Of a DNA stretch of 39,724 bases, positions 1 to 39,724 are shown one piece after another. A model generated the notes under the pieces. The model saw only the letters and a list, made by a program, of their open reading frames with translations, was not told where the DNA came from and searched no databases. This DNA is from Candidatus Omnitrophota bacterium (lineage in GTDB: Bacteria > Omnitrophota > Gorgyraeia > Gygaellales > Profunditerraquicolaceae): assembly GCA_028712505.1 (NCBI GenBank), contig JAQTQC010000004.1:1-39724 (forward strand), written 5' to 3'. The position numbers and the translations under genes are program-made. Within the stretch, counting starts at the first letter, position 1; every line of letters begins with the position of its first letter.

Positions 1-129
1 GAGCTTTATTTTGAAGAATTAAAGCCCTTGATGGAGCATATCCGCAGGCATGTAGATGCGTTAGAGTGTGTTGTTCCAGATGACGCCTGGGATCTGCCGA
101 AGTATAGGGAAATGCTGTTTATAAAATGA
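1..129 (+). CDS. C-terminal end of probable type III glutamine synthetase (partial)
   Basis: An open frame runs from the first base to TGA at 127-129 and gives 42 residues; the start lies outside the window. The tail contains HVDALE, then a W, then LPKYREMLF, which fits the C-terminal pattern of type III (GlnN) glutamine synthetases (VDALE..V....W.LP.Y..LLF). This would be the ammonia-assimilating enzyme making glutamine from glutamate, NH3 and ATP. The match is from memory over a short stretch, so the family is likely but not certain. Confidence 0.55.
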   Translation, partial: ELYFEELKPLMEHIRRHVDALECVVPDDAWDLPKYREMLFIK

Positions 130-130
130 G

Positions 131-191
131 CACCTTAAGTTTTGATCTAGCGAAATCCTGCCGAGTTTACGAGGCAGGATAAACACCTTAA
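131..191 (+). repeat. Hairpin flanked by short direct repeats, upstream of exbB-like gene
   Basis: ATCCTGCC (155-162) is the exact reverse complement of GGCAGGAT (173-180), with a 10-nt loop. The octamer CACCTTAA flanks the hairpin at 131-138 and 184-191. No T-run follows, so it is not a standard intrinsic terminator. It may be a weak terminator for the upstream gene or a 5' UTR structure; its function is unknown. Confidence 0.45.
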
Positions 192-211
192 ACTTTATAT
201 TCGGAGGAATT

Positions 212-829
212 ATGAATATCTTACAGCTAATCAAAGCCGGCGGTATTACCATGATTGTGCTTTTAGCCATATCAGTAGCATCTGTTGCGATTATTCTGGA
301 AAGAGTTATTTTTTATTACAGCAAGTCCAGGTTAAAGCGCAAAGATCTTATGCCGAAAGTCCGCCATGAACTTAAGAAAGGCGGGGTAAACCCGGCAATG
401 AGAATATGCAAGGAGAGTAATGCTCCTTTTGCCCAGGTAGTTTATGCAGGCTTAAGTTTTTTTGATTGTAGCGAAAAAGAAATCTCTAATAATATGGAAC
501 GCCAGGTTATTATCGAGACTGTTATCCTTGAACGGTTTACCTCGGTAATCGGGACTATCGGCAGTATTTCGGTTTATGTGGGCCTTTTTGGTACGGTTTT
601 GGGGATAATCCGGGCTTTTCATGATATATCGATAAGCGGTTCCGGGGGGATAAGCGTGGTTATCAGCGGGATATCCGAGGCTTTGGCATGTACTGCTGCC
701 GGGTTGTGCGTGGCTGTTCCGGCGGTAGTTGCCTATAATTATTTTATGAAGAAGATAGACGATTTTATTAAAGACATGGAATTGGCTGCCTCTGAAACTA
801 TGGATTTGATCAGCGCGATAAAGAAATGA
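212..829 (+). CDS. MotA/TolQ/ExbB-family proton channel protein
   Basis: 205 residues, close to the usual ExbB/TolQ length. There is an N-terminal membrane segment (about residues 10-30), then a cytoplasmic loop. Two further segments (about 110-135 and 150-175) carry the family pattern of G-rich helices (GLFGTVLGI, and SEALACTAAGLCVAVPAV with the TA-type motif). GGAGG at 203-207 sits correctly before ATG 212. It forms the pentameric motor with the ExbD-like product of the next gene, whose start overlaps this stop. Such motors use the proton motive force to energise outer-membrane processes, which implies a diderm cell. Neither TonB, TolA nor Pal follows, so TolQ or ExbB cannot be decided. Confidence 0.9.
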   Translation: MNILQLIKAGGITMIVLLAISVASVAIILERVIFYYSKSRLKRKDLMPKVRHELKKGGVNPAMRICKESNAPFAQVVYAGLSFFDCSEKEISNNMERQVIIETVILERFTSVIGTIGSISVYVGLFGTVLGIIRAFHDISISGSGGISVVISGISEALACTAAGLCVAVPAVVAYNYFMKKIDDFIKDMELAASETMDLISAIKK

Positions 830-1230
830 TGACTTTTAGCAGAAAACAAAAGCCGATTGCCGAAATAAACATTACTCCTTTTACTGATGTTATTCTGGTG
901 CTTTTGATTATCTTTATGGTTACTACGCCTTTGATCCTTCAGTCGAATATCCGGGTCAATCTTCCGAGTTCTACGAGCGGTAAGCCGATGGAGGGGGCTA
1001 GGCAAATCAGTATTATGGCAACCAACGAAGGCATGGTCTATCTTGATAATAAACTTATTTCGAGAAAAGTGCTTAAGTCGGAAGTTGCAAAGCTCCACCA
1101 GGCTAATCCGGGATTAGAAGTTATTTTGTTTTCGGATAAGATGGTCAGATTTAAGGATATTGTCGGCTTGCTGGATATCCTGAACGAATTGGGTATAAAA
1201 AATTTAAATATCGCTACTAAAACAGAATAA
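826..1230 (+). CDS. ExbD/TolR-family protein
   Basis: 134 residues. The N-terminus has AEINITPFTDVILVLLIIFMV, the family's single transmembrane helix with the conserved Asp (about residue 22) that carries protons in ExbD/TolR. The remainder is the periplasmic domain, ending in a GIKNLNIAT strand. Start ATG 826 overlaps the TGA of the upstream channel gene; ATG 829 is an alternative. The pair is translationally coupled and forms a two-gene unit ending at the hairpin at 1305. Confidence 0.9.
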   Translation: MMTFSRKQKPIAEINITPFTDVILVLLIIFMVTTPLILQSNIRVNLPSSTSGKPMEGARQISIMATNEGMVYLDNKLISRKVLKSEVAKLHQANPGLEVILFSDKMVRFKDIVGLLDILNELGIKNLNIATKTE

Positions 1231-1304
1231 AATCCCTTTTATTCAAATCCGGTATAGCTTGAGGGGCTGGGTTTAATTCGTAGCTAAATCTTTAAGAGAA
1301 TACG

Positions 1305-1333
1305 CCAGAGAATGCGTTCTCTGGTTTTTGTTT
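1305..1333 (+). terminator. Intrinsic terminator between exbD and the hydrogenase operon
   Basis: CCAGAGAA (1305-1312) and TTCTCTGG (1317-1324) pair perfectly around a TGCG loop and are followed by TTTTTGTTT. It lies only 17 nt before the start of the first hydrogenase subunit. It may end the ExbBD transcript or act as an attenuator of the hydrogenase operon. The preceding 1231-1304 contains no gene and no promoter that I can call with confidence. Confidence 0.8.
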
Positions 1334-1349
1334 ATTAGCCGATCATAAA

Positions 1350-2792
1350 ATGAAAAATGAGTTAGTTTTATTTTTGATTATTTTTATTCCTATTATAGGA
1401 GCGTTAGCCTTGCCTTTCATGGGCAGGATTTCAACTCGCTTAAGAAATGGAGTCTCGTTTACGCTTGTTGTCCTCTCGTTCTTATTTTCCTCCTTTCTTT
1501 TACCCACAGCCTTAAGTAATCAATCCATTGCAATCGTAAAATATTTTCCGCTGGGGTTTAATTTCATTCTTTCCGCTGACAGTTTGGCAGTAGGGATGGC
1601 GATAGTTGTTTCTTTTATAAGCGCGCTGATTATATTGTATTCCTTTGATTATATAAAACACTATGAAAACCAGAATGAATATTATTTTATGGTGGTTTTG
1701 TTTCTTGGGGCGATGATGGGGTTGGTTTTTTCCGGTAACCTGATACTGCTCTATATCTTCTGGGAGATTACTGCTGTAACCAGTTGGCGGCTTATCGGTT
1801 TTTTCAGAAGGAAAGAGCACATCCTGCGCGCGGATAAAGCATTTTTAGTGACAGTTTTTGGATCTCTGCTTATGCTCTTAGGTTTTATCAGGATGTACCA
1901 AGAGACAGGCTCATTTGATTTATCTACCATAAAACAGGTAATTAAGCTGCACCCTATATCTGATTTAACTATAGCCTTGATCTTGGCTGGTATATTTTCT
2001 AAATCCGCCACCCTGCCTTTTCATACCTGGCTTCCGGATGCCGGAGTTGCGCCTTCGCCGGTTACAGCCTTGCTGCATGCGGCGGTTCTGGTCAAAATAG
2101 GCGTATATGTATTTGCCAGGATTTTTATTGCCACTATTCCGCTAGCCGTGTTTTGGCAGACGGCCGTCCCGGTTATTGCCGGGATAAGTGCTTTGATTTG
2201 CGCAGGCGCTGCCTTGGTGGAAACGGATTTAAAAAGGATTATCGCTTATTCTACTATAAGTCAGATTGGTTTCATATTTTTAGGGCTTTCCATAGGTAGT
2301 CCGATAGGTGTAGCCGGCGGGCTTTTGTTTATATTGATGCATGGTTTGGCAAAAGCCGGGCTATTCTTATGCGCAGGAGTGGTGGAACAAAACGCTAAAA
2401 CAAAGGATATCCGGCAGTTAGGTGGGCTTATCCAGACTATGCCTGTTACCGCCTTATCTTTTTTATTCTGCGCCTTTTCAGTAATGAGCATCCCGCCATT
2501 CGGGGGTTTCTTTAGTAAATATATGGTTATCTCCGGTGCGCTGGAAACGGGACATTTGGTTATTGCCGCTGTTTTTTTATTTGGTGCGTTGTTGACTATC
2601 CTGTATCTTTTGCGGGCATTCAATATGGTATTCTTAGGAGAAATAAAGAATTCTTCTGTCAAAGAAGGCTCTTTTATCATGTTGTTATGCGTGGGGTTGT
2701 TTGCAATCCTGTCTTTGGCCGGAGGGATTTTTATTCAATACCCCAACGCAGTAGTACAGGAAATTACCCGGCAGTTATTTAGCTTAAGATGA
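1350..2792 (+). CDS. Group 4 hydrogenase antiporter-like subunit (NuoM/MrpD-like) 1
   Basis: 480 residues, about 14 predicted membrane helices. It belongs to the proton-conducting antiporter family shared by complex I (NuoL/M/N), Mrp antiporters and energy-converting hydrogenases. The ion-path residues are kept: Glu in FWEITAV, Lys in SKSATLPFHTWLPDA, Lys in HAAVLVKIGVY and Lys in HGLAKAGLF. It should be one of three ion-translocating arms of the membrane hydrogenase encoded through 10660. It opens the operon and overlaps the next gene by ATGA. Subunit naming (M versus D) is uncertain because these paralogues are hard to tell apart by eye. Confidence 0.9.
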   Translation: MKNELVLFLIIFIPIIGALALPFMGRISTRLRNGVSFTLVVLSFLFSSFLLPTALSNQSIAIVKYFPLGFNFILSADSLAVGMAIVVSFISALIILYSFDYIKHYENQNEYYFMVVLFLGAMMGLVFSGNLILLYIFWEITAVTSWRLIGFFRRKEHILRADKAFLVTVFGSLLMLLGFIRMYQETGSFDLSTIKQVIKLHPISDLTIALILAGIFSKSATLPFHTWLPDAGVAPSPVTALLHAAVLVKIGVYVFARIFIATIPLAVFWQTAVPVIAGISALICAGAALVETDLKRIIAYSTISQIGFIFLGLSIGSPIGVAGGLLFILMHGLAKAGLFLCAGVVEQNAKTKDIRQLGGLIQTMPVTALSFLFCAFSVMSIPPFGGFFSKYMVISGALETGHLVIAAVFLFGALLTILYLLRAFNMVFLGEIKNSSVKEGSFIMLLCVGLFAILSLAGGIFIQYPNAVVQEITRQLFSLR

Positions 2793-4600
2793 TCGAGGCA
2801 TTTATATTATTGCTTATAATTTTACCTTTATTCGCTGGCGTCCTCAGCCTTATATTGCCCAGGCTTTGGCGGGGAGCTTTTGCTGTTATCTTGAGTTCGG
2901 TCAATTTTTTAATCGCAGTTTATTTGTTCAAAAAAGAACTAACCTTTAGTTTTCCCTGGGCTGGGTTTGGCATAGATTTTTCTTTGCGGCTAAACCATTT
3001 TAGCGGCTTTATTATTTTAGCGGCTTCTTTTTTTGGTCTGCTCATCAGCTTATATGCGTTAAATTTTCTCAAAGGTAAAGACAGCGCTAAGCAGTTCTAT
3101 GCTTATATTTTAATATCAATCTCATTTGTTAATGGCGCGGTGCTGGCGAACAATCTTGTAGTTTTGCTTTTTTTCTGGGAGGCCTTGCTGTTAACTCAGT
3201 ATGGAATGATTGTCATAGGAGGCAGGCTGGCATTTAGAACTGCAACCAAGGCTTTAATCATCTCCGGCGCTTCGGATTTATGTATGATGGCAGGAGTGAT
3301 TTTAACCGGATACCTTGCCAAAACTTTGCTTATAAGTGATATTAGCCTTCCTCTGGATTTACTGGGCAGCCTCGCTTTTATACTTTTGGTAACCGGCGCA
3401 ATTTCAAAAGCCGGATCTGTTCCTTTTCATACCTGGATCCCCGATGCTGCAGAAGCAGCGCCGCTTCCTTTTATGGCATTTTTCCCGGCAGCGATTGAAA
3501 AGCTATTAGGGATATATTTTCTTGCCAGGATTACTTTAGACCTATTTAAGTTGAATACAAATTCCATACTTAGCAGTGTGCTTATGATCATTGGCGCTTT
3601 GACTATTATAATTGCGGTAATGATGGCCTTGATCCAAAAAGATTACAAGAAACTTCTTTCTTATCATGCTATCAGCCAGGTGGGCTATATGGTTTTAGGT
3701 ATAGGCACATGTCTTCCCGCAGGAATAATCGGTGGTATCTTCCATATGATCAATCATGCCTTGTATAAATGCGGTTTATTTCTTACGGGTGGAGCAGTAG
3801 AAAAACAGGCTGGCACTACAGATTTAGCCAAATTGGGGGGTTTAGGTTTAAGTATGCCGATAACCTTTTTTTGTTTCTTGATCACGGCGGCGTCTATATC
3901 CGGGGTTTGGCCGTTTAACGGATTTTTCTCCAAAGAATTAATATATGATGCTGCCTTAGAGAGGGGCAAGATATTCTATCTGGCGGCTATCCTGGGCTCT
4001 TTTCTGACAGCTGCGTCTTTTCTAAAGTTAGGCCACACGGTGTTTTTAGGCAAGGTTAGCCAGAAATACAAGGAAGCCCCGGTCCTTATGCTTATCCCTA
4101 TGGTTATTCTTGCGTTTACCTGTATTATTTTTGGCGTATTTAATCGCTTACCGATAAATAATTTTATTCAACCGATTTTAGGAATCCGGGCAGCAGGGCA
4201 TAATTTCTCCGGAATGCCGGCTAATTTTATGTTGGTAATAGTTACGGTGATTGTTTTATTAGCGGCGTTTCTGCATCATTTTATCGCCGTCAGGATGAAT
4301 GGGGGGGCAATCAGGGCGGCAGAGCATATACATCAGGCTCCGGTACTTTCGACTATTTACCGTTGGGCAGAGAAAAAATACCTTGATCCTTATGAAGTTG
4401 GGATTAAGCTGATTAATAAGCTTGCGAAAATATTCTGGCGTATAGACAGGGGCATAGACTGGTTGTATGGGTCATTGATAGTAAATCTGACTTTTGCGTT
4501 TTCCCGGGTTATCCATAAAATACAGGCAGGATATTATATAATCTATGTCATCTGGTCATTAGTTGGGGCTTTTGCCGTTATGTCATTTGTTCTAAGGTAA
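2789..4600 (+). CDS. Group 4 hydrogenase antiporter-like subunit (NuoL-like) 2
   Basis: 603 residues, longer than its two paralogues. It has the NuoL-type C-terminal extension: an amphipathic stretch (about residues 505-575, rich in charged residues with KKYLDPYEVG) and a last membrane helix. Coupling residues are kept (FWEALLLTQYG; SKAGSVPFHTWIPDA; AAIEKLLGIYFLAR; NHALYKCGLF). The lateral helix is known in complex I to strap the antiporter subunits together. Start ATG 2789 overlaps the previous stop. Role: ion translocation in the hydrogenase membrane arm. Confidence 0.9.
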   Translation: MIEAFILLLIILPLFAGVLSLILPRLWRGAFAVILSSVNFLIAVYLFKKELTFSFPWAGFGIDFSLRLNHFSGFIILAASFFGLLISLYALNFLKGKDSAKQFYAYILISISFVNGAVLANNLVVLLFFWEALLLTQYGMIVIGGRLAFRTATKALIISGASDLCMMAGVILTGYLAKTLLISDISLPLDLLGSLAFILLVTGAISKAGSVPFHTWIPDAAEAAPLPFMAFFPAAIEKLLGIYFLARITLDLFKLNTNSILSSVLMIIGALTIIIAVMMALIQKDYKKLLSYHAISQVGYMVLGIGTCLPAGIIGGIFHMINHALYKCGLFLTGGAVEKQAGTTDLAKLGGLGLSMPITFFCFLITAASISGVWPFNGFFSKELIYDAALERGKIFYLAAILGSFLTAASFLKLGHTVFLGKVSQKYKEAPVLMLIPMVILAFTCIIFGVFNRLPINNFIQPILGIRAAGHNFSGMPANFMLVIVTVIVLLAAFLHHFIAVRMNGGAIRAAEHIHQAPVLSTIYRWAEKKYLDPYEVGIKLINKLAKIFWRIDRGIDWLYGSLIVNLTFAFSRVIHKIQAGYYIIYVIWSLVGAFAVMSFVLR

Positions 4601-4614
4601 AAAGGGAAGGTTTT

Positions 4615-6045
4615 ATGGTCGTATTATTTATTTTAATTCCGTTTGTTTTATTGTTAGTCTTGAATCTGCCTTTTAAATTTCTAAATGCGCGGATTGCCTT
4701 TTGGTTAAGCGTAGTCTTGTTTTCAACTCAGGCGCTATTTGTCTTAATCAATTCCTTGTTTGCCTGGAGCAATTATCCTGCAGTATTAGGTCAGTTTCTG
4801 ATATTTAAATTATGGTTAGACCCGCTGGCTTTCATTATGCTTTTTACTATCGCAATAGTAGTACTTGTTTCGCTTTTAGTAGCCAGGAGTACGATCACTA
4901 CGGAAAAGCGTAGTTTTAATTTCATCAACCTGCTTTTGGTTGCCCTTACCGGTATGAATGCCACGGTGCTGGTTGCAGATATATTTTCCTTATATGTTTT
5001 CGTTGAGATTACTGCCGTAGCGGTATTTGTGCTGATGGCTATAGAGAAGAACAAGTTTGCGATAGAAGGGACCTTTAAATATCTGGTTTTGTCAATGTTT
5101 GCCAGCGTATTTATTTTAACCTCCATCGCCTTTTTCATCCTGGCTTGCGGGGATCTCTCTTTTTCGGAAATCCATAACGCATTTTTAGCAAATTCTAATA
5201 TTATTCTGCTCAATTTTGCCATTGGTCTATTCCTTTGCGGCCTGTTTATTAAATGCGGAGTAGTGCCTTTTCATGGCTGGGTGCCTGATGCCTATTCTGA
5301 AGCTCAATCTGCCGTTTCTGTGCTTTTGGCCGGGATTGTTACTAAAATAACTGGTATATATGTATTAATGCGCCTGTTTAGTTCGGTTTTTGTTTTAAAA
5401 GGGTCTTTTCATAATCTGATTATGTTAATCGGAGTAATCTCTATTGTTTTTGCGGCGTTGGCAGCTTTTAGACAGGATAATATCAAGCGCATGCTTTCGT
5501 ATTCCAGCATAAGCCAGGTAGGTTACATCGTATTGGCAATAGGCTGTGGGACACCTTTGGCAATTCTAGGGGCAATATTGCATTTCTTTAATCATGCAAT
5601 CTTTAAATCCCTGCTTTTTGTCAATGCCGCAGCATTGGAAAAGAAATTCGGTTCCACTGATATGTCAATAATTACCGGTTTAGGCAGTCAATTACCGGTA
5701 ACCAGCGTCACATCTCTCGTAGGCTTGCTTTCTACCGCGGGCATCCCGCCGCTTTCCGGTTTTTGGAGCAAGTTAATTATCATAATCGCACTTTTTAATG
5801 CGCAACAATTCACTTATGGCTGGATTGCTTTGTTAGCCAGCGTTTTGACCTTGGCATATTTTCTTTTTATGGAGCGTAACATATTCCTTATTAAAACAGA
5901 AACGGCACCGGAAGGCAGTGACGGCGTTCCTTTTGGCATAAAGTTCTGTGAAATATTGCTTGCGGCTATTACTATTGGAGTGGGCCTGGGATTTCCATTT
6001 ATTTTAAATAGTCAGATTTTACAATTGAAGGGCCTTTTATATTAA
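4615..6045 (+). CDS. Group 4 hydrogenase antiporter-like subunit (NuoN/MrpD-like) 3
   Basis: 476 residues, the third antiporter-family protein in a row. Coupling residues are present (YVFVEITAVAVF; FIKCGVVPFHGWVPDAYSEA; GIVTKITGIYVLMR; NHAIFKSLLF). The GWVPDAYSEAQSAVS stretch resembles MrpD/MbhH more than NuoM. GGGAAGG (4604-4610) precedes ATG 4615. With three such subunits the complex has the same number of antiporter modules as bacterial complex I, more than Ech-type hydrogenases (one or two). Confidence 0.88.
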   Translation: MVVLFILIPFVLLLVLNLPFKFLNARIAFWLSVVLFSTQALFVLINSLFAWSNYPAVLGQFLIFKLWLDPLAFIMLFTIAIVVLVSLLVARSTITTEKRSFNFINLLLVALTGMNATVLVADIFSLYVFVEITAVAVFVLMAIEKNKFAIEGTFKYLVLSMFASVFILTSIAFFILACGDLSFSEIHNAFLANSNIILLNFAIGLFLCGLFIKCGVVPFHGWVPDAYSEAQSAVSVLLAGIVTKITGIYVLMRLFSSVFVLKGSFHNLIMLIGVISIVFAALAAFRQDNIKRMLSYSSISQVGYIVLAIGCGTPLAILGAILHFFNHAIFKSLLFVNAAALEKKFGSTDMSIITGLGSQLPVTSVTSLVGLLSTAGIPPLSGFWSKLIIIIALFNAQQFTYGWIALLASVLTLAYFLFMERNIFLIKTETAPEGSDGVPFGIKFCEILLAAITIGVGLGFPFILNSQILQLKGLLY

Positions 6046-6046
6046 G

Positions 6047-6532
6047 ATGGCTATCGACTTAATACTATTATCAGCATTGCTTCTATCCGCGATCTGGACG
6101 GTGATGACCATAAGGCTTGTGCACTCTGTTGTGGGCCTGGCATTAACCAGTGCTATACTGGCTGCGATAATTTACCGTCTTGATTCTCCGCTGGCTGCGG
6201 TTTTTGAGCTTTCTGTTTGCTCTGGGCTTATTTCAGTTATTTTTATTACTACAGTCAGTTTTACTCAACGTATCAGCAAGGAAAGATTTATTGTTCGCAG
6301 GAAAGAAAGGTTGTTGAGATTCCTATATCTACCTTTTATCGTTATTATTGCAGGGTTATTGTTAGTCCGTTATTTAAGGATTCCACAATTCAGCCTGCCT
6401 CTATCTGCGCAAGTGACAGATGTACGTTTAGTCCTTTGGAATATGCGGCATTTGGATCTATTAGGGCAGGCGATTATCATAATTGCGGGAGTCTTTGGGG
6501 TGGTCGTCTTTTTCAAGGAGCCGAATAAATGA
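6047..6532 (+). CDS. Membrane subunit resembling a fused MbhD (DUF4040) + MbhE / NuoJ-like
   Basis: 161 residues with about five membrane helices. Residues 20-70 (SPLAAVFELSVCSGLISVIF) match the MbhD/DUF4040 pattern, in which an acidic residue sits in a helix followed by a G-rich turn. The C-terminal part (residues about 125-157, LWNMRHLDLLGQAIIIIAGVFG) resembles the MbhE/MrpA-tail pattern of FR.LDT.GE....A..GV. These parts correspond to the NuoJ position of complex I. The assignment is by pattern and context (directly before the NuoK-like gene, which overlaps it), so it is less secure than its neighbours. Confidence 0.7.
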   Translation: MAIDLILLSALLLSAIWTVMTIRLVHSVVGLALTSAILAAIIYRLDSPLAAVFELSVCSGLISVIFITTVSFTQRISKERFIVRRKERLLRFLYLPFIVIIAGLLLVRYLRIPQFSLPLSAQVTDVRLVLWNMRHLDLLGQAIIIIAGVFGVVVFFKEPNK

Positions 6533-6849
6533 ATCCGGATACTTTCGAGTTATTCAGGTATTTTATTATTTTCATCATACTGTTATTTATTTCCGGGGTT
6601 TATTGTGTTTTAGTCAGTTTTAATCTGGTTCGGGCATTGATCGGAGTGGAGATTTTAATAAAAGCAGTAACCCTATTAATTATCCTGGCCGGCTATATCT
6701 GCGACAGGGTAGCCTTGGCCCAGGCAATCGTACTTACTTTGATTGTTATTGAGATTGTGATTATGGTTGTTGCCGGAGGGGTTGTGTTATGGGCTTTTAA
6801 ATATAATAAGACTATCGACCCCAGACGTTTGAGTAATCTAAGAGGATAA
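6529..6849 (+). CDS. NuoK/MrpC/MbhG-like membrane subunit
   Basis: 106 residues, three membrane helices, the usual NuoK size. Conserved intramembrane acids are visible: Glu in GVEILIKAVTLL (helix 2) and Glu in LIVIEIVIMVV (helix 3), which belong to the ion path in this family. Start ATG 6529 overlaps the previous stop (TGA 6530-6532). It is part of the hydrogenase membrane arm. Confidence 0.85.
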   Translation: MNPDTFELFRYFIIFIILLFISGVYCVLVSFNLVRALIGVEILIKAVTLLIILAGYICDRVALAQAIVLTLIVIEIVIMVVAGGVVLWAFKYNKTIDPRRLSNLRG

Positions 6850-6851
6850 GG

Positions 6852-7187
6852 ATGTTAAATACAATTGTATTTTCACCCCCGGTAGCTTTTATAATCGTGT
6901 TTTTGGTTATATTTATCTTATTTATTCTTTGTTCACGCAACGCATTCCGCAGAAAGGGGCAGTCGAGCGGAGCGAAAAAGGCATATGCCTGCGGAGAGGA
7001 TTTTAAAGGGCATTTTATCCAACCGGATTATAGCCAGTTTTTCCCTTTTGCTTTTTTCTTTACCATATTACATGTAGTTGCCTTGATTGTTGCGACCGTT
7101 CCGGCGGAGACGGTTGAGATATTTGCCATCGCGGTTGTTTATGTAGTCGCAGCAATAATCGGGCTTTTAATCTTACTGAAGAAATAA
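6852..7187 (+). CDS. NuoA-like membrane subunit
   Basis: 111 residues. Helix 1 (about 10-30), a loop with YACGEDF, then DYSQFFPFAFFFTILHV and a second and third helix. This is the NuoA (complex I chain 3) arrangement: a Y.CGE-type loop, a short amphipathic segment with F-rich residues, and the V(A/E)..F pair of helices. It sits between the NuoK-like and NuoB-like genes, where it would bridge the membrane and peripheral arms. It is noteworthy in a hydrogenase operon, because E. coli Hyc/Hyf and Ech do not have a separate NuoA. Confidence 0.75.
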   Translation: MLNTIVFSPPVAFIIVFLVIFILFILCSRNAFRRKGQSSGAKKAYACGEDFKGHFIQPDYSQFFPFAFFFTILHVVALIVATVPAETVEIFAIAVVYVVAAIIGLLILLKK

Positions 7188-7189
7188 CT

Positions 7190-7654
7190 ATGGGTATAAT
7201 CTCGAAAATAATCAACTGGTCAAGACTGAAATCGCCCTGGGTATTGCATTTCAACACCGGCGCTTGCAATGCCTGCGATATAGAAATTATCGCCGCACTT
7301 ACTCCGCGTTATGATCTGGAGCGTTTTGGCGTAGTGCTTAAAGCTACTCCGCGTCATGCGGATGTACTTTTATGCTCCGGTCCGGTAACCAAGCAGATAG
7401 AAAGTCGCCTATTGCGTATATATGAACAGATGTCTGAGCCTAAATTTGTGGTAGCAGTAGGTACTTGTGCCTGTAGTGGAGGAGTTTTTAATGGTTGCTA
7501 TAATGTAGCCGGAGGCATAAATTCGGTTATACCCGTCTCGGCATATATCCCGGGTTGCCCAGCTAGTCCCAAAGCTATAATTGATGGCGTGGTAAAGCTT
7601 TTGCAGAGTTTGGAAGCCAAACCGAAAAGCAAGAGGCCAGGAGGTAAGAAATGA
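7190..7654 (+). CDS. [NiFe] hydrogenase small subunit (NuoB-like)
   Basis: 154 residues. The cysteines that bind the proximal [4Fe-4S] cluster are in place: GACNACDIE (CxxC, about residues 26-29), GTCACSGG (about 88) and IPGCPASP (about 123). Length and spacing fit group 4 hydrogenase small subunits and NuoB. The protein passes electrons between the [NiFe] site of the large subunit and the ferredoxin-like subunit encoded at 10283. It overlaps the next gene by ATGA. Confidence 0.92.
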   Translation: MGIISKIINWSRLKSPWVLHFNTGACNACDIEIIAALTPRYDLERFGVVLKATPRHADVLLCSGPVTKQIESRLLRIYEQMSEPKFVVAVGTCACSGGVFNGCYNVAGGINSVIPVSAYIPGCPASPKAIIDGVVKLLQSLEAKPKSKRPGGKK

Positions 7655-8112
7655 GCGAAGAAAAGGTTAAGCAGGAATTAGAAGATAAATTTTCTTATTT
7701 GAAAGATACGGTGACTATTACAAGAAAGGGGCGTATATTCGTGCAAGTCCCTTTGGATAAATTCAACGAAGTATTTGTTTACGTGGTAAAGCAAATGCGT
7801 TTTTTGGCTCTCTCCGCAATAACCGGGTTGGACAGAGGAGATGGTTTTGAGGTTATCTATCATCTTAATAGAGAAGGCAGGGTGTTGTTGAATTTGAGCG
7901 TCAGGTTGAATAAAGAAAATCCTGAGGTGAATAGTGTTACCGGATATTGCCCTAGTGCGGATATATACGAGAGAGAGCTTGTGGATTTATTTGGGATTAA
8001 AGTAAAGGGGATTGCTCCGGGGCACAGGTATCCTCTTACTGATGATTGGCCGGAGGGAGAGTACCCTTTGCGTAAAGACTGGAAAGGCCATAAGGAGGCG
8101 CAAAATGCATGA
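7651..8112 (+). CDS. NuoC-like hydrogenase subunit (30 kDa family)
   Basis: 153 residues. The C-terminal half has the NuoC/HycE-N-type signature ERELVDLFGI, then GHRYPLTDDWPEGEYPLRKDW. In HycE of E. coli this domain is fused to the large subunit; here it is separate, as in Mbh/Ech-type operons. It overlaps both neighbours (ATG 7651; the downstream start at 8105 lies inside it), so translation is probably coupled. Confidence 0.9.
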   Translation: MSEEKVKQELEDKFSYLKDTVTITRKGRIFVQVPLDKFNEVFVYVVKQMRFLALSAITGLDRGDGFEVIYHLNREGRVLLNLSVRLNKENPEVNSVTGYCPSADIYERELVDLFGIKVKGIAPGHRYPLTDDWPEGEYPLRKDWKGHKEAQNA

Positions 8113-9343
8113 TGTGCATGATTTTGAAGATGTAAAAATTCCGATTGGTCCTCAGCACCCGGCTTTAAAAGAACCGGAGAGTTTTTTGATAAGTTTGCGC
8201 GGAGAGAAGATAACTGCTTCCAGCGTAAGATTGGGTTACAATCACCGGGGAATAGAAAAAGCCTGCGAAGAGAGGACGTATACCCAAGGACTATACCTTA
8301 TTGAGCGGATCTGCGGTATTTGTTCACATTCCCATTCTACTTGTTTTGTGCAGGCGGTAGAGGAGATTGCTGGTATTGAAATAACAGCCCGCGCTAAATA
8401 TCTGCGTACGTTGATCGGCGAGCTGGAGCGTATACATAGCCATCTTTTGTGGTTAGGCGTAGCCGGGCATGAAATTGGTTTTGATACTTTGCTTATGTAT
8501 ACCTGGCGCGACCGTGAAGTAGTGATGGACCTTTTAGCAACACTTACCGGGAATAGAGTAAACTATGGAATTAATACTGTTGGAGGGGTAAGGCGCGATA
8601 TCAGTCATAAACAAAAAGAAGAAGTTTTAAAGGCAATAGATATATTAGAGGAGAGGACTAAATACTATATCGATCTTGCTAAGGGTGAAACTACCTTAAT
8701 TAAACGTTTGCAAGGAGTAGGGGTATTATCTCATGAAGATGCTGAAAAGTTAGATGCGGTTGGTCCTACCGCGCGCGCCTCAGGCATTGAACGGGATGTG
8801 CGCAAAGACGATCCTTATGCGGCTTACGGGGAATTGGATTTTAAGGTAATTAGCGTCAATAGCTGTGATGTCTATGGCCGTACCCTGGTGCGTTTAGGAG
8901 AATTGATGGAATCTTTTAGTCTGGTGCGTCAGGTTATCCGCAAAATTCCTGACGGATCGATTCTAGTAAAATCGGCCCGCAAGGTACCGGCAGGCGAAGC
9001 AGTAAGCCGTTATGAAGCACCCCGGGGGGAGGATCTTCATTATGTGCGTGCTAATGGCACAGAAAAGCCCGACAGGGTAAAAGTAAGGGCGCCCACCTTA
9101 GCGAATATCCAGTCAGTTTCTAAAATGCTTGAAGACAGATACCTGGCGGATATGCCTATAGTAATAGCGGCGATTGATCCGTGTTTTTCCTGCACGGATA
9201 GGTTGGTAGCTGTTCGGGATACAAAGAACAAGGGCAGTAACACCGTGGTTTGGGAGACTATTCGGCTTCAGGGGATCGAGTGGTATAAAAACAAGGGAAT
9301 AGATTTTACCTCTTTAAACGAGAAGCTAACTAAACTATCTTAG
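8105..9343 (+). CDS. [NiFe] hydrogenase large subunit (group 4, NuoD-like)
   Basis: 412 residues from ATG 8105, chosen because AAGGAGG (8092-8098) lies just upstream and the N-terminus then reads VKIPIGPQHPALKEPE as in the family. In-frame sequence continues upstream to 8012 but inside the previous gene. Both CxxC pairs that hold Ni and Fe are present: ERICGICSHSH (about residues 72-75) and DPCFSCTDR (C360, C363), so this is a true [NiFe] hydrogenase rather than complex I or an Ehr protein. By analogy with E. coli HycE, maturation should cut after the Arg of CTDR (R366) and remove a 46-residue tail. The protease gene lies at 10629. Confidence 0.93.
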   Translation: MHDVHDFEDVKIPIGPQHPALKEPESFLISLRGEKITASSVRLGYNHRGIEKACEERTYTQGLYLIERICGICSHSHSTCFVQAVEEIAGIEITARAKYLRTLIGELERIHSHLLWLGVAGHEIGFDTLLMYTWRDREVVMDLLATLTGNRVNYGINTVGGVRRDISHKQKEEVLKAIDILEERTKYYIDLAKGETTLIKRLQGVGVLSHEDAEKLDAVGPTARASGIERDVRKDDPYAAYGELDFKVISVNSCDVYGRTLVRLGELMESFSLVRQVIRKIPDGSILVKSARKVPAGEAVSRYEAPRGEDLHYVRANGTEKPDRVKVRAPTLANIQSVSKMLEDRYLADMPIVIAAIDPCFSCTDRLVAVRDTKNKGSNTVVWETIRLQGIEWYKNKGIDFTSLNEKLTKLS

Positions 9344-9344
9344 C

Positions 9345-10286
9345 ATGCTTAAAGCACTTTTTCATATTTTGATTTTCCCGGGATTGTCATTCCTTTTTGT
9401 GTTCGGGTTTTTTGCCGAATATGTTGACAGGAAGCTTTATGCCCGGTTACAAAATAGAATCGGGCCGCCGTGGTTTCAACCACTGGCTGATTTTATTAAA
9501 TTAATCAGTAAGCAAGAAATAATCCCCGAAGAAGCGGATAATAATGTCTTTAAACTGATGCCGCTACTTGCACTTGCCGCCTCATCCGTAGCTATTCTTT
9601 ATATACCTATATCGGGCGAGCGTTCAGTATTTTCTTTTAATGGGGATGTGATCGTTGTCCTGTATCTTTTGACTATTCCGACTTTTGCTTATTTTCTGGG
9701 TGGCTGGTATTCAAGAAGTGTCTATTCGATGATTGGGGCAGTACGTTCTCTGACCCAATTATTTGCTTATGAAGTCCCCTTGTTCTTATGTATTCTTGCC
9801 TCGGCAATGCTTGCTGATACTTGGTCATTGAGTGGAATAGCGGCATTCTATAATCAGCATATCGGTTATTGGTTTTGTAATATTATCGGATTTGTAGTTG
9901 CTTTGATTTGCCTTTTGGGTAAACTTGAGAAGGTGCCCTTTGATATCCCGGAGGCGGAAACTGAAATCGTAGCAGGGAGTTTTACCGAATACAACGGAAG
10001 ACTGCTGGCGTTTATCCGTATGTCTTTTAACGTTGAAATGGTGGTCGGTGCTTCATTGCTTGCCGCGGTATTCTTGCCATTTGGCCTTAACCTTGCTCCC
10101 GCAGGGGTATTGATATGTTATTTAATCCAGGTTTTGATTATTATCGTGGCAATTTCCTTCTTGCGTACGTTATTTGCGCGCTTGCGCCTGGATCAGATGA
10201 TTAACTTCTGTTGGAAGTACCTTGCGCCTTTAGCATTCTTACAGGTTTTATTTAATCTTACCTTGAAGGTGGTGTTGCCAAGATGA
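9345..10286 (+). CDS. NuoH-like membrane anchor subunit
   Basis: 313 residues, about eight membrane helices. Typical NuoH/HycD features: ERK-like YVDRKLYARLQNRIGPPW near residue 30, and the acidic loop KVPFDIPEAETEIVAG (about residues 195-210) with SFTEYNG behind it. This subunit anchors the peripheral arm and lies at the interface where redox energy is passed to the antiporter chain. It starts one base after the large-subunit stop and overlaps the ferredoxin-like gene. Confidence 0.9.
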   Translation: MLKALFHILIFPGLSFLFVFGFFAEYVDRKLYARLQNRIGPPWFQPLADFIKLISKQEIIPEEADNNVFKLMPLLALAASSVAILYIPISGERSVFSFNGDVIVVLYLLTIPTFAYFLGGWYSRSVYSMIGAVRSLTQLFAYEVPLFLCILASAMLADTWSLSGIAAFYNQHIGYWFCNIIGFVVALICLLGKLEKVPFDIPEAETEIVAGSFTEYNGRLLAFIRMSFNVEMVVGASLLAAVFLPFGLNLAPAGVLICYLIQVLIIIVAISFLRTLFARLRLDQMINFCWKYLAPLAFLQVLFNLTLKVVLPR

Positions 10287-10660
10287 GCAGACCGGGGAAG
10301 ATAACCAGGCTTCTTATACAGTCGTTGTTTAAAAAACCAGCTACGGTAAACTATCCTGCTAAAAGATCGGGTATGCCTGAAGGGTTCCGCGGAAAACTGA
10401 AGTTTAACCCTCAGATGTGCATTGGTTGCAAGATGTGCATGCGCGATTGTCCCTCAGGCGCAATAGAAATCAGGAAAATCGGCGAGAAACAATTTGAGGC
10501 GGAAGTCAATTTGGCTAAATGTATCTACTGCGGCCAATGTGTGGATTCCTGTCTTAAGCACGCTCTTGAAATTACCGCCGAATTTGAACTTGCCAAATTA
10601 GATCCCGCGCAATTAAAGGTTATTCTCAATGTCGTCAATAAAGATAGTCTTGAAGAGTAG
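10283..10660 (+). CDS. NuoI/HycB-type 2[4Fe-4S] ferredoxin subunit
   Basis: 125 residues with two CxxCxxCxxxC motifs: CIGCKMCMRDCP (about residues 46-57) and CIYCGQCVDSC (about 80-90). It would take electrons from soluble ferredoxin and deliver them to the NuoB-like small subunit. ATG 10283 overlaps the NuoH stop; its 3' end overlaps the peptidase gene by 32 nt. It is the last structural gene of the hydrogenase. Confidence 0.92.
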   Translation: MSRPGKITRLLIQSLFKKPATVNYPAKRSGMPEGFRGKLKFNPQMCIGCKMCMRDCPSGAIEIRKIGEKQFEAEVNLAKCIYCGQCVDSCLKHALEITAEFELAKLDPAQLKVILNVVNKDSLEE

Positions 10661-11147
10661 ATTAAAGAATGCCCAAAGGGTTGCCGTGTTAGGAATTGGC
10701 TCTCTTTTAAGGGCTGACGATGCGGCAGGTGTGATTATTGCCAAAGAGCTTAAGGTTCAGATTAAAGATAACAATAAGAAAAACAGGCTGAAGTTTTTTT
10801 TAGGCGAAACTGCCCCTGAAAATTTAACCGGCCAGATAAAAAAGTTTAAACCTACTCATTTGATTATCATTGACGCGGTGGATTTTCATTTAAAACCCGG
10901 GTCTTTAAGGATAGTCAATATTTCTACAGAGGCGGGAGCGTCTTTTTCTACGCACAGAGTCCCAGTCGGGGTCCTCCGGGATTATTTGTATAAATCTCTT
11001 TCTTGTGAAACTATACTTATCGGGATGCAGCCTGGTTCTATGGAATTTTGCGGTTGTCTTTCTCCGGGTGTAGAAGAAGCAATCCAGGCAGCCGGCAATG
11101 AAATCGGGGAAGTCTTGAAGGATTTTGTACTTTCGCCAAGAGTTTAA
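10629..11147 (+). CDS. Hydrogenase maturation endopeptidase (HycI/HyaD family, M52)
   Basis: 172 residues. The N-terminal VLGIGSLLRADDAAGV matches the GxGN.l..DDG.G motif of the family, with the Asp that senses nickel in the precursor. A second Asp is in IIDAVDF (about residue 80) and the His in FSTHRVP (about 106) completes the metal-binding set. It would remove the C-terminal tail of the large subunit at 8105. The Asn of the usual GN is Ser here. The start at ATG 10629 lies within the upstream gene, preceded by AAAGG; the overlap suggests coupled translation. Confidence 0.88.
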   Translation: MSSIKIVLKSRLKNAQRVAVLGIGSLLRADDAAGVIIAKELKVQIKDNNKKNRLKFFLGETAPENLTGQIKKFKPTHLIIIDAVDFHLKPGSLRIVNISTEAGASFSTHRVPVGVLRDYLYKSLSCETILIGMQPGSMEFCGCLSPGVEEAIQAAGNEIGEVLKDFVLSPRV

Positions 11148-11193
11148 TCAGGGGCTCAATTTAAAACTGTACTTATGACGTAAGAGGGAATGT

Positions 11194-12492
11194 ATGTGCT
11201 ATACAATACCGGCGATAGTGGAAGATGTTCATAAAGGAAAAGCTACCATTTCTTATTTTGGTGAGCGAAAGGAAGCTATCTGTGAGTTTAGGCAGTTATT
11301 TCCGGGTGATTATGTATATGTGCAGGGTGGGTATGTAGTGGAAAAGATTTCACCGGTTCAGGCGCAGAAGACTCTTAAGGCATGGAAAGATGTTTTCTTC
11401 GAGTTAAGAAAGATTGATGCGGTTTCAGCAGCGCTGGATAGCAACGACATAAGTCCTAATCGTATCCTGCAGGAAATACTTGAGCGTGCGCGTGAAAATA
11501 TTATTCCTTCTAAAGAAGAAGCGCTGTATTTGTTAAACCTCGAAGATGCGTCTAGCCGGCTGTTGGTTCGCCGCAGCGCCAATTATCTAAGACAACGGTA
11601 CCATAATAATTCCTGTTGTGTGCACGGGATCCTTGAGATATCCAATATCTGCATCAGGGATTGCGGTTATTGCGGAATTTCTTCTTCCAGCGGAGCTGTG
11701 CGTTATCGTATGAGTCTTGACGAGATAATCGCGGCGGCAGGGGAGGCGATCAATAAGTTTGGTTTTAAATCATTGGTCCTGCAGTCTGGAGAAGAATGCG
11801 GGTATTCGCTTGATGAGCTGGCGAATATTGTAGTAAGCATCAAGAAAAAATTCCCGGTGCTTATTTTCATCAGTTTCGGCGAGATTGGCATCGATGGGTT
11901 AAAACAGTTGTATGCTGCCGGTAGCCGTGGCCTTTTACTCCGTTTTGAAACTTCCAATCCAGTGCTTTATGAAAAGTTACATCCTGGATGCAATTTGAAT
12001 TCGCGCCTTGATCATTTAAAGGCAGCATATGAGATGGGGTATCTTATTATAACCGGCGGTCTTATCGGGCTTCCTGGATCTAGCAGGGAGGATTTAGTAA
12101 ATGACATCATTTTAGCCTCTTCATTACATGCCGAGATGTTTAGTTTCGGGCCATTTCTGCCGCATCCCTCTACTTTATTAGCAGATTTTCCTGCTCCTGT
12201 TGAACAGGATGTGCTCGGGGTGTTGTCGCTGGCGCGTCTGATGTGCGCGGAAAAGGCAAAAATTCTGGTCACTACTGCGTATGAAACTCTTAGCCCTTCT
12301 GCCCGGCAGAATGGCTTGATATCCGGAGGTAATTCTATTATGGTCAATGTTACTCCTGTAAAATATCGTTCGCTTTATAATATTTATCCTCATCGGGCCC
12401 ATGAAGGAGAAACGCTTGCCCGGCAGGTCAGACAGGCGCTTGTTATGTTGAGATCCCTTGGTCGCGGTCCAACAGATTTAGGAAGTAACTAA
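11194..12492 (+). CDS. hydE: HypC-like domain fused to HydE-type radical SAM maturase
   Basis: 432 residues. Residues 1-78 look like HypC/HupF: M-C2 start (the Cys is essential in HypC), FGERKEAIC, then GDYVYVQGGYVVEKIS and QAQKTL. Residues about 140-432 are HydE: radical SAM motif CIRDCGYC (C153, C157, C160), LQSGEE, RFETSNPVLYEKLHP, GLIGLPG, PHPSTLL and a C-terminal NVTPVKYR. HydE acts in building the H-cluster diiron subsite of [FeFe] hydrogenase, while HypC hands the Fe(CN)2CO unit to [NiFe] hydrogenase. A fusion of the two is odd. The gene sits directly behind the [NiFe] operon, and ATG 11194 follows AGAGGGA. BioB was considered and rejected because of the HydE-specific motifs. Confidence 0.87.
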   Translation: MCYTIPAIVEDVHKGKATISYFGERKEAICEFRQLFPGDYVYVQGGYVVEKISPVQAQKTLKAWKDVFFELRKIDAVSAALDSNDISPNRILQEILERARENIIPSKEEALYLLNLEDASSRLLVRRSANYLRQRYHNNSCCVHGILEISNICIRDCGYCGISSSSGAVRYRMSLDEIIAAAGEAINKFGFKSLVLQSGEECGYSLDELANIVVSIKKKFPVLIFISFGEIGIDGLKQLYAAGSRGLLLRFETSNPVLYEKLHPGCNLNSRLDHLKAAYEMGYLIITGGLIGLPGSSREDLVNDIILASSLHAEMFSFGPFLPHPSTLLADFPAPVEQDVLGVLSLARLMCAEKAKILVTTAYETLSPSARQNGLISGGNSIMVNVTPVKYRSLYNIYPHRAHEGETLARQVRQALVMLRSLGRGPTDLGSN

Positions 12493-12499
12493 AGAGTAA

Positions 12500-12527
12500 T
12501 TGACAAACGCCAGATTTATGGTAATAT
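12500..12527 (+). promoter_or_regulatory. Sigma-70-type promoter for the atp operon
   Basis: A perfect TTGACA (12500-12505) is followed after 16 nt by TAATAT (12522-12527). It lies just after the hydE stop and before the atp leader, so the ATP synthase operon should have its own transcript starting near 12534. Confidence 0.7.
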
Positions 12528-12568
12528 GTCAGTTGCTTACAAGAGGGTAATGCAGTTATTGACTAACA

Positions 12569-12611
12569 GACGTCTTAGGTCCAGAATTGGATAGAAGACG
12601 TCGATTTTTTT
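12569..12611 (+). terminator. Terminator-like hairpin in the atp operon leader (possible attenuator)
   Basis: GACGTCTT (12569-12576) pairs exactly with AAGACGTC (12595-12602). GGTCC/GGAT-type pairing extends the loop region, and a run of seven T follows (12605-12611). The hairpin lies downstream of the promoter at 12500 and 12 nt before the first gene, so it sits inside the leader RNA. It could cut transcription early under some conditions. I recognise no ligand-binding or peptide-leader element. Confidence 0.65.
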
Positions 12612-12622
12612 ATAGGCACTTT

Positions 12623-12853
12623 ATGCAGAAAGAAGATCTTTACAAGGGTATAAAAACTGTAGGTTTTGTTTCGTTTATCCCTTTTATGCTTGCTGCCGGA
12701 CCACTTTCAGGTTATTTTGTAGGTGATTTTCTGCAAAAGAAGTTTAATTTATCGCGCTGGATAGTGCTGTTCGGTATTGTTTTTGGTTTTCTGGCGGCAA
12801 TTATCGAGATTGTCAAGATTTTAAAAGCTATTGGCAGGGTGAGTAAAAAATGA
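12623..12853 (+). CDS. atpI: AtpI/AtpZ-like F0F1 ATP synthase accessory protein
   Basis: 76 residues from ATG 12623 with two membrane helices (about residues 13-33 and 45-68) and a GPLSGYFVGDFLQKKF loop typical of AtpI/AtpZ. An in-frame TTG at 12587 lies inside the terminator-like stem and is rejected as the start. AtpI-type proteins help assemble the c-ring and have been linked to Mg2+ handling. First gene of the atp operon; it overlaps atpB by ATGA. Confidence 0.75.
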   Translation: MQKEDLYKGIKTVGFVSFIPFMLAAGPLSGYFVGDFLQKKFNLSRWIVLFGIVFGFLAAIIEIVKILKAIGRVSKK

Positions 12854-13608
12854 ATGAAAACAGCGGCATCCCGGAATTACCAAACATTTTTACGATTTTA
12901 GCCGATAAATTCCCCGGGAATCCATTCTTTAAGTTTATTCATCTCTGGGAAAATGTCGGTTTTTCCCTGTTTATTGTCTTGATTTTGGGAATCCTGGGTT
13001 TTTTCGCCTGCAGGAGAAAGGGTCTTATACCCGCTACCCGATTACAGACAGCAGTTGAGATGATTGTTGAAGGTCTGGATGATTTTGTCTGTGGGATCAT
13101 GGGGCCAAAAGGAAAGAGATTTACGCCTTTTATCGGCACTCTGTTTATCTATATTCTTTGCATGAATCTTTCGGGTTTAATCCCGTTTATAAAGTCTTCT
13201 ACTGCCAGCTGGTCAACAACTTTGGCTCTGGCGCTGTGTGTATTTTTCTACGTGCAGTATACAGCTATAAAAGAGTTAGGTTTTTTAGGTTATTTGGACC
13301 ACCTGGCAGGCCAGCAGAGAGGGGTTTTGGCTTTTACGATTATTCTGCCGTTATTTATGTTAATCCTGCATATACTTACTGAGCTAATCCGTCCGATAAG
13401 CTTGTCTTTACGTTTACGCGGGAATATCTGGGGGGATGAAGTTTTGATTTCCCTGCTTGCTGGGTTCGGGATTAAAGGTTTGCCTTTGTTGTTTTTTAAT
13501 ATGTTAATGGGGATATTGGCAGCGGTTGTCCAGGCTTCGGTTTTTTGCCTGTTGACTACAATTTATCTGGCGCTTGTTTTAAGTCACGAAGAAGAAATCA
13601 TAGAGTAA
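12850..13608 (+). CDS. atpB: F0F1 ATP synthase subunit a
   Basis: 252 residues with about six membrane helices. The key segment ELIRPISLSLRLRGNIWGDE (about residues 178-197) carries the essential Arg that faces the c-ring; the usual LRLFGN reads LRLRGN here. Subunit a forms the two ion half-channels. It overlaps atpI and is followed by a 56-nt gap holding a small GCCC-TTGT-GGGC hairpin (13641-13652) before the atpE ribosome site. Confidence 0.92.
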   Translation: MNENSGIPELPNIFTILADKFPGNPFFKFIHLWENVGFSLFIVLILGILGFFACRRKGLIPATRLQTAVEMIVEGLDDFVCGIMGPKGKRFTPFIGTLFIYILCMNLSGLIPFIKSSTASWSTTLALALCVFFYVQYTAIKELGFLGYLDHLAGQQRGVLAFTIILPLFMLILHILTELIRPISLSLRLRGNIWGDEVLISLLAGFGIKGLPLLFFNMLMGILAAVVQASVFCLLTTIYLALVLSHEEEIIE

Positions 13609-13664
13609 AACCCTGCGCTTATAAGGTGTTGCGCGGATGTGCCCTTGTGGGCTAGGAGGATAAT

Positions 13665-13892
13665 ATGGATGTGAAAGTAGCATTGGATTTAGGTTCGGCA
13701 ATAGCTTTAGGTGTCGCGGCATTTGGTTCGGCAATAGCTTTAGGTATTGCGGTAGCTTCGGCTATGGGCGCAATCGGCAGGCAGCCGGAGGCATCGAATA
13801 AAATAATGACTAGCATGATTATCGGCTGTGCTTTTATCGAAGCGATTACCATTTATGTACTGGTGTTTGCTTTTATGTATACCGGCAAATAA
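13665..13892 (+). CDS. atpE: F0F1 ATP synthase subunit c (predicted proton type)
   Basis: 75 residues, two helices joined by the conserved RQPEA loop (R39-A43). The ion-binding acid is E59 in CAFIEAITIY. The ligands that mark Na+-type rings (Gln 13 residues before the loop Arg, and Ser-Thr after the Glu) are replaced by L26, A60 and I61, so H+ is the likely coupling ion. TAGGAGGA (13653-13660) gives a strong ribosome site. A 21-bp stretch at 13692-13712 recurs exactly at 13725-13745, 33 bp later, encoding two copies of GSAIALG in helix 1. Confidence 0.93.
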   Translation: MDVKVALDLGSAIALGVAAFGSAIALGIAVASAMGAIGRQPEASNKIMTSMIIGCAFIEAITIYVLVFAFMYTGK

Positions 13893-13914
13893 ATTCAAGA
13901 GGAGATAAGATAGC

Positions 13915-14409
13915 GTGGGAATTTTAAAGATGCTTAGCGCAAGCGAAATATTCGCGCAGGTTTTAAGTTTCTTCCTGCTCTTGTTTTTGTTGAAGATATT
14001 TGTCTGGAAGAAGATCCTTAATCTTCTAGATCAGCGTAAAGATAGAATCCGCTCTGAATTCGATAAGATTGAGAATGAGAAACTTGAAATCAGCAAGCTG
14101 AAAGCTGATTACGAATCTAAAATGCTGTCTATCCATGAGCAGGCTGAAGTAAAAATCAAAGAGGCGATTGAAGAGGGCAGGAAGTTAAACGCCCAGATGC
14201 GTAAACAGGCTCATGAAGACGCCCAGGATATCATTAATGATGCGCGTAAGCAGGTGAAGCACGAAATTTCCCAGGTGCAGGAAAAGCTAAAAGACAGAAT
14301 CGTGGATATTGCTTTAGATGCTGCCAGGAATGTAATCCAGGAGAAGCTTACCGAGGATGGCGACCGTAAGATAGTGGAAGATTTTATTAAAGAAATGGAA
14401 GATGTTTAG
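13915..14409 (+). CDS. atpF: F0F1 ATP synthase subunit b
   Basis: 164 residues: one N-terminal membrane helix (about residues 10-30, LSFFLLLFLLKIFVWKKI) and a long charged helix typical of the peripheral stalk (coiled coil about 40-130). The GTG start at 13915 follows AGAGGAGAT (13898-13906); ATG 13930 is a possible alternative five codons in. It links F0 to F1 through the delta subunit encoded next. Confidence 0.9.
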   Translation: MGILKMLSASEIFAQVLSFFLLLFLLKIFVWKKILNLLDQRKDRIRSEFDKIENEKLEISKLKADYESKMLSIHEQAEVKIKEAIEEGRKLNAQMRKQAHEDAQDIINDARKQVKHEISQVQEKLKDRIVDIALDAARNVIQEKLTEDGDRKIVEDFIKEMEDV

Positions 14410-14958
14410 ATGATCAGGGATAAAGTGGTTGTCAGCAGGTACGCGGAAGCCTTCATAAGTTTGGCGCGGGAGAATTGCGGGCTAGATAAGGCTTTAGAAG
14501 ATTTGGTGATTGTAAAGAATATCATCCGTGATAACCCGGGTTTTAGCGAGTTGATGCATAATCCCGAGATTTCATATGCTGAAAAATGCATAATTATTGA
14601 TGCGGCGATAAAAGACGGGCTTTCAGACGAGATACGCAATTTCTTGAAACTCCTTATCGAAAAAAAACGTTTTGATATATTCCTGGATGCCGCCGAATAC
14701 CTGCGTGCAAAATACTCCCATCTTGGCCAGGTGGATGTATTGTTGAAGACTGCTTTTCCCCTTGAGCTGGACCTGATTAAGAAGATTGAAGCTGTTTTAA
14801 AAAAGAAGCTTAAGAAGGATTTAAGGTTTTATATTGATTTAGACGGTAGCCTTCTGGGCGGGGTACAGGTAGTTATCGGGAATACAATTATTGATGGTTC
14901 AGTGGCAAAGAGGCTCAGTGAATTGAAAGAAAAACTTGTTGCGGTAAGTATTGCATAG
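14410..14958 (+). CDS. atpH: F0F1 ATP synthase subunit delta
   Basis: 182 residues, normal length. The N-terminal RYAEAFISLARE and the C-terminal LLGGVQVVIGNTIIDGSVAKRLSELKEKL are signatures of AtpH/OSCP. It caps F1 and binds subunit b. It follows the atpF stop with no gap. Confidence 0.92.
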   Translation: MIRDKVVVSRYAEAFISLARENCGLDKALEDLVIVKNIIRDNPGFSELMHNPEISYAEKCIIIDAAIKDGLSDEIRNFLKLLIEKKRFDIFLDAAEYLRAKYSHLGQVDVLLKTAFPLELDLIKKIEAVLKKKLKKDLRFYIDLDGSLLGGVQVVIGNTIIDGSVAKRLSELKEKLVAVSIA

Positions 14959-14975
14959 CTTGAGGAAGGTGGAGA

Positions 14976-16499
14976 ATGGTTTTAAAACCGGAAGAAGTTA
15001 CTTCTGTAATCAAGAAAGAGCTGGAAAAATATAAAACCCGTTTGCGTACAGAGTCTATAGGTACGGTTATCCAGGTGGGAGATACTATTGCACGTGTTTA
15101 TGGATTGGATGATGTAATGATGGGAGAGCTGGTGCAGTTTTCCGATAATATCATGGGAATGGTTTTAAACCTGGAAGAGGATAGCGCAGGCGTAGTAATT
15201 TTTGGTACAGATAATCCTGATCAAAGTATCCGGGAGGGGGATATTGTTAAATGTACCGGTAAGATTGTGCAGGTTCCGGTAGGGGAGGAGCTTGTTGGCA
15301 GGGTGGTTAATGGCTTGGGTAGGCCGATCGACGGCAAGGGACAGATCAATACTCAAAAGTTCAGACCGATAGAATCCAGTGCCCCTAATGTAGTAGAACG
15401 GCAGCCGGTAAATCAGCCTTTGCAGACCGGGGTAAAAGCCATAGATGCTATGACTCCTATCGGCCGCGGCCAACGTGAATTGATTATCGGAGACCGTCAG
15501 ACCGGCAAAACCGCTATTGCCATAGACACAATCATTAATCAAAAAGGAAAAGATGTTTACTGTATTTATTGTGCCATCGGCCAGAAATTATCCAGTGTGG
15601 TTGCGGTAAATGAGGTGCTTAAAAAACATGGGGCGATGGATTACACTACTATTGTCAGCGCTTCCAGCCGCGCTTCAGCAAGCTTGCAATACCTTGCGCC
15701 TTATGCGGCAACAGCCATGGCGGAAGAATTTATGTATTCCGGAAAACATGTTCTGGTGATTTATGATGATTTGTCTAAACATGCCCAGGCCTACCGGCAG
15801 TTGTCTTTACTTTTGAGGCGCCCTCCGGGAAGAGAGGCATATCCGGGAGATATATTTTATCTGCATTCAAGGCTTCTGGAGAGATCGGCTAAATTAAATG
15901 ATAAATTAGGGGCAGGCTCTATAACCGCTATCCCCATTGTTGAAACCCAGGCTGGAGATATATCCAGCTATATCCCTACCAATGTGATTTCTATTACTGA
16001 TGGCCAGATCTATCTGGAAAGTGATTTGTTTTATGCTGGGGTGCGGCCTGCGGTAAATGTAGGCTTATCAGTATCCCGCGTCGGAGGTAAGGCGCAGAGT
16101 AAGGCTATGCGTCAGGTTGCTTCAAAGCTAAGGCTGGATCTTGCACAATACCGTGAACTGGTGACTTTTACTCAATTCGGTACGGATTTAGATAAAACTA
16201 CACGCAGTCAGCTTACCCGTGGCGAAAGGATGGTGGAGATTTTAAAGCAGGTGCAGTATGAGCCGCTTGATACAGCCAGCCAGGTAGTTATTATTTACGC
16301 CGGCATTAATGGATATCTTGACGATTTAGCGGTTAGTGCGGTTAGAAAATTCGAAGTCTATCTTTATAAATTTATCGAAAAGAATTATTCCGGGTTTATA
16401 CAGGAGATAGAATCAAGGAATGATTTAGACTCAGATTTAAGAAACAAGTTAGACAAGTTAATTGTTGATTCTAAAAAAGAATTCTTAAGCCAATCTTAG
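14976..16499 (+). CDS. atpA: F0F1 ATP synthase subunit alpha
   Basis: 507 residues, full length. Walker [11 protein letters not shown] at about residues 172-181; other family motifs include [23 protein letters not shown] and the signature [19 protein letters not shown]. The alpha subunit binds nucleotide in non-catalytic sites and alternates with beta in the F1 head. GGAAGGTGGAGA precedes ATG 14976. Confidence 0.97.
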
Positions 16500-16502
16500 A
16501 AT

Positions 16503-18762
<2,260 letters not shown>

Positions 18763-18767
18763 GGAAG

Positions 18768-19019
18768 ATGACTGCTAAGCTTTTTAAGGTCGGTATATAT
18801 TCTAGCGATAAGGCGATATACGAGGGAGATGCGCTTAGTTTGATTGTGCCTTCAGAGTCAGGTTATCTTGGGGTTTTGGCTGGACATGCTCCTTTAGTCG
18901 CTAAGCTTGTTTCCGGTAAGATTACTTTGCGTACTCCGGTGGGAAAGAGCAGTGAAATAGATTCGCCTCCGGGCGGATTTCTTGAGATCCGCAGGAATCA
19001 GGTAACCCTCCTTTTGTAA
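18768..19019 (+). CDS. atpC: F0F1 ATP synthase subunit epsilon, short form
   Basis: 83 residues, against about 130-140 in E. coli. The beta-sandwich is complete (VPSESGYLGVLAGHAPLVAKL), but the C-terminal pair of helices that can block ATP hydrolysis is absent. No frameshifted remainder is visible after the TAA at 19017-19019. Short epsilon subunits of this size are known from other anaerobic lineages, so it is probably natural rather than broken. Last gene of the operon. Confidence 0.9.
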   Translation: MTAKLFKVGIYSSDKAIYEGDALSLIVPSESGYLGVLAGHAPLVAKLVSGKITLRTPVGKSSEIDSPPGGFLEIRRNQVTLLL

Positions 19020-19051
19020 ATATAAATATAAGACATCGCTCCATTAATGTG

Positions 19052-19079
19052 TTGAATTTATATCTAATCGTGGTATATT
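19052..19079 (+). promoter_or_regulatory. Putative promoter for the trehalose operon
   Basis: TTGAAT (19052-19057) and TATATT (19074-19079) are separated by 16 nt, the same spacing as the other promoters called here. It lies between atpC and the structured leader at 19101, so the leader would be transcribed from it. Moderate match only. Confidence 0.5.
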
Positions 19080-19100
19080 GAATTATATAATTTAGCATAA

Positions 19101-19192
19101 GTGGTTTGGGAATAACTGAATATTCCCAGAGGATCATTAGATGGTCGGGCCGCCATCTTGCATGGGAATGCAGGTGGCGGTTTTTGTTTTTT
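19101..19192 (+). promoter_or_regulatory. Structured leader A: switch-like hairpins plus intrinsic terminator
   Basis: Three elements in order. (1) GGGAATA/TATTCCC hairpin (19108-19114 with 19121-19127). (2) The 20-mer AGATGGTCGGGCCGCCATCT (19139-19158), whose arms AGATGG and CCATCT pair. (3) A terminator with arms from 19150 (CCGCCA..TGCAT) to 19180 (ATGCA..TGGCGG) followed by TTTTTGTTTTTT. The CCATCT of element 2 is also part of the terminator stem, so the two folds exclude each other, as in riboswitches and attenuators. Element 2 and the layout recur in leader B at 25217. It ends just before the ribosome site of the sensor-OtsA gene. The class is not recognised. Confidence 0.75.
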
Positions 19193-19207
19193 AGGGAGGT
19201 CTGGCAG

Positions 19208-21445
19208 ATGAAGAGAATTCTTTTATTTATCCTACCCATATTAATCTTAGTTGTGCTTGGGTTTGCTATTACGGGTATTGTGCAGGCTCGTTTCACAGAA
19301 GAAAAGCTTATGGATGATTTGAAGAGAAAAGCTAAGTCTGTGGATGAAAGCTTAGAGATATCCGCCAAGTATATCCTTATTAATAATGATTTAAAGCAGG
19401 CTATTCGCTTGGTTGATGGTTTTCAAAAAAGGGAAAGGCTGCAGGGCTGTGTAATTTACGATAAAGAAGGCCAGATATTAGCTATTACCGAACGTTTTTC
19501 TGATCTTAAGCAGAGAGAAAGGCCATACCTGAAAGATGTTTTAACTTCCAAGAATCCCCGCGGGACATTAGAGGTGTTTAAAGAATACTCCGTATATAGC
19601 TATATTATACCTGTCTTGAATGATGATGAGAGCGTGTTGGGGATGGTAGAGGTGATATATGACACCTCTTACATGTTTACAGCTTTGACTGAGTTGTGGA
19701 GAAGGATAAGTATTACCCCCATAGTACTTATTTTGTTGATAGTTTTAACTGCCCTATTGATCCAGAGGCAGATTTTTATTATGCCTGTGCGTAGGTTAAC
19801 TCAATGGTTTACGCATTTTCAGAGGGGGGAAACTGATAAATTACAGCCATTTGAAGAAAAAGGGGAATTTGGCAAGCTTATCAGTGAAGTAGAACAGGTC
19901 GCTTTAAGTATAAGAGTGGCGCGCCGGACCATATCTGATGAAGCGCATATGCGTTTGCAAAAAGAAGAGATTTGGACCGAAGCCAAACTAAAGGATCTTA
20001 TCCATGCAAAACTGGGGGATAACTCATTGTTTGTAGTTTCTAATAGAGAACCATATATGCACGTTTTTGATGATAACTTGGGTAAGGAGATATGCATAAG
20101 GCCGGCAAGCGGGGTTGTTACTGCGATACATCCTATACTTTCTGCATGTGGCGGAACTTGGATCGCCCATGGAAGCGGTAATGCTGATAAGAAATTTGTT
20201 AATTCTAAGGATAAGCTTGGAGTCCCTCCTGAGGATAATCGCTATATCCTTAAGAGGGTTTGGCTTAGTAAAGAGGAGGAGCAAGGTTATTATTATGGTT
20301 TTTCCAACGAAGGCCTGTGGCCCCTGTGTCATAATACACATACCCGTCCTATTTTCAAGGAATCTGATTGGCGTATGTACAAGGAAGTAAATCAGAAGTT
20401 TGCTGATAGTGTATTGAGTGAGTTACCGACTAGCAGCCCATTTATATTCGTGCAAGATTATCATTTTACTCTTTTGCCGAAAATGATAAAAGATAAACGC
20501 CCGGATGCAAAGATAGCCTTATTCTGGCACATACCCTGGACTACCCCTGAGGCTTTTATGATCTGTCCCTATCAGAATGAGATTTTAGAGGGGATGTTAG
20601 GGGCTGATTTGATCGGTTTCCATGTGCAGAACCATTGTAACAATTTTCTTGATACCGCTAACCGCTTACTTGAATCACGTGTGGATACTGAAAAATTCAG
20701 CGTCGTGCGTTCAGGAAAAGAAACTTTTATCAGGGCTTTCCCCATTAGCATCGATGCGCGTATAGGTGACGGTTCATTTAAGGTTGATCCGATAAGGGAG
20801 GTGGAAAAGCTAAAGAAAGAGTTCGACCTTGAAAATGAAATTGTTGCCGTGGGAGTAGATAGGATTGATTATACTAAGGGGATAGTAGAAAGAATCTTAG
20901 CAATAGACAGGTTTTTAGATAAGTATCCTGAGTATAAAAAGAAATTTGTTTTTATCCAGTTAGCCGCTCCCAGCCGTACCCATATAAAGCGTTATCATGA
21001 TTTAATCGGAGAAATAGACGAATTGGTTGAGAAAATCAACTGGAAGCATATAGACGGGGATTGGAAACCGATAATCTATCTTAAAAAGCATTTCTCGCAG
21101 GATGATATCCAACCTTATTACAGGCTAGGGGATGTTTGTATTGTTAGTTCGCTTCATGATGGGATGAATTTGGTGGCAAAAGAATACATTGCAGAGAAGG
21201 ACGATTTATCCGGCGCCCTGATCTTAAGCCAATTTACCGGGGCAGCGCGCGAACTCACTGATGCTATCCTGATTAATCCCTATGCAATTGAGGAGTTTGC
21301 CGATAGCATCAAGTTGGCAATAGAGATGCCTAAAGAAGAGAAGAAAAAACGTATGGAAAATATGCGCAAGGTTGTAGCCGAAAATAATATTTATCGTTGG
21401 GCAGCTAACATTATTACTGAGTTGGTTGCTTTGAAGAAGATATAA
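19208..21445 (+). CDS. otsA: Membrane-anchored sensor domain fused to trehalose-6-phosphate synthase (GT20)
   Basis: 745 residues from ATG 19208, which follows TAGGGAGG (19192-19199). Residues 4-26 are a membrane helix; about 27-165 look like an extracytoplasmic sensor domain (GCVIYDKEGQIL, Cache-like); a second helix lies at about 169-188, then a HAMP-like segment and coiled coil to about 265. Residues about 272-745 are OtsA: SNRE, GGTWIAHG, YYYGFSNEGLWPL, VQDYHFTLLP, HIPWTTPE, GVDRIDYTKG (Arg and Lys that bind the donor phosphate) and HDGMNLVAKEY. The enzyme joins a nucleotide-glucose with glucose-6-phosphate. E. coli OtsA has about 470 residues and no membrane part. In-frame sequence upstream to 19106 runs through the terminator and is rejected. 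Confidence 0.9.
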   Translation: MKRILLFILPILILVVLGFAITGIVQARFTEEKLMDDLKRKAKSVDESLEISAKYILINNDLKQAIRLVDGFQKRERLQGCVIYDKEGQILAITERFSDLKQRERPYLKDVLTSKNPRGTLEVFKEYSVYSYIIPVLNDDESVLGMVEVIYDTSYMFTALTELWRRISITPIVLILLIVLTALLIQRQIFIMPVRRLTQWFTHFQRGETDKLQPFEEKGEFGKLISEVEQVALSIRVARRTISDEAHMRLQKEEIWTEAKLKDLIHAKLGDNSLFVVSNREPYMHVFDDNLGKEICIRPASGVVTAIHPILSACGGTWIAHGSGNADKKFVNSKDKLGVPPEDNRYILKRVWLSKEEEQGYYYGFSNEGLWPLCHNTHTRPIFKESDWRMYKEVNQKFADSVLSELPTSSPFIFVQDYHFTLLPKMIKDKRPDAKIALFWHIPWTTPEAFMICPYQNEILEGMLGADLIGFHVQNHCNNFLDTANRLLESRVDTEKFSVVRSGKETFIRAFPISIDARIGDGSFKVDPIREVEKLKKEFDLENEIVAVGVDRIDYTKGIVERILAIDRFLDKYPEYKKKFVFIQLAAPSRTHIKRYHDLIGEIDELVEKINWKHIDGDWKPIIYLKKHFSQDDIQPYYRLGDVCIVSSLHDGMNLVAKEYIAEKDDLSGALILSQFTGAARELTDAILINPYAIEEFADSIKLAIEMPKEEKKKRMENMRKVVAENNIYRWAANIITELVALKKI

Positions 21446-21459
21446 CTTGTGGGGTATGA

Positions 21460-22515
21460 ATGGATAAACCTCTATTTTTAAGATTCCAGGGACTTGGCGA
21501 AATATTTACGCCGCTGATTATCTTTTTAGTAGTTTTGTTCATAGGGCTAATTGTTAGGAAGATAATCTTTGCCCGCCTTGCCTATTGGGCTAAAAAGACA
21601 TCTACGCAGTTAGATGATGTTATCGTAGAAACAGTTAAAGGGCCATTCGTAATCTTGTCTTTGATGCTAGGTTTGTATTTTGCATTACAATTCTCAAAAC
21701 TGCCAGAGAATATTGTGCAGGTCTTGAGTAAAAGCATCCTTATCTTAGGTATAATTTCTGTAGTATTGGCATTAGCGAACTTGCTATCCGGGGTGATAAA
21801 AGTTTATGCTTCGAGAATTGATTCTGCCCTTCCGGTTACCAGCCTTACTCAAAATATTGCCAGAATTTTTGTTTTCTCAATTGGCGCATTAATAATCCTT
21901 AATAGCCTGGGAGTCTCGATAACCCCGATATTGGCAACTTTAGGCGTTGGTGGCTTGGCAGTTGCTTTGGCACTCCAGGACACTCTGTCAAACCTTTTTG
22001 CCGGTTTTCATATTACTGTTGCTAAACAGGTAAGGGTAGGCGATTATATCAAGCTGGAAACAGGTGAAGAAGGTTATGTAGTTGATATTAATTGGCGTTC
22101 GACAAAAGTCAAGATGTTGCCTAACAATCTTGTCCTTATTCCGAATGATAAACTGAACAAGGCTATTGTTACTAACTATAATCTACCCGACAAGGAAATG
22201 GCGGTTTTAATCGATTTAGGGGTGCATTATAAAAGCGACCTGGAGAAGGTAGAGAAGATTACTTGTGAAGTAGCAAAAACAGTCATGACGGAGGTCAGTG
22301 GAGGGGTTGCGTATTTTGAACCGTTTATCCGTTTCAATGCTTTTGGCGATTCCGGTATCAAATTTACAGTTATATTAAGAGCTAAAGAGTTTGTTGATCA
22401 ATACTTGATAAAACATGAGTTTATCAAGAGACTGCATAAACGGTATGCCCAAGAAGGGATTAACATCCCCTATCCAACAAGGACGATTAATTACGAACAG
22501 CAAAAGGGAGTTTAG
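21460..22515 (+). CDS. MscS-family mechanosensitive ion channel
   Basis: 351 residues with about four membrane helices. The pore-lining helix pattern GVGGLAVALALQDTLSNLFAG lies at about residues 166-186, followed by the MscS beta domain (VRVGDYIKLETGEEGYVVDINWRSTKV) and NNLVLIPNDKL. It would release solutes on hypo-osmotic shock. Its place between otsA and otsB suggests a joint osmotic-stress role: the neighbours make trehalose and this channel lets it or other solutes out. Confidence 0.92.
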   Translation: MDKPLFLRFQGLGEIFTPLIIFLVVLFIGLIVRKIIFARLAYWAKKTSTQLDDVIVETVKGPFVILSLMLGLYFALQFSKLPENIVQVLSKSILILGIISVVLALANLLSGVIKVYASRIDSALPVTSLTQNIARIFVFSIGALIILNSLGVSITPILATLGVGGLAVALALQDTLSNLFAGFHITVAKQVRVGDYIKLETGEEGYVVDINWRSTKVKMLPNNLVLIPNDKLNKAIVTNYNLPDKEMAVLIDLGVHYKSDLEKVEKITCEVAKTVMTEVSGGVAYFEPFIRFNAFGDSGIKFTVILRAKEFVDQYLIKHEFIKRLHKRYAQEGINIPYPTRTINYEQQKGV

Positions 22516-22520
22516 CATAA

Positions 22521-23324
22521 TTGCTGTATTTATTTAGCCATTTAAAAGAATTAAGAAAGAAGATAGAGGGTAGATATCTGTTTTTGTTTCTTGATTTCGA
22601 TGGCACGTTGGCTCCTATTGTTAAGATTCCAGACAAAGCAATCATCTCTCGGGAAGCTAGAAATTTGCTCGGCTTGCTTGCACAGAAAAACAACTGTAAA
22701 ATAGCGATTATCAGCGGAAGGGCATTACCTGACATTAAAAAAAGGCTGGGTCTTAGGAATATTATTTATTCGGGTAATCATGGTTTTCAGATAGAAGGGC
22801 CGAGGATCAAATATAAGCTTCCAGTCTCATTGGTTTACAGGAAAACATTGCAGCAAATCAAGGGTCAGCTTGAAAGGGAGCTTTATGGGGTGGAGGGTGT
22901 TTCTGTTGAAGATAAGAAGTTCTCTTTGGCCTTGCATTACAGGCTGGCTAAGAAAAAGTGTTTGAAGCTTATTCAGGCTGTCTTCCATGAAGCAGTTAGT
23001 ATGTCTTTGATAAAGAACAAAATCAGGATCAGGAAAGGGAAAAAAGTTTTAGAGGTGAATCCTCCGGCTAATTGGGATAAAGGAAAAGCGGTTCTTTGGT
23101 TATTGGCAAGCCAACAGTTTGCCCTGAAGAGAGAAGCTGTTTTGCCGGTTTATATCGGAGATGACGTAACTGATGAAGACGCTTTCAGGGTCTTAAAAAG
23201 AAGGGGGTTGACTGTTTTTGTGGGAAGTCCCGGCAATTCTGCGGCAAATTACTATTTAAAGAATCCCAAAGAGGTAATTAAATTCTTACGTTTGATATCT
23301 AATTTAAAGAATGGACGGTCGTGA
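22521..23324 (+). CDS. otsB: Trehalose-6-phosphate phosphatase
   Basis: 267 residues. HAD motifs: DFDGTLAP (about residues 24-31, with nucleophile Asp and acid-base Asp), ISGR, the substrate-region GNHGFQIEG, LEVNPPANWDKGKAV with the Lys, and the Mg-binding YIGDDVTDEDAF (about 211-222). It removes the phosphate from trehalose-6-phosphate made by the sensor-OtsA protein. The start is TTG 22521; no ATG exists before motif I, and GGGAG (22506-22510) lies upstream. It overlaps the next gene by GTGA. Confidence 0.93.
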   Translation: MLYLFSHLKELRKKIEGRYLFLFLDFDGTLAPIVKIPDKAIISREARNLLGLLAQKNNCKIAIISGRALPDIKKRLGLRNIIYSGNHGFQIEGPRIKYKLPVSLVYRKTLQQIKGQLERELYGVEGVSVEDKKFSLALHYRLAKKKCLKLIQAVFHEAVSMSLIKNKIRIRKGKKVLEVNPPANWDKGKAVLWLLASQQFALKREAVLPVYIGDDVTDEDAFRVLKRRGLTVFVGSPGNSAANYYLKNPKEVIKFLRLISNLKNGRS

Positions 23325-23992
23325 TTAAATTAGTAAAAGCAAAAGAACCATTTAAGTTTTGTACAAGATTACACTTATCCGAGTTGACCGGGTTACGGGC
23401 CACTACCTTAAGCCAGCTTTTGGCCTTGATTAAGGAAGTCCCCGGTTCGTGCATCTATCACCATACCCATAGATTCCTGCAACAGCATCAGTATCTTTCC
23501 CCCGAACCTCCCAATGATTTCTCTTATTGGGTTATGGAAGTTCTCGGAGAAGATGAACTCGGGGAAAAATTGCTTAGTATCGATACTATGCAATATTCAA
23601 CTATCCGTGATTTACGAGAGAAGATTTATTTAACTATTGAGGATTATTTAAGGTATAGCCCGTTTGCCAAGTTGAAATTTGCCAGGCCCGGGGAGGAGTT
23701 CCATTTTATTAAATCAGTCAGTTTTATCCTGCCGACAAGCTATATCGCTTATGATCTAAAGGAGTTTATCGAAATTTTAAAGAAGATTACCCTGGATTCT
23801 ATTTATTTTCATATTTTTGAAGCGCGGCTTCGTCTGGAGAAACCGACTAATGATTTTTCATATTGGATAGAGAACTCTTTAGGTGATAAAGAGTTAGCAG
23901 GAAAAATCTCCGGTTTTGATCCCTATACCCGTACGCTAGAGGATTTAAGGAATACGATTATCCAAATAGCAGCAAGAAGGATGACTGGCTAA
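23321..23992 (+). CDS. DUF5752 family protein
   Basis: 223 residues, GTG start overlapping the otsB stop. It is made of two related halves: YHHTHRFLQQHQYLSPEPPNDFSYWVME.LGEDEL then a D..RDLREKI segment (about residues 45-105), and HIFEARLRLEKPTNDFSYWIENSLGDKEL then EDLRNTI (about 165-215). This is the pattern I know as DUF5752, commonly found beside trehalose or glycosyltransferase genes. No catalytic motif is evident and its function is unknown. Its position between otsB and treT points to a helper role in trehalose metabolism. Confidence 0.8.
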   Translation: MIKLVKAKEPFKFCTRLHLSELTGLRATTLSQLLALIKEVPGSCIYHHTHRFLQQHQYLSPEPPNDFSYWVMEVLGEDELGEKLLSIDTMQYSTIRDLREKIYLTIEDYLRYSPFAKLKFARPGEEFHFIKSVSFILPTSYIAYDLKEFIEILKKITLDSIYFHIFEARLRLEKPTNDFSYWIENSLGDKELAGKISGFDPYTRTLEDLRNTIIQIAARRMTG

Positions 23993-25207
23993 ATGGCAAA
24001 AATAGAAGAATATATCCCTTTGGTAGGACAGGCGGTTATTGATGATTTAAAATTGCTCGGCGAACGGTTGAAAGGCCGGGTCGTTCAGCACATAAATTCT
24101 ACCCCGGTAGGTGGCGGAGTCGCTGAGATATTAAACCGGATGGTCCCGCTATTGAAGGAATTAGGAGTAGATACCAAGTGGGATGTAATAAAAGGCGGAG
24201 AACAATTTTTTGAAGTGACAAAGAAGTTTCATAATGCCTTACATGGCAGAACGGAAGAAGTAACTCAAAGGGATTTCGAGATATTTATGGAAACAAGCCA
24301 GCAGAATATCGAGAATATTGATACTTATGGTGATATAGTCTTTATCCATGATCCGCAGCCAATAGCCCTGATAAAAAAGAAGGCTGTTAATAAATGGCTT
24401 TGGCGTTGTCATGTTGACGTATCCGAACCTAATGAAAAGGTTTGGGGATTTCTTATGGATTTCATCACCAAATATGATTCAGCAGTATTTTCTGCGCCAG
24501 CTTTTTCCCGGAAATTGCCTATTAGGCAATTCTTGATTCCTCCTTCTATCGATCCTCTAAGCGATAAAAACAGGGAACTGCCGGAGGAGACGATAAACTC
24601 AGTGTTGAGGAAATATGATATAGAGAAAGATAAGCCAATCCTCATTCAGATATCCCGCTTTGATCGTTTAAAGGACCCGTTAGGTGTAATTGATGCATAC
24701 CTGCAGGTAAAAAAATATATCGATTGTCAATTGGTGCTGGCCGGCGGTACTGCAGAGGATGACCCGGAAGGATTCAAGGTTTTATCGGAGGTCCAGGAAA
24801 AGGCTAAGAACGATCGGGATATCCATATTTTACTATTGCCTCAGAATGATATAGAGGTCAATGCCTTGCAAAGGGCGGCAGATATAATTGTCCAGAAGTC
24901 CCTGAAAGAAGGATTCGGATTGACGGTCGCAGAGGCCTTATGGAAAGCAAAGCCAGTTGTAGCTTCAAACGTCGGAGGCATTCCTTTGCAGATAAAACAT
25001 AAATACTCAGGTCTGCTTTGTTATTCAGTCGAAGGGGCGAGTTTTGCTATAAAGCAACTCTTAAGTAGTCCAGAATACGCCAAGAAATTAGGAGCAAATG
25101 GAAGGGAGCATATAAAAAATAACTTTTTGATTACGCGCCATCTCCGGGATTATATGTTATTATTTCTTTCGTTATATTATCCCGAGGATATTGTTCGTCT
25201 CTGTTGA
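23993..25207 (+). CDS. treT: Trehalose synthase, TreT-type GT4 glycosyltransferase
   Basis: 404 residues. The N-terminal VVQHINSTPVGGGVAEILNRMVPLL is the characteristic TreT start. Then come IHDPQP, RCHVDVSEPN, a GT4 domain with QISRFDRLKDPLGVIDAY, and the acidic donor-site motif SLKEGFGLTVAEALWKAKPVV (about residues 302-322). TreT transfers glucose from a nucleotide-glucose to free glucose (and can run backwards), so this operon carries a second trehalose route beside OtsA/OtsB. It follows the DUF5752 gene without a gap. Confidence 0.9.
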   Translation: MAKIEEYIPLVGQAVIDDLKLLGERLKGRVVQHINSTPVGGGVAEILNRMVPLLKELGVDTKWDVIKGGEQFFEVTKKFHNALHGRTEEVTQRDFEIFMETSQQNIENIDTYGDIVFIHDPQPIALIKKKAVNKWLWRCHVDVSEPNEKVWGFLMDFITKYDSAVFSAPAFSRKLPIRQFLIPPSIDPLSDKNRELPEETINSVLRKYDIEKDKPILIQISRFDRLKDPLGVIDAYLQVKKYIDCQLVLAGGTAEDDPEGFKVLSEVQEKAKNDRDIHILLLPQNDIEVNALQRAADIIVQKSLKEGFGLTVAEALWKAKPVVASNVGGIPLQIKHKYSGLLCYSVEGASFAIKQLLSSPEYAKKLGANGREHIKNNFLITRHLRDYMLLFLSLYYPEDIVRLC

Positions 25208-25216
25208 TTTATTAGG

Positions 25217-25302
25217 ATAAGGGTTCGGAACTGCGGGTGCATTTCCGAAGGATTCAGATGGTCGGGCCGCCATCTCGCACGTTAATGCGAGATGGCTTTT
25301 TT
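25217..25302 (+). promoter_or_regulatory. Structured leader B: same switch-like element as leader A
   Basis: TTCGGAA (25224-25230) pairs with TTCCGAA (25243-25249). AGGATTC follows, then the exact 20-mer found in leader A at 25256-25275, then a terminator whose 11-bp stem is perfect (25269-25279 with 25286-25296) and is followed by TTTTTT. CCATCT is shared by the 20-mer hairpin and the terminator stem, giving two exclusive folds. It precedes a row of very short membrane-protein genes and a transporter. A possible promoter (TTGATT 25127, TTATAT 25150) lies inside the end of treT. Confidence 0.75.
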
Positions 25303-25330
25303 ATTGCCAGGATGAAAAATAGATAAAGGA

Positions 25331-25417
25331 ATGCGGATCATATTTATCATATCCGGAGCGTGTATCTTAACGGGGGTTTTGTGTGTGATTTTTGCGCTTA
25401 CTCATAACATTAGCTAG
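25331..25417 (+). CDS. Putative 28-residue single-helix membrane peptide
   Basis: ATG 25331 to TAG 25415-25417. Almost the whole product is one hydrophobic helix (IIFIISGACILTG then VLCVIFAL). AAAGGA abuts the start codon with too little spacing, so this is the weakest of the five small genes here. No family is recognised; support comes from the neighbouring genes of the same kind. Confidence 0.35.
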   Translation: MRIIFIISGACILTGVLCVIFALTHNIS

Positions 25418-25427
25418 GGGGTGTGGG

Positions 25428-25562
25428 TTGAGGTTGAGCGGCTGGCTGTTTATGGTAATTTCCTGGACGTTTATCTTGAGTTTGTTAGTTTTTTGTTATA
25501 GCAGGATATTTAAAGAAAACATGGGTAATGATTCGGAGATATTAAAACGGCTTAAGAAATAG
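25428..25562 (+). CDS. Putative 44-residue single-helix membrane protein
   Basis: TTG 25428 preceded at good spacing by AGGGGG (25416-25421); ATG 25452 is an alternative giving 36 residues. One hydrophobic helix (about residues 6-24, WLFMVISWTFILSLLVF) is followed by a charged tail (SRIFKENM to EILKRLKK). Size and topology (W at the helix start, basic tail) recall small accessory subunits of sodium-coupled symporters, but the match is too vague to name. Confidence 0.5.
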   Translation: MRLSGWLFMVISWTFILSLLVFCYSRIFKENMGNDSEILKRLKK

Positions 25563-25570
25563 GAGGTTTT

Positions 25571-25681
25571 ATGCGGGGTAATATATTACAAAATATAGGT
25601 GTAATCTTACTTGCGATTTTTGTTTCAATAATTATCTATTTCATAAATACCAGAAAAGCAAAAATCAAAAAACAAGACTAA
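25571..25681 (+). CDS. Putative 36-residue single-helix membrane protein
   Basis: ATG 25571 with AGGAGG at 25561-25566. A hydrophobic helix (about residues 8-24, NIGVILLAIFVSIIIYF) is followed by a strongly basic tail (TRKAKIKKQ). The positive tail should stay in the cytoplasm. Function unknown. Third in the row of five. Confidence 0.55.
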   Translation: MRGNILQNIGVILLAIFVSIIIYFINTRKAKIKKQD

Positions 25682-25702
25682 GTCAGGCAAAGAAGGACCG
25701 GA

Positions 25703-25798
25703 ATGTCTACAGGTATATGGCAAGGCTGGATCATTTATGTGTTTTTAGGTGTGGGTGTATTTTGCGTTATTTATTTGATTAAAGAGTGGAATAGCTGA
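25703..25798 (+). CDS. Putative 31-residue single-helix membrane protein
   Basis: ATG 25703 preceded by AAGGACCGG. The helix WIIYVFLGVGVFCVIYLI starts after IWQGW and ends in KEWNS. The W.GW...Y...L pattern with a final WN resembles small accessory proteins seen beside symporters. Function unknown; a short gap separates it from both neighbours. Confidence 0.5.
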   Translation: MSTGIWQGWIIYVFLGVGVFCVIYLIKEWNS

Positions 25799-25821
25799 GA
25801 ATAAAGAAGGAGGATTGTGAA

Positions 25822-25965
25822 ATGACAGGTAATTTGGCACAGGATTGGCCTGTGTATGTCCTTGGGGCAGCAGTAATATTTTTCTTCATTTTTATGATCG
25901 TTAAAAGTAATCAGGGTACAAAAGAAGAAGGCAAGGCTCAGCCTCTGGATAAGGTTAATAAATAG
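25822..25965 (+). CDS. Putative 47-residue single-helix membrane protein
   Basis: ATG 25822 with AAGGAGG (25807-25813) at ideal distance. N-terminal TGNLAQDWPV, helix YVLGAAVIFFFIFMIV (about residues 11-26), then a hydrophilic tail rich in Lys, Glu and Gln. It ends two bases before the transporter gene, so it is the most likely partner or regulator of that protein. Function unknown. Confidence 0.65.
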   Translation: MTGNLAQDWPVYVLGAAVIFFFIFMIVKSNQGTKEEGKAQPLDKVNK

Positions 25966-25967
25966 GG

Positions 25968-27239
25968 ATGGATAGAAGTATTATTGCGCTGATTTTTTTT
26001 GTTTTGGCCTATATTTTGTTCGTGGCATTTCCGGGAAAGAGGTCCTGGTTTGCGATAATTGCAGCCGGCCTGCTTTTAATGACTCGGGTGTTGTCATTTC
26101 CCGAGGCTTTCGACTCCGTCAATTGGAACGTGATGGGAATCTTTGTGGGGACATTAGCCGTGGCGGATGTTTTTATGAGGAGTAAAGTGCCTGCGGTTAT
26201 CGCTGAGATTATTGTCGATAAATCCAGGAATACTGCTTGGGCAATTTTACTTTTGTGTGCCCTTACTGGCTTTATCTCTGCTTTTGTGGAGAATGTAGCA
26301 ACAGTTCTTATCATTTCTCCTATCGCTTTAATGCTTGCCCGTAAGATAAACCTTAATCCAATGAAAATGATGATTGCAATTGCAATATCAAGTAATCTGC
26401 AAGGCATGGCAACTTTAATCGGAGATCCTCCCAGTATGCTTTTGGCAGGTTTTACGAAAATGAATTTCGGTGACTTTTTTATTTATGAAGGGAAACCGAG
26501 TATATTCTTTGCGGTTGAATTGGGCGCTTTTGCTTCATTTCTCGTTTTGATGTTTTTGTTCCGGAAAGAGCGGCATAAGGTTAAAGTTGTGCCTGTTGAA
26601 AGAGTAGGATCATGGATCCCGACAGTCTTGCTTGTTCTATTGATAATTTTGCTCGCTGCTTCCTCATTTTTTGATACAGGTTTCACATCTGCAGCCGGGG
26701 TTATTTGTATGATTATCGGGGTTATCTCGGTGGTATGGGAGAAGATGGCGAATAAGAGGAGTGTATGTGAGCTGATAAAATCGCTGGATTGGGATACCAC
26801 GTTATTTCTTATGGGAATATTCATACTGGTTGGAAGTCTTGTTTTAACCGGGTGGGTAGACAGTATAGCCCAATATTTGTCTAATGTAATCGGAGGGAAT
26901 ATCTTCTTCGGTTATACACTACTTGTATTTATTTCAGTCGTTATCTCCGCGTTTGTGGATAACGTTCCTTTTTTAGCAGCTATGCTGCCCGTTGCAATCC
27001 AGATGGCTAACAAATTGAATGTAAATCCTTCGCTGTTTCTCTTCGGCATACTTATCGGTGCAAGTTTGGGAGGTAATATTACTCCGATTGGCGCTTCGGC
27101 TAACATTGTTGCCTGCGGCTTGCTTAAAAAAGAGGGGTATGAGGTCAGGTTTAAGGATTTTATGAAAATCGGACTTCCTTTTACCCTTTCCGCAGTATTT
27201 GCCGCGTATTTATTTGTTTGGTTTATCTGGAACAAATAA
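25968..27239 (+). CDS. ArsB/NhaD-type (ion transporter superfamily) permease
   Basis: 423 residues, about 11-12 membrane helices in two repeat halves. The repeated signature appears as FVENVATVLIISPIAL..(NLQGMATLIGDPPSML) near residue 105-165 and FVDNVPFLAAMLPV..(LGGNITPIGASANIV) near 325-385. These are the hairpin loops that bind substrate and cation in the ArsB/NhaD/CitT superfamily. The substrate cannot be read from sequence; Na+/H+ exchange, arsenite or an anion are all possible. The leader shared with the trehalose operon favours an ion or osmotic role. It ends about 25 nt before the rex promoter. Confidence 0.85.
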   Translation: MDRSIIALIFFVLAYILFVAFPGKRSWFAIIAAGLLLMTRVLSFPEAFDSVNWNVMGIFVGTLAVADVFMRSKVPAVIAEIIVDKSRNTAWAILLLCALTGFISAFVENVATVLIISPIALMLARKINLNPMKMMIAIAISSNLQGMATLIGDPPSMLLAGFTKMNFGDFFIYEGKPSIFFAVELGAFASFLVLMFLFRKERHKVKVVPVERVGSWIPTVLLVLLIILLAASSFFDTGFTSAAGVICMIIGVISVVWEKMANKRSVCELIKSLDWDTTLFLMGIFILVGSLVLTGWVDSIAQYLSNVIGGNIFFGYTLLVFISVVISAFVDNVPFLAAMLPVAIQMANKLNVNPSLFLFGILIGASLGGNITPIGASANIVACGLLKKEGYEVRFKDFMKIGLPFTLSAVFAAYLFVWFIWNK

Positions 27240-27264
27240 AGCTAATTGTTTATTAAAAATATCC

Positions 27265-27292
27265 TTGACAAATAAGGCAGAAATGTTATATT
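27265..27292 (+). promoter_or_regulatory. Promoter of the rex-hydCBA operon
   Basis: TTGACA (27265-27270), 16-nt spacer, TATATT (27287-27292). Transcription would start near 27299, just before the putative Rex operator. Confidence 0.7.
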
Positions 27293-27302
27293 GGATTTAT
27301 TA

Positions 27303-27320
27303 TTGTGAAAAATAGAACAA
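27303..27320 (+). promoter_or_regulatory. Putative Rex operator
   Basis: TTGTGAAAAATAGAACAA is an 18-bp imperfect palindrome close to the Rex consensus TTGTGAA-N4-TTCACAA (TTGT and ACAA ends and GAA are kept). It lies between the -10 box and the rex start, where bound Rex would block transcription. Rex releases DNA when NADH is high. The site leaves no room for a normal Shine-Dalgarno. Confidence 0.65.
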
Positions 27321-27321
27321 T

Positions 27322-27948
27322 ATGATAACGAATAAAAACTGCATCATTCGGCTTTCCCGTTATAAAAACGCCCTCTATCGGCTGCAAGCTTTGGGTTTTG
27401 TGAAAGTTTTCTCAGATAATCTGGCAGATGCTGTTGGTGGTACTGCTTCCCAGGTAAGGAAAGATTTCTCAATTTTTGGTATCTCTGGGAATAAAAAAGG
27501 TGGCTATCAGATTGATTCGCTACTGGAAAAACTAAACAGTATCCTGGGTAAAGATCAGTTGCACAAGGTCATTGTTATCGGCGCCGGGCATATCGGTAGC
27601 GCGCTGATGCGCTATCGCGGATTTGAGAAAGAAGGGATCAGGATCGTTGCCGGTTTTGATATTGATCCGGCTAAGATCAACCGTTCTAACCCTGTCCCGG
27701 TTCTATCTTTGGAAGAAGTTAAATCATTTATAAAATCTAACGGCATACGTATAGCTATTTTAGCTGTACCGGATATCGCGGCACAATCGGCTGCGGACTT
27801 GATTTGTTCTTCGGGAATCAAAGGGGTACTTAATTTTGCCCCCTTAAGGCTAAAAAACGCCGAAGGCTGTATTATCAATAACGTTAACCTCGAGATTGAA
27901 TTAGAGAATCTGATTTATTTTATGAATGTAACTGAGAAGACCAAATAA
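27322..27948 (+). CDS. rex: Redox-sensing transcriptional repressor Rex
   Basis: 208 residues. The N-terminal winged helix (about 1-75) carries SQVRKDFSIFG, the recognition region (VRKDLSYFG in most Rex). The Rossmann domain starts at about residue 82 with VIVIGAGHIGSAL, followed by GFDIDPAKI, and binds NADH/NAD+. Rex represses fermentative and hydrogenase genes when NADH/NAD+ is low. Here it heads the operon of the first [FeFe] hydrogenase and an operator lies in front of it, so it very likely controls itself and that hydrogenase. There is no clear ribosome site before ATG 27322. Confidence 0.93.
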   Translation: MITNKNCIIRLSRYKNALYRLQALGFVKVFSDNLADAVGGTASQVRKDFSIFGISGNKKGGYQIDSLLEKLNSILGKDQLHKVIVIGAGHIGSALMRYRGFEKEGIRIVAGFDIDPAKINRSNPVPVLSLEEVKSFIKSNGIRIAILAVPDIAAQSAADLICSSGIKGVLNFAPLRLKNAEGCIINNVNLEIELENLIYFMNVTEKTK

Positions 27949-27955
27949 TATATTG

Positions 27956-28513
27956 ATGAAAACAATAAAAAAAATAACGTTAAAAGAAAATGATGCTTCA
28001 AAGGCCTGCCTGGATAAGGTTGAGCTGGATAGGATTATTTCTTTTTACGCGGGAAAACCGGGCAGGCTCCTGGGAATACTGGAAGATGCCCAAAAATTGA
28101 ATAAACATAAATATCTGGCCCGGGGAGATTTAGAGTATATCTCCCGCAAGGCCAGGGTACCTTTGTCTCGGATATATAATATTATTACTTTTTATGCCTT
28201 CTTTAATCTTAAACCGCAGGGTGAGCATTCAATTGTTGTCTGCAGAGGCACGGCCTGTCATACCCGGGGGTCCAAAATTCTGCTGGATTTTTTAATTAAT
28301 TTATTCGGTTTTAAAGAAGATGACTTCAGCCAGGATGGCAAGTCATTCCTGACTACCAAAGATAATAAATTTACAGTTAAAACTGTAGCCTGTTTTGGCC
28401 AGTGCGCGCTGGCCCCGGTAGTCGAGATCGACGGTAATATTTACAGCCGGATGAACTCGGAGAAATTACGTAAGATTGTAAAAGGTATAAGTACGCTTAG
28501 GGGTAAGAAATGA
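27956..28513 (+). CDS. hydC: Bifurcating-type [FeFe] hydrogenase subunit HydC (NuoE-like), set 1
   Basis: 185 residues from ATG 27956 (TTG 27953 is adjacent). The thioredoxin-like NuoE fold has the four [2Fe-2S] cysteines CRGTACH (about residues 95 and 100) and CFGQC (about 145 and 149), and YNIITFYAFFNL in the helical part. The N-terminus is about 25 residues longer than in the second copy. It starts seven bases after rex and overlaps hydB by ATGA. It should pass electrons between the flavin of HydB and the HydA clusters. Confidence 0.9.
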   Translation: MKTIKKITLKENDASKACLDKVELDRIISFYAGKPGRLLGILEDAQKLNKHKYLARGDLEYISRKARVPLSRIYNIITFYAFFNLKPQGEHSIVVCRGTACHTRGSKILLDFLINLFGFKEDDFSQDGKSFLTTKDNKFTVKTVACFGQCALAPVVEIDGNIYSRMNSEKLRKIVKGISTLRGKK

Positions 28514-31500
28514 TCATCAAAAGCGCTGAAGACTTGAGATTGATTAAAGAAAAAGGATTGGCCAAGCTCTTGCCTAAAGGCGTGCGTATTGCTGTTGGTA
28601 TGGGGACTTGCGGTATCGGTAATGGGGCTGAAGATCTTTTTCAGGCCTTTAAGCTTAACCTGGCTAAAAGAAAAGTTCCGGCATTGCTGACTAAAGTAGG
28701 TTGTTTTGGTTTTTGCGCCCAAGAGCCATTAGTCAATATCTTCTTACCCGGGAAGCCGCTGGTTATCTTAAATCGCGTTTTACCTACAGATGTAAACTCA
28801 ATAATCAGGGAGCTGGCTGGAAATAGCATCGATCCTGATAGGGCTTTATGTAAAATTGAAAACTGGGACCATCTTACAGGTGAGGTTTTTTACGGTAAAG
28901 GGTTTGAGCAGATACCTAATTGGAATAAGATTCCGTTCTTTGAATGGCAGAAAAAGATTGTTCTAAGGGATTGCGGTTTGATTAATCCGGAAGATATAGA
29001 AGAATATATCGCTGTAGGCGGTTACCAGACTCTGTTCAGTGTTTTGCGGGATCTTAAGCCGGAGGCGGTTATTGCGGAGGTAAAGAAATCAAAGCTGCGG
29101 GGCAGGGGAGGGGCAGGTTTTCCTACAGGGATAAAATGGGAATTAATGCGTAAAGAGAATTCCGGGGAGAAATATATTATCTGTAACGCTGACGAAGGCG
29201 ATCCCGGTGCGTATATGAACCGCAATGAGAGCGAAAGCGACCCGCATATGCTTTTAGAGGGAATGATCATCGGTGCTTACGCAATGGGGGCATCGCAGGG
29301 GATTATTTATGTGCGCGCGGAGTATCCTTTAGCAGTAGAGCGGATACGTAAAGCGATTGCCGATGCCCGCGAGTTTGGCTTACTGGGAGATAATATATTC
29401 AATAGCGGTTTTTCTTTCAACCTGCAGTTAGTCGAGGGAGCTGGCGCATTTGTCTGTGGTGAGGAGACGGCTTTGATTTCTTCGCTTGAAGGTAAATCCG
29501 GAAGGCCGCATCCCCGTCCTCCGTTTCCGGCACAAAAAGGATACCTGGGGAAACCCACGAATATTAATAACGTAGAAACCTGGAGCAATATACCGGTCAT
29601 TATCGCAAAAGGCGCAGATTGGTTTGTACGTACCGGAACCCAGAATAGTTCCGGGACTAAAGTTTTCTCCCTTGTGGGGAAGATAAAAAATACCGGATTA
29701 GTGGAATTGCCTTTAGGTTCAACCTTGCAGACTCTGGTGTATAATATCGGCGCAGGTACTGGTACGAATAAAAGGATAAAGGCTGTGCAGAGCGGTGGAC
29801 CTTCCGGAGGATGTATCCCTGCCTCATTGTTTAATACCCCGATTGATTATGAAACTCTGGCTTCATTGGGAGCGATCATGGGTAGCGGAGGCATGGTAGT
29901 TATGGATGATGACAATTGTATGGTTGATGTAGCCCGTTATTTTACGGAGTTTACCACTAGTGAATCCTGCGGTAAATGTACTCCTTGCCGGGAAGGTCTG
30001 ACCCAGAGTTTGAATATCCTGTCCAATATTGCAAAAGGAAAGGCCAGTGAAGATGATCTTGCCGGATTAGAAGATTTGGGGGTAGTGATTAAGGACACCG
30101 CACTTTGCGGATTAGGGCAGACCAGTCCGAATCCCGTTCTTACTACGCTTAAATATTTTAGGCATGAATATGAGGAGCATATCCGGGAGCAGCGTTGTGA
30201 CGCTGGAGTATGTTCCGATCTTTTTGTATCTCCCTGTGAAAATAGCTGCCCATTGCATATGAATATACCGGGATTTCTGGAGCTGTTTAAGGAAAGAAAG
30301 CTGACTGAGGCATTTGATTGTATCATCCGGGATAATCCCCTGCCGTCTTCCAGCGGCAGGATCTGTCACTTTCACTGTAAAATGCGCTGTCGCAGGGAAG
30401 ATATTGATTATCCGGTTTCGCAGGGTGAAATCCATAGGTATATTGCGGATCAGGTATACAAAGGCGGTAAAGATACAAAGATCATTGAGCGCTTAGTCAA
30501 AGAAAGGCTGCCAAAGACCGGCAAGAAGATTTCTGTTATCGGTGCAGGCCCCTGTGGTCTTACCGCGGCTTTTTATCTTAGCCGGCTTGGTCATGATGTG
30601 AGTGTTTATGAAGCTAATCCTGAAGCCGGTGGGGTTTTGCGTTATGGCATTCCCGAATACCGCCTGCCCAAGGCAGTATTAAGAAAAGAGATCGCTTTTG
30701 TGCAGAAGATGGGGGCAAAGATCTTCTGTAATAAGAAGATTGACGCAAAAGATTTAAATAAAATGATCAGAGGATCGGACGCCGTATTTTTAGCAACCGG
30801 GGCGTATAAGAATATGGATTTAGGTATTCCCGGGGAAGGTACAAAAGGCGTGCTATCCGGTACTGAATTTCTGAAGGAAGTGGCGGTTGGCAAAGAACCG
30901 CTTATTGGAAAGAAAGTTTTGGTTATCGGCGCCGGTAATGTCGCGGTGGATGCTGCGCGCACGGCTTTAAGATTTGGCAGCGAGGTGACTATTGTTTATC
31001 GCAGAGAGAAGGCAGATATGCCGGCGAATAAAGATGAGATTAAGGGTGCTGAATCCGAAGGCGTTAAATTTATATTCTTAGCCAGCCCTAAATCTATATT
31101 GAAGGATTCCCGTCTGCTACTGCGAGGGTTAAGCGCGATCAGGATGTGCTTGGGGGAATATGATTCTTCCGGAAGGAAAAAACCGGTAGCTACCGATGAA
31201 GTTTTTGAAATCCCCTGCGATACCATAATCCTGGCGATTGGAGAAAAGGTGGATGCGGAGTTTATCAAAGGTTGCGGTATTGTAATCAACCAGAATGGTA
31301 CGGTTAAAGCCGGAAGACTTGATTTAAAAACCAATCTGGATAAGGTTTATGCCGGAGGGGATTTAGTCATGGGCCCGGCAACCGCAGTAGAGGCAATGTC
31401 TGATGGTAAAAAAGCCGCCAGGGTGATTGATTTGGAGTTAAGCTCAGAAGACAGGTTTCTCAAATTGTCCCGTAATTTTACTTATAAGGCCCAAGTAATC

Positions 31501-31656
31501 TTGGAGCCGAAGGTATCTAAGAGACTGGATGCTGAAAAATTGAAGATAAGCAAACGCAGGAATAATTTCAGGGAAGTTTCTTTGGGGTTATCGTCGAAGC
31601 AGGCCCGCGCCGAGGCGAACAGGTGCTTAAGGTGCGATATCAAAGAAGGAAGATAG
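28510..31656 (+). CDS. hydB: HydB (NuoF-like) fused to a GltD-like FAD/NAD(P) oxidoreductase, set 1
   Basis: 1048 residues. About 1-100: thioredoxin-like ferredoxin domain (GTCGIGNGAED; GCFGFC). About 150-560: NuoF with GRGGAGFPTGIKW (FMN), CNADEGDPGAY, GAGAFVCGEETAL (NADH), ESCGKCTPCREG and CGLGQ (a [4Fe-4S] cluster, about 485-533). From about 560 a GltD/NfnB-type domain: CENSCPLHMN and CHFHCKMRC (Fe-S cysteines), VIGAGPCGLTAA (FAD, about 676), VIGAGNVAVDAA (NAD(P)H, about 805) and GGDLVMGPATAVEA near the end. It replaces the two C-terminal [4Fe-4S] ferredoxin motifs found in the second HydB at 34429. The reading frame is intact. The fusion suggests a second pyridine-nucleotide site, perhaps for NADP(H). 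Confidence 0.92.
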   Translation: MIIKSAEDLRLIKEKGLAKLLPKGVRIAVGMGTCGIGNGAEDLFQAFKLNLAKRKVPALLTKVGCFGFCAQEPLVNIFLPGKPLVILNRVLPTDVNSIIRELAGNSIDPDRALCKIENWDHLTGEVFYGKGFEQIPNWNKIPFFEWQKKIVLRDCGLINPEDIEEYIAVGGYQTLFSVLRDLKPEAVIAEVKKSKLRGRGGAGFPTGIKWELMRKENSGEKYIICNADEGDPGAYMNRNESESDPHMLLEGMIIGAYAMGASQGIIYVRAEYPLAVERIRKAIADAREFGLLGDNIFNSGFSFNLQLVEGAGAFVCGEETALISSLEGKSGRPHPRPPFPAQKGYLGKPTNINNVETWSNIPVIIAKGADWFVRTGTQNSSGTKVFSLVGKIKNTGLVELPLGSTLQTLVYNIGAGTGTNKRIKAVQSGGPSGGCIPASLFNTPIDYETLASLGAIMGSGGMVVMDDDNCMVDVARYFTEFTTSESCGKCTPCREGLTQSLNILSNIAKGKASEDDLAGLEDLGVVIKDTALCGLGQTSPNPVLTTLKYFRHEYEEHIREQRCDAGVCSDLFVSPCENSCPLHMNIPGFLELFKERKLTEAFDCIIRDNPLPSSSGRICHFHCKMRCRREDIDYPVSQGEIHRYIADQVYKGGKDTKIIERLVKERLPKTGKKISVIGAGPCGLTAAFYLSRLGHDVSVYEANPEAGGVLRYGIPEYRLPKAVLRKEIAFVQKMGAKIFCNKKIDAKDLNKMIRGSDAVFLATGAYKNMDLGIPGEGTKGVLSGTEFLKEVAVGKEPLIGKKVLVIGAGNVAVDAARTALRFGSEVTIVYRREKADMPANKDEIKGAESEGVKFIFLASPKSILKDSRLLLRGLSAIRMCLGEYDSSGRKKPVATDEVFEIPCDTIILAIGEKVDAEFIKGCGIVINQNGTVKAGRLDLKTNLDKVYAGGDLVMGPATAVEAMSDGKKAARVIDLELSSEDRFLKLSRNFTYKAQVILEPKVSKRLDAEKLKISKRRNNFREVSLGLSSKQARAEANRCLRCDIKEGR

Positions 31657-33435
31657 ATGTCGGAAGAAAAGATATCTTTAAGAATTAATGATTCGGTCTA
31701 TGAATGTGATGCCGGTATGACTATTTTAGAGGCCTGCGCAAAAGCCGCTATCGATATCCCTACGCTTTGTTATTTGAAAGATATCAACCAGGAAGCTGCT
31801 TGTTCAATCTGTTTGGTCGAGGTAAAGGGGGCTAAGGCCCTTGTGCGTTCTTGTGTTACTCCGGTAAGGAAAGATATGGAGATCTTTACGAATACCCCGC
31901 GCGTAAGAAAAGCCAGAAGGATGAATCTGGAGTTGCTTTTAGCCGGGCATCCTAAAGATTGCCTTGTCTGTGACAGAAATCAATCTTGTGAGTTGAGAAA
32001 ATTAGCTTTTGATATGGGAGTAAGAGATGTCAGGTTCCCCAAGACGACAAAAACAGAGCTGCCTTTAGATACAACTTCCGTATCTTTAACCCGGGATCCC
32101 AACAAATGTATTTTATGCGGTCGCTGCGTTTCGGTTTGTTCTGCTATCCAGAGTGTTAAGGCGATTGATTTTTCCGGCCGCGGAAAATCCAGCAAGATAA
32201 CCACATTCTTTGATTCTGGTTTAGCAAACAGCGTATGCGTTAATTGCGGGCAGTGTCTTTTAGTTTGTCCTACAGGGGCAATTACTGAAAAGAACGCCAC
32301 AGGCGGGGTTTGGGCTGCGTTATCGGATCCGAAGAAGTTTGTGATTGTTGAAGTTGCTCCGGCGGTAAGGGCAGCTATTGGTGAAGAATTCGGTCTGCCT
32401 GCAGGTAGTTTGGTTACGGCAAAGTTAGCTCAAAGTTTACGCAAGCTGGGGTTTGACAAGGTTTTTGATACGCAGTTTTCCGCCGATTTGACGATTATGG
32501 AGGAAGGGTATGAATTAATCGATAGGATTAAGAATAAGGGCTCTCTGCCGTTAATTACCTCCTGTTCTCCGGGATGGATAAAATTCGCTGAGCATTTTTA
32601 CTCTGGAATATTAGAACATATCTCCAGCTGTAAATCTCCCCAGCAGATGTTTGGTGCAATTGCCAAAACTTATTACGCCAGAAAGTTTAATCTTGACCCC
32701 AGGAATATGGTGGTTGTTTCAATCATGCCCTGTACTGCCAAGAAATTTGAAGCTTTACGCCCGGAAATGAAGAGTGCGTTTGACTACTGGAAAGATGAAT
32801 TGAATCTCAAAGAAAGCGAAGCATTTTATGATGTGGATTTTGTTTTGACCACCAGAGAAGCCAGTCGCCTGATTAAAGAGGCAGGGATAAACTTTATAAA
32901 TCTTCCGGGTGAGGATTTTGATGAGCCTTTAGGTATTTCTACGGGAGCAGCGGTAATCTTCGGGGCAACCGGAGGGGTAATGGAGGCTGCCTTAAGAACA
33001 GCTTATGAGGTGCTTTGCGGCAGGCAATTGGAGAAAATCGATTTCTTTGGTTTAAGAGGTCTTGAGGGTATTAAGGTTGCCGAGGTGGATATCGATGGAT
33101 TAAAACTAAAGGTTGCTGTGGCCAGCAGTTTAAGTAAGGCCCGTCTATTATTAGATGAGGTTAAAGAAGGCAAATCGCCCTATGCTTTTATAGAGATTAT
33201 GACTTGTCCGGGGGGATGTTTAGGAGGGGCGGGTCAGCCTATTCCTACGGATAACGAGATCAGGTTAAAGAGGATGGAAGCGATTTATCGCGAGGATAAA
33301 AGCAAATCGATCAGGAAATCGCATGAAAACCCCGCGGTTAGGGAGCTGTACAAGGAATTCTTAGGACAGCCCTTAGGAGAGAAATCGCATCATTTATTGC
33401 ATACGCATTACAAACAAAAAGAAGGAGAATTTTAG
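31657..33435 (+). CDS. hydA: [FeFe] hydrogenase catalytic subunit HydA, set 1
   Basis: 592 residues. In order: [2Fe-2S] domain (AACSICLVEV, RSCVTP), the His-ligated [4Fe-4S] site (HPKDCLVCDRNQSCEL, about 97-112), a 2[4Fe-4S] domain (CILCGRCVSVC; CVNCGQCLLVCP) and the H-domain. The H-cluster ligands are all present: TSCSPGW (C303), MPCTAKK (C359) and MTCPGGCLGGAGQP (C517, C521). The last motif has Ala in place of the usual third Gly of GGGQP. The tail has the HTHYK motif typical of group A3 trimeric enzymes. It makes or uses H2 with electrons from HydB/HydC. One base follows the hydB stop. Confidence 0.95.
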   Translation: MSEEKISLRINDSVYECDAGMTILEACAKAAIDIPTLCYLKDINQEAACSICLVEVKGAKALVRSCVTPVRKDMEIFTNTPRVRKARRMNLELLLAGHPKDCLVCDRNQSCELRKLAFDMGVRDVRFPKTTKTELPLDTTSVSLTRDPNKCILCGRCVSVCSAIQSVKAIDFSGRGKSSKITTFFDSGLANSVCVNCGQCLLVCPTGAITEKNATGGVWAALSDPKKFVIVEVAPAVRAAIGEEFGLPAGSLVTAKLAQSLRKLGFDKVFDTQFSADLTIMEEGYELIDRIKNKGSLPLITSCSPGWIKFAEHFYSGILEHISSCKSPQQMFGAIAKTYYARKFNLDPRNMVVVSIMPCTAKKFEALRPEMKSAFDYWKDELNLKESEAFYDVDFVLTTREASRLIKEAGINFINLPGEDFDEPLGISTGAAVIFGATGGVMEAALRTAYEVLCGRQLEKIDFFGLRGLEGIKVAEVDIDGLKLKVAVASSLSKARLLLDEVKEGKSPYAFIEIMTCPGGCLGGAGQPIPTDNEIRLKRMEAIYREDKSKSIRKSHENPAVRELYKEFLGQPLGEKSHHLLHTHYKQKEGEF

Positions 33436-33446
33436 TAAAATTTTTC

Positions 33447-33580
33447 TTGCCTTTTAGGAGAAATGTGGTAAAATTTTTCTCTAATCTACGAGTTTCTTGT
33501 TTTTGGCCCATCTAAAGATTAAGCCAAGTTAAGAGCTTGAAGGTAAACCCAGCAAGAGAACAATCTGAAATTATTCTAAC
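33447..33580 (+). promoter_or_regulatory. Promoter and leader of the second hyd operon
   Basis: TTGCCT (33447-33452), 16-nt spacer, TAAAAT (33469-33474). The rest to 33580 is a leader of about 100 nt with TTGGC/GCCAA pairing (near 33505 and 33532) but no T-run and no clear ribosome site before ATG 33581. No good Rex palindrome is visible here, in contrast to the first operon. Confidence 0.5.
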
Positions 33581-34054
33581 ATGGAACACGCAAAACTTAA
33601 TCCGGAATTAGTCAGCCTTGTCCAGCAATGGAAAGGTAAAGAAGGCAATTTAATCATGATCCTGCATGAGATACAGAATCATCATGGTTATGTGCCTCGG
33701 GAATTATCGTTGGAATTATCCAGGATGCTGGATGTGCCACTGGCCAGGATTTATGAAGTAGTCACCTTTTATAACTTCTTTAAACTGACTCCTCCCGGCA
33801 AGCACCGTATTGCTTTATGTATGGGGACAGCCTGTTATCTGCGGGGGGCCGCGGTAATCCTGGAAGAGATAAAAAATATATTGGGGATCAAGGAAGGTCA
33901 GACTACTAAAGACGGTCTTTTTTACCTGGATGTAGTCAGGTGTCTGGGTTGCTGTGGCTTAGCTCCGGTAGTGATGATCGATAATAAGGTATATGGCAAG
34001 GTAAAGAAGAGTGAAGTTGCGGATATCCTGTCTAAATATATTAAAGAGGAATAA
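33581..34054 (+). CDS. hydC: Bifurcating-type [FeFe] hydrogenase subunit HydC (NuoE-like), set 2
   Basis: 157 residues, normal NuoE length. The [2Fe-2S] cysteines are CMGTACY (about 86 and 91) and CLGCCG (about 127 and 131; an extra Cys in the second pair). Helical part IYEVVTFYNFFKLTPPGKH. Paralogue of the gene at 27956. The start ATG 33581 has no evident Shine-Dalgarno. Confidence 0.92.
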   Translation: MEHAKLNPELVSLVQQWKGKEGNLIMILHEIQNHHGYVPRELSLELSRMLDVPLARIYEVVTFYNFFKLTPPGKHRIALCMGTACYLRGAAVILEEIKNILGIKEGQTTKDGLFYLDVVRCLGCCGLAPVVMIDNKVYGKVKKSEVADILSKYIKEE

Positions 34055-34060
34055 TCTGTT

Positions 34061-34408
34061 ATGAATAAATTATCGCCAGCTGATTTAGATAAAATGAGCA
34101 AGGCTCCTGTTGATAAACCTAAGGATTGGATTAAGGTTGGCTTGAGCAGTTGCGGGATTGCTGCCGGCGCAGAGGATGTTTTCAATTTCTTTGTCGAGGA
34201 GGTAAAAAAGCGTAATCTCCAGATAGAGATCAAAAAATGCGGCTGCACGGGTATGTGCTATGCCGAGCCTCTGGTTGAGGTAAGTGTAGAGGGCCTGCCT
34301 TCGGTAATCTATGGCGCGGTGAATAAGGAAGTGGCGACTAAGATATTGGAGAAACATGTAATCTCCAAGATGTTGGTCAATGATTATATTTTTGAAGTAT
34401 CAATTTAG
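34061..34408 (+). CDS. Stand-alone thioredoxin-like (2Fe-2S) ferredoxin
   Basis: 115 residues. SSCGIAAGAEDVFNFF (about residues 30-45) and KKCGCTGMCYAEPLVEV (about 65-81) give the thioredoxin-like ferredoxin pattern that in set 1 is the N-terminal domain of HydB. It lies between hydC and hydB of set 2. The adjoining HydB has an N-terminal domain without cysteines, so this small protein may supply the missing cluster in trans. Confidence 0.85.
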   Translation: MNKLSPADLDKMSKAPVDKPKDWIKVGLSSCGIAAGAEDVFNFFVEEVKKRNLQIEIKKCGCTGMCYAEPLVEVSVEGLPSVIYGAVNKEVATKILEKHVISKMLVNDYIFEVSI

Positions 34409-34428
34409 AAAACAGGAATAATTAATTT

Positions 34429-36171
34429 ATGTATACCAAAGTCATTTTAGTAAAAGATACGGATTTGAAAAGGGAAGATAAAACCCGTGAGTTTTATACC
34501 CGTTTATTGGATTATCTCCGTGAAGCAAGCCTGCATGAACAGATCCAGGTGGTCAGGGTTGCTGATATAGGTGTGTATGAGCAGGGATTAGTGGTTAAGG
34601 TCTTGCCGGACAAGGTCACTTATATTAATGTCCAGGATGAGGATGTTAAGAAAATCGTTGATGCTGCTTTATCGGATGGCAAGATCATTGAAGATCTGGT
34701 TTTTAAGCCTAAGGCAAAACAATGCAGGATTGTTTTGCGCAATTGTGGAAAGATCGATCCGGAGAGCATTGAGGATTATATTTCCAGTGGCGGTTATCTG
34801 GCTTTAAAGAAAGTCCTGGGGGAATTGGGACAGCAGAAACTGATTGATGAGATAAAAATTAGCGGTATCCGGGGAAGAGGCGGCGCAGGGTATCCTACCT
34901 GGATGAAATGGAATTTTGCCCGCGAGATGAATTCTGCGGAAAAATTTGTTATCTGCAATGCCGATGAAGGTGACCCCGGGGCATATATGGATCGGAGCGT
35001 TTTAGAAGGTGATCCGCATTCGGTTATCGAAGGTTTAATTATCGCTGCTTTTGCCATCGGGGCTTCCAAGGGCTATTTTTATATCCGCGCGGAGTATCCG
35101 TTGGCCGTAGAAAGGATCCAGAAGGCGATCAAGCAGGCTTATGATTATGGTTTGTTAGGGAATAATATCCTCGGTAGTCCTTTTAACTTGGACATAGATA
35201 TAAGATTGGGTGCTGGAGCGTTTGTCTGCGGCGAGGAAACCGCCTTAATTTCATCTATAGAAGGCAAAAGGGGAACTCCGCATCCCCGTCCGCCGTATCC
35301 TTCGGTAAAAGGTCTATGGGGTAAGCCTACGGTTATCAACAATGTCGAGACCTTGGCTAATATTCCGGTAATCATCGCCAAAGGCGGAAAATGGTTTGCT
35401 CAGATCGGCACTCAGACTTCAAAAGGAACAAAGGTTTTTGCAGTAACCGGGAAAGTCAAAAATTCAGGGTTAGTCGAGATTGCCATGGGCGCGACTTTAA
35501 GGGAGATCGTAATGGATATTTGCGGAGGCACTCTTTCCGGTAAGCCGATAAAAGCGGTACAGACCGGCGGGCCTTCCGGAGGTGTTATCCCCGAGAATCT
35601 TCTGGATACGCCGGTGGATTATGAAAATCTGCAAAAGCTGGGCTCGATCATGGGTTCGGGCGGGATGATCGTTATGGATGAAGATGACTGCATGGTTGAT
35701 ATCCCTAAGTTTTATCTGGGTTTCTGCGTGGAGGAATCCTGCGGGAAATGCGCTCCCTGCCGTATCGGTGGTTTCCAGATGCTCGGTTATCTGAAGAAGA
35801 TTTCTGAAGGCCGGGGGATCCCGGAGGACCTGGGGCAGCTGCGCAGGATTGCCCAGTCTATGCAGAAAGCATCTTTATGCGGATTAGGCCAGACTGCTTC
35901 AAACCCGGTGCTTTCTACTTTAAAATATTTTGAAGATGAATATAACGAGCATATCTTGAACAAGAGATGTCCGGCGGGAAAATGTAGCAGTCTGATAACC
36001 TATAGCATAATTGAGGACAAGTGTAAGCGTTGCGGGATCTGTTTTACTAATTGTCCGGTAAAGGCGATCAGCGGCGGTAAAGAAGAAGGGTATTCTGTAA
36101 TCCAGGATAAATGTATAAAATGCGGCCGCTGTTTTGACGTCTGTAAATTTAAGGCAATCAATAAAAAATAA
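34429..36171 (+). CDS. hydB: Bifurcating-type [FeFe] hydrogenase subunit HydB (NuoF-like), set 2
   Basis: 580 residues. About 1-95 is a thioredoxin-like domain with no cysteine. The NuoF core has GRGGAGYPTWMKW (about 146), CNADEGDPGAY, GAGAFVCGEETAL, ESCGKCAPCRIG (about 441-452) and CGLGQ. The C-terminus has two ferredoxin motifs, CKRCGICFTNCP and CIKCGRCFDVC (about 532-570), as in known HydB. It takes NADH electrons on FMN. In characterised HydABC enzymes this subunit and its neighbours confer flavin-based bifurcation between ferredoxin and NAD. Confidence 0.94.
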   Translation: MYTKVILVKDTDLKREDKTREFYTRLLDYLREASLHEQIQVVRVADIGVYEQGLVVKVLPDKVTYINVQDEDVKKIVDAALSDGKIIEDLVFKPKAKQCRIVLRNCGKIDPESIEDYISSGGYLALKKVLGELGQQKLIDEIKISGIRGRGGAGYPTWMKWNFAREMNSAEKFVICNADEGDPGAYMDRSVLEGDPHSVIEGLIIAAFAIGASKGYFYIRAEYPLAVERIQKAIKQAYDYGLLGNNILGSPFNLDIDIRLGAGAFVCGEETALISSIEGKRGTPHPRPPYPSVKGLWGKPTVINNVETLANIPVIIAKGGKWFAQIGTQTSKGTKVFAVTGKVKNSGLVEIAMGATLREIVMDICGGTLSGKPIKAVQTGGPSGGVIPENLLDTPVDYENLQKLGSIMGSGGMIVMDEDDCMVDIPKFYLGFCVEESCGKCAPCRIGGFQMLGYLKKISEGRGIPEDLGQLRRIAQSMQKASLCGLGQTASNPVLSTLKYFEDEYNEHILNKRCPAGKCSSLITYSIIEDKCKRCGICFTNCPVKAISGGKEEGYSVIQDKCIKCGRCFDVCKFKAINKK

Positions 36172-36212
36172 CCCCTTGAAAGGTGCGGTCTCCAGATCGC
36201 GAATGTATAAAT

Positions 36213-37964
36213 ATGGCAAAGATAATTAAAGCAAAAATTAACGGTATCCTTTTGAGAGTAGAAGAAGGCACAACTATCTTGGAAGCAGCCAAGAGGGTGC
36301 AGATAAAAATTCCCACTCTTTGTAAACATCCGGATCTTCCTCCTTCGGCATCCTGCGGTATTTGTATTGTAAAGAATAGGGGCTCGCATAAGATGTTGCG
36401 TTCCTGTTGTACTCCGCTGGATGAGGGGATGGACATCGTTACGCATGACCCGGAAATAGTCGAGATCCGTAGGACAGTAATCGAACTTATTTTATCCAAC
36501 CATCCCAATGATTGTCTTAAATGTGCCAGGAATAACCAGTGTGAATTGCAAGAACTTACGGCGGATTTTGGAATCAAAGAAGAATCGTTTCCGCAGTTCT
36601 TAAGAGATTTGCCGATAGATACTTCAACCCGTGCTGTCGACCTTGATCCTAAGAAATGCATTCTTTGCGGTAGATGTGTGCATGTGTGCCAGGAATTGCA
36701 GGATGTTTGGGCCTTGTCATTTCTGGAAAGAGGGATGAAAACCCGGATATCTCCCGCAGGAGATATCCAATTAGCTGATTCCCCGTGCGTTAAATGCGGG
36801 CAGTGTTCAGCGCATTGTCCCACTGGAGCGTTTGTTGAGCAGGATCATACAGCTCAAGCCTGGAAAGGGCTGCAGGATCCGGATAAATATTGCGTGGTTC
36901 AGATTGCTCCTGCGGTCAGGGTTTCTATCGGAGAGGCTTTCGGCTATACGGGAAAGAATTTTACCAAGAAACTTTACGCTTTATTAAGGCGTTTAGGGTT
37001 TCATGCGGTTTTTGATACTTCTTTTGCCGCGGATGTTACGATTATGGAAGAGGCCAGTGAATTTGAAGAGAGGCTTTTGCATGGGAATCGCCCGCTTCCC
37101 TTGATTACCTCCTGTTGTCCTTCCTGGGTTGATTTTATGGAAAAGTTTTATCCGGATATGATCGAGCATTTCTCTTCCTGTAAATCTCCGCATGAGATTT
37201 TAGGGGTGCTTTCTAAGACCTACTATGCAGAGAAGAACAAGATCGATCCTTCCAAGATCTTTATGGTTTCGATTATGCCTTGTACTTCCAAAAAATATGA
37301 GATTACCAGGAATGATGAGATGTCGGCATCGGGATTCCAGGATATCGATGCGGTACTCTGTACCCGGGAATTGGTACGTATGATTAAACAGGCGGGTATA
37401 GATTTTGATAGCCTGCCTGATGAAGAATGCGATAGTATTTTAGGCGAGTATGCCGGAGCAGGGGTAATTTTTGGGTCAACCGGCGGCGTAATGGAAGCGG
37501 CTTTAAGGACTGCGCATTATTTTGTCACCGGCAGGGAATTAAAAAATGTGAAATTTGAAAGCGTTCGCGGCCTAAAAGGGGTTAAGGAAACCGAGATCGA
37601 GATAGACGGAAAGAAGCTAAGGATTGCTATTGCTCACGGCCTGGGCAATGTCGAATATATTTTAAACAAGGTGCGTGACGCCAAACTGAATAATAAGGAA
37701 ATGCCGTATCATTTTATCGAGGTTATGGCTTGTCCCGGAGGGTGCGTCGGCGGTGGCGGACAGCCTTATATGGTTACGGATGAATTAAGAATTAAGAGGG
37801 CGCAGGCTTTGTATGAAGATGATGACCAGAAGCAAGTCCGTTGCAGCCATCAAAATCCGTATATAAAACGAATTTACAAAGAGTTTCTGGGTAAGCCTTT
37901 GAGTGAGAAGTCGGAAAAGCTTCTGCATACGAATTACAAGGCTAGGCCGGTTTACGTAAAATAA
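36213..37964 (+). CDS. hydA: [FeFe] hydrogenase catalytic subunit HydA, set 2
   Basis: 583 residues from ATG 36213, where the sequence starts MAKIIKAKINGI as usual for HydA; a GTG at 36183 would add ten unusual residues. Domains as in set 1: [2Fe-2S] (ASCGICIV, RSCCTP), HPNDCLKCARNNQCEL, two ferredoxin motifs (CILCGRCVHVC; CVKCGQCSAHCP) and the H-domain. H-cluster ligands: TSCCPSW (C301), MPCTSKK (C357), MACPGGCVGGGGQP (C507, C511). The L1 motif TSCCPSW differs from TSCSPGW in set 1, so the two active-site surroundings differ. The tail has the HTNYK motif. Confidence 0.95.
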   Translation: MAKIIKAKINGILLRVEEGTTILEAAKRVQIKIPTLCKHPDLPPSASCGICIVKNRGSHKMLRSCCTPLDEGMDIVTHDPEIVEIRRTVIELILSNHPNDCLKCARNNQCELQELTADFGIKEESFPQFLRDLPIDTSTRAVDLDPKKCILCGRCVHVCQELQDVWALSFLERGMKTRISPAGDIQLADSPCVKCGQCSAHCPTGAFVEQDHTAQAWKGLQDPDKYCVVQIAPAVRVSIGEAFGYTGKNFTKKLYALLRRLGFHAVFDTSFAADVTIMEEASEFEERLLHGNRPLPLITSCCPSWVDFMEKFYPDMIEHFSSCKSPHEILGVLSKTYYAEKNKIDPSKIFMVSIMPCTSKKYEITRNDEMSASGFQDIDAVLCTRELVRMIKQAGIDFDSLPDEECDSILGEYAGAGVIFGSTGGVMEAALRTAHYFVTGRELKNVKFESVRGLKGVKETEIEIDGKKLRIAIAHGLGNVEYILNKVRDAKLNNKEMPYHFIEVMACPGGCVGGGGQPYMVTDELRIKRAQALYEDDDQKQVRCSHQNPYIKRIYKEFLGKPLSEKSEKLLHTNYKARPVYVK

Positions 37965-37981
37965 AAAACTAGGTAACAATA

Positions 37982-38085
37982 AATCCTGCGGTAAGGATCG
38001 AGCAAATGTATCTACGCCCAAGGGAGGATAAGGATTAAGTCTCAACCTTTCGCAGGGTTATATTGCTGGCGGGTTGAGATTTTTT
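37982..38085 (+). promoter_or_regulatory. Leader C: terminator with competing pairing, before the hydrogenase regulator
   Basis: TCTCAACC (38040-38047) pairs with GGTTGAGA (38072-38079), followed by TTTTTT: an intrinsic terminator with a 24-nt loop. Upstream, CCTGCG (37985-37990) can pair with CGCAGG (38051-38056) inside that loop, and AATCCT (37982-37987) with AGGATT (38031-38036). Competing stems of this kind suggest an attenuator or riboswitch, or else simply the end of the hyd operon. I do not recognise the class. Confidence 0.55.
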
Positions 38086-38112
38086 GTTGGAGGCAGATTC
38101 CGCCTCAGGGCT

Positions 38113-38138
38113 AGTCAAAATTATCTGGAATTTTGACT
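38113..38138 (+). repeat. Perfect 10-bp hairpin in the leader of the TM1266-type gene
   Basis: AGTCAAAATT (38113-38122) and AATTTTGACT (38129-38138) are exact reverse complements around ATCTGG. It could be an operator for a dimeric regulator or an RNA hairpin; no T-run follows. A weaker inverted repeat, GAGGC/GCCTC, lies just upstream (38090-38106). Confidence 0.5.
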
Positions 38139-38206
38139 ATTCGACGGTCTACAATTTATTCACACTTTGTGTTCGTAAGTTGTCTGCTTATTTAAAGGAG
38201 GGCAAA

Positions 38207-38458
38207 ATGGATAAACGTTTAGGATTCGTGGGGATAATTATTCATAACCGCAAGAAAGCAGCGCCGTTGGTTAATAATATCCTGACAGAGTTTGGTGATT
38301 TGGTTGCCGGCCGCATGGGTATTCCACATGTAAAGAGAGAATTAAGCGTAATCGTGTTAATTGTAAACGCAACTACCGATGAATTGGGTGCTTTAACCGG
38401 GAAACTGGGCAAGATTAGCGGAGTATCAGTGAAATCAGGATTAAGTAAATCCGAATAA
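38207..38458 (+). CDS. TM1266-family putative [FeFe] hydrogenase system regulator
   Basis: 83 residues from ATG 38207, preceded by AAAGGAGGG. The ACT-like small domain has RLGFVGIIIHNRKKAAPLVN, the VAGRMGIPH stretch, ELSVIVLIVNATTDELGALTGKLG and a final GVSVKSG. I know this pattern as the iron-only hydrogenase system putative regulator (TM1266), usually next to hydE/hydF/hydG, as here before hydG. In-frame sequence back to a TTG at 38084 starts inside the terminator T-run region and is rejected. Confidence 0.85.
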   Translation: MDKRLGFVGIIIHNRKKAAPLVNNILTEFGDLVAGRMGIPHVKRELSVIVLIVNATTDELGALTGKLGKISGVSVKSGLSKSE

Positions 38459-38619
38459 ACAGTAATTTCTTACTCAGGTCGATTTTTTAACGCCAATGTT
38501 CTTTCACATTTCGGTGGTTGCTGAACTCGTCTTGTCGCCTTACGGCTCCACGAGGATACCCGAAATGTTCAAGCTCCATTGGCTAAAATCGACATTCGTA
38601 ATAAAATTACTGTTTATTC
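38453..38619. repeat. Long imperfect palindrome between the regulator and hydG
   Basis: The ends pair perfectly over 16 bp (GAATAAACAGTAATTT at 38453-38468 with 38604-38619). Inside, GTCGATTTT/AAAATCGAC, GCCAATG/CATTGGC (38491-38497 with 38577-38583), CATTTCGG/CCGAAATG and CTCGT/ACGAG also pair, so the whole 167 bp folds back on itself. The left end covers the last codon and stop of the regulator gene. No T-run follows and no transposase is present. A MITE-like element or a large RNA hairpin are the main options. Confidence 0.75.
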
Positions 38620-38634
38620 AGAGATGGGGTGTAT

Positions 38635-39724
38635 ATGAAATATATAGATGAAGAAAAGATAAATAATTTGCTTGTTGATACGGCTAAGTTTGATAGTCGT
38701 AAGCTTGATACTATCCTGCAAAAGGCAAAATCGCTCCAACGTCTAACGTTGGAAGAGTCTGCGGTTTTGCTTTCAGTTGATGATCCGGAATATACCCGGA
38801 GGATATTTAAGGCGGCAAGTTTGGTTAAGGATGCCATTTACGGCAGAAGGGTGGTACTCTTTGCGCCGCTTTATATCAGCAATCTTTGCGTGAATAGATG
38901 TCAATATTGCGGTTTTAAATCCGATAACTTCGGGATCAAACGTAAGGCGTTGACTGTTGCTGAAATTACTCAACAGGTCCAGTGGCTACTAAAGCGCGGG
39001 CATAAGAGGATATTGGCGGTTTGTGGTGAAGCAGCTCCCGCAGGTTTATCCAACATTGATTATTATGTCCAGGCGGTCAAGGCTATTTACTCTGTGCAAA
39101 TAGGTAAACATAGAATTAAAAGGGTAAATGTTAATTGCGCGCCTTTAAGCGTTGCTGATTTTAAGAAATTAAAAACCTCAGGTATCGGGACTTTTCAGAT
39201 CTTTCAGGAAACTTATCATGAGAAGACTTATCGGGCAATGCACATCAGCGGTCCCAAGAGCGACCCGGATAACCGGATCACTGCTCCTGATAGGGCATTT
39301 GAGGCAGGAATTGATGATATTGGTATCGGTCCGCTTTATGGCCTGTATGATTGGCGATTTGAAACGCTGGGCCTGCTTTCTCATATAGAGCATATGGAGC
39401 AGGAGTTTAAAGTGGGGCCGCATACAATATCCGTGCCGCGTATTGAACCGGCGGAAGGGGCGGAACTTTCTTTCAATCCGCCGTATAGGATTTCTGACGA
39501 AGATTTTAAAAAGGTGGTTGCTGTTTTAAGATTATCTGTGCCGTACACCGGGATTATTATGTCCACCCGCGAATCTGCGCTTATGCGGGATGCGTTGCTT
39601 AGCCTGGGGGTTTCGCAAGTCAGCGCAGAATCTTCTACTTCGCCTGGAGGATACTCTGATAGGAAAGAAGGCGTCACCGGCATGACTGCCGAAAAAGCCG
39701 GCATGACTGCCGAAAAAGCCGGCA
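38635..39724 (+). CDS. hydG: [FeFe] hydrogenase maturase HydG (5' part; runs off the window)
   Basis: 363 complete codons; the C-terminus is outside. Radical SAM motif CVNRCQYC (about residues 85-92), preceded by APLYISNLC as in HydG/ThiH. Further family features are KRVNVNCAPLSV, FQIFQETYHEKTY, GIDDIGIGPLYGLYDWRFE and SAESSTSPGGY near 340. HydG splits tyrosine to supply the CO and CN ligands of the H-cluster. After SPGGY the frame enters a tandem 21-bp repeat where known HydG would continue to its C-terminal Fe-S domain. The C-terminal cysteines cannot be checked here. Confidence 0.92.
   Translation, partial: MKYIDEEKINNLLVDTAKFDSRKLDTILQKAKSLQRLTLEESAVLLSVDDPEYTRRIFKAASLVKDAIYGRRVVLFAPLYISNLCVNRCQYCGFKSDNFGIKRKALTVAEITQQVQWLLKRGHKRILAVCGEAAPAGLSNIDYYVQAVKAIYSVQIGKHRIKRVNVNCAPLSVADFKKLKTSGIGTFQIFQETYHEKTYRAMHISGPKSDPDNRITAPDRAFEAGIDDIGIGPLYGLYDWRFETLGLLSHIEHMEQEFKVGPHTISVPRIEPAEGAELSFNPPYRISDEDFKKVVAVLRLSVPYTGIIMSTRESALMRDALLSLGVSQVSAESSTSPGGYSDRKEGVTGMTAEKAGMTAEKAG
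39677..39724 (+). repeat. In-frame tandem 21-bp repeat in hydG, cut by the window end
   Basis: A 21-bp unit starts at 39677 and recurs exactly at 39698; a third begins at 39719 and is cut by the window edge. Each unit adds seven residues (GMTAEKA). Units contain GGC and GCC, so single strands could form small hairpins. The number of copies cannot be known from this window. Confidence 0.85.

Follow-up and report, generated by a model that had tools for sequence, protein, structure and literature searches.

All [NiFe] hydrogenases are held to require HypA-F for their maturation, and where the CO ligand comes from in anaerobes has been described as the field's most pressing open question (PMC12134894). 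In this pathway Cys2 of HypC bears the iron unit, Fe(CN)2CO, and delivers it to the hydrogenase large subunit (PMC11565642; reviewed in PMC12134894), and a HypC histidine, H51 in E. coli, serves HypD binding (PMC9002611). The pathway for [FeFe] hydrogenases uses HydG, HydE and HydF. From tyrosine HydG builds [Fe(cys)(CN)(CO)2]-; HydE receives this synthon, adenosylates it and reduces it (PMC12752695). Free CO and cyanide can also leave HydG (PMC9431212).

The window analysed here, a stretch of 39,724 nucleotides from a Candidatus Omnitrophota genome, contains a gene that joins components of both systems. This gene (11194 to 12492, forward strand; the same strand applies to its domains and to the [NiFe] genes, protease gene and hydG of the window below) has an ATG start and exact ORF limits and encodes a protein of 432 amino acids, which a sequence-only reading had taken to be a HypC-like domain fused to HydE. 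The fusion is real. Residues 1-79 (11194 to 11430) form a HypC domain, an OB-type barrel with a C-terminal helix. The Pfam profile PF01455 (HupF_HypC) covers residues 1-64 end to end with 41.6 bits against a gathering cut-off of 28.5, phmmer matches residues 1-80 to T. kodakarensis HypC (1.4e-6), and when the N-terminal domain is folded separately, Foldseek ranks 1-10 are HypC structures only, 2z1c and 3vyr being the best matches. Residues 94-426 (11473 to 12471) form a HydE-type radical-SAM domain, as seen by profile, phmmer and Foldseek: the Pfam Radical_SAM match over residues 148-303 scores 50.7 bits, and T. maritima HydE is matched by residues 94-426 at 1e-53. An AlphaFold model of the whole fusion, built with 53 homologues, has a pLDDT of 94 and a pTM of 0.92, and its Foldseek comparison with T. 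maritima HydE gives a TM of 0.92 (by target length), an rmsd of 1.5-1.7 A and 35% identity. In one detail the second domain departs from its earlier description as a full HydE barrel: the window protein reaches 214 bits, under the NCBI HydE equivalog cut-off of 254.6, a value that three relatives straddle at 252.7, 267.4 and 304.5. The stricter NCBI HypC subfamily model, TIGR00074, gives the fusion proteins 31-45 against a cut-off of 48. The window protein is a warning, since on it neither NCBI model reaches its cut-off. Pfam finds both domains in 53/53 relatives scanned, with HypC matches at E < 0.001, which rules out an assembly join or a chance artefact.

The HypC domain shares with HypC, HybG and HupF (2z1c, 3vyr) the MC-x-x-IP start, the GDY motif, the fold, the cysteine at position 2 and the adjoining [NiFe] genes; it differs in being fused to an enzyme, in one diagnostic residue and in residing in a genome without HypD. 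Cys2 (11197 to 11199), which by alignment is the HypC cysteine that carries Fe(CN)2CO (PMC11565642), is invariant among the 53 aligned relatives. The Cys2 start noted in the first reading is therefore present; the V-H-x-G-F histidine noted with it is not, since the window protein reads V-Q-G-G-Y. Gln44 (11323 to 11325) aligns with the HypD-contacting histidine (E. coli H51; PMC9002611), and glutamine is found in every fusion at this histidine near position 50 of HypC. A HypC that has lost its HypD partner would be expected to show just such a loss of the contact histidine.

The barrel, when compared with T. maritima HydE (3cix, 7o1o), retains the CxxxCxxC radical-SAM [4Fe-4S] motif (Cys153/157/160; 11650 to 11673), LQSGE, PHP, the C-terminal motifs and the link to HydG, and the fusion barrels as a group keep most HydE-wide residues. 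Unlike HydE, it has Cys141-Cys142-Val-His144 (11614 to 11625) where the T. maritima enzyme has V51-H52-I-R54 (HydE numbering is chain number minus 10, inferred from the tagged PDB chain). The exchange of V51, H52 and R54 for Cys, Cys and His occurs in all fusions, so that Cys-Cys-x-His is invariant; the strand arginine, R54, is Arg in 22/22 canonical HydE proteins and His in all fusions. In addition, D154, G226, P266, G272 and V289 of canonical HydE align with R, S, L, E and S in the fusions. If the reaction has changed, these altered positions are candidates for what determines the change. When the barrels are placed in a tree, one branch with support of 1.0 parts 67 fusion sequences from the 22 canonical HydE sequences.

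HypC-HydE is an old family that spans two phyla. It is present in 59/384 Omnitrophota genomes and in 6/247 Spirochaetota genomes, the latter including a member of the Brevinematales (G385). A three-sequence profile found the full-length fusion in 42 of the 384 Omnitrophota genomes, and 17 more matched from about residue 123 onward. These 17 do not represent a second HydE-like class without HypC: the same MCYAIPG... HypC start is present behind a linker shorter by about 40 residues, except that one sequence ends at a contig edge first. In one genome (G079, L071:9151-11898), HypC, HydE and HydG occur as one natural polypeptide of 915 amino acids. This genome is 96% complete in two contigs and has no HypD, HypE, HypF or HydF; its fusion gene comes immediately after a group 4 [NiFe] operon, a protease gene and a short HypA. 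No published description of a HypC-HydE fusion or of HydG use in [NiFe] maturation was found in the open-licence subset of papers in PMC.

The gene was said to lie right behind a [NiFe] operon, and so it does. A complete operon for a membrane-bound group 4 [NiFe] hydrogenase occupies positions 1350 to 10660, with the small subunit (PF01058) at 7190 to 7654 and a group 4 Mbh/FHL-like large subunit, which has both CxxC pairs, APRG and PT, at 8099 to 9343. The gene for a HycI-type [NiFe] maturation protease (10629 to 11147; PF01750 56 bits, TIGR00142 106 bits) ends 46 bp upstream of the fusion gene, and ATP synthase genes come downstream of it. Scans for promoters, terminators and repeats found nothing beyond chance. 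Farther along, positions 27953 to 37964 hold two successive NuoE/NuoF/[FeFe]-hydrogenase gene sets; the first NuoF-like protein (28510 to 31656, 1048 amino acids) has an extension that reads like a GltD-type oxidoreductase. The window ends within hydG, of which 38629 to 39724 is the 5' part; no other HydG was found in the genome, and it is the proposed source of CO and cyanide. The gene is interrupted by a 100-base N scaffold gap, the start of which is the right end of the window, and in-frame 21-bp repeats (MTAEKAG) flank the N run (L008:1878-2073; contig C31, about 39.68-39.87 kb). hydE and hydF follow beyond the window.

The host genome (G000) comprises 1.40 Mb in 42 contigs, is 92.7% complete and belongs to the same genus as G135. 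Two checks proposed with the first reading could be run on it. There is no separate hypC, the fusion's own domain being the one HypC; a second hydE does exist, a canonical one 28 kb downstream of the fusion between hydG and hydF. There is also one HypA, whose gene directly precedes an apparent glycine-cleavage cluster with lipoate genes (L164, contig C33:48000-60500); the H-protein pathway feeds H-cluster ligand synthesis. No HypD was found, and no HypE or HypF over cut-off. A HypE-like match of 92 bits is an AIRS protein encoded behind a NifS-type gene, and was rejected as HypE because it is missing the terminal cysteine.

Across the relatives the association with [NiFe] genes persists. A large subunit is encoded in 48 of the 67 fusion loci, and in 38/47 of those with at least 5 kb of upstream sequence; a protease accompanies 41 of the 67, a HypA-type gene lies beside the fusion in 30, and HydG is at most 1 kb away in 31. 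Both group 3 hydrogenases (with FNR and a small subunit) and group 4 hydrogenases are found at these loci, and all neighbouring large subunits that were read have both CxxC pairs (the four Cys ligands) and PRG and PT/PS round the iron ligands. HypA is over cut-off in 48/65 fusion genomes. The Spirochaetota fusion genomes carry hypA, which in several neighbours a gene for a GTPase of the hypB type as well as a group 4 hydrogenase operon. Retention of HypA and protease indicates that nickel insertion and proteolysis stay, and that only the Fe(CN)2CO step has been exchanged.

The distribution of the other Hyp proteins fits such an exchange. HypD is found in 0/59 Omnitrophota fusion genomes, and 139 others of the 384 have HypD over cut-off, nearly all with E < 1e-100. 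An overlap of 21 genomes would be expected by chance, and 0 is observed (hypergeometric P 1.7e-13, with kinship ignored and mostly draft genomes). In the Spirochaetota, HypD is present in 64/247 genomes and in 0/6 with the fusion, which alone is not significant (P 0.16). Fusion-only and HypD-only genomes occur side by side in nine families, none of which contains a genome with both, so the exchange of fusion and HypD probably happened more than once. HypF is over cut-off in 0/61 and HypE in 0/60 fusion genomes tested, counts that include one of the six Spirochaetota fusion genomes; in each search four control genomes pass the cut-off. With HypD, HypE and HypF all missing, nothing remains of the known route to cyanide and the scaffold. 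The Brevinematales genome holds a protein of 525 amino acids (L045:1063-2640) with a HypF-like C-terminal carbamoyltransferase region that scores 128 bits, far under cut-off, and that is not accompanied by acylphosphatase or zinc-finger parts.

HydG, on the other hand, is present in 57/59 Omnitrophota fusion genomes versus 24/139 HypD genomes (enrichment in fusion versus all other genomes, Fisher 2e-22, kinship ignored). HydF is present in 20 of the 59 (21/60 searched), and 37 Omnitrophota genomes have the fusion and HydG without HydF. In these 37, HydG cannot serve the standard [FeFe] pathway. One Spirochaetota fusion genome has HydF without a neighbouring HydG. The HydG beside short-linker fusions retains the C-terminal CxxC...C motif and forms its own clade in the HydG tree. 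The remaining neighbouring HydGs are interspersed among those from hydEFG operons, and the tree thus does not support one dedicated lineage of HydG.

The best reading of these genes and genomes reverses the direction first suggested, in that a HydE-type enzyme would have been recruited to [NiFe] maturation. Quite probably, HypC-HydE and HydG together replace HypC, HypD, HypE and HypF, making and delivering Fe(CN)2CO. HydG would begin by cleaving tyrosine to CO, cyanide and an Fe-CO/CN-cysteine synthon, as it is known to do. The HydE-type barrel would then take the synthon, and radical-SAM chemistry would free the iron from cysteine; here the ligands would have to be adjusted from two CO and one CN to one CO and two CN, giving Fe(CN)2CO, with the family-specific Cys-Cys-x-His of the barrel as a candidate holding site. 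From there the iron unit would move to Cys2 of HypC; the tethered domain would dock on the large-subunit precursor and insert the unit as free HypC does. HypA would subsequently add nickel, and the HycI-type protease would trim the large subunit. Tethering of HypC would spare a free Fe-CO/CN intermediate. The earlier proposal that the protein either carries such an intermediate or binds HypD is consequently divided: carrying is likely, and HypD binding is excluded, since HypD is found in 0/65 fusion genomes.

Such a route would share with the HypCDEF pathway its presumed end product and client, the large-subunit precursor, and would keep HypA and the protease; it differs in that HypD, HypE, HypF and the carbamoyl-phosphate route are absent and HydG is present instead. 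With the HydG-HydE-HydF pathway it would share the passage of the HydG synthon to a HydE-type enzyme, although no HydF is needed, delivery would presumably run from HypC Cys2 to the [NiFe] large subunit, and dithiomethylamine plays no part. The pathway as a whole, in its enzymes and probably in its substrate, is no form of HypCDEF, even though each domain belongs to a known superfamily. The fusion module therefore points to what appears to be an undescribed third way of building the [NiFe] metal site. If this is correct, tyrosine is the origin of both CO and cyanide in these [NiFe] enzymes, two maturation pathways thought to be separate turn out to be connected, and [NiFe] hydrogenase production from a compact set of genes becomes testable. 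The module also serves as a warning that genomes without hypDEF can still make [NiFe] enzymes.

Points against the proposed pathway are the two fusion genomes in which no HydG was found, the Spirochaetota genome in which HydF has no HydG beside it, the scaffold gap in the one hydG of the window genome, and the ligand ratio: the known HydG product carries two CO to one cyanide, [NiFe] sites the reverse. The [NiFe] enzymes of these lineages might instead keep Fe(CO)2(CN) or another tyrosine-derived non-standard ligand set, in which case the textbook NiFe(CN)2CO active site would not be universal. This seems unlikely, as the conserved PRG/PT residues would argue for the standard set over Fe(CO)2(CN). 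About equally improbable is that the fusion replaces HypD only as scaffold and carrier, with CO and cyanide coming not from HydG but from unrecognised enzymes such as AIRS-type proteins or HypF-like carbamoyltransferases. No HydG was found in two fusion genomes, G029 and G285, the first of which is 96% complete and also without HydF and HypD, and potential sources could be sought in the 92-bit AIRS protein of the window genome and the HypF-like C-terminal protein of the Brevinematales genome. However, HydG accompanies nearly all Omnitrophota fusions, is often adjacent and is once fused in frame; the AIRS protein lacks the C-terminal Cys and sits behind its NifS-type gene; and the HypF-like matches elsewhere resolve into separate acylphosphatase, YrdC and TsaD-type pieces.

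It is less probable still that the usual Hyp enzymes are too divergent to be recognised or lie in assembly gaps, leaving the fusion an accessory role in repair or large-subunit modification. Nearly all of the genomes are indeed drafts, the window genome among them, but the HypD, HypE and HypF profiles each fail in about 60 genomes and yet detect the four controls, HypD is readily found in the same phylum, and HypA passes its cut-off in most of the same fusion genomes. The least probable reading, close to that of the original note, makes the fusion an H-cluster maturase for [FeFe] hydrogenase with HypC as adaptor or regulator; the HydE fold and identity and the two [FeFe] hydrogenases with hydG, hydE and hydF downstream of the fusion gene would fit, but the presence of a canonical HydE in a separate HydG-HydE-HydF set, the 39/59 fusion genomes without HydF (which already largely refute it), the linkage to [NiFe] operons and an active-site strand that differs where canonical HydE is invariant or nearly so all speak against it.

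Two further features were seen among the genes that accompany the fusion. At ten loci (L054, L080-L084, L086-L088 and L092), group 4 large subunits end straight after the second CxxC (DPCISCAER). The operons of these loci yielded no protease gene, consistent with there being no C-terminal peptide to remove. Often the gene beside the fusion encodes a short HypA of about 80 amino acids (L060:8844-9086, L071:8907-9149, L076:10368-10610 and others). This protein matches HypA positions 1-70 only, and its zinc-finger part is replaced by a conserved (L/V)xSFD end.
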